Of a stretch of DNA of 64,000 nucleotides, positions 1-64,000 are shown piece after piece. The DNA comes from Hericium rajendrae (taxonomy: Eukaryota; Basidiomycota; Agaricomycetes; Russulales; Hericiaceae). The notes beneath the pieces are model-generated. The model saw only the letters and a list, made by a program, of their open reading frames with translations. It had not been told where the DNA came from and did no database searches. The position numbers and the translations under genes were made by a program. Location of the stretch: positions 2,796,501 through 2,860,500 of the forward strand of contig CM065879.1 of NCBI GenBank assembly GCA_033439255.1, given 5' to 3'. Every line of letters begins with the position of its first letter. Position 1 is the stretch's first letter.

Positions 1-1888
1 CACCCTAATCTCTCATAAGCCGTTTTCTCGGGAAGTCAAACAGAATGCACCCACCGCTTCTCCAGCCACGCTCCGCGCACCCACTGCAGAGTGGGGAACA
101 ATATCTTGACACGCGGCCACGGCAACTTCGTCCTACGACTTTCGGCTCGTCAAGCCACTTTTCGGGACTTTCTCCCGCAGCAGAGCCATAAAACTCATTC
201 ATCCATTGCGTAGAGTAAGTTCCAACCGATGAGCCCTATCCGCAGTTCCGTCAACGCTGGCCAGTGTCACAAACGGGACGCGTACCTGGCATTCGATCGT
301 GACTGGGTTGGTCTTCTTGCTCTCGGCGCCGATCTCACGGACCGCCTTCATCAGCGCCATGTGCCCGACACCGAGGACACTCGGCCAACCCTCGTGTTTG
401 CCGACGATACTCACAATCAGGCGGGCCTTCACGCGGGAAAAGTCGTATCTCGTGCGCAGCGCGCCGGGGTGTGCCGCCGGGAATGGAAGGTTGGGGAACT
501 GTGTTTGATGAGACGCTGTAGATGAATGAAGATGACGGCACGCACTTCGTTACGCACGAGACTGGACAACCCGGCGCCGACGTGCAAAGCGTTCAGCACG
601 CGCTCGAAGACGGCAGGGAAGTCAGTCGCCCGCGGGTCGTGGGATATGGGCTTCTCGTGTTTGGGCACATCTTGCACCCATGCCGTCTAGACGAAATATG
701 CGTGAGTCGGGAACATTATTGAGGCATGATTGAGTATGTACGTTCTCGATGTCCCGCCAATCAAATTCCACGAGATTCGCAGTAGATATGACAACACGAA
801 GGCGACCAGTCTTATAAAATAGCTGATGAAAGATGCCATAGATTCAGCATCGGATGCACACAATGCTTTTTTTTGACTTACCAGCATGAACTGAATTTAC
901 ACGCAAAGCATATTAAGTGACACCAGAATGCATACGTAGTCAAGCCATGCATACCTTCATATGCTGCGTGCCGAACCCACCCCTCAGGGCCGGCGTGACA
1001 CGGATCCAATTTGGCAACACCTCCTTCACAGTGGGTCTGGCGGATTCCGTCTGCGCCGGATGAGCAGCAAGAACCACCGGCGTAGAAGGCAAAAAGAACT
1101 GATATATCCAGGAGAGCTGCAGAGCATACGACGAGATGATCGCAAGACTGATCTCCGATTTCTGCAACGGCGCAACTCATAAGTGAAGAATAAACGAATA
1201 CCACGAAGCACTCACGTCTCCAATGATCTCGGACAAACGCCATACGGGACGGCCGTCCTCCCCATTCTTCCCCGGGACGTGAATATTGGCTGTCTGCCGC
1301 AACTCGCCGTCCCAGAAAAGACCATCCGTCCGAGCGCTGCCGCTCCCGCCTGCGCTTCTCGACGCTATGCCCGCCGCAGGGACCTGCTTCTTCCGCGGAG
1401 GACCGGCTTCGCGTGATACACCCCGGGAGCTGCTCGCAGCACTGTCGGCATCCTCGCCTCGCAGGCGCTTCTGGCGCGCGAGGCGTGCCTGTTCGAGCTG
1501 TGCTCTTTCCGAGAGAAACGCGCTCGTCGATGTGGATACTTGTTCCGGCCGTGACACCTGAGTTGGAGGAGAGACGCTGTCCTTGTCGGGCTCCGACTCC
1601 GAGTCGCTTATCTCTACAACATCGGGTGACGACGTGCGAGGCAGTGGCTTTCGCGATGAGGATGCCTTGACATGTGAAGATTCTGCTTTAGAGGCGGCGA
1701 TTGCGCGCTCGAGTTCAGCTTGGAATTGAGCTTCGTCGTCGTGGTTGGTAGCCGGAGGACCGGAGGCTGCACGGCTGCTGGCTGCTGACTCTTGGAGACT
1801 CAGAGCAATGGCTCTGACGAGCGATACATGAGTACTAGTAGATGGTTGTAATGTTTCATTACCTAGCGATGTCGTCGTCCTCAGACAT
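1..1888 (-). CDS. TDP1: Tyrosyl-DNA phosphodiesterase 1, C-terminus off the window edge
   Basis: TDP1 hydrolyses 3'-phosphotyrosyl bonds left by topoisomerase I and acts in nuclear DNA repair. The start ATG at 1888 opens a 26-nt exon (MSEDDDIA) spliced at 1862/1813 into ubiquitin-interacting-motif-like helices (IALSLQES and a second, ELERAIAAS). A low-complexity linker with an SDSESEPD acidic patch follows. The catalytic part begins near 1290 (LFWDGELRQTANIH) and continues with the first HxK motif (TQHMKFML, codons around 955-970) and STANLVEFDWRDIEN. QGSSIG lies near 225. The second HxK motif of the family is not seen and should lie left of base 1. At 40-150 the family-like VKILFPTL segment is in another frame than its flanks, so one or two single-base indels are likely. 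Family assignment is firm; the exon ends are my manual splicing. Confidence 0.88.
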
Positions 1889-2677
1889 GGTTGTAGGAGC
1901 TGGAAAGTGGAGGAAGCGAAAGGGACTCGCGTCTGACGTTCAACGCGCCTCAGTCACATGACAAACACGAGATTCAAAATTAGACGTAACACGTGGTGGC
2001 TTTCGTAAACGCGTTTACTCCGACGCGGTCAAACTGCATCACTCAGGCGCATCTGATGGCACGGAAATAACAGTCGTCCATCAATTCTTGGCCGTTGACG
2101 GCTGCCTGGAGTATACAGTCATCGAGAGATGTATCTGCCAGATGGGTGCCGCAGGCTAGCAACGACTAATAAGGGCTGGTCGGATTGGATGCCGGCGCCA
2201 AGATCCATGTGCCACACAGTTACCCCGCACTTGACAGGAGTGCAGCCGAGCTTCCGAGCACAGCGCTTGCGCCTCGCGCGCTGTGAAGTGTGATTCGCCG
2301 GATGCAGGTTGAAGCTGAGTGTTCTCGAGTCCTAGCAATGGGGAACGATTCTGGAATTCATGGGTATGCTGCATTCGAGGGTCGCAAAATGAAGAGCTTG
2401 CAGGCTCAAGACATTTCTTGTCGAATTAAATTAGATGAGGTGTTTTGTCGCCATCGGAGACGACGACGGAGGGGTCGCGGTGATCGGAATGACGAGCCGA
2501 CGAGAGCCGGGGGAGTGGAAAAAGCGGGACGATGATTGGCCAGGAAGGCCCTGGCGCGGAGGGGTACGGCCGGAATCACGAGGGGGTAGATATAAAGAGA
2601 GCCCGAGCCGCCATTTGCCGATTCCTCATCCTCAAATCCTTCATCTTCGAGCATCCTCGTCGTCGTCATCCCCGACG
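1889..2677. promoter_or_regulatory. Divergent promoter region TDP1/ACO1
   Basis: About 790 bases separate the divergent starts of TDP1 (-) and aconitase (+). A TATA-like TATAAA lies at 2591-2596, 82 bases before the aconitase ATG, in a purine-rich stretch followed by a C/T-rich leader. I see no further gene in this interval. Confidence 0.5.
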
Positions 2678-5524
2678 ATGCTCAACTTAGCCTCCCGCTC
2701 ATCCGCCGCATGGCGCGGCGTGCAGCGTCTTGCAGCCGGCATGGCCACCGCCGCCGAGGGCAGAATCGGCGACACCAAGGTTCCCATGTCGCTCTTTGAA
2801 AAAGATGCCTTCATCAACTACCAGCGCATCGAGGATAACCTTGCCATTGTCCGCGACAGGTCCGTTTCTGCGCCTCTTGTGACATGTTGACGTGCTAATT
2901 AGCGGACGACAGGCTACGCCGCCCCTTGACGCTTTCGGAGAAGATCGTGTACGGTCATCTCGACGACCCTCATTATCAGGACCTCGAACGTGGGGTCAGC
3001 TACTTGAAGCTTCGTCCTGACGTGCGTCGTGTCTCGTTTATCTCTCGTATGACCATGTCTGACCGCTCACATTCTCCAGAGAGTCGCTTGCCAGGATGCA
3101 ACTGCTCAGGTGCGCCATTACAACGTGCACTCCAACCTCCTAATCTGACGTCATTCATAGATGGCCCTTCTCCAATTCATGTCAGCTGGCATGGACACCG
3201 CTGCAGTCCCTACCACCGTCCACTGTGACCACTTAATTGAGGCCCAGGTCGGTGGTGTCAAGGATCTCGAGCGTGCTAAAAACATCAACAAGGAGGTCTA
3301 CGATTTCCTTGCTACTGCTACCGCAAAGGTAATTTAATCTGAATATTCGATATGGACCTCGACTAACATACTGCTGTACAGTATGGTCTTGGTTTCTGGC
3401 GTCCCGGCTCTGGTATCATTCATCAAATCATTCTCGAAAACTATGCATTCCCTGGTGGTCTCATGATTGGTACCGACTCGCATACTCCTAACGCGGGTGG
3501 TCTTGGCATGGTTGCGTGCGGTGTCGGTGGTGCTGACGCGGTTGATGTTATGGCTGATATTCCTTGGGAGCTTAAGTGCCCCAAGGTCATTGGTATCAAC
3601 TTGACGGGCAAGATCGGTGGCTGGACTACTCCGAAGGGTATGTCGATGTTATTCCCATTCAACGATTTGGCTAACGTCCACGGTAGATGTTATCTTGAAG
3701 GTTGCTGGTATCCTGACCGTCAAGGGTGGAACTGGCGCTATCGTCGAATACAAGGGTCCTGGTGTCTCGAGCCTGTCCTGCACGGGTATGGCCACAATTT
3801 GCAACATGGGTGCTGAGATTGGTGCTACGACTTCGCTGTTCCCTTTCAACCACCGCATGGCCGACTATCTGAACGCTACCAAGCGTTCGGATATCGCCAA
3901 CTACGCTCAACGGTTCTCACACAACTTGGAGGCTGATAAGAATGCCGATTACGACCAGCACATTGAGATCGTATGTCGATGCCTGATGTATTTGTCCTGC
4001 TTTTACTGACCGTCCATTCGTAGAATTTGTCCGAGCTCGAGCCCCACATCAACGGTCCTTTCACCCCTGACTTGGCCACCCCCATCTCCAAGTTCAAGGA
4101 TGCGGTTGAGAAGAACGGCTGGCCTGCTGAATTGAAGGTTGCTCTCATTGGTTCGTGCACCAACTCGTCGTATGAGGATATGTCCCGCTCTGCATCGATC
4201 GCCAGCGAAGCTGCTGCCCACGGCCTGGAGACCAAGAGCAAGTTTACTATTACCCCCGGTTCGGAACAGGTCCGTGCTACTATCGAGCGCGATGGTCAGA
4301 TTGGAGCTTTCGAGGATGTCGGCGGACTCGTTCTCGCTAACGCTTGCGGTCCTTGCATCGGTCAATGGGACAGGAAGGACGTGAAGAAGGGCGAGCCTAA
4401 CTCCAGTGAGTTCCTTCAGTGACTGTTCGGAGAAGCGTATACTGACGCCACAATAGTCATCACCTCCTACAACCGTAATTTCACTGGTCGTAACGATGCT
4501 AACCCTGCTACCCACGCCTTCGTCGCCTCTCCCGATGTTGTCACTGCCTTTGCATTCGCTGGCGACCTTCGCTTCAACCCCCTTACGGATTCCCTCATTG
4601 GTTCTGATGGCAAGCCCTTCAAGTTCTCTGACCCCACTGGCAAGGAGCTCCCTCCCCGCGGCTACGACCCCGGACAGGACACGTTCAGCCTCCCCCTGCG
4701 GACCGTTTTACTGTTCAGGTTGCCGTCGACCCTAAGTCTGAGCGTCTCCAGCTTCTCACGCCCTTCGCCCCGTGGGACGGCAAGACTCCTGAGGACCTCC
4801 CGATTTTGATCAAGGTGAAGGGCAAGTGCACGACTGACCACATTTCGGCTGGTGGACCCTGGCTCAAGTACCGTGGACACCTCCAGAACATCTCTCGTAC
4901 GTGTTGATCATGGTACCCATTTTTGCGCCAGCTGACGCTATCACGCAGAGAACTGCCTGATCGGTGCCATCAACGAGGAGAACAATGAGGCCAACAAGGT
5001 TAAGAATCAGATTACTGGGAGTACGGCGCCGTCCCTGCCACTGGTGCATACTACCGCGACCACGGCATCAAATGGGTCGTCATCGGTGACCACAACTACG
5101 GCGAGGGTTCGTCCCGTGAGCACGCTGCGCTCGAGCCCCGCTTCCTCGGTGGCCTGGCCATTATCGCCCGCTCTTTCGCCCGCATCCACGAGACCAACCT
5201 GAAGAAGCAGGGCATGCTCGCGCTTACATTCGTTGATCCCGCCGACTATGACAAGGTCCGCCCCAACGACAAGGTGACGATCGTCGGCCTCGACCACTTC
5301 GCCCCCGGCAAGAACCTCACTGCTATTTTCAAACACGAGGACGGCACCCAGAGCGAGATTGCACTTGCGCACTCGTTCAATGAGGGTCAGATCGGGTGGT
5401 TCAAGGCCGGCTCTGCGCTCAACCTGGTATGTTCTTGTCATTCTTTCCCTGCACTGTCACTAATCTTTCTCGTGCGTTTCAGATGGCTGCCAAGGCGGCT
5501 GCCAGGGCCAAGGGCGAGAACTAA
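2678..5524 (+). CDS. ACO1: Aconitate hydratase, mitochondrial
   Basis: Aconitase isomerises citrate to isocitrate in the TCA cycle using a 4Fe-4S cluster. The ATG at 2678 begins an Arg/Ser/Ala-rich presequence ([18 protein letters not shown]), consistent with mitochondrial import. Ten exons are recognisable, with introns at 2860-2912, 3022-3079, 3110-3160, 3329-3381, 3638-3686, 3971-4023, 4406-4456, 4897-4948 and 5427-5482; the stop is TAA at 5522. Family motifs include [24 protein letters not shown] and [10 protein letters not shown], which hold the cluster cysteines, and [15 protein letters not shown]. Two single-base deletions break the frame: near 4686-4690 (DTF then PPPADR shifted) and near 5018 (QITG then EYGAVP shifted). 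Both neighbouring segments are otherwise fully conserved, so assembly error is the likely reason. Confidence 0.96.
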
Positions 5525-6035
5525 ACCTTCTTGACGATCCTATACAGTACACTCTATGACGCCTCAAGTCCAAGTGGACACCTAGAGAGATGGAGGCAGC
5601 AGTGGAGGAGCGCGTGTCATGGCGGAAGGCCATGATTTCTGGAGAATTATCGATCCTACTACGTTTTCATTTCCTTATTGCTCTTGTGTTCATGTTTTCC
5701 AGCTTCGATGCGTTTCCGGTTCATTGTAGTCTAGTCTATCAGAGGGTGCGATGCATCTCGTAGCCCGACACAAGTAATAATTTGCGAATGACTGATACGG
5801 CGCCTTATAATCCGCAATCCCTCCTTGTGTGACCATTGTTTTCGTAAAGGCTCATCTCGGTAAATTTCGTTGCACAAGCTCCCAATTTTGGTCACTTTTT
5901 GGACTGCTTTCAGTTTGCCTTTTGAGACGCAAGATAAGCAATTCGCTTTGTATGACGCGCGTGGCGCGCGTGCACTTGTTTTGCAAGTCGCGACTTGCTT
6001 GTAATTATTACCTCTCTTGCGCGCTGCTACTACCG
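5525..6035. other. Intergenic, aconitase 3' end to importin start
   Basis: This 510-base spacer holds the aconitase 3' UTR and the upstream region of the importin gene. I see no ORF with coding character and no RNA gene. A short inverted GCGCGTGGCGCGCG-like motif lies near 5947-5962. Confidence 0.5.
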
Positions 6036-9000
6036 ATGGCTTCGTTCCTCCCCGCCCTTTCAAAATCTGACATAGATCAAGCAGCAAATGTAGGGCTGTA
6101 TTCTATGTCTGACCTCTACGGAGCACTTATCTCGTCTTTCAGCTCATCCAAAAGCATATAACCCGACACAGGCCCTTTCACCGGAGGACCAGCGCCGGCT
6201 GAACCAAGACCTCTTCGAGCTGCAAAACGATGGGAGGTATGGGGCCTTGTTATCCCGTTCCTCGAGTCGGACGACCCCAGCGTGCAGTTCTTCGGCGCGC
6301 ACACCGCGCAGGTCAAGGTCGCGCGAGACTGGTACGCCGTCGCGCTGCATTCATTCTACGCCGCTGCTGACGACGGCTCACGCATACAGGGACACCTTCC
6401 CGCATGAACACGCGCTCGCGCTGCGCGACCTCCTCCTGTCGCTCACCGGCACCTGCATCGCGGCCCATCGCGGCAAGGTGATCCTCCGCAAGCTCTTTGT
6501 CGCCGTGCGTGTCTCCTGTCCTCTTCTCCCGGCCCCCGCCGACCCGTCGATCCCGATCCAGCTTTCGTCGCTCGCGCTCAAGCTCGTGCCCGGCCAGCCC
6601 ACGCAATGGCCGGAATGGATCCTGGGCTGCGTCACGTACCTGTCCGGCCGCGGCGCGCCCACCGAGCCCATCCTCGACTTTCTGGAGATTGCTGCGGAGG
6701 AGGTGTACGGTGCGGATTTGCTCGCGCCGAAGAAGTATGTGATTTGTTTTCATCGCATGGCCGGTCCTGACGGTGGTGCTCGCGCAGGACTCAGATGCAG
6801 CAGACACTGACGGACGCGATCCCGCTCGTGACCCAGGCGGTGATGGCCTCGCTGACCGGACCGCGCGACGACGCAGGTCTGCGGCAGTTTCAGTCCGCCA
6901 TGAAGTGCTTCGAGGCGTGGGTCTCCATTTTCCGTGGAAGGTACTTCCTAGCTCCTCGGCGCATTGCCGTACCGCTGTCTGATCGCGCATATAGCGACCT
7001 CACGCCCCTTATCGAGCCCCTCATCGCCAACCTTGATCCGTCGTCCCTCAACCTGTTCGAGCCCACCGCGACCGCGCTTATCTCTGTTCTGTCCTCGTCC
7101 TCACTCTCAGATGGTGCCGGCCCGCGGACGCTGACGGAGCCTCTGCTGCTATGGTCCGCGCATTGGGGTTCCATCGTGGTGCAGAAGACGATGGAGGCAG
7201 GGGGCACCGACGATGTCGGGCACGCGCTCTGCAAGCTGCTCGTCGGGCTCGGCGACCACTCCACGCACTATCTCGCTTCGAACATCGCATCGACCGACCC
7301 TGTCGAGCCGGCGTTCAATCCCGTGGCAGCGCAGACCGGCGGTGCATTGCCGACGAAAGGCCAGCTTGTGCAGACCTTCTTGCGCCTTCTCCTTGCGTTC
7401 TCGGCCATGCCCGGGTACTATGGCGTTGACGAGGAAGAGAGCGAGATGACGCTTGGGTTTTGGTATCTGTTCCAGGAGGAGCTTTGGAGCGTCAATGTCC
7501 CGACCAAGGATGGCGAGCGTCGGGACGCTGCGAAGGAGAAGGATATGTGGGCGGTGGCTAGTGCTGTCTATGCAGAGCTGGTCGCGGCGCTGCGGATAAA
7601 AGTGAAGTGGCCCCCATTGCGAAGCGGATGGGCGAAAGGTAAGAGGCGTTCGGGATGTGTTTTTCGATGATGATTGACTGACTGTTGAGCATCAAGATCA
7701 GGTCGAAAAGTTTCAAGTGTAAGTCTACTCTCTGAAAGGCCCGTGACTCCGCCTCTCAAAGCCATCACATTGCAGGTATCGCCGCGACGTTGGGGATACT
7801 CTAATTAATGCGTGAGTGTCCTCCTAGTCGTTTCGTAAGAAACACTCATCCATTGCAATCGCAGATATTATGTGCTCCGAAACGACATGCTTGCCTTCTA
7901 CGTGAACGACATGGTGGCCTGTCTTTCCGTACCGGAGGAAAGCATCCAATGGGAGGTGAGATACACGACATCTCGACGCCGTCGTTACCTAACTGGTAGC
8001 CCAGGAAATTGAGGCGAGCTTGCACTGCATCATGTCCATCCAGGAGGCGGTACCCGTCGAGGAGAATGAATATCTAGCTCGCCTCTTCAGTCCAGAAATT
8101 CTTGGTCGCCTTCCAACCACGAAGCATATCCGGTTGCGCAGGACTACATTGGCCTTGATTGGTGAGCTTTCGTCACTACGAAGGACGCTTCACCGGTTCT
8201 CACAATTTACCTTTCAGGCTCTTATTCTTCGTGGTTCACGGTACTCAGCACCCCAGACCTTCTTATGGGTGTTATTTCATACGTTGCTGCTGCTCTCCCT
8301 GAGCCGGCTCTGTGTCTTAGGGCTGCAGATGCTCTAAGGGATCTCTGCGACGACAATCGAGTCGCATTAGCACCTCATATTGCTGCCTTCGGCGCATTGC
8401 ACGCCGGTTTGACAGGTGTTCCAGACACGGAGAAGGCAAAGGTACTGCAGTCTATTGCTAGTGTGATACAGGCTCTGCCGCCGAGAAACCAGATTCCACC
8501 TATTGAGGTATACTCTCTCGATAGTGATATACCATGCGGTCCCTGAAGATATCTCTACCAGACGATCGTGACGCCCGTTTTGTCGAAATTGGTGGAGGCC
8601 TTGCAGACCTCGAGGGAGGTGCGTTACGTATTAGCACTATCCTCCCCGTTGCTGACAACGTGCCAGCTCCCCGAAGAAGCACGCATTCTCGCCATACAAC
8701 AACTCCACACGCTCACAGGCGTCACGAAGGGTCTTACTCAAGCGACGGAGGCCATCATGCTAGACGAGGAACCGGCATTGGAAAGCATGAAGGACATGGA
8801 GGAGGCTCGCAAGGATCCGCGAATAGTGCGGTTACGCGACGCAATCATAGAAGCCATCTGTAGCTGCGTTGATCTCTGGTCAACTGATGCATCCGTCAGC
8901 GATGTGGGTTCACCTCGTTCAAAATGTTGACCGGGTTGGATATACTGACACGGATTGGGTCAGGCTCTCAGCGAACTGTTCAAATCCATCACTGCTCTTC

Positions 9001-10087
9001 CGGCGGATACGAACCTGATCTCTTTACCACCCACGCCACTTCTCCAGTTCGTCTGCAACGCAGCGCAGCGGCAACTCACTGCGGTTTGGCTGACACTGGC
9101 GAACATGTTGACTGTACAGATGGATCCACCATCGGTATATCCGTCTGCTCTACGCCCAGTGCCTGCGCCAGAAGCCAGAGCTGTTATCCAGGATGTCACA
9201 GAGTCGCTCCTACAATCGTCGCTGAATTTCTTCTGTGCTCCCGGTGTCCTGGAGGCGGTTTGTTTATTCCTTCTTTCCTATTTGTCCTACGACTTACGGC
9301 CATCGTCTAGAACCCTGATATAGTTCACGCTTTCTTCGACTGCATGGAAAAGGTCCTTTTTCGTTGATTCACTGCTTTTCATGACACCTAACGATCGGAC
9401 ATAGATCGCATTCCACTTCGTCTCTATCTTCTACAATTTACCTCAAGATTCGTTCGACGGTCTTGTTCATTGTGCCATCGCAGCTCTGTCTCTCCAAGAG
9501 CGGTATTCCGTCGTTGGGGCATCAACATTTCTGGTGCGTGATTCAGTTGCTTTGTAAGATACCATTCTCTGACTCCCGAGAAAATGGACAGATTACGTTC
9601 ATCAACCGGTCGCACAGCACTGATGATCTTGGGGATGCCAAAGCTGTGATTGTCCAGCGGCATGGACCCGAAATAATACGAGCGATCCTCGTCGGGTTTG
9701 CGGGAGTCGCGCCACGCTCTGCGGCGCCTAATCTCGTCGAACTGTTATCGACGTTTGTGACCAAATATCCTGCGGAGACTAAACTATGGGTATCACAAAT
9801 TTTATTCTCGGTAAGACGTGTTGTCTCTGTTTATAAGATTATAGTTTGATTCGACGCATTCAAGGACGATTTCATACCGTCGAAGGCCGATAGTGAGGCT
9901 AAAGAGAAATTTATCCGCACACTATTCAGGTAACTGGACCAGTTAGTTGCTTATGTGAACATGACGCTTATCCCTTTCCGCCAGCTCTCGCACCTTGAGG
10001 CGAACTCGCGATGCCGCGCAACAGTTCATCTTGGTCGCAAGAGGTCTTGAAGGTTCCAGCTTCGGCTACTCCTCAGTGACGATGTAG
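6036..10087 (+). CDS. Importin-13/Kap122-like karyopherin beta
   Basis: This is a nuclear transport receptor of the importin-beta superfamily, built of HEAT repeats, that shuttles cargo through the nuclear pore with RanGTP. The N-terminus MASFLPALSKSDIDQAAN is followed by RRLNQDLFELQ and then WGLVIPFLESDD and VQFFGAHTAQVKVARDW, which matches the importin-13 pattern (QxFGAxxLxxKI) better than transportin-3. The rest is helical HEAT-like sequence spliced by about 15-20 short introns, ending GLEGSSFGYSSVTM at 10087. Length is about 950-1000 residues, as expected. Single-base deletions seem to disturb the frame near 6155 (QK/AYNP junction) and near 6230 (LFELQ/KRWEVWG junction). The cargo cannot be inferred. 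Confidence 0.82.
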
Positions 10088-10256
10088 AGAACGCAGCTTC
10101 CGGTCCAGTTTCTACCGTAACATAATTCCCCTAGCATTGGGCTAATCAAGCATCTATGACTCAAATAACTAAACGTGGTGTAAGCTTTGACCAGACAAAG
10201 TAATCGGACTCTACACCCGGTGGCATAAGTAGTATTTCTCGCAAACATTTCCATGT
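10088..10256. other. Convergent 3' intergenic
   Basis: Only 169 bases separate the stop codons of the importin gene (+) and the permease gene (-), so the two 3' UTRs probably overlap. No other feature is seen. Confidence 0.5.
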
Positions 10257-12763
10257 CTACGCCGGCTTCTGCTCGAGGCTTTCCTTCCCCTCATCACTCA
10301 TTTCCAAGGTAGCATCCTCCGGAAGCGGCGGTCCAACGTAGTAATGGCGACCGTCTGAGACACGTCAGTCCTCCGAGCACCCGAGATAAATCAAGTTTAC
10401 TCACTGATCACATACCACACTGCGCTAAACGCCGCGAATCCGACGAAGACCACCGATGCATAATCTGGAAAGCACGAGGTTATCAAAGCTGCCCTCGCGA
10501 ATCGTGTTGGCTTACTCATTGTCTGTCTCGTAACGGGAATGACTGCCGGCATGCAGAACAGTACAATTGCGAAGGCAATCCACAGAACAGCGACAATGTT
10601 TATGGGGATGCCCCAGCGGCCGAGCTTGAATGGCGCATCGCAAGCTATCAGGTCGCGGCGTCCGCGAGCAAGAGATACCGCGACTGGCATGGCATATGAA
10701 GCTCCGAGGCAGATTACGGGGACGCCGACGAAAGCATTGAACGCGGTGGAAGATCCTAGATAAATGAGGCCTAGAAGCACCTGCACCGTTGTCGATAAGA
10801 GGAAGGCGTTCACGGGCAAGGACTCCGATGCCATAGGAGGGGTCCAGACACGTGAAAACAGGTTTGAGAAGGGAAGCGCACGATCTCGTGCAAATGCCCA
10901 GGTTGCGCGGGATGCAGCCGTCGAAATGGAAACAGCGCAGAACATTCCGATACCAAAGACTTAAGCAACTTCAATGTCAATGCACGTATGCGAAACTGAT
11001 GCGGAGGACTTACTGATAAACCACTAACACCGTCCGCAGGCTTAGTATCCTGAGATGTACTATCAATTGAAACTCACCATGCCGAAGCCGCCGCCTCGAG
11101 AACCCATAATCAAGGTGAACATGACCCCAATTGGTTGGCCAGATTGCACTGATAATGGAGTGCAGATAAGTACGTACATGGAAACTTGTCATCAGACAAA
11201 GCACATACCTGAAAGTAATGTGGCCACGTCGGGTAAAGTGAAGACGATGGGCAGAAGGAAGATAAGCCCAGATACGGCACCAACGGGTACCGACCACGCT
11301 ATCGCCTTGGGCAACTCCACAGCTGGGTTGTGGACTTCTTCGGCCATACTGGCTACTGTGAATGCTTTATCCGTCAAAAACTACGGCTTTCAATGAATGA
11401 ATGGTAAGCCACAAACTCATTCCAATAGCAGAATACGTATATGCTGAAGCATCATTAGGTATCAAGCAAACGATGGAGCGAAGCGATGTTGCTCACCTGG
11501 CTGCATATGTACGAATTAGTACCAGACAATGAAAGTACAAAGAAAACGCACAGGTAAAAGTCCAATGAAGAATGTCCATCCCGCATCCCAGCCGGAAGCC
11601 GAACTATCGAAATGGCCGAGCGCATATGCAGCTGAGTGACGTCCGGCCGCGGCTTCTGCAGAAGTGCAAATCAGAATGACTGCACATGTACAACAACCAT
11701 ATCAGTTCATATTAATGAGGACTCATATACTTCCGTCAGTCTCGCGAACGTACCGAAAATACCAAGGCCAGTCCACCATGCGCAGATTGTCTATCAATGC
11801 CCCTTGAGCGACAGCTATGTCGAAGAACAACAGGACATACGTCGATAAGGGGAAGATGCTGGTTGAAGAAAATGCAGACGAAGCTCGAAACGGAAGTGAC
11901 AGCCAGGAAAATCAAGTCTGGGGGAAGTTAGTGCATGTCGAGCAAAAAAGGAACTAATCGTTCATACATGTCTGCCATGCAGATGCAACCCAGTCTGGAT
12001 GGAATATCCCCGCCCCCGCCACGACAATCTGAGCCGTTCCTGCCTACAGTTGAGTAGAATTCCAATCATCCGAAGCGAACCTTATGCTCACCGAAGTTCA
12101 CACTCAAGGCAATGGTCCATACGCCTACGACGGTCAACCAGCCATTCATCCACGATAGCACAACTCTACTTCGTGGAGACGCCAAGCGAAATGTCCAGTA
12201 ATATGCGCCTGCAGACGTTGGATAACAAGAGCATATTTCTGCGAGAGACAAAGCCATGGTCATGGTCAGACAGGTGACGAGAACCCAACTGGACATGTTT
12301 TCTGTAAGAAATTCGATCCGGCTGCAGAACACGTTATCTCACCCCCAGATCATAGTCGCTGGTCCTCCACCAACAAGTGAGGTAGCAATGGGAGCAGAGA
12401 GCCCATACGCTTCGTTGTCCACAACGTCAAATAATGTAAACATGGACTTGATCAGTCCACTCACGAACGGCCATGATAGCTAGTCATGAATTGAAATGTG
12501 TAAGGCAATATAGTCGGGGTCACTGCCGAATGTCGCCTACCGAGAGTCACTGGACGTCGGATCAGTAAGAAGCATCGCGGGCGGGAACCAAATGAAGCTC
12601 ACTGAACAGGATGTGGAACAGTCCACGCGACTGAATGCAAGATCTCGTCAAGGAACCGTCACGACAGCAAGGCTAAAAGACCGACCCTGGATAATTCCTG
12701 TGCGTATCCCATACGCTGTAAACCAACTTTTGCGAGCGCATCGATATCCGTCTCTTCTGACAT
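10257..12763 (-). CDS. Amino-acid/GABA/choline-type permease (APC superfamily)
   Basis: This is a predicted plasma-membrane transporter of the fungal ACT group (relatives: GABA, choline and polyamine permeases). From the N-terminus I read MSEETDIDALAKVG and LQRMGYAQEL, then the family signature GGPATMIWG, LAEICSCYPTSAGAYYWTF, MNGWLTVVGVWTIALS, a long set of hydrophobic helices, SMAEEVHNPAVELPKAI (the conserved E(E)xxNP segment) and ISTAASRATWAFARDRALPFS. The tail is hydrophilic and acidic (GPPLPEDATLEMSDE). The gene has many short introns. The N-terminal part between about 12,720 and 12,420 does not give a clean first transmembrane helix, so the start and first exons are uncertain and may be damaged. 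Substrate cannot be assigned. Confidence 0.82.
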
Positions 12764-13427
12764 CAGTCGTGGTGTGCGGATAGCGTTCAGCGATAGGCAA
12801 ACGGGCGATGAGAACTGGATCGTCGTTCAGCGCTTCCTATACAAAAGCCTATCATATATGACCGCGGGCACCGTGTGCTTCTCGTACGCTTCCCAGCTCC
12901 ATGAAAGATAGCGGTATATCTGTCAAGCATGTCAGGTGGACAAATCGCAGTGAGTGCTTCCGTTACCAAAAGGATTTGCCAAGTTCATATCAGCACTGGC
13001 TTTCGCATGCTTTTAGACCGTGATTCAATTGGCTTCGAAGATATGATAAATTTGACAGGCAAGGCGTTCGAAGATACTGCCATGGTCCTATAATCAATGG
13101 GTCAGCGCGTATAGGTTCTCTATACCTGGGGCTTATCAGTGGGTTCAGGATAGGTGGGCGAGAAAGACAATGTACAACGGCAATAACTGAGCTAAATCTG
13201 CAGCACAAACCTTTTGATATTATCCGCTATCGGCGTCGTCTGGAGTGGATCAAGTCTGCAGCGATCGTCAGAAGCCGTACATCGGAATCACTTCGTTAGG
13301 TTGGCGTTCGCAAGTCATGATAAGGAAAAGATGCCTCCCATTCTATGGAGCGCCCCATCTAATGATATCAAAATGAACGCTGTCATCCTTCAGACGTATC
13401 GCCGCTATTAGATGCCCAAATGCGACA
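12764..13427. other. Intergenic between permease start and SprT-like stop
   Basis: About 660 bases with no convincing coding exon, RNA gene or repeat. It should hold the permease promoter. Confidence 0.4.
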
Positions 13428-15246
13428 TTAGGCTGCGCCGAGCCGCAAGCTCCCCACGACCTTCGCCAACATTCTGTCTTCATCGGCATCCGCATCGAAT
13501 GTAAAGGGAGACGATGGAGCAATGGGAGAATCTACGTTGGAGCCATAAACCGCAGATCACAGGCGCGAAGATCGCAGCTAAGTACAGGCTTACCTCGCGC
13601 TTTGCCGGCAAGTTTGCTCGCAGCTTTGGTATTTGGCGTCTTGGTGCCTGCAGTTGCCCTTGTGCGAACGCTGAAAAGAGGCAACAGTGTACCAGTCTTG
13701 CAAGCGCCACACACTGACAGATAACAGTCAGTGGGCCGCTCATACGACATTCCGATGACGTACCAACTTCATCTGAACGAATAGACTTGCTGAAGCGACC
13801 GTATCTGTAACAGACGCGCATGATTGCTTTTGAATCAAACGAGCAAATCGCGAATGTGTGTAATACTCACATTTTCTCGCATTTCTCACATTCTAGTGTA
13901 CATGATCGTCAGCGAGCTTTAGCTATAACTTGAGTCGACGACTTACCCCACTCGTATGGATAGGAAATCTCATAGTCGTGTCTCGTCTAGCACAGAGGTC
14001 AGGTAATGGCAGCAAAAAGCGGAATTAAAACTGAACCGTTATATCTATTTCAGATCTTTTTCGCATCACTTTCGCTGCCCTGTTCAACCCCAGTCAGGTA
14101 CACGGAATGGAGTTCCTTTTGCTTATGTGCTTACCAGCTCTTCCATGCTCTTCCGTGACCCTCCTTCGGATCCTGGTTGATTATCCAGCAAGCTAGATGG
14201 CACATTTCATGCGACAAGGTGTTGCGGATCCGTTCTACCCCAAGAAATGTCAGAGACGTCTCCTGCGCAGAGGTAGAATGCTTACCATTGGAGTCTAGAA
14301 TCTTGGTTGCGAGCTCGATTTCGGTCGTGTGGACACCGTCCTTGGACCTTGAATAACATACATCAGACGAGAGCAAAAGAATGCAGCGAGGGACTGCTTA
14401 CCGGTGCCAGCGAGCACGACCAGCAGTCGTGAGCAGGCGTTTACTCCATGTGAGCTTGGTGTTTGAGGGCAGGCCCCCGTTGAAGACGATACTGTTCAGC
14501 TCATCAAATAAGGACTGCGCATATTCTTCTCGTTGTGTTTGGGCGGCGAGAGCCACGGCCTTCTTTGATGTACGCGGGGTCTTGGCAGGCGTATTCAAAG
14601 TCTTCTTCGGAGTCTGAGGAACGGCCAGAGGTATTCGGGCTCGAGATAGCGTAGAGTCATCAACAGCCTTCGAAGGGGACGTTTCTGTTGTATTCGCCGA
14701 CTTGTATGTGCGTTTCACAGGCGATTTGAAGGAACTGCTGGAGGCAGGAGATAGCTGAGCTAGGCCAGCTTTCCTGGCGGGTTTCCGCGCACTGCGAGGT
14801 TCGTCCCTGGGTTTGGTCAGAGAAGCTACAGAGCACACCTAAAACACTTACAAAGTCAGGATGCTCTCGTCCCGCAGCTCTTCAAACCTGTTGTTCTGTG
14901 CGAAAGGCTTGTCTAGTTTGAGTCTCATGGGCGGCACCTGCTCGTCCTCAGAACTGCTTGTCAATTCAATGATATCCATCATTGGCTTGCATGCATTCGT
15001 GACAGCAAGCCTAAGGTCTTCTTTCTGAGTCTTCACTATAGAGCCTGTGCGCACAGCGCCTTGCAAAGAGAAATTTCGCTTGAATGACTTTACGTGCGTC
15101 CTGCTGTTGGGTCTGAACGTAAACTTAGCCAGAATTGTTGACACGTCATCGAATCCCATGTGGACTTTGATAGATCGTATCACTCACGCCTCTGAGTTTT
15201 CTGAATCTGATGATATTTCGATTACATTGTTCGATGGACCTGCCAT
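13428..15246 (-). CDS. SprT-like zinc metalloprotease (GCNA/SPRTN type)
   Basis: This is a likely nuclear protease for DNA-protein crosslinks. The ATG at 15246 gives an acidic N-terminus (VIEISSDSENSEA) and a second acidic run (IIELTSSSEDEQVPP) that resemble SUMO-interacting motifs. A long basic, Ser/Pro-rich disordered region follows (KSPVKRTYKSANTT, PKKTLNTPAKTPRTSKKA). The SprT domain starts near 14,530 (LFDELNSIVFNGGLPS) and contains the catalytic HEMCH zinc motif at 14,197-14,211, then GHGRAWKSW. The domain ends with YEISYPYEWKCEKC and a CQ-CKTG pair, the expected zinc ribbon. An acidic tail ends at TAA 13,428. The acidic/disordered N-terminus plus SprT core is the GCNA layout. The family is certain; the exact orthologue is not. 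Confidence 0.87.
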
Positions 15247-15657
15247 GGAACTGTGTCTGTTTACCGGTTAGCCCCAGGTTGCAATGAGCATGAATCGACA
15301 GAGCTTACTCGAGTCGAGACTTATGCTCTGGTATATATGGCATCTGAGCTGGAATACTGGGGAATCACCACAGGGCTCTCTGCCACAGGGCTGCTCAGGA
15401 ACTTCAGTGGCGACGTGGCCGAGCTCAACAAACGGTAGCGGACGCGTCGCGGTCACTTCCCGCGCGCCCTCACGTGGTCGTTCTGCTTACGAAACCGGCC
15501 ACAGTAATTTGCCTACTTCGGCTTCAGGTAAACCTGGTAACGTGCGAGTGTACAAAGGACCTATCTTCATGAACTCCATAGCGCATATACTTCGAATAAG
15601 CTGATATAACATTATGAGAAAAATAGGATCACGTCAATATATAAAACCTTCTTGATC
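15247..15657. other. Intergenic between SprT-like start and METTL16 stop
   Basis: About 410 bases between two minus-strand genes. It contains the SprT-like promoter and the METTL16 3' UTR; nothing else is seen. Confidence 0.4.
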
Positions 15658-17510
15658 CTATTCGCCGGCATGTTTCTGGGCGACGTCTCTCAGTTTCTTT
15701 GAGATATGGCTGAAGAACCCTTCTACGGTAAGCCGATCCCGTCCTCGAAGCCACGCGAGGACCAGGGCAGGACCCTCATCATCCTGGACTATTGAGACAC
15801 GACATACAAGCAGAGGTGCTGATGTAGAGGTGGTGACTGCAGACGAAGCGAGCTTCCGACGGGCGGATCTCGACCACGTATTGGCACTTGCAGTGACGAC
15901 AAGTGGTCTGCCTGGCTGTGTCGACGAGAGAGTGAGGCCGGCGATCCCAGAAAGAATAGTTGGTAGTGCTGTAGGTGGAGGTGTGTGAGTCAATGGTTGG
16001 CGGAGAGTTGACCGCGGTGGCATTAGATTGCGGAGCGTAGGGTTATTGAAACGGGAGAGATTCTAAAGCGTATTGAAATGCTTTTCAGGGAAAATGTTAT
16101 GAGGTGCACATACGTCTGGAAGGCGAATGTCGGCGAACGACCATGCAATTGCCCATCGCCGTGTTTGACCTTGTACGAATTCCGTCAGACCGTAGTTGTG
16201 GATCTACCGACCATATGTCAGAACTCAAACATCCCAGATCAATAAATATCGCACCATATGCGAGCGCAATAGCGACACAATGTCTGAGAGTGATGAGAGC
16301 TTGCCTACCATGGACGTGTACCAGCTGTACGTTCTTTCGATTAGCGAGCGTTTATACACAGGGAAAGGACCTACCGGCAGCGAGTCTTCAAGTCCATACT
16401 TTCACGGACCATTCTAGACACAAACTCGGATTCTCCACCAGTTGTGATCATTTCCACTTCGGCGCCAGTGCATACCTTCCTGAGAAATCAGTCAAAGTGC
16501 GTAGTCGTCTGACAAGGAAGCTTACTGCACAGGGTAGAAATTCCTTGGCTTCCGCAGAACGCGCAATGTCTTCCGCACTGCTGTAAAATGGGGGATTGCA
16601 CATAGTAAAATCGCATCTAACGAACGATTAGTGGAGAGCTCAATAAGGCGAGACATAGCTGCAAACCTCAGTGAATGGTCGGAGAATAAAGGGAAGAAGA
16701 TGGGACCATCTGAGGAAGCTTGCATCACAGTGATGCGATCGGCTAGACTGTTCTGTTGAATGTTGAGTTGCGCAGATTGCAAGGACAGTTGATCGACATC
16801 TAGTTATCATCGTTTGTATCCCATCTTTGAACCATATATGCGAGACACACCTGTGCCAATGAAACGCCAATTAGATGCCGTACGACATCCCAGCAATGGG
16901 TATATGGCCGATGCGCCAACTCCTCTAGACAGAAGGTATGACGCCGACCGCGCGAAAATGCACGTCAAAATACTCACATGTCAATGCCGTACACGGGGGC
17001 ATCAGGGGAGCTCGACGTAGCATTCAGGATATCTTGGATCCAAAGAATATAATTCAGCCTGACAAAGTCATCAGTCCGTGAGTTAGTCTTTGATATACTC
17101 TTCATGACGAAGGAGCTAACCTGTTCGGCACCTGCATAGAGAATCATGAACGACAACTCATGCGTAGGAATTGAAAGACCGTACCGGGGGACATAGACGG
17201 TTCTCCGGAATACTGAGTGACAACTGGAAGTCACGGTGAAGAATGGCCTCAGTAAGCCTTCTGCCTTGAACGCGGTAAGTAAGCCAATAGAAACGCGGAA
17301 ATATGCGCAAACCTTTGCGCGTGTTCGTCTGAAAAATCAATAGTTACTTTCCCTGCAGCCGTTTTAACGAGACTTGATCACGAGAATGACAATTAGACAC
17401 GCGCGTACGCGAGAAGCCAAACCCGATACTTACTGCTGCTGCAGAGGCGGATATGCGTCGGCCAACACCGCGAAATCCGGCGGGTTTCGGTACGGATTGC
17501 GTGGATGCAT
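15658..17510 (-). CDS. METTL16: U6 snRNA m6A methyltransferase, METTL16-like
   Basis: This family methylates A43 in the U6 snRNA ACAGA box in the nucleus. The ATG at 17510 opens [18 protein letters not shown], the hallmark METTL16 N-terminus. Next come [17 protein letters not shown] and [19 protein letters not shown], then the SAM-binding part ([35 protein letters not shown]) and the catalytic NPPF ([16 protein letters not shown], codons 16,586-16,597). [15 protein letters not shown] corresponds to the downstream substrate-loop region. After an intron ending near 16,070, the last exon adds about 135 residues ending [19 protein letters not shown]; its place matches the C-terminal conserved region of METTL16, although the match there is weak. 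Roughly eight introns of about 50 nt. Tandem with the SprT-like gene. Confidence 0.9.
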
Positions 17511-17652
17511 GACGAAATTGTGGTTTTCCCTTGAAGATGACGAAGGTAACTTTTAGTTCTGCCCAATCATAGCGTCTTATCCATTTCGTAGGAAAGAACC
17601 TTAGAACGCACAAGACGATTCGCCGTGAGCTCAGATTGTTCGACTTATGGAA

Positions 17653-17782
17653 GTCCGGGTCATGTCCTGTCATGTCCGGGTCCAGATTTTCGGGGGTTGC
17701 CGGCCATTCCCGGACATCCGGGAAAAAAAAACCCCGGACAGCCACGTGACAAAACTCAGATGTCCGGGAAAAAACCCGGACA
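17653..17782. promoter_or_regulatory. Cluster of TGTCCGGG inverted repeats upstream of METTL16
   Basis: Within 130 bases the 7-mer GTCCGGG or its complement occurs at least seven times. It forms a perfect 8-bp stem with an A6 loop at 17,761-17,782 (TGTCCGGG/CCCGGACA), a CCCGGA/TCCGGG dyad at 17,709-17,722 and an overlapping TCCGGG-A9-CCCCGGA dyad. The cluster begins 143 bases upstream of the METTL16 ATG, where a promoter or leader would be. Confidence 0.5.
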
Positions 17783-17953
17783 GTGTCGCTGGCACCTGGA
17801 TGTGACATCTGAGACATGCTCATCACAGTCTAAGGATCGCTTCCTTTTCTGTATCCGACCCATGAGACCTATCCTTGTGGTCTGCCATGCTCTCAGCCAT
17901 GATTCTAGCATTAGTCTCAGCTATTGGCACAAGTGTAAATGACCAAAGCTAAG

Positions 17954-18389
17954 CTAGTCTTCCAGACATATAGTACTGTACCATTTGAAATGGTTCATCA
18001 CCTGCTCGTAATTGTGATGGGCCCAATGAAATATTGAATTCATCAGATGAGTATGGTGGCTGTGACATAGACAAAATTTCATTGGTGAAGACCTTTCATC
18101 AGAAATATGCTGGGTGTGCATTTGAGCCTCAAGGACTGTATTTATCAGTGTGTACATTCAAAATGAGAGAATGACTGCTCACAGAGCAAAAAATAGACAA
18201 TTCTGACTACTTTTAAAGCTACATTAGTCTGGCTGATTTTTTGGATTTTGGTCACATAAAAATACATTCCATCAGGCCAGGTTGTAACATGTGACACAGG
18301 TCAGATTTCATTTCATAAAGGGGTCTTGTAATCATGATCAACAAATTGTTTCAAATGGTACAGTATTTGGACTGTCTACCACAAACTAG
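17954..18389. mobile_element. MITE-like element with about 45-bp imperfect TIRs
   Basis: The left end reads CTAGTCTTCC and, 28 bases in, TACTGTACCATTTGAAA. The right end, read on the other strand, is CTAGTTTGTGG and then the identical TACTGTACCATTTGAAA. The 436-base interior is AT-rich without an ORF. Exact ends and target duplication are not clear. This is the first repeat after the gene block. Confidence 0.5.
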
Positions 18390-19044
18390 CTTTTGTGACC
18401 ACACTAGTGACTATCTTCTCAAGAATTTACTCTGGTACCCATCATCTCTCGATATAGCTGCAGCGACATCTACTCACACACTACTTGACTTCTAAAGCTC
18501 CAGCAAATGGTGTCTTCAGCAGGAGAATAAAGAGCATGAAGACCCCTATGACTTCTTTATTGCCTCAGTGCAAGCTGAGATGCTCACTGCTACATAGAAT
18601 TCTTAAAAATTACTTGCTATCATCACAAGTAACAAGAATTGCCAGCTTAAAGTAACAGTCACACACTCTTTGTCTGTACTCTGCTTGCTTATATGTGCAC
18701 ATTAAATAGTCAAAATATTTTTACATACTCCTTAATATCTATTTGAGCTAGAGTTATAACAGATTTGACACAAACTCACTAGTCATTCATTTATTGATAA
18801 ACACCACTAGATGTAGCCACTTAACTAAATGTACAGTAGTAGCCACCCGACACATACCTAAATGCACAATAAGCTGCCAATAGCAAGTCACCAGGCATTT
18901 AGCTAAAGCTTCATTTAGCTAAATGACACACACCTGCTGATCTTCTTCGGGCAGAAAATATGGTATCTAATCTAATCAGCATCAGGGACATCAGTGAAAA
19001 TGCTTACCTCAGCTATCAGATTCAGTCCATCTAATCAAACACTG
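18390..19044. other. AT-rich non-coding stretch
   Basis: No ORF with coding character. It holds short TTTAGCTAAA-type inverted repeats near 18,895-18,925 but no recognisable element ends. Confidence 0.35.
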
Positions 19045-19439
19045 CATCTCAAAAATGTGAAATCTACATAGCTATCAGCCAATGCTATGCTTGCTTTCAT
19101 AGTGCTATGGCTGCTATGTAGTTGGACCACACAACTATACAGAACTATGGGAGCTATCAAAGCTTCTATAGCTATGGGTGATAGCTATGTAGTACTACAT
19201 AGCAATAGCACACTACTATGTCTGCTATGTAGTTTATGTATTTTGGTTCTCTTCTATGTAAGCTATGGATGCTATGTTCAATATACAGCTTCATAAGGTT
19301 GCTATGGAATCTCAGGCTACTACACAGGGTATAGTTGTTATAGAGTCTATATTTCTAATATTGTATTGTATTACACCAAATGGTATCACATTCAACTACT
19401 GAAATCTATAGTACACAAGGGAGCCGGATACTAGCACAC

Positions 19440-20520
19440 ATGAGATAGTCATCATCGCGGACTCGTGCACTCCGTCGCCGACACGTGGATGACCTGTGCG
19501 CGGGGCTGAGAGCCCCGCGCGCGCAAGTCAAAACAACGGCGGGCACGTTACACGTGTCCGCCTGATACGCACTGGCGCAGGGCGCGAGTCACGGGAGATG
19601 GCATGCAGGCCGCACGGGGACACGCGACGTGGCGACGATAACATTGTCGCGGCGAGGGCACTGGGTGCGCGTCGCATGAGTGCGTGCGGGTATGCCCACG
19701 GCGCGCATTGACGGGACAGACGCGGCGTGCGTACGCTGTCCGTGGCATGTGTGGCCGTGCGCGCGCACGCGCGCAATCCTCACGTATTTGGGGCGTGAGT
19801 GGATGAGGCAGTCGGGGGTGTGCGCCGGCAAGCGTGCATGGGTTGCTGGGAGCGTGCGCGAGGCGTCTGGATCGCGCGCTCGCTGCTCGGCTCATGCGCG
19901 GGCTGTTGTAGCCGTGCTTGCGTGCGCTGCGGCCGTGCGTGCGTCGTTGGGTCCATTGAGGCGGACTGGGGCTCTGCACAACGTGCGCGCCATACAGCGC
20001 GCCTGCGGGGATGCGCAGGCACTCGTGGCCGTGCACTGGTGCTGCCGTGCGAGGTGGCGTGCGTGTTGACTTGCGTGCGTAAGCGGCTGGTGTTGAGGGG
20101 CCGTACGCGTGGGTCCGTGCGCTGACGCTGCCGTGCGCTGTCGTGCGTGCATGCGTGCGTGCGCGGGGGAATGGGGGCGCAGGCGGGACCTTACTCAGCG
20201 TATGCACGCTGTGCGCTGGTCTGCGTACGCTGGCGCGAATGTGCGGCGCCGCCCGCTGGCATGGGGGACGTGGCCGTGTGCTGGCGTCGTGCGGGACCGT
20301 GCTAGCGGGCAGAGGGGGGAAGGCGGAGTCCGCGGGCATTGATGGGCTCGTGCGCGGGCGTTGACGGGGCATGAGCGGGCGTGCGTGCGCTGGCCCAGCC
20401 GTGGTGGCCGTGCGCACGGGCAGGCGAGGGCGTCGGCGGCGGTGGGTGGTCGAAGCGCGAGCGAACGCGGAGAAGTGGGCGCGGATGGTGCGCGGATGGT
20501 GTGCCGGATGATCGGAGGGG
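19440..20520. repeat. CpG-dense low-complexity GC island of inverted R2 copy
   Basis: About 1.1 kb of alternating GCGTGCG/CGCACG-like sequence, extremely rich in CpG. Long open frames exist on both strands, but they encode only Arg/Ala/His/Pro/Thr low-complexity peptides and differ in every frame. I treat it as non-coding. Confidence 0.6.
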
Positions 20521-20556
20521 ACGGGCGTCGTTTGGAGCAAAGAACAACCGAGAAAA

Positions 20557-20590
20557 CGAGAGTACCACTCGTCGAGGAGTGGTACTCTCG
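20557..20590. repeat. Conserved R1/R2 hairpin, copy 1
   Basis: The stem GAGAGTACCACTC and its exact complement flank loop GTCGAG; outer C-G pairing adds one more base pair. On the minus strand the stem begins at the acceptor of a 47-nt predicted intron (20,633-20,587: GTAAGT, TACTAAT, AG). Confidence 0.75.
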
Positions 20591-21780
20591 AGATTAGTAT
20601 TTTACACGCGAAATACAGACTTTTTTTACTTACCTCGTGTCCCTGAATCCCCGTAAGACACCTGCATCCTTAAGATTGACGAGAGAAGACGAAACGCGAA
20701 GATGGGGAGTAGCTAGGGTGAGTGAGCTAGAGAGGTAGAGTCGACGACGCGACTTCGGTGCTTCAGCCACCGAACGTGCGCGAGTTCGAATGTTTTCGAA
20801 CTTTGTAAAGCGGATAAAATCACAATAATTTCAGGAAAAAGAGAGTAGCAAGCGTATGATAATATAATTCGATTGAATCGAGTACATCTCTAAATAAACT
20901 ACTGAAAGCTACTGAGCAGCGAAGCAAACTTACGAAAATCTGGCACTTAGCCTCTGACGTGGTGCCCGGGCCGGGCTCCGGCAGCCACATTTGTGGCTCC
21001 GCCGGGGAAACCCGCGCTCACCTATATAAACCTCGCACGACGCGCGTTCTCTCTCTCTCTTCAACCACTACATTCCTCCGACTTTCCTCGACACCTTCAG
21101 TCTCCTTTCTCAATCTTCGGTAAGTCATTCGTCTTTTATGTTTACTGGTCTATGCTAATGTTATACATGTCTTCAGTTATATATTCTTCTTATTAATATA
21201 AGTAATATCTTTGGTATGTCTTGATGTTTTGTCACTGTTGTTTTATTTACTGACTAATCTTCTACTTTGTAGATTATATTTTCGCTTTTTGTAATCTTTG
21301 TAAGCTTAGTATACTCATCTTGTTTATTCTTCTAGTAGTAAGTGTAGTGCTTTATTTATCTGTGATTAGTAGTAGTGTTTTTGCTTGTAATAGTTTAATA
21401 ATATGAATATAATTTTGATGCATTAAATAAAGCTTATATTTGTATGACTATGTGAATCTGATCAAAATTTGGAGTTTTAGTAGGTTTCATTGCTTCAATA
21501 GATATGCTAGGTCTACATATTGAATATAGAATGTATAAGTGGCATAAGTCTTATAGCTTTGATAGATACTCATATCTCTCATAGCTATACATGTTATGAT
21601 AGCTGCATAGTCAGCTATCATAGCTATCATAGCACTCCATAGCATTGCCCCTCAGCTTCATAGCACTATATAGCATCCCTCTTCAGCTATGCTGGCTATA
21701 GAGAAAAGGGCAGTGCTATGGAACTATGAAATCTATATAGATTATATAGAGCTATGTACCACTTACAGATTTTTCTGATG

Positions 21781-22377
21781 TGAGCATTGGCATCAAAAAA
21801 GACAAGTTGATCACATTATAATGACTGGGTAGTCTCGTTTGTAGAGTATCGTATGGCAGACACGAAATAGTAGAGTCGAGAAATGCAGTATAGTGTGCAG
21901 GACGAAAAATAGCCTATGAGAATAGTGATGTGGGGTTTGAGGGGAGGCATGGATAGCATTCTGAGGAGGGGTTGCATGGGTCATCGTGCGGGTCGTAAGA
22001 GGAAAGGTCTAAAGCATAGATGTTAGTATCATCCAAGAAAGATGCTACAGTATTGATGTGAAAAATGTGGCCAAGTCGAATAATGTACATGTTGATGAGA
22101 ATGCTACAGTATTGACGAGAGAGAAATATGCTAGAATGGAATGATGCAAGTGCAATGTTAATAATATGAGACCAATGCGAGTGAGTCCAATATGATGCAA
22201 GGATGAAAAAAGTCAGGCATAGGTATACAGTAATTAAAGACAGGGGAGCGGGGGAGAAATACTTAGGCCTCGATCGTGCAAATTGGAGTGCGCACATTAG
22301 GCCTACCATGTAGCATGGATGAGGACTCGGACAATGGAGTGGGAGGGGAAATTAGAAGCAAGGTGATGCGAGCGCGG
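21781..22377. other. Non-coding stretch downstream of acc1' fragment
   Basis: Between the R2 end and the acc1' stop codon I see no gene, RNA or clear repeat. Confidence 0.35.
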
Positions 22378-23104
22378 CTATGTTTTCTTCATCTTCCGAG
22401 ACTTCGACGGACCTGCATGGGGCATCTCGCTACAAAGGTTGTATTAGCCAGGCCACCAGAAAGATGACGAAGACATACCTCTTGCGTTTTGTTGACTTCT
22501 TCGCAGCCACTATGCTGGGCCCTCCTGCCCCAGCTGCCTTGTGCCGTCGAACACACTGTAGAGCCACAGTGACCTCCAAAATGGCCTCTCTCCACTCCTT
22601 CTGCTCACGGGCTGAGGGACGCAGGCAGGCAAGGATGTGTTTGCCCCAAATCGAGAGGCCAGCGAGGATCAGGACAAGCCCGGTGCTTGTCGTCACGTCC
22701 ATGCAGGACCAGTTGAGGCCTTCGACTGATCCTGCAGGCCGTCCTCTGGCGTTGATGCCCCGGCCAATGGGCTGACACTCTGCCCACCACGTCCACCATG
22801 CGCGCGTGTATCCAGGTAGGTCCTCAACATCGGGGTCCTTCACGCGTTTGTTGTTGATCCAGGTGCTTATGAGGCCCGGCCTTACGCCAGAGGCGAAGGC
22901 TCCGGCAGCCTTTCCTTTCGACACAGCAGCGATCTATCGGGTGGGTTCAGCTTAGCAAATCCAGAAGTTGCATGATGAGACTAACCTGAAACCCATCCAT
23001 TCGCTGGACCTCGACCCACTTGCCAATGCATAGCCGCCAATCCTCGCCCCAGTCCTTGCCCTTGGTTAAAAACTTGTGGGCAGCTTTCATCTTGTCCGGC
23101 CACT
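22378..23104 (-). pseudogene. acc1' C-terminal exons (fragment 4 of a scattered gene)
   Basis: Minus-strand coding exons run from WPDKMKAAHKFLTKGKDWGEDW through WINNKRVKDPDVEDLPGYTR, WWTWWAECQPIGRG and TGLVLILAGLSIWGKHI to KKSTKRKR and a last short exon ending at 22378. The pattern matches the C-terminal half of the cargo gene at 25,861-28,371 (WLAWWCSLQPASRG, GFGLILMTLNWWFDK, GGSKKRK). The piece begins abruptly at 23,104, exactly at the R2 terminus CATCTGAG. The upstream part of this gene lies at 48,355-59,157. Function unknown; the family is common in mushroom genomes as lineage-expanded hypothetical proteins. Confidence 0.72.
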
Positions 23105-23683
23105 CATCTGAGAAATTTAACAGTGGTATATAGCACTATGTAGCCTATATAGCTCTGATAGGGCCATAGCAGTCTCCTTTTCTACATAGCACTCTATACA
23201 TCTGGAAAAATGGTCCCTTGGGTGATAGCCGGAGTATAGCTACAGTAGCCGAACCTTGACTACCGGTGAATTACAATACATCAAACCTTGATATCCGGTG
23301 ACACAGCAATACTACAAACATGGGTCCACAGCTACAGTAGCTTCTGTAGCACTTGTCAATCACAAATGAAGAAAATAAAATTCTAAGTCATCTGGCTGCC
23401 AAATAAGCATGCACCACACCTTAATTTCAATACTCAAGTATATATGAACTGTCTGTACTGTATTTTAATTACAAAACATCAACTAAGTTACACATACCCA
23501 AGCCAAGCAGTTACCAGACAGTCCGCGCGATGAACGTGAACTAATCACATCTGCCTCAGTGCATTCAGCACTCAGCACGACATCAAATCTGGATGCCGGT
23601 GATTGTGTTGTTGGGTACAAAGGCGGGGGCATCGGGCGCGGTCACGATGAGATGCAGGTGCGGTCGCGGGGAGCATGCAGGAT

Positions 23684-23763
23684 GCGGGACGCGGGAGAGG
23701 CACTGGGAGTTGCGATGTAGGATGCGGGACGTGGGAGAGGCACTGGGAGTTGCGATGTCGAAC
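23684..23763. repeat. 40-bp tandem duplication in R1 copy A
   Basis: A 40-base unit (GATGCGGGACG...GCGATGT) occurs twice here and once in the R1 copy at 63,225-63,264. It is the only length difference between the two copies over the compared region. Confidence 0.8.
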
Positions 23764-23968
23764 GCAGTCGCGTTGAGCGTGCGGGACATGGGAGAGGTGC
23801 TGGAAGGTGCGGGGTGCACGTTCGTACCGCACATGCCATGCGTGTCACCTGGCCGAGCTGCAGCCAGTGCCGCAGGCTCGTTTGCTGCAGTGTACGGGCA
23901 CACGGGGCTCTGAAGCAGCCTGCGCAAGTCGCGCAGGGTCATGGTGCGTGTGTGGGATGCGAGAGGGG

Positions 23969-23975
23969 TCGTGGT
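23969..23975 (+). repeat. KDZ-1 target site duplication, left
   Basis: TCGTGGT precedes the left TIR and recurs at 38,776-38,782 after the right TIR. The uninterrupted R1 copy has a single TCATGGT at this place (63,473-63,479). Confidence 0.85.
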
Positions 23976-24095
23976 CACCAGTCCCAGCTATGAAATTATA
24001 TTGTGTACCAGCAACTTGCCTAAATCGTATTACAAAAACCCTGGCAGTTGCTGCCCGGGGCCTTGCCATGCACAATATAATTCACTTGTATTATA
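23976..24095 (+). repeat. KDZ-1 left TIR
   Basis: Starts CACCAGTCCCAGC; contains CAACTTGCCTAAATCG, a run AAAAACCC and TTGCTGCCCGGG, ending in an ATAATTCAC segment. The same order of blocks is found on the other strand at the right end. Confidence 0.85.
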
Positions 24096-24109
24096 ATGTA
24101 TGTCGGGGC

Positions 24110-24860
24110 CGCTTACCGGGCCGTACACTACGCAATGCTGCGCGCTTAGCGCGGCTACTCGCTCGGCACCGTGCCCGCTTCGCCTCGGCACCGTCCACCG
24201 CCCTGCGCGCTTCCCGCCTCGGCTACGCGCTCACCGCCTCCCGCCCGCCCGCCCGCCCTCGGCTACGCGCCTGGGCCCGCTCCCCACTGCCACCGCCGCC
24301 GGCTCTCCCGCCACCGCTCGCTCTCCGCCGCGCATGCCCCGCCTCCCACCTCGGCTACGCACCTGTGCATCTCCCGCCCTCGGCCCCTCAGCTACGCGAC
24401 TGCACGGGCCTCCAGCCACCGCCGCTCATCCCGCAGCACCTCCGGCGTCGTTGCCGCAACGCACGCCATCAGCGCCACTGGCGCTGCTGCCGTCGTCGCT
24501 GCTACGTCGCTAGCGTGCGCAGCCGCGGGTGCTAGTGCCGCGCACCGTTGCTGCGGCCCGTGTGTGGTTGCTGCGCGTGGCACGTGGCGTGTGGCCGGTG
24601 CGCGTGGTGCTGTTGCTAGGGCGTCGGATGGGGCTGGCGACAGCGTGCGCCGCTGCTGGGGTGCAGCGTGCCGTTGTTGGGGTGCCACGCGTCGCGCGCA
24701 GGGCCGCGGCGCGCGTTGAGCGATGCTCCGGGCTGCGTGGTGGCTGCGTGGCAGAACGCGAGGGGTGTGGGGGCGGTGGACGCATACGGCGGGCACGCTG
24801 GTGGGGGGGCGCGCTGGTGGGGGGCACGCGTGTTGGTGTCTTGGTGCTGGGTGCGAGCCA
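24110..24860. repeat. KDZ-1 left GC island
   Basis: CpG-dense low-complexity DNA starting with a block (CACCGTCCACCGCCCTGCGC) that recurs in El2 at about 43,966. The right half switches to GT-rich GTGCGTGTGG-like sequence. Open frames on both strands are low-complexity and I do not call them. Confidence 0.6.
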
Positions 24861-25860
24861 TAGCTACTAAGTTTATAACGAAAGTCCTATTATATTAGTC
24901 CAGAGCATGTTACAGTAAAGGTTATAAATGATAAAGGGCTCTATTAACGATCCATCCTTTATATCAGCCTATATTAGCCTATGGCTTTTAATAGCTTAAT
25001 AATATGGATAAAATATGCTTATAGCTTAATAGTATTGCTATTTCGGGTATAGTGCTTAGTAATAATACTATTTCGAAACCATTGATGCCCCTGGCCATCA
25101 AAACAGATGCTTCGATCCCCTTTTCGATGCTTCTTGATGGTCCTGTAGCAAATCCGGCTATAAATAGCATGCTTGTCGTTCAGACGGGCGCTTAATGATA
25201 TCTAGATCCAAGCACGGTCAACGATCCATTGATTGAACATATTATGTGGTCGACCGGAAATCTCGGGCGCTTCGGGCCACCATCTCCGCACGAGTTCTAG
25301 CCCAGGCACGACAAACGATCAATCTATTCAGTCATTGCCAGGACATTTCACGGGCGGCCCGGGCCGTTGTTCCCGCTCAGTGCTAAATTAGTATATGCAC
25401 AGTTGGGGCCCGGGCGGGCCTGTATCCCGAGCTTCCCCGGGCGGGCCCTGTCACCGCCCGAAACGTTCCGCAGCCCTCTGTTGCCCTTGCTACCCTATGT
25501 TTTTGAAACCTAAATATTGCGACATTGAGCGGTATCCGAAAGCTGCGCATGCCAGATCATACAGACCGGTAAACCACTGTTATTCAACAAAATCACGTGT
25601 AATAAAGCGGGCAACGAGTAACAACTATAGTAGATACAGGCGACAGGTTCGGAACTCAAGATATATATCCACAACGTTTGTAGATAATGAGGTCGTTGAG
25701 ACCGTCATCTTGCCTAACAAATGCACTCGGTACCGTTTTGAACGGTTTCCGTGTTGAACGGGTCCGTGGTGTGGTAGCGCTGGCGAGATTCCCACGCTAC
25801 GCGATCTTCGCTCTGCAGGCAAGTAGGTGAGTATCGACTTCGATGTGTATGACGTTGGAC
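24861..25860. other. AT-rich and mixed non-coding DNA in KDZ-1
   Basis: About 1 kb between the GC island and the acc1 stop codon. It is AT-rich until 25,380, followed by a GGGCGGGCC-rich patch near 25,400-25,450. No gene is seen. Confidence 0.4.
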
Positions 25861-28371
25861 TCACCGTTTCGCCTGGCTATCCCTCTCCTCGTCCTCCTCG
25901 TCCTCGTCCTGACCCTCTCCGTCAAGCGCCTTTCTCTTCTTCGATCCACCAACCTCCACCATCAACCGTGCCACCCACAATACATCCTCGAGCGCGTCAT
26001 TCACCTTGTCGACTTCTTCGTCCTCCTCGGCCTTATCGAACCACCAATTGAGCGTCATCAAGATCAGGCCGAAACCATTCTTGCCACTCTTTCTCAACGC
26101 TGGCCAACTCTCGTCGGCCTCTGCGGTGCGTTCAAGCGGCCAGGCTGTGCCTCGCGATGCAGGCTGCAAACTGCACCACCATGCGAGCCACCCCTCTGCG
26201 TACTGCTCCAGATTGTCGATCTTCGGCATTTTCGTGAACGGGCGGCCGTCTTTCTGCCACACCGGAACTTCGGCAGGCCGATTGCTGCCCAGCAACTTGC
26301 ATCGGTTGCTCTGTGTGCAGATAAGTACTTTAAATGCTCGTTGATAACGAAGCCACTGACCCTATCGTCTGCGAAGCCCAAGCTTTCTTCCATCTTTATC
26401 CAGAGGTTGACTAGCTCCTGCCAGTCATCATCAGATGCTTTGCCCACCAAATATTTTACTTGTGTGCCCATCCATTTCGGCAGCCCTTCAACGTCAATAT
26501 CGCTGGCGCCAGCCTTCGTATTCGCGTCGTCATCCTTGTCGTCGTCTTCGTCTTCGACATCCTCCTCCTCCTCTGTGACCTCGCCAGCTTCTTCGTCATC
26601 TGCGGATTCCCTGGCTTTGCCTCTGATAGTCAAGATAGATTATTGTTGTTCATCGGCTGCTAAAGTGACTTACTTGTCATTGGCTCCCTTCGCGTCTTTC
26701 CCCTTTTTCCCCTTCGCCTTCTTCTGTCGCTCCTTTGGTCCAAAGAGATCACTGGCCTTGGGGATGTTCCAGGCCTTGAGCTTCGCCTGTATCTCCGCGA
26801 CTCTCGCGTCGTGCTCTAACTCGTACGGCGACTTGCGGATTGTGTACTCCCCCCTGGCTATCTTCTTCTTGCACCATGCAGCTTTCTTCTTCGCCTTTTC
26901 AAGTGCAGCTGCCTCAGCCTTCGCTACTGCTGCATCGGCTGCCTTGGCCGCTGCTGCGTCGTCGGCTGCCTTGTCTGCTGCGGTGTCATCTCCATCGGCT
27001 GCCTTCTCTGTCTCGGCATCCTCTTCATCAGCTACCTTCTCTGCCTCGGTGCCCTCGGCTACATCCTCCGCGGCCATCGTCTTATTGCTTTCGTGCACCG
27101 TCGCGTCGCTCTGCACAGTCATCGTGCCATCCTCGCCATCAATCCCTGCTGTCGGTCGTGTGGATTCAGTCGCAGGTCCTGAGGCGGGTGTAGCACCTGC
27201 GCTGGAAGATGCGGCTGGCAAGCCACTTGCCCCGGAGGACGCGCCTTGGTCATTTCTCGGTGTCAAATCGCGCTCATGACAGATGGCAGGTGCTAGAGTG
27301 TCTTGTAAGTCACGGTCATTGGCCAATAATTAGTGTACTCACGATAGAGGCTACGCATAAACACCAGGAATGGATTCTCAACACATTCTGCATATTTCTT
27401 ATACGCCGCGCCAAACGTTCTCCCATCGCTCGAGCCTGAGTGAATGCTAACCCGATACGTGAGTACACGATTCTTTCATTTGAATACCGCGAGCTACTCA
27501 CGAAAACGCTTGCAAATTGCCGGCCATCGCAGGTACAGGTGCACCAAACAGGATAGTAACCATGCCCCCAGTCTTGTTTGCGAGCTCGCGTGCGAGATTC
27601 GTCGCCGTGCGCGGAAACGCGTCAATGGCACTAGCATAGGTTGGTTTGTATTACACCTTTACAACGAAGAAAGACTTACTCTTGGTACTTCTTGGCTTGG
27701 ACCAGCCGTGCCGCCTCAGCCTCGTCATGCTCGCCAATCTCAGCAAACTCCTCGACCAATTCGAAATCAGGATCCATGGCTTTCTCGACTAGTTGTTTGA
27801 CCTCGTCCGACTCCTGGAGCAGAAGTTCTCCGGCACGCTTGGTGTGCCAGGGAGTACTATGCATGGGCTTGTTGCCCTTGTTGATTTCCTCCGTCTGGTA
27901 TGCTTCATATTCGGGCACGATCACGTCCTTCAGCTTCGACTCCCAGAACAGGCGCTGATACGCTTGCGCTGCGGTGCGCTTTCGCTTGCCGCCAAGCTTG
28001 ATAGTTTTCTTGTGGCCTGTCTGACCCTGAACACTTCGCAACGAGTGGTTTCCGAACCATTGTTTGATGCGCTGCGACGCGTTTGATGCGTTTTTTTAGC
28101 ATCAGGACGCGCGCATTAATTTTTGGAATATCCTCACCTCTCGGATAGGTGGAGCGTTGCCTTCGGGAGGCTTGTCAGTGCCGGGGAAGTCGTTGAACCA
28201 GCGACTATAGGCCACGGGCCAAAACTCGCTGAGTTTGTTCGCTGCCTTGGCCTCAAGATGCGCCGGAATTAACTCGCGGAGTACTTTGACTTCCGGCTCG
28301 GTGGCCCAAGCGAGCTTGGAGTAGGTGCCCTTCTGAGTTGGGTTTGCAGGGTTTTTTTTCGTGCGTGGCAT
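25861..28371 (-). CDS. acc1: KDZ cargo protein of unknown function
   Basis: The ATG at 28371 gives MPRTKKNPANPTQKG, then a Trp/Phe-rich part (SEFWPVAYSRWFNDFPG), a basic stretch (KKTIKLGGKRKR), an aromatic/charged helix region (AYQRLFWESKLKDVIVPEYEAYQ), a conserved GGMVTILFGAPVPAMAGNLQAF-like segment read through an intron into IHSGSSDGRTFG, a long Ala/Asp/Lys/Glu coiled coil (27,250-26,690), an acidic run (EEEEDVEDEDDDKDDD) and a C-terminal WLAWWCSLQPASRG...KKRKA tail. Roughly nine exons; stop TGA at 25861. I recognise the type as a lineage-expanded Agaricomycete hypothetical family, but no enzyme motif is visible. It is transcribed divergently from the next gene. The broken gene acc1' is its paralogue. 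Confidence 0.72.
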
Positions 28372-28631
28372 AGTGTAGAGGTGGCTTGCGCAATACACTT
28401 CTCTCATCCAACAGGTCCTCCGGCTCTCTCCCATTCATAGGCCATGGGACAGCTGTCGAGGGCGAATCCGATATGATGCAAAGAGGGCTCACCACGCGGA
28501 CGTCGTCAAATAATCGCGTCAAAGGTCCGAGTATGGGGAAGTATCATTACCTATTTCATCGCGCTCCGTCCTCACATATAGACCCGGCCAGTGAGCTTAC
28601 CTCCCCTCATCCCTTCTTCCTTCTGCCCTCT
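28372..28631. promoter_or_regulatory. Divergent promoter between acc1 and the viroplasmin-like gene
   Basis: A 260-base spacer separates the two divergent ATGs. The broken outer pair (acc1' start 59,157 and gene at 59,490) has the same arrangement with a 330-base spacer. Confidence 0.5.
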
Positions 28632-29899
28632 ATGCCTGAGACCCCCGCCTCTAAGTCTGTTCCCAACTCCTCTACCCGCTTCGCTGGGGCAGGTCATCCT
28701 GCCGTGGATGTTGGCGGGCAGAGGGGTTCCGGCCAGACTGCTGGCGGCCAGGGCACGCGAAGCGATCGTCCCCCGCCCCCGACAGTTGAGAGCGTTAGTA
28801 AGTCTGCTAGTTGTAATCATTCATCGCGTCCCATGTCTGACACGTCTCAAAGCTGATGCCGACGAGGACGATTTGTACGATGGCCCCCCAGCATTTGATG
28901 ATATCGTGGACTCTGAGGTCGACATCGACGACATCGATGGTGCGGAGTCCGAGTGGGTCGTGCCCCCTCCCGTACCCCAGCCCCCACCGCTGTCCCCTCC
29001 CGCATTCCAGCCACCATCCCAGAGTGATGATGGACAAGATGCGAGGATCTATGTCATTACCAACGGTCGCCAGACCGGGATATTTCGTGGATGGTAAGCT
29101 CGTTATATCCCTCTCAGACCAAAAAGGCATATTAACCATCCTTTCAAGGCACCGTGTCGCGCCTTTAGTCAACGGCTTTTCCCATGCCGTGTTTCAGCGG
29201 TACCCTACCCGTGAGTCAGCGGACGCCGCTTGGGCTCTCCATCTCAGAATTCAAGAGGAAACTCGTGCCCGAGCTATCATGGATGCTGCCGAGGCTCGCC
29301 GCCATGCTGCTGAGGAAGTGCAGCTCCGTGCGGCGGAGAGTGCTCGACTTGCTGAATACATGCAAGGCCTTGGGCTTGGCAACCGGTCGGGGGCTGGCGG
29401 AGCTTCTCCCGTTGCTACTAATCACATTGCTACCCCTCGCGCCACCACCTCCGCTCCTATTCCACCACGTGGCGGGGTGTCCACTCCTTCCAGTCAATTC
29501 AGCCTGACAACATCTAGCTCGTCCTCCTCCCCAACCGTGCCTCCAGGAATCTCTGTCAATGTCAATGTCAATGTCCCGGGGCTGGGCCCTGTGCAGAATC
29601 ATCGCATGTCCGTTGTAAGTATTTATTGTATCCTACATGCATGTGGATGTTGACTGTCCATCTAGCATTATGGTGACCCCTCGTTGCAAGCCTCCGGGTC
29701 CAATGCAGGTCCAGCACCGGCTCCCACAGCGCATGATCACCCTCGCCGTTACTATGCTGTAGCTCGTGGCTACCACCGCGGTGTCTTCGACACGTGGCAG
29801 GAAGCTAGTCCGCTCGTCTTTGGGTACTTCAGGGCACTGTACAAGAAGTTCCGCACGCGCGAAGAGGCCATGGCTTGGCTCGACGACCATCCGTTGTAG
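28632..29899 (+). CDS. Double viroplasmin/RNase H1 N-terminal-like domain protein
   Basis: MPETPASKSVPNSS opens a Gly/Pro-rich head, then an acidic stretch (DADEDDLYDG, DIVDSEVDIDDIDGAESEW). Domain 1 (29,041-29,225, split by an intron) reads YVITNGRQTGIFRGW...FQRYPTRESADAAW. A coiled Ala/Glu/Arg helix (RAIMDAAEARRHAAEEVQ) and a Ser/Pro linker follow. Domain 2 (about 29,740-29,895) reads YYAVARGYHRGVFDTW...YKKFRTREEAMAWL and ends the protein at TAG 29,897. Both have the short Y-V-x-G-x-x-x-G-hydrophobic-W...F-x-T/S-R-E-x-A pattern of the caulimovirus-viroplasmin/RNase H1 N-terminal fold, which binds RNA-DNA hybrid or dsRNA. No RNase H catalytic domain follows. Three introns. Confidence 0.75.
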
Positions 29900-30443
29900 G
29901 TGTTTGTGCCCGGGGCAGGGCCTTTCCCGATATACATACATATATATAACCTCAACTCCATCTATGCTCCTGTGCCTGGACACTCTTGTTGCTTGCATTT
30001 CCTGGTTTCAACACCAGTTATCTCTTCTGTGTACTGCTCGTCTCCTCGCGGCCCCGTTTACCCGCGGTATGTCTACATGTTGTTGCTTGTCTCGCGCTTC
30101 ATACGTATTCGTGGCCATCGTAGTCTGTTTGAATGCTGTTCTTATGTCCCCCCGTTGCCAATATACTCTGCTCTGCCCTGAATGTGTCCGAACATGAGTT
30201 ATAAACGAGTGATCTTTCAATCTGAATGGCCTTTCGAATTTGAAGTCATGCCACGTGACCGCAGGCCAAAACGCCATTCGTCTGTAGAATCTAAACGATT
30301 GGGTGCACGATAAATCTTGAAAATAATGTTAGTGTATCTTCTTCCTTGCCCCAACCTCTTGGCAAATTTTTAGAGTGTGTTTGTCTGCATAATCTGTCTC
30401 AGCACTGTTCTCGCTTAGGATACTAAGCGAAACCGAGTCGGAG

Positions 30444-31272
30444 ATGGTAGAAGCCGCGTCGTGGCGTGCGCTACGGCTTGTCGTCTCTTTCCTCAACATG
30501 ACCTACTACACGCGGTATTTTTTATTATTACTAAATTCACCCAACCATCTGAACTCCAGCTCAATGATTTATCTTTCAGGCATCGTCAAGAACGCGTAGA
30601 GTATCAGCGCAAGTACCGTCGCCGCAGTACGAGTGGTCGTCGCAAGGTCGGACGAGCGGCGAAGCTTAGAGACGCAGCTCGTCCTGAAGACGATGGTCCC
30701 TCTTCCCTTTTTACAGGGCCTGGTGTGTGAGTACTACTTGTGAGAATCCTTCGCGCTAATAACATGTCTTTCCTCCTTGCAGCGATTCAATCATATCACG
30801 ATTGGGCAGTCGTGACCCTGCGCGTACGAAGGAGATGGCACAGGACGAAGAGTGCCGGTGGGACGAGGTGCTGACACTTCGCGAGACGTTCAAGGAGAAG
30901 TACAATGATGCCTGGAAGCAGCCTTTCAAGGCCTTTCTCCGCGACAAGCAAGCTGAGCTTATAAAGTGCCGCGAAGGAGTCTCCGCCGATTCGAGCGCGG
31001 TCCACGGTCTACGCCATCTCATCGCTGCATATCATCAAGAGCTCGAACATGTTGACCTAGTGGAGTCCCTGTATAGGTGGAAGGCTGAGGCATGGCATCT
31101 TATCTGGGTTGGTGCTTGGTACGTCTGCTTGTTCATCACATTCGCGGCCGTGCTCATTTCTTTTCAGTGTCCACAGGTTGTTCTTCAAGCGCAATTATCA
31201 CTTTTGATTTTGGTCTCGTACCGTGCACCCTGCGCGGAGACAAGCTCAATCTCATTTGACGATACATCTTAG
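30444..31272 (+). CDS. Small basic KDZ-1 protein, unknown
   Basis: Three exons: MVEAASWRALRLVVSFLNMTYYTR joined by splicing (donor near 30,513, acceptor near 30,580) to HRQERVEYQRKYRRRSTSGRRKVGRAAKL, then after an intron near 30,730-30,781 SRLGSRDPARTKEMAQDEECRWDEVLTLRETFKEKY...AYHQELEHVDLVESLYRWKAEAWHLIW. An uncertain hydrophobic tail (WYVCLFITFAAVLIS) may be intron read-through. The basic N-terminus suggests nucleic-acid contact; the middle is helical. I recognise no family. It lies between the viroplasmin-like gene and the transposase, on the same strand. Confidence 0.5.
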
Positions 31273-31581
31273 CACCTTCGTTGTGTACTGTATATCTTCT
31301 TTACGCCAGTCTGAGCTGTAGTTGTGATTCCTCATTGCAACGATGTTAAGTACCTCGTTCAACGTCGAGAATTTATTGACTTGGGATAGGCCCGGACAAT
31401 GCTCTTAACAATCGCCATTGATACAGCTGTGCCCAAGTCCAGACATCGGATGCGTAATATAGTTTAGTCATGGGAAATCACGGTCACGCGCCTCGTCACT
31501 CTTTAGTACACGAGTTGGTAAACGAAAGCGCTACCCAGGACTCTTGCGCCCACTCCCGGCATATCTTCCATCGATACACGC

Positions 31582-34500
31582 ATGCCAGGTCGCAAGTGCA
31601 AGCACAATGAACCCGTTGTGGTACCTATGGGTGGCATCCAGGAAACGGACCGTTTCACTCATAGCCTCCCTGCCGGTGGTGCAAGCACTGTTCCCCGCCC
31701 TTCGACCTCTCATCGTCATATCACCCTCAATGTGCCACAGCAGAAGCAGCAGAGACCGGCCCAGCGCACGAGATTTCATGAAGAAATCGAGATACCTTCG
31801 ATAGAGCCATCTGAAGATCCAAGCACCGAACATATACCACAAGACGACGCATACAGCATGGACCAAGGCAATGACGATGATATCATTGTCTGCGGCCCAG
31901 ATTCATCTCACGCAAGAGTAGGTCTCTGTTTTTCTTTAGGGAGTACCGGGCTGAACCTGCAATTAGCCCGATCCTATCCAAGAGTGGATCAAACATCAGG
32001 ACACGTACCTTGAGGAACTCCTGCGACTTGAGGGCCTAGGTAGTTTCGAAAACCCCCCGCCGTGTACCCGTTGCGAGGAACGGGTTGGCGCTCTTCGGTG
32101 CACCGATTGCACCTTAGGACAACTCTTCTGTGCGAAGTGCATCACCTCGGAGCACAGAACCCTTCCACTCCATCGCATTCAGGTAAATAACGTGCTCTAC
32201 ATCATCGATATGGCATTTGACTGACAGCGTGGATGGTAGATCTGGTGCAACGGCCTCTTTAGTAAATATACACTACAGGAGGCTGGCCTGCGCGTCCAGT
32301 TGGGCCACGATGGACGAGGTTGCCCACATCCGCGTCCACGCGAGGGGACATTGACGGTCATGGATGTCACAGGATTTCATGAAGTCGCAATTAACTACTG
32401 CGGCTGCGATATCTTGGGCTCGTCGCTTCCAATCGTGCAGCTTCTGCATGCCCGATGGTTTCCTGCTACTGTTGATCGGCCCCGGACGGTCATCACGTTA
32501 TCAGCCCTGCGCCTCTTCCACAAACTTACATTGCAGGGCAAGATAAATGCCTACGACTTCTACCATGGGATCACGGCCATCAATGATGGCACTGGTTTGT
32601 ATACGCCTGTGGTCAGTCCTCTTCCATTGCCTCCCTTTTTCTCTCCATTGATGGCAGTGCAGAACCGTTACAAGGAATTCATGCGAGCGATGCGTATGTA
32701 TCGCTTACTGTTGATGGCAAAGAGAGCCGGTCGAGGTCATGATGAGACGGGCATCAAAGGGACAAGCCAAGGCGAGCTGGTGGTTGAGTGTCCCCGCTGT
32801 CCTCAACCCGGGCAAAATCTACCAGAAGGATGGGAGAACGCGCCCGACTCGATAAAGTGGGTAGTTTTTTTGGTTACTTCATGAGCGGACATAACTGATA
32901 TTCGAATAGATGGATGTACTGTTTGTTGCTCGCGGTGGATGCCAATTTCAAACTCAAGCTTAAGAAGAAGAAAGACAAACAAACTGAGTTGGCGTCAGGC
33001 TGGGCGTATTTTGTCGAAGAGACGAGTTATCAACAATATCTAGCTAACTACGCAGCAGAGCGTGAGGTAAGCATTGCAAATCCTTTTTTCGTACGTCGAT
33101 TCTGATGGGGCACATAGTTGAAACACTGTGACTCGAACCATTCTGCAATCGACCATGCCAATGTGGCAACGCAGAAGCGGTTTGCAGTCACGGGCGTCGG
33201 CGCCGTTATATGCTCGCGACACTGCTATTACCGCAAGCATGGTGTGGTCGACCTTCAACGTGGAGAAAGGTCTGTATATATTGCTTCTGTTCTCAAGCGA
33301 CTCCGACTGAGATGTTGACAGATATTGCAACATGGACTATGCCGTGTTTTCCACCCTCGTCCTGACGGCCACATTACTACTCCAACTTCTTCTTTCGTAC
33401 GACATCGCATGCTCGTTCATGGTCCATTTCTTCGCACGCATGGCCAAATTGCCGCCGGCGCTCCGCTTTAATTTCACGGGTGTACAAGTTCGATGGGCGG
33501 TGCCGAAGTTTCATCTGCTGGCACATGGAGCAAAGTGTCAAGGGCCGTTTTCACTAAATTTCATGCATGGTGTCGGTCGTACGAGTGGTGAAGGTATTGA
33601 GAGCAACTGGGCTCTCACCAATCCCGCGGCTCTGAGCACACGCAAAATGTCTGCGGCGGGAAGACACGAAGTCCTCAACGATGTCTTCGGTGCGGTGAAC
33701 TGGCAGAAAACAACCAAATTGCGTACGTTTCTGACTGCTCTGCGTTAGCCTAACGTCTCGCTAACAAATTCGATCAAGGTCTCATGTTACACACTGCCCT
33801 TGAAGGGGCTTTCGAGCAGCTCAAGACACAGCTACTTATATTCGATGATCTCAACGAGACAGTACCCGAACAGCATACAAGACTGTGGGAAGAGATGGTT
33901 CTCGCCTATGAACGATCACCTCGGAATCCCAACCCCTACGAGGAGAAGGAAAAGAGTAAGTCGTATATTTTCTAAGTCCGGATGAAGCCTGATCGTTTAC
34001 AGGCACGACGTTGGCTGATGTACGCTGCGAGCTGCAACGGGAAGAGGCGGAGGAAGCGACGCGGGGCACGCTACCTGTTCATGAGATGACCGCGAGCGTT
34101 TTCTTGACGGTCGGGTTAGATCTAGAGGAACAACAGTAAGTTTTTTCCGTGCTGTGTCTACACCGTCTTGGCTGACCTGGACCATCCACTAGACGCACCC
34201 TCCGATCTCGGGCCAAGGGTGCTGCAACCACGAGCAATAAGAATGCTGCCCTTGGTGACAAGCGCAGCGTCTTGCGTAACCGTATGGCTACTTGGCGACA
34301 GGTCCAGGCAGTCTATATGCCTTGCGTGGCAGGACTCCTTGACGACCCTGATTTGCACGGCACAGACGGCACCGGCGGCTGACAGATGGACAACAAGCCT
34401 GAACTTGCCAAGCTCTGGCTGCCCTCCGACTTACCGCCTCAATATCGTGACTCACCGGGCATGAAAGAATTGCTCGATAAGGAGGTGCGACTGCGAGAGG

Positions 34501-35448
34501 CGCAGGCCGATGACGCGCTCCATCATGTTCGCCACCAGATTCGTGTGCGTATGGGACTGATTCACTACAAGAAAGCCAATGTCGACGGCCCCGGGCAGAA
34601 GGCCAACACACGGGCTCGTGCCCAGATCGCAGCTCTGACCGAGAAGCTCAATCGATATGTGGCGAGATATCAAGTAGCCCACAAGGTTCTCACACAGCAC
34701 AACCCGGGAGGTGACTGGCGTGTCCGGTTGCAAGTCCTCAAGGTGGACAATGTTCGGGCACCAACATCTCAGGAGGAAGGTCTCGGGCGCGGGCGACGAG
34801 AACTTGCATGGATCTGGCGGGTTCAACAGCAAGATGCTCGGGATGTAGTTCACGGCGAGGACACCACCGCTGACGAGGTACATGAGAGTAAGTCGTGCTA
34901 GTTCTCATCATGGACAACTTCGACTTAATATGATCCCCACAGGTATGCGAGCTGAATGGGCCGCGAACCGTGCCAGTGTCAGGTGCTGGCAGGAAGAGGT
35001 CGACTTGCTGCAGGAGGAGATGCGGCGTTCCATTGCATTCTTCGAATGGAAGGAGCAGGAGTGGTTGGACAGGCTTGGACGGCGTCGCAACATCCGAGCT
35101 GACGTCCGGTCTGGCCTTGACGCTTATGCTCGGCGTCAGGCTACTATGTACGGACTCCTCGCACTATCTTGCGTGGCAAGGTGGCAGCCCTTGCTCGTGA
35201 AGTTCAACATGCCCATTCCATGGTCCACCGCTAAGTACGATTTATCCACATGGTCTGAAGCACAATCTTCAGGCGATGGCGGCGATGACGACGAGGAAGA
35301 CGATGACGACGATGGCGATGACGACGACAACGACGGCAACGATGGCAACGATGGCGAATTGCATGACAGCACTATGGTGGACACAGACTCCACGCGGGTT
35401 GAAGTCGAGGTTAGCACCGCGGGCAGTCAGGGCATCGACTTAGCATAG
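31582..35448 (+). CDS. KDZ transposase with N-terminal CxC2 cysteine cluster
   Basis: MPGRKCKHNEPVV begins a disordered head, then the CxC2-type zinc cluster (CTRCEERVGALRCTDC...FCAKCITSEHRTLPLHRI, 32,059-32,180). The fold continues with DVTGFHEVAINYCGC and ALRLFHKLTLQGKINAYDFY. Likely catalytic DDE residues are in LLLAVDANFKLKLKKK (near 32,930), LLSYDIACSF (near 33,395) and GEGIESNWALTNP (near 33,595). An R/K-rich part, a helical C-terminal half and an acidic D/E/G/N run (35,270-35,360) follow; TAG ends it at 35,448. An in-frame TGA at 34,380-34,382 interrupts the C-terminal half after the catalytic core; it could be a CGA to TGA mutation or an error. About ten introns. This is the mobilising enzyme of KDZ-1. 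Confidence 0.88.
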
Positions 35449-37333
35449 TTTTTCTCGTGCCGCCCATTTTGGTAAATGTACTTCTCCTATTCATGAGCAT
35501 TGGGTAATGAGCATTTGTTTACGATTTTATATCTACTGAGATGTGGACAAAGTTTACAAAGTCCGTAAGTGGAAAAAAACCGCAGCAGCTAAGACCACAA
35601 CACAAGCATAAGTTCATGCCCGAGATGACCGATGGCATGAAATTTATGCTAAGTCGTATCCTGAGGAAACACCGACCGCCGAGGGCAGCGCAACACGATC
35701 GAAGTCAGTTTCCGAGGAAACACCGAAGCTTATCTCACGTATGTTCTTATTTTAGGCCGACAGATCGGAGATCTGGCTTCCAGAACATCAGGAACAAGAT
35801 AGAAAGAAGTCGAATGGGCTGTGGGAACAATTGGAAGCACAGTATATTGCCGCATACTAGCGGTATAGGAATAGAAGATGCCTAGAGGCCGAAATCCGGG
35901 GTTTAAGAAGGGATTACTAAGCTTATAAGGCTTTAACAACCCGAAAATACTATTATATAAGCCTAATATAGGGCAGGCTAGGTGCCGTGAGAAGTATCTG
36001 CCATACAGAGCAAGCAGCATTGCTTTATTAGCTTCTCCCCTTTGTTGCCGTTAGTGATTAATAGCTTATGCTGTAACATGCCCCCTACTATTATAATAGG
36101 GTTCTGTATTATAAGGTAAGTACCTACAGTAGTGGGTGCTCGGCAGGGTACACGCGTTGTGCGCGCGTCTTCGCTTGCGCGCTGCTGTTTACGTGCCTGG
36201 AGCGTGTTGCACACACTTGTATGCGCGTCCGGGCGCGTGGAAGAGGACGGAGGCGGGCCGGGAGCCTTGGAGGGCGTAGTCGACGACCGTGAAGGGCGCT
36301 GGATGCGCGGGTGGGATGCGATAAGGGCGACACGCGGGGAGGGACGCGAGATGCGAGAAAACTGCGGAGGTGCGCGTTCGAGGGCGGAGGGTGGATGGGA
36401 TAGGGTAGGAGGCAGGAGGAGGCAGAGCGAGCCACGTTGGCGCGGCTCAGAGAGTGCCGAACGTGGGTGGCTGAGCCCGAGGTGCCCGAGGTTCGAGGAG
36501 ACGAACATGCGGGCGTGAAATTGAGACCAATGTAGGCTCAAATTCGCTCATGACCATGGAAATAGGATAGATTTGAATGTATATACAAAGAATCGAACAG
36601 TTTTGGCAAAAATACGAGCTACAGGAGGAAATATACTGTAACCCTACATAACCCTAGTCTATAATTTGTACACTTCAGGCTTCATCACCTCGAAATGAGC
36701 CAGACCAATAATGCGAAACGTTTTCACTAGCTATGTAACATGTAAATCCAAAAGTACAAATATTTTTGTGCAGGTCTGAGACTTGGAGATTCGAAATACA
36801 CCTGGAATCTGGCCTGAAATAACCGGAAAAGCATCAATGTGGCCAAGATCCTATAGATCTGTGCCACCAAAAAATATAATAAAGTCGTTGCACACTGGTA
36901 TGATGTGCCCCAGCATAAATTAGAAGACCGATTGAGGGTAGGAGGTGGATATGCTAAGGAATTGCGATTCGAATTTGGTGCCCGGCGTGCCCGAGGCTAG
37001 GATTGGAGCTCGACGCGTTTGGCATCATTGACAAGCGCCGTCCAGTTAGACTTTCTTAACAGTATCTCGCATATATAGCACGTTCAGTCCATTCTATTCG
37101 CACAAAATCTCGTACGTACGTTACTACACTGTATCTACAGCTACTATATTATTCGTGGAATTTAACAAAATTTATCCACCGTAAACGTCGTGTTCGAATA
37201 TCGGCCAGCCTCGTTCGGTGCCCTGTTCGGCAAATGCCGATCGGCGCTATAATGCTCGTGGCTGAGGGGCCTGTCCTCTTCCTCCTCCTCCCATCAAGCG
37301 GGGACGATGTAGGGCTCAATAGCCCATGAATTC
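35449..37333. other. Non-coding KDZ-1 3' region with GC island
   Basis: AT-rich DNA with a short AGGAAACACCGA repeat at 35,662 and 35,713, and a GC island at about 36,130-36,520. Part of the island (CGCGTCCGGGCGCGTGGAAG) resembles El2 near 44,850. Downstream is AT-rich leader DNA with TATATAGCACG at 37,074. A promoter for the spliced leader at 37,334 may lie here. No gene is supported. Confidence 0.45.
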
Positions 37334-37397
37334 GTAAGTATCTCGTTCTCGAATGTGTTATTTATTCGCTTTGCTAACTATTTTCTACTTATTATAG
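37334..37397 (+). other. Predicted leader intron of KDZ-1 right end
   Basis: GTAAGTATC donor, TGCTAAC branch site and TTATAG acceptor follow a GGGCTCAATAGCCC dyad. El2 has the same arrangement at 45,877-45,939 behind AGGCTCAATAGCCT. A TATA-driven non-coding or unknown transcript is inferred. Confidence 0.5.
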
Positions 37398-38540
37398 CTT
37401 CCTCCACGCTGACGTGGCACGACAGGCCCCACCAGGCCCCACCACGACACCCCTCCATCTCCCCTCCCCGCGCTCGCAAATGCGCCCCGACGTCCCCACC
37501 ACACTCGCGCGTAATGACACGCGCCACGCACTCGCGTCCACCCTTTCCCGCGCGCACACCGCCGTTGTGTGCCGGGAGCATCCCTGCCGCGTCCGCGCGT
37601 CCCAGCCTCGCGTACGTGTACTCCAGCACAACACCGGCACGCCAGCATCCCGCGCGCGTGCAATAGCACCACGCCGGCGCGCCAGCGTCCGCAGCCAGCA
37701 TCCGCAGCCCGCGCCCGTAGCCCGCAGCCCGCGCGCAACAGCCCGCAGCCGGTGCGCCCAGCCCCTCGCCTGCACGCCCAGCACCCCGACCTGCCAGCAA
37801 CGCGACGCACCCAGCACCAAGCCAACGCGCCAGCACCTGCATGCGAGTAACAGCCCCTCGCGCCAGCACATCCCGCCTGCGCGTGACAGCACCACGCCCG
37901 CGCGTCCAGCCCTCCCCGCGCGTCCAGCCCCTCGCCCGCGCGCCCAGCACCTCGACGTGCATAACAGCCCCACGTCCACGCGCCAGCACGCCCTGCCCGA
38001 GCATGCCAGCACGCTCCGCCCGCGCGTGCCAGCACCGCAAACTGTGCACTAGCACAGCGCACGCGTGCCCAGCACCTCGCCCGCGCGTTCCGCATGCGCG
38101 CGCCAGCACCGCAACCCGTACCGCAACCCCGCACGCCACACCCCCGCGCGCGCCAGCACCGCGCGCCATGCCAGCATGCACTCCCATGTGTCCAATAGCC
38201 CCCGATTCCCCGCGTGCGTACTAGCACGCTGCGCTCATGCGCGGCGAGCCGCGGACCGGGTACTGTCCCTACGCCAACCGGACCGCGGCGCGCATGCTCT
38301 GCAGCATGTGCACGGCGAGTAGCACGCGGTGCGTGCGTGCAGTGCGTGCGTAGCCGCGGTGTGCGGGCGGAGCGGCACGAGCGAAGCAGGGCGGCGTCGG
38401 CGGGGCGGGACGGTAAGCGCCGGCGAGCGCGCGAGGAAACGGGGAGAAGCGCCGGCGAGCACGAAGGAAGCGCCGGCGAGCGCGAGGAGAAGCGCCGGTG
38501 AGCGCAGGTACGCGGGAGTGTCGGCAGGCCCGTAGCCGAG
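37398..38540. repeat. KDZ-1 right GC island with 17-24 bp arrays
   Basis: CpG-dense sequence of CCAGC/CCCGCGCG modules, followed at about 38,415-38,502 by repeated AGCGCCGGCGAGCGCG units separated by short purine runs. The same unit forms a longer array in El2 at 47,221-47,352. Frames on both strands are open but low-complexity. Confidence 0.6.
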
Positions 38541-38581
38541 AGCAACGAGCGCGCCGGTCGGTAACGAGCAGTAGCGATGGC

Positions 38582-38606
38582 GGCCGAGATCCTTAAGATC
38601 TTGGCC
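38582..38606. repeat. KDZ-family subterminal hairpin
   Basis: GGCCGAGATC - CTTAA - GATCTTGGCC, one G-T mismatch in a 10-bp stem. El2 has the perfect version at 47,414-47,438. It lies about 170 bases inside the right end. Confidence 0.7.
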
Positions 38607-38654
38607 CATATGTTTTTTTATGAATATCATATGTTTTCGCGGCACCCTGGGTGC

Positions 38655-38775
38655 TGCCTTACCTGTGTGAATTATAATGTGCCCGGCGACTGGCTGATCA
38701 GCAGTTGCCGGGGTTTTTCTAATACGATTTAGGCAAGTTGCCCTATATAATGTATTTCAGTGACTGGGACACCTC
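38655..38775 (-). repeat. KDZ-1 right TIR
   Basis: Read inward on the minus strand it starts GAGGTGTCCCAGTCAC and has the blocks CAACTTGCCTAAATCG, AAAAACCCCGGCA and CGCCGGGC in the same order as the left TIR. Confidence 0.85.
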
Positions 38776-38782
38776 TCGTGGT
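38776..38782 (+). repeat. KDZ-1 target site duplication, right
   Basis: TCGTGGT, identical to 23,969-23,975. R1 sequence resumes directly after it (GCGTACCTTG), as in the uninterrupted copy. Confidence 0.85.
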
Positions 38783-39638
38783 GCGTACCTTGTGCATGCC
38801 TCCATCTTGCGTATCGCTCTCAGTGCGCACCTCATCTGCTCACGGCCCAGAGCCTTCCTTCGGCGTGTTCTCCATGGCGCTGGGGCGTATGATGACTTGC
38901 ACGAGTCATGAGGGGTTGTGGTGGGCGTGTGGGATGCGGTAGAGGCGGTGGGGGATGCGCGTTGCGCATTCTGGCTACGCGTGTCGCGTGGTTCGCATGC
39001 AGCGACCGCGGGGCATCCATCGCGCTCGTGTTCGGTCAAAAACGATGGGATGGCGGGGTACGTCGGCGTACGCAAGTCGTGCGGGATAGGGGGAGGCGGT
39101 TGGGATGAGAGAGGCGATGTGGGGTGTGGCATGGGTGTTCACGCTGCGGACTTCCCACGATTCACGTTTGTTGGTCGCGGGTGGTCGCTCTGGCTCGCGC
39201 GCGGGCGATAATGGTGGCGGGGGGTTGCTGGCTGATGTGAGTGCATCACACGGGCTCGCGGATGCGGTATACGGTGCGAGGGAGGAGGTGCGAGGTGCGG
39301 GATGCACGTTTTGTGCGTGCACGTCGGGCAGCTGTGACGTAGGCACCGGCGCGACGGCAGAGGTGTCGTGTGCTTTGACGGGGGGCGACAAGTCGGCCCT
39401 GGATGTTGATCCTGCAAAGATGAGCCTTCGTGAATGTGAACATGAATGCTGCGTACTTACCTTTATTGTTTTCCACCGTAGTGCGCTGATAATAGTTGTG
39501 CAGCAGCGACTATATTAGAATTGCTGGCCTACATGCATGTGCAGGCCCTATATGTGCTGTAGGGAAAGCAGAAGTGAGTAATACACAGGGAAAATACGAA
39601 CCTTGGAGGTTGAAGACGACTTAAACAAAAATTTGCAG

Positions 39639-39840
39639 GGCGCGTGTGAAGCGTTTGGCTGCAGCCAAATGCTTCCCACGCGCCCCCCGCTGATTTTTTC
39701 CGCTGAAGTCGATGCGCATGTTTGCGCGTGCGCGGCCCACTGCGCACCGATTCATTCGAATAACCATATATGGTCACTCAAACGAATCGGGCCGCGCGGC
39801 TCCGTGTGCAACAACTTTGCGCACGACTTGACTTCGTTTG
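39639..39840. repeat. Nested palindromes in R1 leader
   Basis: A 46-bp near-perfect palindrome (arms GGCGCGTG-GAAGC-TTTGGCTG) is centred at 39,661/39,662. It is followed by a roughly 135-bp imperfect inverted repeat centred on CCATATATGG near 39,770. Its arms share AAGTCG, TGCGC, GCGCGGCCC and CGATTC blocks. No ORF. This may be a small foldback element inside R1 or the structured leader of R1. Confidence 0.6.
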
Positions 39841-39979
39841 CCACGTCATCTTCCTTCCACCCACCCCTTCCTCGCTCCGGAAATTTTATTGTAAGTATCT
39901 CCTAATCTTTTTTGATATTCTCGGGCTGGGAATAAAGGTGAGTACTTACAGTTTTGTTGTAGCGTCATTGTCTAATCAA

Positions 39980-40013
39980 GAGAGTATCGCTCGTGTTGTC
40001 GAGCGATACTCTC
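39980..40013. repeat. Conserved R1/R2 hairpin, copy 3 (in R1)
   Basis: Perfect 14-bp stem GAGAGTATCGCTCG with loop TGTTGT. A predicted 43-nt intron (39,938-39,980; GTGAGT, CTAAT, AAG) ends at the first base of the stem. Confidence 0.75.
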
Positions 40014-40019
40014 ATTTTT

Positions 40020-41200
40020 GTACACTTTGCATGGCCCCCATCGAGTCCCGTGCACCCACGCTGCCTCCTGTGTGCCCATGTCACCACTTGCGCGTCCGTG
40101 CCGCTGCCCACGCACTTCCACCGACTCGCTCGCATCCGTGCCGCCTGCCGTGCACCAGCGCCGACTCGTGTGTGCCCCTGCTGCCTCCCCTGCGTCCCTG
40201 CCGCCTCCCCTGCATCCCTGCCGCCTCCCGCGTGCCTCTTTCCGACTCCCGCGCAACCCCGCCGATGCCACCACACTCTCTTGCGCCCGCGCTAACTCCC
40301 GCGCGCCCCAGTCGACTCGATCATGCTGGCACCGCCTCCCGCGCGCCCCTGCTGCCTCCCGTGCCCCCGTGCGGACTCGCACGCTCCTGCGTCGCATCCA
40401 GTGTGCTGATGCCGCCTTCAGTACGTCTATACCATCTCCAGCGCATCTGTGCCGATGCCTGCGCGCCCGCACCGGCTACTGCATGCCCGCGCGGACGCCT
40501 GCGCAGACTCGAACACCCCCGCGCAGACTCGCATACGCTCCCCTGCTGATTTCTGCATCCTCACGCCGATGCCTGCACCCCGCGCCGATGCCTGCGCCCC
40601 GCACCGATGCCTGCATGTCCGCACCGCTGCCAGCATGCCCCCGCGCCTCCCGTGCCCTCATGCCGACTTGCATGCACGCATGAACTCCTGCGCGTCCATG
40701 CCACCTCGCCCGTGCCTGCGCCGCCACCTGTGCGCCCATGCCGCCTCATTCATGCCCGCGCCACCTCCTGCGTGCCCATGCCGCTGCCCGCACGCCCACG
40801 CCGCCTCCAGTGCACCCGCACCGACTCGCGCGCACCCGCACCGACTCGTGCCCGCCCGCCCGATGCCTGCACCCCTGCACCGGTGCCTGCGCCCCCGTGC
40901 CGCTTCCAGGACGCCCGCGCCGCCTCCCGCCCCCCGCCGACTCACATGCACCCGTGCGGACTCGTCGTGCCCGCGCCGCCTCGCACACGCCTGTGCCACC
41001 TCGCAGCGTCCGCACCACCTCCTGCGCGCCCATGCCGCTGCCTGCATGTCCGTGCCAGCTCCAGTGCGCCCGTACCGACTCCCGCGTGCCCGCGCCGACT
41101 CCCGCGCGTCCGCGCCCATGCCCCGCGCCCATGCCACCTCCCGCACACACCCGCCAACTTCTGCATGCCCCCCGCTGACCCCCACATGCCTATGTTGCCT
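40020..41200. repeat. R1 GC island of degenerate about 20-bp repeats
   Basis: 1.2 kb of degenerate tandem units of the type TGCCGCCTCCCGCGCGCCC and CGACTC-CGCG. Several frames stay open with Cys/Ala/Arg/Pro/Ser peptides on both strands, as expected for a repeat whose unit is not under coding constraint. I do not call a gene. Confidence 0.6.
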
Positions 41201-41645
41201 CCTGTAGTGCATGGGAACTATTTTGACGAGGCATTGGGTGTTGTAGGTGCAGAAGAATATGGACTGAAAGATGTACTACTAGTGTACAAGATGTAATTAG
41301 TCAGAAATATAGTACTTTTTGCGGTATACTGCCAGAGATCTGATATACGAGATAATCATGGATGATAACAAACTATATATAACTATAGCTGGAAGGAAGC
41401 TACCAAGGGGTATAGACTCTATTGTAGGTGCACTGTAGATATTGTAGCTTTGAGCAGCTACAGTAGATTTGGCCATCTACAGACTGCTATGGACTGCTAC
41501 AGACTGCTACAGATCAGCTACAGGTAGCAAATATAGGGACCCACTTGTCACCAAGAGCTACACAATCTATGGAACCTTTTTCAGCTACTGTAGATTAATA
41601 TTGCTACTGTAGATCCCTGTAGAATCAACGCCTTTTCCAGATGTA

Positions 41646-42880
41646 GCAGCAAGACAATCTATATAGAGCTATCATAGCACTCTATAGCAGTAAGACAATC
41701 TATACAGAGCTATCATAGCTATCATAGGGTAAGGTAGTAACTATCATAGCTATCATAGTTATCTGTTATAAGATGATAACTATCATAACTGCCATAGCAT
41801 ATGATGATTATCATAGCTATATTAGCTATGTGATATATCCTTAGTATCATATTATATGCAGCTAGTTAGGCTACTATTGACTCTATATCATCTTTACCAA
41901 CAATATTACTCAAAAGATGCTATAAACTCATCAATAAAATAAAATAATTATAGCACATCTGAGATATTCAAAACATCGAAAATTTAAAAGCATTATATTT
42001 CAAGTAATCTACAAAGATTACTAGCAAATCTATGATACACTATGAGATATGATAAGACTATGAGATAAAGATAAGATAAGATAAGATAAGATAAAAAGAT
42101 AAGAAAAAGCGAAAATGATCTACAAAAGAAGTCAACAAATTAGTATCACAAGATGAAATAAAAACATAAGGCTTACCTAAGGAAATAAAAGCGAAAATGC
42201 AAAGTCTACAAAAAACAATAGGGTTAGAAGCAATGAAACAATGTAGCAACATATCAAAGAAATAAAAAAAGCGAAAATACATAGGCCACAAATAACATAA
42301 GGTTAGAGACAATAAAACAATATGACAACTTACCAAACATAAGAAAGTCAAAGCAGAAGAGGAGAGATGATGAAAGACGAGAGATGGTAGTGGTAAGGAA
42401 GAGAGAGAGAAAGCGAGTCGCGCACGCCTTATATAGACGTGGCGAGCGGAGCGCCAAATGTCGTGTGACGCGACTCGGCCCGGGCGCTGCCGGATGCTGC
42501 ATCAGAGGCTAAGGCGGCAGACATCTTTAAGTTTGTGTCGCTGCCCGGTAGCTTGTAGTATAGTAGTCAACTAATTAGCTCATTCAATCGAATTGTATTG
42601 ATGAGAAGTAAATATGATCTTTTTCCTGCATTTTATTCTATTTGATTTGATTTACTAACCTCGAGACATTCGAACTCGCACGTGTTTGGTGGCTGAGCCA
42701 CCGAAACGCGCGTCGAAGTTCGTATGTTCGACTCGTCTCCCACCACCACTCCCCTCCCTCTCCTCCCCTCCCTCCCTCCGTCCCTCCCATCAATTCGAAC
42801 ACCGAAGGAGGGTAAACAGGTGAGGAGGGCCGCTAAGGTGAGTAAAAAAAACTCTCGCTCTGTCTATTCGTGCTAACGTA
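41646..42880 (+). mobile_element. R2 copy a: subterminal repeats, promoter and leader
   Basis: CTATCATAGC repeats (41,646-41,830), AT-rich DNA, a (GATAA)n microsatellite (42,065-42,105), a minus-directed TATA box (42,430-42,435) with a C/T-rich leader and GGTAAG donor-like site, the GGTGGCTGAGCCACC dyad (42,689-42,703), and a plus-directed GTGAGT intron at 42,838-42,881. The layout implies divergent transcription out of the element middle. Confidence 0.55.
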
Positions 42881-42910
42881 GAGAGTACCGCTCGTTCGAG
42901 CGGTACTCTC
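42881..42910. repeat. Conserved R1/R2 hairpin, copy 2
   Basis: Perfect 14-bp stem GAGAGTACCGCTCG around TT. The preceding 44-nt intron has GTGAGTA, TGCTAAC and TAG, and its last base is the first base of the stem. Confidence 0.75.
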
Positions 42911-43749
42911 GACCTCCTCTCTCCTGCCGGGCCTCTCCCTGCCCCCTTCTGCCGTCGCCTCGCCTCGCCGTCGCCTCGCCTCGCCGTCGCCTCCCGCCTC
43001 GCCGTCTCCTCGCCGTCGCCTCCCGTCACCTCCTCGTCGCTCAGCGACGCCGCCGCCTCCCCATCGCTCAGAACTGCCATCACGCCCGCAGTGGCTGGCG
43101 TACCGTCTCTCAACGCCCACGCCCGCGTGCACCAGCGCACGCAGCCCGCCGGACAACGCCCACGCCCGCCTGTTGCCTCGCGCATGGGCTATGACACTTG
43201 TGTATGGCCTCGCGAACCCGCACACGGCGCTGCTGCGTGGCGCGTGGGCCAGGCGTGCTGCGCGTGGCCCGTCTCGCGCATGAGCCCACGGATTGCGTGC
43301 AACTCGGCGGTGCTGCGTGTGGCCCTGTCAGCGGATGGCCGAAGCCTCGCACGGGCATGCCAGCCAGCACACGCATGCGCACACGTCGTGCGTGGCCATG
43401 CACAGGCCCGCTGCCTCGCCGTGTCCTGCTACTCCCCACCGCACCTCGCACATGCCTGCCATGTCCCGCTACTCCCCACCGCACCTCGCACATGCCCGCC
43501 ACGTCCCGCCATGTCCACCATGTCCCGCGCATGCCCGCGACATCCCGCGCACCCCCGCCACGCCCCGCGACCCCCACTGCACCACACCACCCTTCACCGC
43601 ACCTCGCGCACGAGCCAGCGGCCATCCCATGCCCCGCGCATGCCCACCGCGCCTCGTGCCCGCCCCCCACATCCCGCTGCACGTCGCGCACGGGCCAGCG
43701 GCAGCCAGCGTCTCACGCACGGGCCCGCACGCCTCGTGCTGAGGCGTCC
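42911..43749. repeat. R2 copy a GC island, left part
   Basis: CpG-rich low-complexity DNA with (CGCCTCGCCTCGC)n near 42,955-43,030 and a 44-bp duplication (CTACTCCCCACCGCACCTCG at 43,429 and 43,473). It resumes at 47,625 after El2. Confidence 0.55.
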
Positions 43750-44320
43750 TTGTAACCCATTTTAAACCTGTACCAGTAATAACAGGAGGGAGGGTTGCAA
43801 ACTGTACCAATAAAAAGGGAGGGTTCAGGACCCAATCTGAACCATTCAAATTGCTCATTATAAATCCGAAAAAATCATTATAAATATAATACTGTCTGGG
43901 CACTGTCTGGGCCGTATACTACTCGCTATGTGCTTAGCGCGCCTACTCGAACGGCTCCCTTCGGCACCGTCCACCGCCCTGCGCGCTTCCCGCTTCGGCT
44001 ACGCACGTGCCGCCGCCCGCCCCGCCCGACCTCGGCTACGCGCCCGCCGCTGCCCGCCTCGCCCGACCTCGTCAACACGTGCCGCCGCCCGCCCCGCCCG
44101 ACCTCGGCTACCATGCTCGCCGCTCGTTCCCCGCCGCACGCCGCTCGTTCCCCGCCGCCGTCGCTCGCTCCCCGCACTGCTGCTGCGACGCGTGTCATCA
44201 GTGCCGTTGGCGCTGCCGACGACGCCGCTGCTGCATCGCGAGGGTGCATCGTGGGCGTTGGGTGGGCTGAGCGATGGGGCCCGCGCGCCGTTGTTGTTGC
44301 GCGTAGGCAATGGGCGTGTG

Positions 44321-44420
44321 GTGCGGGTGCTGGGCATGCGGTGCGGGTGCTGGGCATGCGGTGCGGGTGCTGGGCGTGCGGTGCGGGTGCTGGGCGTGCG
44401 GTGCGGGTGCTGGGAGCCCG
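44321..44420. repeat. 20-bp tandem repeat in El2
   Basis: Five copies of GTGCGGGTGCTGGGCATGCG with C/T variants. A second array of about five 20-bp units (GCGCGTCCTCCGCGTGCCAT) follows at 44,485-44,590. Confidence 0.85.
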
Positions 44421-46469
44421 GCGCGATCGCTGGGGACGCGGGTCATTGCTGGGGTGTGCGGGTTGTGGCTCGTCGGCCATGGGCCGTGCGCGTCCTCCGC
44501 GTGCCATGCGCATTCTCCGCATGCCGTGCGCATCCTCCGCGTGCCGTGCGCGTCCTCCGCGTGCCATGCGCGTCCTCCGCGTGCTCGTCCGCGTCCTAGC
44601 GCTCTGCGTACCGGTGCCGGGGTGCTGCGCGTCGCGTGCAGGGGTGTTGAGAGCCGCGGGGACGCGACGCGCAGCATGCAGGGGCACCAAGGACGCGATG
44701 TGCGATGTGTAGGGGCTGCGCGACTGCGCGCGGTGTGTTGTCGTGGCCGTGAGTGCCTGCGCTGCGTGTGTGAGACCGCGGGTGTCGGGCGCGCGTCTGT
44801 GTCGTTGCACGCATGTTCGTGCGCGTCCTGATCGACTTGTACGCGCTTCTATGCGTGTCCGAGGCGCGTGAAGAGGGCGGACGGCTGCTGGAAGCCGTGG
44901 AGGGTGTGGAGAGGCATCCGGGAGGGCGGGGAATGGGTGGAAGCACGAGCGGCGCGAGAGGCACGGGCCGCGTACGTGCTGTGACGCGTGCTGTGACGCG
45001 GCTCGGAAACTGCCGAGAATCGGCGGCTGAGACCGAGGTGCCCGATGCTGGAGCAGGGATGTTACCCCGCACGACTTCTGGAGTGTATTCTCCCTGATTG
45101 GAGCGAGTTTTATGTACCTAGAATATAGTACATTGTACATACAAATTTTCGAACAATTTAGAGAGTAATTCGAGCCACAATGAGTGACTTATTGTAACCC
45201 TACAGTAACCCTAACTCGAATTTCATGTAGCAGAGGCTTCATTTTGGAAGCTCTTACCTATCTAGCTGTGCAAAATCGTTTCTGATACTATCAATAATGT
45301 GCACACGAAGTTTGAAATTTTTTGGACTCGATTCCAGAGCTTGAGGCCCGAGATACACACAAAATATAGCTCATGGAACCGAAAATTCATGTATTTCGCC
45401 AGATCCTAAAGATCAAGACTACTTAAAATTATAATACAAGCTGTACGAGCTCTTCAAGCACTTAAAAACGCAGTTCACTAAGCCGATACAAGATGGGAGT
45501 AAGACATGATGCACAATTGCAGCTCGAACCTTGTGCCCGGCATGCCCGAGGCCTCGATTCGAGCTTGACGCATTTAGTCTTTCGCTCGATTTAGACTTTC
45601 TTATCAATGGCTCAGATGTTTCTCTTCTCTATTGCACTCAATTACTACCAAAATTTTTATTCAATTGTATTCAGACTAGCTACGTCTATCGTATTATTTG
45701 TAGAGTTTAGTTAAATTTATTTGGCCTTGAAAGACCTCCTCGACGACTCGGGACGAGGCATGTAGCCTAATTTGGCAATCGCTGAACCGTGTCGCAAGCT
45801 CGTACCTGGGGCTATCTTTCTTCTCTCCCTCCCTCAAGCGGGGCACAAATACGAGGCTCAATAGCCTCCATAATTCGTAAGTCTTTCTCTTCTCTTTTCC
45901 TATTCATGCGTTTGCTAACGAGATTTCATTTTTTTATAGCCTTAAACCGCGATGACATGGCACGCTGCACGCACCGTAACGCTGCCGCCGCTCATCTGCC
46001 CACCTCCGTCGCGCTTCCAAATGCGCGTGCGACGCTTCCCCGCGCCATGAAAGGGCACTCGCCGGCGCGCAAGACCCCGTGCTCGCAGTCGCACGCCGTC
46101 AAACTCACCGGAGGCGCGCGTGTCCCAGCCCCTGCCAGCTCCGTGCCCTGCGTCCCAGCCCCGAGTCCCCGCGCGCCTCCCAGCCCCGCATACCGTCCCA
46201 ACACCATGGCCGCGCACTCCAGCATTGCACCCACATCTCCAACTCTGCACCACCCATTCCCGCACCTCCCAGCTCCGTGCGTCCCAGCCCCACACCTCTC
46301 CCGCGCCCGTGTGCCCCAGCGCCGCGGCGCCGCGTCCAAGCCACGCATCCCAGCGCCGAGCCCCCGCGCACCGTCCCCGAGCCTCCACGCGCCGTCTCAG
46401 CCCCGCGCGCCGTCTCAGCCCCGCGCGCGCCATCTTAGCCCCGTGCGCGCTGTCTCTAGTCCCCCGCAG

Positions 46470-46575
46470 CCCCCGCGCGCTGTCCCTGAGCCCCCGCGCG
46501 CTGTCCCTGAGCCCCCGCGCGCCGTCCCTGAGCCCCCGCGTGCCGTCCCTGAGCCCCCGCGCGCCGTCTTCAGCC
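46470..46575. repeat. 21-bp tandem repeat in El2
   Basis: About five copies of CCCCCGCGCGCTGTCCCTGA-G, fading into degenerate copies up to 46,760. Confidence 0.8.
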
Positions 46576-47220
46576 CCCGCGCGCCATCTCCAGCCTCTGT
46601 GCGCCGTTTCCAGCCTCCGCGCACCGTTTCCAGCCTCCGCGCGCCGTCTCCAGCCCCACCCGCCCATTTCCAGCCCCGCGCCGTCTCTCCGCGCGCCCAT
46701 TTCCAGTCCCCCGCGCCGTCTCTAGTCCCCCGCGTGCCGTCTCCATCCCCGCACGCGCCGTCCCAGCACCGTGCCCATGCGCGTCCCACCTCCACGCATC
46801 CCAGTCCCCAGCCCCGCCTGCGCCATCCCAGCACCGCGGCCGCGTGCTGCAGCGCCATGCCCGCGCTCTCCACCCCACGTTCAGCCCCGTTCCCGCACCC
46901 GCGGTCCCAGCGCCGGGCGTGCTTCAATGCCGAGCCCGCACCCACGCACCAGCCCCAAGCCCGCGCTTCAGCGCCGTCCCCACGCGTCCCAGCCGCGAGC
47001 CCGCTCCACCCCGGCATCCGCGCGTGAATTCCGCCGGCGCACTCCACGCGCGGGAGCCATCGGCGGACGTGCGGCGAGCATAGGGGATGGCGCGTGCATG
47101 CTCTGCAGCGGGCGTGCGGCGAACGGCGCGCGCAACTTGCGTGCAGCACGTGCATAGCCACGGGGCGAGAGTGGGAACAGTAGGTGGTAGGCACCGTGAG
47201 CGGGAGGGAAAGCATGCGCA

Positions 47221-47352
47221 GAAGCACCGGCGGGCGCGCGTGAAGCGCCGGCGGGCGCGAGGGAAAGCGCCGGCGAGCGCGGGGGAAAGCACCGGCGAGC
47301 ACGGGGGAAAGCGCCGGCGAGCGCGGGGGAAAGCACCGGCGAGCGCGAGGAA
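47221..47352. repeat. 22-bp tandem repeat in El2
   Basis: About six copies of AAGCGCCGGCGAGCGCGGGG with one or two extra purines. The core is shared with KDZ-1 at 38,415-38,502. Confidence 0.8.
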
Positions 47353-47413
47353 GCACCAAAACAAGCGCCGGCGAGCGGATGTAGAAGCGCCGGCAAGCGT
47401 AGGTAGTCATAGT

Positions 47414-47438
47414 GGCCGAGATCCTTAAGATCTCGGCC
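47414..47438. repeat. KDZ-family subterminal hairpin in El2
   Basis: Perfect 10-bp stem GGCCGAGATC, loop CTTAA. Position relative to the right end corresponds to the KDZ-1 hairpin. Confidence 0.75.
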
Positions 47439-47624
47439 GATATGTTTCTTTAAGAATATAACATGTTTTTTGATATGTTATACCATACAAAACATATTTT
47501 ATGCAAAACATGTGAAGTTCCAAACATAGCATTTAGCCCGAAAATACTGCTTATAGTGTTACTGGTACAGTTGGAACCCTCCCTCCTGTTACTACTGGTA
47601 TAGGTTGCAACTGATCTACAGGGT

Positions 47625-48354
47625 CTGGTGTCGTGCTCGCCCGCTGTGCCTTGCGCACGGTCCCCAGTATCTCGCGCATGGGCCCGCTGCGCGCCACGTT
47701 TTCCGTGCACACCCCGTGTCTTGCATACGGGCCCGCCGCAGCCCGACGCCGCTGTGCACGCCGCGGCTCCTCTCGCGCCTCGCGCATGGACCTAGCACGT
47801 TGCGCACGGGTCCAACACCTCGCGCACGGGCCCAGCATCTCGCACGGGCCTGTTGTGCCTCATGCACGTCTGCTGTGCCACGTGCGTGACTACCATGCCA
47901 CCCACGCCCGCCGCGCCTCGTGCGCGTGCACGCCCTTGTCGCTCTACCTGTGCGTGCCACGCGCCACTGCACGCGTGCACTGTTTAAAATTGTAGTGTAC
48001 TTAATTGTAGTAGTAGTAGCTGTATTAGATATAAATATAATTGATTTTGACTTCATATCTTTCGTACCTGGTTGACTTAAGATAATAATATTAGTATTCA
48101 TACCTCACTTACTGTAGGGATCATAGGGATCATAGGGACCATAGCAAGCCAGTGAGCTTATATAGCAGCTATAGCTGCCCCTCAGAAATATATAGCACTA
48201 TATAGTGTCTAACTACTGCTATATAGACTATGATAGGCCTCATAGCCTTATATAGTTGAGAAAGATAGCTACATAGATGGTTATAGACCTCATAACACTA
48301 TGATAGGTCATATAAATCAACACTAGACTATATAAAATTTTAATTTCTCAGATG
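47625..48354. mobile_element. R2 copy a, right part
   Basis: The remaining GC island (to about 47,985), an AT-rich block (TATTAGATATAAATATAATTGA) that matches 62,440-62,465 of the R2 copy at the right, then CTATGATAG-type subterminal repeats ending at the CATCTGAG terminus. Confidence 0.6.
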
Positions 48355-49265
48355 CTGCTGTGAGTCGTTGATGGAGACCAAAGCTGGTAGCAGCGCAGAG
48401 GTGGGAGCAGGCAGAGGCAATGAAGCGACAGTAGGTGTAGCAGTGGATTCGCTACGGGTCAGTGGGACTACCTAGCGAAGCAGAGCGGACTTGGTGTGAT
48501 GACGTGGTGCGAGATGCGAAGGAATCCTTCCTCGAGGGGAGCCCTCTCGATGAAGAGTAGGGGAATGAGAGACGAGCGGCACATCCACGAGGGACGAGCT
48601 GGAGAACCTGAAAAGAGGCGGCTACCGACTCTTCAGTGCTCGGTTGCCAGCGCCTCGGGGGGAAACCTCTCGTAGCGCTGGTGGAAACAAGAGACGAGCG
48701 CGGGCGAGGACTCACCTAGAGGCTCGCGACCGGTCGACTACGAGGTAGAGAGACGAAACGAGAAGGCTCCCTAAAAGGGAGAGAAGTGGAACGTCGAGTT
48801 CCAAGGATAGATGCGATAGAATATCAAGAAGGTAAGTACATCGTGTGCTACGCATGTCCTCTACATACGGTTCTGTCTCCGCCTCGGTAACTCCCGACCT
48901 GCTTAGCGAAGGCTTCCTTTTGCAGCCGACGCGACTCCGCGGTCCGGCCGGGCCTTTTCCTTGCTGCCCCGTCACAGTAGGCAAACCCATCCTTCCCAGT
49001 GCGGCAGGTCCACGCCTGCCAGCCTGATGCATGACTTGTCCGGGGTTCGGAGTGCGGTGGAGGCCACGAGGAGGACGAAGGCTCCCGCATGCGGCCCCGA
49101 GCAGACACAGGTGACGACGACTGATCAAGGAGTCGTTGCGTGAAAGGAGGGCCTGGCGGAGAGCTTGAGAGCTGCTGATGGCGGCCTATAGAAATCAGAA
49201 TTGGAGTCCTCAGGGCGAGATTCACAGAGCTAACCAGTGGGCTTTGGGCCAAGCTGTCTGTGTGG
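48355..49265 (-). pseudogene. acc1' middle part (fragment 3)
   Basis: Minus-strand reading directly behind the retrotransposon TSD gives SLAQSPLVSSVNLALRTP...SEPRTSHASGWQAW and ends in a basic/acidic segment near 48,850. The frame runs on from the piece at 56,372 when the retrotransposon and one TSD copy are removed. Exons further down to 48,355 are uncertain (several frames stay open, a donor-like site lies near 48,832). The piece stops at the R2 terminus. Confidence 0.6.
49261..49265 (+). repeat. Chromovirus target site duplication, left
   Basis: TGTGG, repeated at 56,367-56,371 directly behind the 3' LTR. Confidence 0.93.
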
Positions 49266-49688
49266 TGTCACGGATCGCTCCATTTCTCTCCGCCTTCTTC
49301 TCTGCCATCAAGGCATCGCGTCGGTCATGTGCTCCAGCAGCCCCATCACATGTTCACTTCCTCACATGACCTGGGGCTATCCTTCACCCATGTCCTTGTT
49401 CCCCTTTGGGACATCCTATTGTTCTCCCTCCCATTGTTCTCCTTTTGGCCACCATTGTTCTCACTCTATTGTTCGACCCATTATGGTGTCCATTGTTCTT
49501 TTCCCATTGTCGTCCCAGTACTTATAGGCTCCCTGTCGCTCGCCTATTTCCCTAGATTGTCCATTTCGTCTGTACCGTACTGTACCTCCAATACAGGTCA
49601 CTGCACTGCTAGTCGCTCTCTGCTCTCTCACTCCCATCATCGCTGGTGACTTGGGTGGTTCTCTGCTGTCTACGACCGAGTCTTGACA
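49266..49688 (+). repeat. 5' LTR
   Basis: Starts TGTCACGG, ends GTCTTGACA; contains repeated CCATTGTTCT motifs and a TTATAGG box near 49,525. Compared with the 3' LTR it has CG instead of CA at about 49,573 and CA instead of CG at about 49,605. Confidence 0.96.
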
Positions 49689-50231
49689 CCTGGACAATCT
49701 CTCATACACCCGCCTCACCTCCCTACTATCGCCCATCATACCTTTCTTCTTTGAACCCTTCACCGCCGACATCTTCACCGAATCCCGACATCCATTCCAT
49801 CAACCTCATCTCCCCTTTCCCATCGCCAACACCATCGAGGGCAGTGCACTCATCCTCCTCCTCCGCTATTGTGCTGTGAAGCGTTGGGAAGCCGAAGGAG
49901 TTTGGTTTCGATTGAGGTCGTGGAAACCACGTGCAGGTGCTATCTCCATTGCCTTATACGTTCGAATTCGAGTTTCCTTTGACGTCGACTTGCAAGAATT
50001 CACGTTCGGTGCCTCGGATATCGCTTACCACTGTCGCCAACCCAACCGAGGATCCCCTGCAAGTATCCTACCATCGACCTCATTCCCCTTTTGCACACTA
50101 GGTCTCTTCACCCCCGAACCCTCGCCTGAGCCTGTGTGGGCCAGAGAACGCCTCGGCCACCGATTCCTCAGAAACCCGTACTCGGACCCCCTGTACCCTC
50201 GTGCTCTTGGTCGTCGCCCAGTCGTGGCTGA

Positions 50232-51917
50232 CTTCTTCTAGACCTCACCATTGATCCCACCGACCCCCGTTTCCAGACCACAGAACCATACCCACTCGGC
50301 GTCTTTGCCTCGCTTGACGAATACTTCATCTACACCCTTTCTGGCATCGTTCGAATAGACTTCGTCACTCCGGACGAGGACGAGGACGATCCCACACAGT
50401 GGTACTTCGCTGATCGTGACGACCAGGCAGACCTCGAGCTTAACGACTTCGACGTCGCAGCTACAGAACACCGCCGCCAACACCCCGCTACCCTGCCACT
50501 TCCCACCGTCGCCCTCCCTAGTGCAGATTCTCCCCCTGCTCGCACCACCCCACTTGTTGTTCCCCCAGGTATTACCTTCAACCTGGTAACCAACAACTAC
50601 TACGCATACCGCTCTGACACCAATCGGCTTGTAGTCAGTTGGAGACCCAGCCTCGTAGAAGAAAGTGACCTGTGGTTTTGGCAGGCCAGTATCCTCTTCT
50701 TAACCACTGCAGAACTCGCACCCTCTCAAGCAGTTATAGAGAATCTCGCTCAGCAACAAGCTACCCGCCTCGATACCCTTCGGGCCCCACTACCACCACC
50801 TGTTTCGACGCCTACCCCAGTACCAGTCCCCTCACCTGCTCCACCCGTTGCCGCTGTTGCATCGACATCCACCGTCAACGTCAAACCAACCATTGCCACA
50901 GCTCCCCCTGTTCAGCCATCCATCGACATGTCCAACCCTGAGATCGGCGTCAAACCTGCTCCCTTTGAGGGAGATCATTCCAAGTCCAAGGAATTCCAGC
51001 TGCGTATTCGCTTATTCCTTCGCGCCAATTCTGTCAGGTATCAAGATGATACCGCCCAGATCTCCCTCTTCCTCGACCTCTGCCAGGGCCCTATCGCTGG
51101 TCAGTGGGCCACCCAGCGCGTCGAGGAGATCCTTGAGGATGACGATCTCGTGGCTGCAAACACATCTCCAGCTCATGTTCCCCGTTACGCCAACCTCACC
51201 GCCCTTCGAACTCACTTCAACTTGGACTTCTCTCCCCTTGACGACTCCAAGGATGCCTCCCATGCTATCCAGACCCTCCAGATGGGTACGCGCCCGGTAG
51301 TCGACTACATCACCGAGTTTGAGTCCTTCGCCCCTCACACTGGCTACAATGACATGGCCCTGATCGACTGGTTCCTGCATGGCCTCAACAGCGCCCTGCG
51401 CGATGATTGCCAGCGCAGCTACCCCACGCCCACCACCCTGGCTGAGTGGAAGGCGAGGGCCCGTGACAGGAATGCTGCCTACCTCATGCGCACCCAGTTC
51501 CAGAGTCCCCACCCTACAACTGGGCGCACCCCGGTGAGCACTCGCTCCCCTCAGTCCACATCTACTGGCCGATCCCACACAGTCGCTGCTACAGGTGCCC
51601 CACTGCCCAAACTCTCGGAGCCTGACTGTGAGCGCCTCAGGCGTGAGGGCGGTTGCTTCCGCTGCCGCCAGAAGGGCCATGGCTTCCGCGACTGCCCCCT
51701 CAATGCCGACTCCAACCCCCGTGCCCCAACCCCTCGTGTCCGAGCGCTAGAAACCGGCTCTGCCCCGGGAGTAGCTCCAGAAGATGCAGCTGCCGCCCTC
51801 GCTGTCCCCGCCATCAATAGGTCCATCGCCAACTTATCGTCGCAGTTGAAGGACTTGAGCGAGGAAGAGAGGGAAGAGGCAAAGGCTGCATTAAAGGATA
51901 TGGTTGAGGGTTTTTAA
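50232..51917 (+). CDS. Gag of the chromovirus
   Basis: The frame is open from 50,232; the first in-frame ATG is at 50,928 (MSNPEIGVKPAPFEG). The capsid-like part includes FLRANSVRYQDDTAQISLFL and VVDYITEFESFAPHTG. The CCHC knuckle CFRCRQKGHGFRDC lies at 51,658-51,699. The C-terminus is a charged helix (LSEEEREEAKAALKDMVEG). Upstream sequence from 50,232 to 50,927 has coding character without ATG, and another open frame (49,876-50,241) precedes it, so the true Gag start may be upstream with a frameshift or intron between. The stop is TAA 51,915. Confidence 0.85.
   Translation, partial: LLLDLTIDPTDPRFQTTEPYPLGVFASLDEYFIYTLSGIVRIDFVTPDEDEDDPTQWYFADRDDQADLELNDFDVAATEHRRQHPATLPLPTVALPSADSPPARTTPLVVPPGITFNLVTNNYYAYRSDTNRLVVSWRPSLVEESDLWFWQASILFLTTAELAPSQAVIENLAQQQATRLDTLRAPLPPPVSTPTPVPVPSPAPPVAAVASTSTVNVKPTIATAPPVQPSIDMSNPEIGVKPAPFEGDHSKSKEFQLRIRLFLRANSVRYQDDTAQISLFLDLCQGPIAGQWATQRVEEILEDDDLVAANTSPAHVPRYANLTALRTHFNLDFSPLDDSKDASHAIQTLQMGTRPVVDYITEFESFAPHTGYNDMALIDWFLHGLNSALRDDCQRSYPTPTTLAEWKARARDRNAAYLMRTQFQSPHPTTGRTPVSTRSPQSTSTGRSHTVAATGAPLPKLSEPDCERLRREGGCFRCRQKGHGFRDCPLNADSNPRAPTPRVRALETGSAPGVAPEDAAAALAVPAINRSIANLSSQLKDLSEEEREEAKAALKDMVEGF
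51908..51914 (+). promoter_or_regulatory. Candidate -1 ribosomal frameshift site
   Basis: G GGT TTT precedes the Gag TAA directly and fits the X XXY YYZ slippery pattern. Pol is open in the -1 frame from this point and has no ATG before the protease, only Val codon GTG at 51,941. A downstream pseudoknot was not examined. Confidence 0.55.
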
Positions 51918-54900
51918 AGCGCCCCCCGGTCACGTCGTCCGTGGGTGGCAAGAAACATTTCTTTGATCTGTCGAATCGCTTCTCTGTACTATCCGACCCC
52001 TGTGAGCAATCGTATCCATCGTCTTTGCGCATGTCCGCTATCACACCCAACCGTCAGACACCGTCCATTACGCTCCAGGCCAAGATTATCACTGCCCCGA
52101 TCAAGAAACAAATCGACGCTGAGGCACTTCTCGATAGTGGTGCAGAAGGCATCATTATGCACCCCGAGTTTGCCAAGAAACACCAGTTCCCCCTCAAGAA
52201 ACTCCCTAAACCCTTTCCTGTTCGCAACGTGGACAACTCCGAAAACATCATGGGCTGGGTCCGCTATTCAGTCAACCAGAACATCTGCATTTACGCCAAG
52301 GACTCGATGTCCTTCCATGAGGAGACAGCTGAGTTCTATCTCGTTGATATTGGCAACTATGACATTATCCTTGGGACCGATTGGTTACAGGAACACAACC
52401 CTGAAATTGATTGGGTCTCTCATCATGTTGACATGACTCGCTGCCCTCCCTCTTGCACCCTGAATAAGCCCCCGGTCAAAAACCTGTCCACTCGCACAGA
52501 ACGCCGCCAATCAGCCCCTCGTCCACCAGTCCTCAGTACTGCTGCTGTACTGCTTCCCCCACCTTGTCCCCCTCCATTGCTCCCACTGCCCCCGCCATTT
52601 GTTCCTGCCCCACTTCCCAAATACGTGATCCCTGCTCGCCGAGTCCAAGGTGTCCGTCTTCGCCGCATCCACCTGTCCAAAGTCCCTGCACGTCTGTTTA
52701 CTGAGGACGATGACCCGCGACCTAACGTCGATGATGACTGGGTTGAAGAGGGTCTTCGCCTAGCTGGTGTTCTCCCTGACTGGGACACACCACCCCCTCC
52801 AGATGACGACCCAGACTACCAACATACCATCCGTATCCATCGCTCTTTCACCAATGCTCAGAAACTGGCTGAGCGTGTGGCCGCCCATGTTGCGGAGAAG
52901 TCCTTTGCTGAGATGGTTCCCCCTCAGTACCAGGATTTCCAACCCGTCTTCGATGAGGAATCCTCCCATCGCCTTCCTGAACGTCGCCCTTGGGATCACG
53001 CCATTGACCTGAAAGATGGTTTTGAACCCCGTTCATGCAAGGTCTATCCCATGGCTCCCACTGAGCAGGAGGACCTCGATTCATTCCTTGATGACCAGGT
53101 CAAAAAAGGCTACATCCGTCCTTCCAAATCCCCTATGGCGAGTCCCTTCTTCTTTATCAAGAAAAAAGATGGAAAACTACGCCCCGTCCAGGACTATCGC
53201 ACCCTCAACAAGGGCACCATCAAGAATGAATATCCCCTGCCCCTCATCTCTGAACTCATTGACAAGCTCAAGGGTGCCAAAGTCTTCTCCAAGATGGACG
53301 TTCATTGGGGTTACAACAACGTTCGCATCAAGGAGGGCGACGAATGGAAAGCCGCCTTCAAAACCAACTGCGGTCTCTTTGAACCCCTGGTGATGTTTTT
53401 TGGTCTTACAAACTCCCCTGCCACGTTCCAAGGAATGATGAATGAACTTTTCAAGGATCTCATCGACACGGGCAAAGTCGTCATCTACATGGACAATATC
53501 CTCATTTTTACCGAAACCCTCGAAGAACATCGCGACCTTGTGCGCAAGGTCCTCCAACGCCTCCAGGACAATGACCTCTTCCTCAAACCAGAGAAGTGCT
53601 CTTTCGAGCAGCCCTCCGTTGAGTTCCTCGGTCTCATCGTCTCCCATAACACACTTGCCATGGACCCTGTCAAGGTTGCAGGCATCGCTGAATGGCCTGC
53701 CCCCCGTAACGTCAAGGACGTCCAGTCCTTTGTTGGCTTTGGCAACTTCTATTGACGCTTCATCCAGGACTTCTCCAAAGTCGCCCGTCCCATGTTTGAC
53801 CTTACCAAGAAAGACCATCCTTGGGCCTGGTCTGCTGAATGTCAACATGCCTTTGAGGCTCTTAAAGCTGCGTTCACCTCGTCCCCAGTCCTTATCATGC
53901 CTGACCCGTCCAAACCCTACTTGGTTGAGGTCGATGCCTCAGACTATGCCACAGGAGGTATCCTATCCCAGCGCGGGGAGGACGAGCAATGGCACCCTGT
54001 TGCTTACATCTCCAAGGCCTTCACTGCCCCTGAACGCAACTACGACATTTATGACAAGGAACTCCTGGCCATCATCCGTGCCCTCGAAGCCTGGCGCCAC
54101 TACCTGGAAGGCTCTCCCCATACTGTGGAGATCTGGACCGACCATAAGAACCTGGAATACTTCAAGTCTGCCCAAAAGCTGAGTCGTCGTCAGGCTCGCT
54201 GGGCTCTCTTCCTCACTCGTTTTGACTTCACCTTGATCCACAAACCCGGTATTCATCACCGGCCAGATGCCATGTCGAGACGACCTGACCATAGAGAGGG
54301 GGTGGACGACGACAACTCAGATCGTGTCCTCCTCGACCCCAAGTACTTCCAGATCCGTGCTACACGTCCAGCCGCTGTCAAGTCCATTGGCAATGCTGAT
54401 CTCCGCCAACGCATTCGCAATGCCAAGACCAAGGATATTGAGGTCGTTCAAGCCCTTGACGTGATCCTGAACAACAGTCCTCGCTCCCTCGTCAAGAACC
54501 TCCAAGAATGGAACTACGAGGATGGCCTCATCCTCTTTCGTGGCAAAGTCTACATCCCTGCTGACAAGGACCTTCGTCGAGATATCGTCAAGCTGCATCA
54601 CGACACTCCCATGGCTGGTCACCCCGGACGCTACAAGACCTACGAGCTCCTCAGTCGCAACTACTGGTGGCCCGGTATGTCTGTCTTCGTTCGTGATTAT
54701 GTCGATGGCTGTGCTACCTGCCAGGCCACCAAGGTTCAAAATCACCGCCCTCATGTTGAAACAATTCCCAATGCCATCCCTACCCGTCCTTTCCAAGACA
54801 TTACCTCAGACTTCATCGTCAAACTCCCAGAATGCCAAGGCTATGACTCCATCAATGTGGTCGTCGACCGTTTTACAAAGCACGTCTCCTTCACTCCTTG

Positions 54901-56047
54901 TAAAGAGACCATTACCAGTGATGGCACAGTCGACATCCTTTTTGACAGGATTTATCGGAACTATGGCCTCTGGGAACGTCTCATCTCTGATCGTGGCCCA
55001 CAGTATGCAGGCAAAGTCATGCGTGGCGTCTTTGACAAACTTGGTATCAAGTCCTCCCTCAGCACCGCCTATCATCCACAGACCGACGGTGAGTCAGAAC
55101 GTGTCAATCAAGAACTCGAGCAGTTCCTTCGCACCTTCTGCAACTACCGTCAGGACGATTGGGTCCAATGGCTCCCTTACGCTGAGTTCTCGCACAACCA
55201 CCGTATCCACAGCGCCACTAACTGAGCTCCATTTGAAATGCTCCTCGGCTATATTCCCACTGCCATCCCCACTGTCAACCCCGCATCATCTACACCCGCC
55301 GTCGAGGATCGCTTCCGTCATCTCGAACAACTTCGCACTGAGGTCCAGGCCAGCCTTCAAACAGCTGCTGATCTCATGAAGCGCAACAACCAGGACCATA
55401 TGCATGACACCATCCACTTCCAGGTTGGTGACAAGGTCTGGCTCGACGGCAAGAACATCAAAACCACACGACCCAAAGCTAAGCTTGCTGATCGACGCCT
55501 GGGACCTTTCGAAATCACTGACGTCCTGGGCTCAGTCTCTTATCGACTGAAGCTGCCGCCCACCTGGCGTATCCACCCGGTGTTCCACACGTCCCTGTTG
55601 TCCCCTTACAAGGAAACCGATGCTCATGGTCCCAACTTCCCTGCACCACCACCTGACCTTGTGGAGGGTGAGGAAGAGTATGAAGTTGAGTCTGTCCTCG
55701 ATGCTCGTCTCACCCGGAACAAACGCGGCATTGAATATCTTGTCAAATGGGCAGGCTACCCTGATTCGGAGAATCAGTGGCTTTCGCATACCTCCCTTTC
55801 CAATGCCCATGGTGCAATTACCGACTTCTACACCCGCCATCTGCATGCACTCAAAGCTCCCAATCTTCGTGGACTCATCTACCTCGACCCCGTCCATGCT
55901 CATCATGCACTCCAGGCGAAAGTGCGTCTTAGAGAGGGGGTGATGTCACGGATCGCTCCATTTCTCTCCGCCTTCTTCTCTGCCATCAAGGCATCGCGTC
56001 GGTCATGTGCTCCAGCAGCCCCATCACATGTTCACTTCCTCACATGA
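51914..56047 (+). pseudogene. Pol (PR-RT-RNaseH-IN-chromodomain) with two nonsense codons
   Basis: One frame runs to 56,047, inside the 3' LTR. The protease has LLDSGAEG (52,130). RT includes YRTLNKGTIKNEYPLP, MDVHWGYNNVRI, FGLTNSPATFQ and YMDN at 53,486-53,497 in place of YxDD. RNase H starts near VEVDASDYATGG (53,925). The integrase zinc part (HDTPMAGHPG...CATCQ) and core (SDFIVK, SDRGPQY, GESERVNQELE) follow. The chromodomain reads YEVESVLDARL...YLVKWAGYPDSENQW (55,678-55,800). TGA codons interrupt at 53,753-53,755 (after GNFY) and 55,223-55,225 (after HSATN); the reading resumes at once in the same frame, so these are point mutations. Confidence 0.93.
55931..55943 (+). other. Polypurine tract
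   Basis: AGAGAGGGGGTGA lies directly before the 3' LTR, at the place where plus-strand DNA synthesis is primed in this class. Confidence 0.75.
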
Positions 56048-56366
56048 CCTGGGGCTATCCTTCACCCATGTCCTTGTTCCCCTTTGGGACATCCTATTGT
56101 TCTCCCTCCCATTGTTCTCCTTTTGGCCACCATTGTTCTCACTCTATTGTTCGACCCATTATGGTGTCCATTGTTCTTTTCCCATTGTCGTCCCAGTACT
56201 TATAGGCTCCCTGTCGCTCGCCTATTTCCCTAGATTGTCCATTTCGTCTGTACCATACTGTACCTCCAATACAGGTCACTGCGCTGCTAGTCGCTCTCTG
56301 CTCTCTCACTCCCATCATCGCTGGTGACTTGGGTGGTTCTCTGCTGTCTACGACCGAGTCTTGACA
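55944..56366 (+). repeat. 3' LTR
   Basis: 423 bases, 421 identical to the 5' LTR. Confidence 0.96.
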
Positions 56367-56371
56367 TGTGG

Positions 56372-57529
56372 CCTGTTTGGCTCTGAACGCCTAGTGCCAT
56401 CTGGACACGGGCATCCTCTACTTCCTCCCACTCCTCCTGCCGTTTGTCCTCGCCCAATGCGAAAGCGACCTCCTCGAGCTCCACAGCATACGTCCCGTGA
56501 TGCCTTACGAATGGTCTGCACAAGTACGGCCTTCGCACGTAGGTTGCGGCACCTGGCTGAGCCTCCGGCGTGCTGGCAAGGTGCATGGAGAAACGACATG
56601 CCACAAGTGGCTCGTCCAGCAAGAAATCCGGGGAGCATGGAGGCGTAATTGGCACCTCGGCGTCGTCCTGTTCAGAGTGCTAAGGCAAATCTTCTGGTGA
56701 GTGCTGGAGAGCCAGATCAATGACAATGTGTCAGGAGGCAGAGGATCGGCCGTCCTGCTGAGTGCGGCCGAGCATAGGAGCTGAAGCCATGCGCCTAGCT
56801 GGTGGCATGTGGGACAGCGGCGCCAGAGGAGTTGGCTGCGAGACAGAACGTGCGGGGCATGAAGGGGAGGGACCACGCCTCAACGCGCTGCCTGCAGCTT
56901 GAATAGGCGATGCAATCACACTACGCCCGCTCCTGCTGATCGTGGTCTGTCCGGATTGCGACGAACCAGGCAGAAAAAGACGGGGCTGGTCACTGATTCT
57001 GTTGGGGGTCGAATGGGCATCACCATGGCCAACACATTGGGGAAGTGCGTGCATTGTGCGGGGACGTGTCTCTGACGAAGGCTGAGGCAAGGCAGGGCTC
57101 ATGGCCGGCCCGAGGATCAATCGTGGGGAGGACGGGGGAGAGGCACTATTTGCGTGTTGTTCGGGTGGTGATACGCTCCTGGAAGCATCCCTCTGGCTCG
57201 ACAGGGGATGGCCTGGCCTGCGAACCAGAGATGCAGCACGAGATGGCATATCATTCACGCCCTCTAAGCTCTCATCAGAGGTGCTGGTGCCGGGGCCCTC
57301 GTCATACTTCCCTGCTGAGGCTGGCTGGAAGGCGCGCGCAGCCTGCTCTGTGGGAGCTGGCAGAGACTCAAGTGTCAGTCTACGTCCGATGATGTGGGAG
57401 GAAACAAACATACTGAAGCACTGCGCCGCGAAAGCAGCGCTAGCCTCCTCCATGCTGTGAAACCCGGTTGGATCGGCCACATTCCATTTGCATGATCTCG
57501 AGTCGAGCATCACTCCTGAGTGAACACTG
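56372..57529 (-). pseudogene. acc1' middle part (fragment 2)
   Basis: Behind an acceptor at 57,530 (intron 57,530-57,579), the minus strand reads SVHSGVMLDSRSCKWNVAD, FHSMEEASAAFAAQCF, LTLESLPAPTEQAARAF and a long Ser/Pro-rich region, then DARVQMALGVQSQTGH up to the retrotransposon TSD. The VHSG...F block corresponds to IHSGSSDGRTFG...F of the KDZ-1 cargo protein acc1, which places this piece between the N- and C-terminal fragments. A stop at 56,731 in the first frame probably reflects an intron before the last stretch. Confidence 0.65.
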
Positions 57530-57579
57530 CGGGATGTCAGCTTGATGAGGAGGGTGTGAGGAGCAACGACACATACCTT

Positions 57580-57989
57580 TTCACACCGATTTTGAAGAAA
57601 CACGACTTAGAGAGACGTTAGTCTATACTACAAGTAGAGTCAGTAAAGATGAAACTCATAAGTAATGCAAGATATGCTCACCTCAGTCTGTGATGTGAAA
57701 GACTGAGGTATCTGAGCGAACGAGGGAGCCCTTATATAGTACTGAGGGCTCTGCATATCTACCAATCAGAAATTGTACAGTAATCGTACAGCATAGCATA
57801 ATGGATTGCTCATCGCATGGGAACAGCATCAGTCAGCTCACTAAGGTATCAGTAAGCGTATGTCAGAGCATATTACTAACCTGTACAGTAAGGCTATGTA
57901 AATGTTCCATGTGATTCTGCAATCACCAAAGTCCAGATTGTTCCAGATCTTTCCATAATTGTTGTCATCGAGACTAGCATCATCAACCA
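57580..57989. other. Non-coding stretch within acc1'
   Basis: About 400 bases between two acc1' exons, longer than the other introns. It contains CTCAGTC...GACTGAG and GAGCCCT...AGGGCTC dyads and TATATAGTACTGAGG near 57,735. It may be a small insertion or a long intron; I cannot define ends. Confidence 0.4.
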
Positions 57990-59157
57990 ATTTCAACAGA
58001 TTTGTCCTTGGCGCTCTGAAATCGGCCCTGTCAATATGATTGATGCATTCATGCCAAAGAATTCTTGCAGAAGATCTGTGAAAGGGCACAGATAATACAC
58101 GATCTTCGACTGCATGCTACAAAGCTGCTTGTAAGTGGACGTCACTTTCTGAGGATAAGAGGACACACTGATAATAATACTCAGCAGTCTTCTTCTTGTT
58201 GCCAGCGTCGCACAGCTGAGCATACAAATCCATCTGCTTATCATGCTCCTGCTGCAGATCCTCCCTTAAACCTGCCTTGAACTCGTCCGGTTGAGAATCA
58301 TACACCGCGTGTGTGTATGCAGCGCGCAGCTTCATCTCAGTAAGCTTGACCGCCTTCTCGCCCTTTGCATAATCCGCGAGCCATGACTCGTAAACTTTTG
58401 TGAAGAGAGGGTCCTCAAAGGTGAGGTCGGCTAAGATAGAGATCTGGTCAAGTGATGGCTGGATTCCTGTTGACGGAAGGGTGCTGGCAGCTTGCCAGCC
58501 TGCAGAAATGCAGGTGAACATGGGGTCGAACCGCAGCTTGACGAGCACAGCATAGTGCTGCTTCGAAAAGAACTGATCCTTGTGGGCACGGCAAGGCTTG
58601 ATGGGGGCCATATCAACCATCTCTACGAACTTCTTGCCCAGATCACCTCCAGAGTTCACCTTTCTGCCTTCACCGTGGCCGTTGTGTCGAAACCAATCCG
58701 CCAGCTTCTATGGAATTATGAGTAAAAACGTCCCAGGAAATTACAAATATGACACGTACCCCTCGCACCCACCACCACTTCCGACTCTTTAAGACGGCCT
58801 CGGCTTCCTCCTCATCCTCTACGCGGATGGAAGTAACATCGGCTGAGCCCTCTGCCACATCATCGCCCACTGCGTCCTTCTTGACTTTGTCATCGAGGAC
58901 GAAATCGTCATAACCAAGCTCGTCGAAGTACCCGTTGGTTGACTTGTTGTAGAAGGTGCCGACTGCCCCCTTGACCGTGGAGGCGCTGGCAGTCTGCCAG
59001 GGATCCCTGCGTGCCTCGCAGAACTCGATCGGTAGCCGAGCAAAAATGGGATGCGACCGCACAGCTTGCCTATGCTTTCCAGGCAGGACTGGCACGTCTT
59101 TGCTGGCTGGGTGGTCCTGAGCTTTGGCAGGGGGAGAGCGCTAACTCTGTCTGTCAT
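57990..59157 (-). pseudogene. acc1' N-terminal exons (fragment 1)
   Basis: From about 59,157 the minus strand reads a short head, then STVKGAVGTFYNKSTNGYFD, GYDDFVLDD, an acidic run, SRKWWWVRG, and after an intron near 58,710-58,760 KLADWFRHNGHG, KDQFFSKQHYAVLVKLRFD, FTKVYESWLADYAKGEKA, QPDEFKAGLREDLQQEHDKQ. A further exon gives LLQEFFGMNASIILTGPISE, matching the GGMVTILFGAPVP block of acc1. The first 60 codons change frame near 59,095, so the start is unsure. Gene function unknown. Confidence 0.68.
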
Positions 59158-59489
59158 TGGAGCTGGGGCTGCTGACGATCAGAGGGTCGAAATGGAAGTC
59201 CAAATCGGATTAGGGTTGAGTACGAGTGTTGAGTTTGCGGGGAATCCCGGAGCTCGAGCAACCAACAGCTGAACCGCTAAGCCACAATCCCCTGCACATG
59301 ATCACGTGTCTCAGCGTCACATACTCACAGCATACAGGCTTCCAAGTTCGAACCCGCGAGCTGTGTCCAGTTCGATAGCTATGCTTTGATCAAAATTGAT
59401 GGCCAAGGCATTCCATACCTATATAAACCCCCATGCAATACCTGTCATTCTTCAGCATTTTCCCTCTCACTCTATCTTTTCTTTTCTGC
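59158..59489. promoter_or_regulatory. Divergent promoter between acc1' and the gene at 59,490
   Basis: A TATAAA box at 59,421-59,427 precedes the plus-strand ATG by 64 bases. The interval has the same divergent logic as 28,372-28,631 in KDZ-1. Confidence 0.5.
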
Positions 59490-59911
59490 ATGCCTAGCCC
59501 ACCCCCGCTGAGTGTGCCGTCAGTTCTGCTTGACACATCATCGTCGGGGAGTGACGGTGGGTATGCCACGCCGTTGTCGATGACATCCACGACCACGACC
59601 ACGATGACCACGTCGACGAAGACGACGAAGACGACAACAACGTATGCGGTTGATTCCGAGCTGGATAGGATCATTGGCGAGGTAGAGATATCAGATTCAG
59701 GCTGCACGTGTAAGTTTCTAACTTCTCTGGGAACTGCTAATTGTAACGTGCAGTAGACATAGCCGGCACATGTCCCCCCTCGCAGTCGTCAGTCTCCCAT
59801 GACGGCGGTTCCCGCACCCATCGTCAGCTGTCACCACGACATAGCGTGCCCCATCCCAGCCCTCACGACAGTAGTGGTATGTGCATCTCTTACCCAGTCG
59901 TGCACCATCTG
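59490..59911 (+). pseudogene. 5' exons of a gene cut by R2
   Basis: MPSPPPLSVPSVLLDTSSSG, a Thr-rich run, then AVDSELDRIIGEVEISDSG; an intron (GTAAGT near 59,710; acceptor near 59,754) leads to a Ser/His/Pro-rich exon ending at GTATGT 59,877. R2 begins 35 bases later. By position and style (Pro/Ser head, acidic D/E segment) it corresponds to the first exons of the viroplasmin-like gene of KDZ-1. The rest is not in the window. Confidence 0.55.
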
Positions 59912-61292
59912 AAAAACTTACAAGTGGTACATAGCTCTATGAAGTCTACATAGATTTCATAGTTCCAGCACTGCCCTTTTCTCTGTAGCCCACATAGCTA
60001 AAGGGAGATGCTATATAGTGCTATGGAGCTCAAGGGTGATGCTATGGAGTGCTATGATAGCTATGAGAGCTGACTATGCAGCTATGATAGTATGACTAGC
60101 TATGAAAGCTATAAGGCTTATGTGTCTTACATATTCTATATTCAATATGTGTCTCATATATCCTACACTCAATATATATCTCACATATCTTATGTTCAGT
60201 ATGTATTTTACATATCTGATATTCAATATATAGGCCTGATATATATATTGAAGCAATAAGATCTATTAGGATTATAAATCTTTTCTACAGTCATATCAGA
60301 ATCAATAACATATGATCACACAAACATAAACTCTTTCAATGCATCAAGATTATATTGATATTATAAACACTACTACTAACTAAAAAGCAAAAATATAAGT
60401 AAGAAAATATAACTTAATAAGATAAGATAAGATATAAAGATAAGATAAGATATAAAAGATAAGAAAAGATAAGTAAGAAAAGATAAGAAAACATTAGTCT
60501 TAGAAGATAGAGATAACACATATAAACTTACCTCAAAGTAACAAAAAGCGAAATCTAAAAGATAACTTGAAGACATTAGTATTAGTATGAGCAAGAAGAG
60601 ACCAACGAAAGGTTACCTTAAAGTTAGCAACAGCGAGCAAAAAAAAGAATGACAAACGAACAAAAAACGACAACGAACGAGTAAGGAATGACAACAAGCG
60701 AGCAAGAAATGATGATAAGCGTGCAAGAAACAACGATGAACGAGCAAAGGACGTCGACGAAGGCGTCGACGTGGCAAGAAACAGTGGGGGTTAAAGAGCA
60801 AGAGGCAACGCGCGTCGCGCAAGCCTTATATACGAATCCCGGGCGGAGCCGGGATTCGTGGCTGCCGGGCGCTTGCCGAGCATCGCGTGAGAGACTGGGG
60901 CCAGACTTCACTAAATGGCCTTGGCTCCCTGTCAGCTTCGTGTATAGTAGATACTTACACTGCTCATTCGTTCGAATCGTATTTACAGTTTATAGCTCTA
61001 CTGTTTTTATCTAAATTTATGTGATTTTTCTTGATTTGTTGTGGTTCGAGGAACGTAGCTTTGCTCGTTCGGTGGCTGAAGCACCGAACGTGTGTCTTCT
61101 TAGTTCGTCTTGTCCCTAAGCTACCACCATCACTCCCCTCTCTCGCCCGTCCCTCCTCTCTCTATCCCTCCTGTCTCTATCCCTCTTCTCGCCCCCGTCT
61201 GCTCGAAGACCGGAGGAGGTTAGTTGGATGTCGAGGGCGTCAAAGGTAAGTAAAAAAAAAACCGGTTTATTCGTTCTATTCGTGCTAACTTA

Positions 61293-61322
61293 GAGAGTAT
61301 CGCTCGCATGAGCGATACTCTC
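61293..61322. repeat. Conserved R1/R2 hairpin, copy 4
   Basis: Perfect 13-bp stem GAGAGTATCGCTC around GCAT. It follows a 48-nt intron (GTAAGT, TGCTAAC, TTAG). Confidence 0.75.
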
Positions 61323-61329
61323 GTTTTTC

Positions 61330-62400
61330 CCCCTCGCGGGCCTCTCCTTTCCCTTCGACTCACGCTGCCCTCGTCGACTTACCCCCCGACATCGCCGCCA
61401 TTCCCGCAGGGGCTGGCGCGCCGTCTCCAACGACCACGACCGCGTGTGCTGGCACATGCACACCACCGGATAACGCGTACGCGGGCCCGCCACCTCGCGC
61501 ACGACCTCCGCCCCTCTCGCATGGCCTCGCCATCCCGCATCCCGCGTCCCGCATTGCTGCCCGGCGCGCGGGCCAGCCACCCTCTGCCCGGCCTCCTCAT
61601 CTCGCGCAGGGGCAGACGCGTTGCACACGACCATGCCGTGGTCCGTGCGCATGGCCAGCGGGACGGGCACGCATGCGCGCACATCGCCCGTGGCCGTGTG
61701 CAGGCGAGCCGCAGCCGATGCCTCGCACCGGGCCCCGCACGTTGCACTCCGCACCGCCCTTCTGTGTGCGACTAGTGCGCCTCACGTGCAGGCTTATCGT
61801 GCCGTGCACGGACCCGCGACAGGACATCAACATCGCCAGCCCGCCTCGCGCCTCCTGCGTGCAGGGCTGCTGCGTTGCGCATGGTCTCCGCGCCACGTCC
61901 CGACCTCAACCGCTTGCGCGTGGATCCCGGCTCCCGGGCCTCGCGCACGCCCGCCACGTCTCGCACATGACCCTCAACCCTCAACGCATCGGGCATGCGC
62001 GGAGCCGGCACCGTCTCGTGCACACTGCCCGCACCTCGCCTGCACCCGCTGCCTGCCGCCCTTACGCACATTCCCTGCGCCTCACGTACGTGCCCGTGGC
62101 AGCATGGCGCCCCACGCATGGGCATCCGCGCCTCGCGCACACACCCTGCGGCCCCGCGCACACACCCTGCGGCCCCGCGCACACACCTTACGGCCCCGCG
62201 CGAGCCCGCGACAGCCCGCACCTCGCGCATGGGTCCCGGGCCTCTGCGTTTCCCGCGCGCAGTCCGCGCTCTTGTGCACGGGCCCGGGCTTCCAACATGG
62301 CCATCGCGTCTTGCACGCAGCATCGTGCACACCAGCCGCGCCTTGTGTGCATGCACGTCTTATCGACACCCCGCGAGCACGTATGCCAGCCCCACCTATG
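61330..62400. repeat. R2 copy C GC island
   Basis: CpG-dense low-complexity DNA; a 21-bp unit (CACACCCTGCGGCCCCGCG) occurs three times at 62,139-62,200. Long open frames on both strands encode only low-complexity peptides. Confidence 0.6.
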
Positions 62401-62742
62401 GCATGGCATGTATAATGTATCAATGTAGTATACTTGCATGTATTAGTAATTGAATATAAATGAATAAATTGACTTGATTTTGAGCACTCGAAATCATAGA
62501 CTACACTAACTGCAGATGTTATAGCAGCCTGAGAGTCCATAGTAACCTTTAGAAGCTCTGTATGAAACATAGTATCTATAGGATACATAAAGGGAGACAA
62601 AGGACACATAAGTTACATAGCAGGCATAGTAGAGCCCTATTACTATGTAATACTACATCCCCATCACCCATGACTATGATAGCCATGATAGCTACCATAG
62701 TTCTGTATAGCTGTGTGGCTCAACTACATAGCAGCCATAGCA

Positions 62743-64000
62743 CATCTGGAAAAATGGTCCCTTGGGTGATAGCCGGAGTATAGCTACAGTAGCCGAACCT
62801 TGACTACCGGTGAATTACAATACATCAAACCTTGATATCCGGTGACACAGCAATACTACAAACATGGGTCCACAGCTACAGTAGCTTCTGTAGCACTTGT
62901 CAATCACAAATGAAGAAAATAAAATTCTAAGTCATCTGGCTGCCAAATAAGCATGCACCACACCTTAATTTCAATACTCAAGTATATATGAACTGTCTGT
63001 ACTGTATTTTAATTACAAAACATCAACTAAGTTACACATACCCAAGCCAAGCAGTTACCAGACAGTCCGCGCGATGAACGTGAACTAATCACATCTGCCT
63101 CAGTGCATTCAGCACTCAGCACGACATCAAATCTGGATGCCGGTGATTGTGTTGTTGGGTACAAAGGCGGGGGCATCGGGCGCGGTCACGATGAGATGCA
63201 GGTGCGGTCGCGGGGAGCATGCAGGATGCGGGATGCGGGAGAGGCACTGGGAGTTGCGATGTCGAACGCAGTCGCGTTGAGCGTGCGGGACATGGGAGAG
63301 GTGCTGGAAGGCGCGGGGTGCACGTTCGTACCGCGCATGCCATGCGCGTCACCTGGCCGAGCTGCAGCCAGTGCCGCAGGCTCGTTTGCTGCAGTGTACG
63401 GGCACGCGGGGCTCTGAAGCGGCCTGCGCAAGTCGCGCGGGGTCATGGTGCGTGTGTGGGATGCGAGAGGGGTCATGGTGCGTACCTTGTGCATGCCTCC
63501 ATCTTGCGTATTGCTCTCGGTGCGCACCTCATCTGCTCGCGGCCCAGAGCCTTCCTTCGGCGTGTTCTCCATGGCGCTGGGGCATATGATGACTTGCACG
63601 AGTCATGAGGGGTCGTGGTGGGCGTGTGGGATGCGGTAGAGGTGGTGGGGGATGCGCGTTGCACATTCTGGCTACGTGTGTCGCGTGGTTCGCGTGCAGT
63701 GACCGCGGGGCATCCATCGCGCTCGCGTTCGGTCAAAAATGATGGGATGGCAGGGTACGTCGGCGTACGCAAGTCGTGCAGGATAGGGGGAGGCGGTTGG
63801 GATGAGAGAGGCGATGTGGGGTGCGGCGTGGGTGTTCACGCTGCGGACTTCCCGCGATTCACGTTTGTTGGTCGCGGGTGGTCGCTCTGGCTCGCGCGTG
63901 GGTGATAATGGTGGCGGGGGGTTGCTGGCTGATGTGAGTGCATCACACGGGCTCGCGGATGTGGTATACAGTGCGAGGGAGGAGGTGCGAGGTGCGAGAT
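62743..64000 (+). mobile_element. R1 element copy C, runs off the window
   Basis: Starts CATCTGGAAAAATGG inside the R2 end. Over 62,745-63,472 it matches 23,201-23,968 and over 63,478-64,000 it matches 38,781-39,303. Here the sequence runs straight through the KDZ-1 insertion point. Its right end lies outside the window. Confidence 0.8.

Follow-up and report, generated by a model that had tools for sequence, protein, structure and literature searches.

Does the 14.8-kb stretch at 23,976-38,775, which carries a KDZ transposase gene, represent one transposon or more than one? We address this in a 64,000-nucleotide stretch of Hericium rajendrae DNA (the window; all features are given on its forward strand). 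The 14.8 kb is almost certainly the product of two insertions, a KDZ element within an outer element, which moved separately as a cut-and-paste nest.

Ends of the outer element

The outer element occupies 23,976-38,775. Its net length is 3,515 bp, which leaves out the KDZ element inside it and a single copy of that element's target site duplication (TSD). Genome pattern matches identify its left end (23,976-24,110, beginning CACCAGTCCCAG) and its right end (38,641-38,775, terminating in CTGGGACACCTC). It is flanked by the TSD TCGTGGT, at 23,969-23,975 on the left and 38,776-38,782 on the right. The two ends share terminal inverted repeats (TIRs), as an earlier note on this DNA had proposed; their inverted-repeat score is 110, whereas 1,000 shuffles gave no more than 51.5 and 2,000 random window pairs no more than 82. 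The outermost bases are unequal, with CACC on the left and GAGG on the inverted right end.

The insertion splits an R1 repeat. The left part (23,182-23,968) aligns in two pieces, at 98.9% and 96.2% identity, to 62,724-63,479, and the right part (38,783-39,303) aligns at 95.6% identity to 63,473-64,000. An uninterrupted R1 copy lies at 62,724-64,000; the flanks, at 95.6-98.9% identity, meet in it at 63,473-63,479, where the empty site reads TCATGGT, a single CpG-type difference from the outer TSD. A 160-bp R1 query across the site matches 13 places in the genome, six of them at full length and 93-100% identity; one of the six is the window's own, and another is 6 bases longer. Uninterrupted R1 places are the window's copy at 63,473-63,479 and five others. 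The occupied copy matches query positions 1-79 and 73-160, which gives a 7-bp overlap. The TSD, the paired ends and the empty site agree, and they confirm that 23,976-38,775 is an inserted element with both ends defined to the base. The earlier note was right on this, and also on the TCGTGGT copies at both ends and the rejoining of the flanks as an uninterrupted R1 copy near 63,470.

The nested KDZ transposon and its gene

Recurrent ends, a TSD and colinear copies delimit a KDZ transposon of 11,278 bp at 24,855-36,132, with the ends GAGCCATAGC...CTACAGTAG. Its TSD, TGGGTGC, is found at 24,848-24,854 and 36,133-36,139, and the termini are GAG..TAG. The ends are imperfect inverted repeats (score 66, compared with at most 52.5 in 1,000 shuffles). 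All 12 genome matches to the left end begin at base 1, and a 7-bp TSD accompanies 10 of the 12 KDZ-type left ends read, the window's included (12 of 14 listed). Colinear copies occur on C7 (97-98% identity, TSD CATAGCA) and C1 (71-81% identity, TSD ACCATGT). No outer element is present in the 1.5 kb to the left of the C7 copy. The C1 copy (342,979-369,211) is likewise nested in an outer-type element, with its own TSD and at a different place, and an empty counterpart of that insertion is the outer copy L038, which carries ACCATGT at 2986-2992. The empty sites show that this KDZ family has landed at least twice in one kind of element. On C17, pairing the KDZ end at 312309 with 273902 (38 kb) was dropped; the TSD pairs it with 309207 (3.1 kb).

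We compared the inner junction with 33 other outer copies. Nine match nearby and four span the junction, none with a KDZ insert; the spanning copies are few because this stretch diverges fast. L023 is continuous across the site with a single TGGGTGC, and L020 is the same in a shorter match. A small deletion affects the site in L021, and L041_042 shows a one-base difference. The stretch 23,976-38,775 holds two complete, separate sets of ends and TSDs. A single autonomous 14.8-kb KDZ element, of which the ~3.6-kb copies would be internal-deletion derivatives, could account for the common ends, the 7-bp TSD and the many short copies, but it has a negligible probability and is ruled out by the TSD, ends and independent copies (with other TSDs on C7 and C1) that the 11,278-bp middle has of its own, by the C7 flank and by the intact target sequence in L023.

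The earlier note had described a complete 14.8-kb KDZ transposon and its full gene content. Neither description holds, since the KDZ gene sits in a separately bounded nested element and the gene content as claimed mixes two elements. The note also expected the TIR core at the ends of other KDZ copies and proposed a genome search for it. That search recovered further copies of the core; 34 copies, the window's included, are two-ended. Among 150 tabulated KDZ places, however, none lies between paired outer ends except the window's gene and those of one interval on C1, and absence of the core from other KDZ copies is the outcome that the note itself had named as a refutation. With the KDZ boundaries corrected, cargo and end motifs are not credited to the wrong transposon.

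The duplications show two successive events. A ~3.5-kb element with no recognised gene entered R1, duplicating TCGTGGT, and the KDZ transposon then entered this element at 24,848-24,854, duplicating TGGGTGC. Cleavage and joining of the KDZ ends are presumably the work of the CxC2-KDZ transposase that the nested element encodes. No transposase is recognised in the outer element, which is therefore probably mobilised in trans.

We predict a KDZ transposase gene at 31,967-34,898, based on dN/dS and splicing, with eight introns of ~45-57 bp whose borders were placed by eye. A CxC2 cysteine cluster (32,273-32,596; Pfam E 2.7e-34) is N-terminal to the transposase core, PF18758, which falls in two frame pieces at 32,917-33,700 (E 2.6e-18 and 8.2e-32). 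A Cauli_VI (RNase H1 N-terminal) domain is found at 29,747-29,878 (E 2.4e-16), and all three domains lie within the inner element. The transposase has 305 homologues, the best of which (among the best 120 of the 305) has 58% identity and carries PF18803 and PF18758. Compared with the C1 copy, and using the best alignment of each piece only, dN/dS is 0.01-0.13 for the pieces of 32,240-34,898 except 34,176-34,379 (0.25), and 0.31 for the upstream piece 31,967-32,221. At the level of sequence comparison, these ratios show purifying selection on the predicted CxC2-KDZ transposase within its family. In the window's copy a stop codon at 34,380 interrupts the frame unless it is spliced out, and the complete protein may therefore no longer be encoded here. 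A 478-amino acid frame at 25,843-27,279 has no homologue at E <= 0.001 (7,985 scored candidates) and no Pfam domain, and was therefore not called a gene. No Pfam match at E <= 0.1 was found in the remaining reverse frame of 24,855-30,000 or in the left arm.

The PF18758 domain, the defined ends with a TSD and the N-terminal cysteine cluster place 24,855-36,132 in the KDZ superfamily. In the available text of PMC12810828, Cryptococcus KDZ1, KDZ2 and KDZ3 are similar in combining a KDZ transposase and a CxC cluster with TIRs and short TSDs, and in length (~9.2-11 kb). They differ in having CxC1 and TIRs of 139-241 bp, whereas the nested element has CxC2 and short imperfect TIRs, and their TSDs are 8 bp (KDZ1) or 4-8 bp (KDZ2 and KDZ3) rather than 7 bp. 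Kyakuja of Agaricomycetes (Kojima 2025, PMC12730594) shares the superfamily and the 7-bp TSD. In the group descriptions given in the available part of that paper, Kyakuja elements carry TET/JBP and have CA..TG ends without TIRs, whereas the ends here are GAG..TAG and match as inverted repeats. No TET/JBP match was found within 168 kb of any of the three KDZ-bearing copies of the nested family.

The outer family and its possible transposase

We examined 39 outer-type loci, the window's included, and 34 have both ends. Exact 7-bp TSDs flank 22 of these 34 and exact 8-bp TSDs flank two; 2,000 re-pairings of the flanks gave a mean of 0.64 exact 7-bp TSDs by chance and a maximum of 4. Seven of the 34 lack a convincing TSD: no more than 5 positions of a 7-bp repeat agree, and an 8-bp one is absent. 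With up to two mismatches, the 20-base left terminal pattern has 45 genome matches (0 for its reversed control) and the right terminal pattern has 48 (1 for the control). These ends form 42 pairs with a median spacing of 3.7 kb, 34 of them spaced 3.3-4.7 kb.

The outer body is GC-rich and appears to be noncoding. Its right part (36,140-38,640) has no Pfam match in six frames, nor has the left arm, and each of the six frames of the best-conserved body block is interrupted by stops in 31 of 31 copies (those with at least 300 bp of the block, of 34 in total). We found no KDZ gene belonging to the outer element, the only one in the window being inside the nested element. Of the 172 KDZ matches in the genome 150 places were tabulated, and 40 of the 42 end pairs contain none of these. 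Those between outer ends are the window's gene and the ones in a single 72.9-kb C1 interval, where nested status was determined for the 342,979-369,211 copy and not for the KDZ genes C1:402414 and 410214.

Eight of the 42 pairs are longer than 4.7 kb, and these were searched for an autonomous outer element, leaving out C3:3239832-3246167. Five could be read far enough and are nests, the window's among them. The others have a 6,657-bp insert with DUF6589 and an 8-bp TSD (C16:55638-65948), inserts of 7,098 bp (C18:122980-133646) and 2,657 bp (C7:2386821-2392933) with CATC..GATG ends, and a 3,831-bp element with a 7-bp TSD (C2:655673-663235). The C1 pair, read in parts, holds the nested KDZ copy. 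In C8:1512461-1520705, the half nearer the right end has no Pfam match (one frame) and no frame of 200 amino acids. A transposase of the outer element was not found among the long pairs as far as they were read. The 715-amino acid protein in C2:655673 was considered for this role and ruled out by its own TIRs and TSD. A literature search for DUF6589 by name returned no paper.

The 7-bp outer TSD fits a Kyakuja-kind KDZ or a hAT7-like enzyme as candidate. We give an even chance to mobilisation by some KDZ transposase that is not the one in the nested element. Fungal Kyakuja elements have 7-bp TSDs in the available text of PMC12730594, and non-autonomous elements with the KDZ ends of the nested family carry the same body as the outer element. 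Against this, the similarity of the outer ends to KDZ ends does not exceed that of shuffled sequences, and of the tabulated KDZ places only the window's and those of the C1 interval are enclosed by outer ends. A hAT-fold element in the same genome leaves a 7-bp TSD too (GCACCAG). Relatives of the protein of this element have a hAT/Hermes-like predicted fold and the same paper, as far as available, reports 7-bp TSDs for hAT7 of rust fungi, both of which favour a hAT7-like transposase; we regard this as the less probable source, and the ends of the hAT-fold element (TGACTAGGAGCAAC) differ from the outer ends. The two outer copies with 8-bp TSDs speak against both candidates. The outer body may encode a transposase that has introns and no Pfam match.

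A body shared between unrelated ends

Unexpectedly, the most interesting result of the analysis is that the outer body is modular. The same ~3.3-kb body is found between KDZ ends, in eight of nine left halves and inverted in three. It also occurs in the window at 43,918-47,472, where nhmmer finds it as six matches, with E values from 1.3e-152 to 2.7e-19, that together extend over profile positions 2-3475 of 3489, between a third kind of ends. These are TIRs at 43,765-43,813 and 47,559-47,606, with 90% identity over 49 bp. The outer, KDZ and third-type ends are mutually unrelated.

Tentatively, and at slightly less than an even chance, we propose that the apparently noncoding body is a passenger which, within one genome, has been given three or more sets of DNA-transposon ends unrelated to one another, and which lies either way round relative to the KDZ ends. 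KDZ elements would land in body-bearing elements, and later rearrangement or gap repair would leave KDZ ends on both sides of the body, which a different transposase would now move. The window and C1 may be KDZ landings caught at the first of these stages. It is rather unlikely that the body is mobile in its own right and invaded short TIR elements instead of being supplied with new ends. Similar borders speak for this reading: the right border, with its hairpin GGCCGAGATCCTTAAGATCTCGGCC (one C2 loop base differs), is alike in outer copies, in third-type copies and in those with KDZ ends on C2, and the left border is alike in the outer and third-type copies. Against it, no pair without the body was seen among the 42 outer end pairs, the shortest of which is 3,420 bp.

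As a passenger with exchangeable, unrelated ends, the body would be a concrete case for asking how non-autonomous elements switch transposase. The small coral CMITEs (PMC2872659, available text) raised this question and left it open. These are also non-autonomous and have different TIRs around a common conserved internal region of unknown origin, but they are ~100 bp long and piggyBac-like, their internal region measures 75 bases and their target sites are TTAA, whereas the body shared here is ~3.3 kb, lies in both orientations and has unrelated ends. CMITEs were what our literature search found for shared bodies with different ends, and further reports may exist. In another mushroom genome, that of Marasmius oreades (PMC9674265, as far as available), hAT families likewise combine an autonomous element with shorter relatives that are non-autonomous; those relatives share TIRs, whereas the ones described here have the body in common but differ in their ends.

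The outer element and its insertion in R1

The earlier note had described 23,976-38,775 as a real insertion with defined ends and as one single KDZ transposon. The insertion and its ends hold, and the segment is instead a nest, in which 24,855-36,132 is separately bounded by its own ends and a TGGGTGC target site duplication (TSD). The outer element is a genuine insertion: its left and right ends, compared as inverted repeats, score 110 (maximum 51.5 in 1,000 shuffles and 82 in 2,000 random window pairs), and its two flanks rejoin a copy of the host repeat, R1, with a 7-bp overlap. The 160 bp of R1 across the site match 13 places, six of them uninterrupted (93-100%), including the window's own copy at 62,724-64,000.

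We searched the assembly (46.77 Mb, 19 contigs) for outer ends and scored the best 40 of 89 and the best 40 of 79 candidates; sequence was fetched for most matches, and 39 loci were inspected, the window among them. Both ends are present in 34 and one end is missing in five. The two-ended copies have an exact 7-bp TSD in 22 cases, an exact 8-bp TSD in two, 6 of 7 matching bases in three, and 0-5 of 7 in seven (2,000 random re-pairings of flanks give a mean of 0.64 exact TSDs and a maximum of 4). Terminal patterns with up to two mismatches occur 45 (left) and 48 (right) times genome-wide, and the reversed controls 0 and 1 times.

By itself, the outer element is no KDZ element. When every left end is joined to its nearest same-strand right end, 42 pairs result, with a median of 3.7 kb (34 of 3.3-4.7 kb and eight longer), and matches over 60 bp between the 33 other copies and the window element fall at its positions 1-845 and 12,158-14,800. 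No Pfam match was found in six frames of both outer arms. In the best-conserved block, all six frames contain stops in all 31 copies (of 34) that have at least 300 bp of it; the body, the ~3.3-kb interior of the outer element, may hold a multi-exon gene without a Pfam match.

The nested KDZ element and its gene

TGGGTGC lies on either side of 24,855-36,132, and this middle is missing from the matches in the 33 other outer copies read; at the uninterrupted junction, L023, one of these copies, has the sequence ...GTGCTGGGTGCTCGG... The junction is alignable in four of the 33, all of which lack the insert (a small deletion is present there in L021, and L041_042 is one base off). The nesting therefore gives the order of insertion: the outer element into R1, then the KDZ element into the outer element.

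The nested element has the ends GAGCCATAGC...CTACAGTAG, and genome matches to the left end begin at base 1 in 12 of 12. Among 14 KDZ-type left ends listed, the flanks of 12 were read, and 10 of these, the window copy counted, can be paired with a right end through a perfect 7-bp TSD. One TSD-sharing pair on C17 has oppositely oriented ends, which points to an inversion. At C17:429260-436231, two KDZ-ended elements have apparently swapped TSD partners, with one end pair in opposite orientation; this resembles the outcome of recombination between copies.

Three copies with KDZ-type ends carry the KDZ gene: the window copy, C7:3040068-3075313 and C1:342979-369211. The C7 copy matches the window in five colinear blocks at 97-98% identity, and three of its four block joints contain extra DNA (~11.2, 12.5 and 0.4 kb). 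The C1 copy (71-81% identity) lies within a second element of the outer type: on its left, the flank matches the outer-type copy L038 up to position 2992, and on its right, the match begins at 2986; the seven bases common to both flanks (2986-2992) are its TSD, ACCATGT.

Pfam domains in the window element are Cauli_VI (29,747-29,878), CxC2 (32,273-32,596) and KDZ (32,917-33,700, in two frames). The gene was modelled with eight introns of ~45-57 bp, their borders inferred by eye; when 32,239 is taken as the end of the first intron, the frame is open as far as a stop at 34,380, and a border three bases earlier adds a stop there. Unless splicing removes it, the window copy thus contains one in-frame stop beyond the KDZ domain; a different stop, further along, is present in the C1 copy. 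With the best alignment used for each piece, dN/dS against the C1 copy is 0.01-0.13 for pieces from 32,240 to 34,898, except 34,176-34,379 (0.25). Outside that stretch it is 0.31-0.49 in four upstream pieces and 0.34 and 0.75 in two downstream frames (28,856-29,653, not comparable, was left out). The low values indicate that the KDZ gene was under selection during spread of the family.

Dentipellis, Artomyces, Auriscalpium and Hericium supply the closest KDZ homologues among the matches listed, which makes a mushroom of the Russulales the most likely source of the DNA. The element's size, 11,278 bp, agrees with Cryptococcus KDZ1-3, given as 9.2-11 kb in PMC12810828. As characterized in PMC12730594, Kyakuja shares the 7-bp TSD but differs in its ends and in TET/JBP, which has no Pfam match in the frames scanned of the nested element. 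The genome has 46 TET/JBP matches (38 above the family cut-off). For 36 of them a tabulated KDZ place is no more than 6.5 kb away, whereas the window, C7 and C1 KDZ copies have no such match in the surrounding 168 kb on either side. Many KDZ matches of equal score lie ~3 kb from a TET/JBP match (for example, C5:103394/106630 and C8:692159/695395) and are apparently a family distinct from the window's.

A common body within three kinds of ends

KDZ-ended elements of ~3.4 kb have interiors that match those of outer elements. We built a body profile from 26 outer bodies (those below 3.9 kb, from 34; 150 bp cut off each end) and ran it on 91 targets. With the three gene-bearing copies left out, it matches eight of nine left halves of KDZ-ended copies (best E 4.7e-250 to 4.1e-17; L053 has no match), in the same orientation in five and inverted in three; two of the KDZ-ended copies, L057 and L058, are 99.4% alike and not independent. 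The right third of one copy with a matched left half is also matched. The KDZ element gave no match, nor did window positions 1-23,975 or any of three reversed controls. Matches in three of nine left flanks of KDZ-ended copies and four of 66 flanks of outer copies indicate that body pieces are scattered as well in these transposon-rich places.

The profile also matches window 43,918-47,472, in six pieces that jointly cover positions 2-3475 of its 3489. The ends around this body are of a third kind: 43,765-43,813 and 47,559-47,606 form an inverted repeat of 49 bp (90%). The TSD of this element is uncertain, with one candidate, TTGTAAC versus TTGCAAC (6/7). Ends within each of the three kinds match above 300 shuffles (109.5, 65 and 85), and none of 12 comparisons between kinds does; together with the profile matches, the body is therefore common and the ends are not. 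In border alignments, a right body border with a hairpin is common to the outer, third-type and C2 KDZ-ended copies, and KDZ-ended copies align less well at the left border. The way in which ends were exchanged around the body is an inference. In PMC2872659, coral CMITEs of ~100 bp have differing TIRs around a common internal region, which is exceeded here by a 3.3-kb body, unrelated ends and both orientations. The nested arrangement is ordinary, whereas exchangeable ends are not.

Divergence and other mobile elements

CpG transitions account for 31 of 31 differences between the outer copies L015 and L017, 63 of 76 between L028 and L032, 22/23, 9/10 and 1/3 in three parts of the R1 pair, and 26 of 33 where 1.6 kb of the KDZ element is compared with C7. 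In the more distant outer copies, the window copy and L021, they are 158 of 355. The bias in close copies fits deamination of methylated CpG, and divergence therefore probably exaggerates age.

Other insertions were observed in outer copies. C16:55638-65948 (L035/L036) contains a 6,657-bp insert with TAGTCT..AGACTA ends and an 8-bp TSD, GCGCGGCT, that encodes DUF6589 (PF20231, of unknown function); this single copy suggests that DUF6589 is part of a DNA transposon. Inserts of 7,098 bp (L041/L042) and 2,657 bp (L030) have CATC..GATG ends, similar to the PlavakaB termini described in PMC12730594, and apparent 2-bp TSDs. The window also contains an LTR retrotransposon (49266-56366) with 99.3% LTR identity, an apparent 5-bp TSD (TGTGG), and protease, RT, RNase H, integrase and chromo domains.
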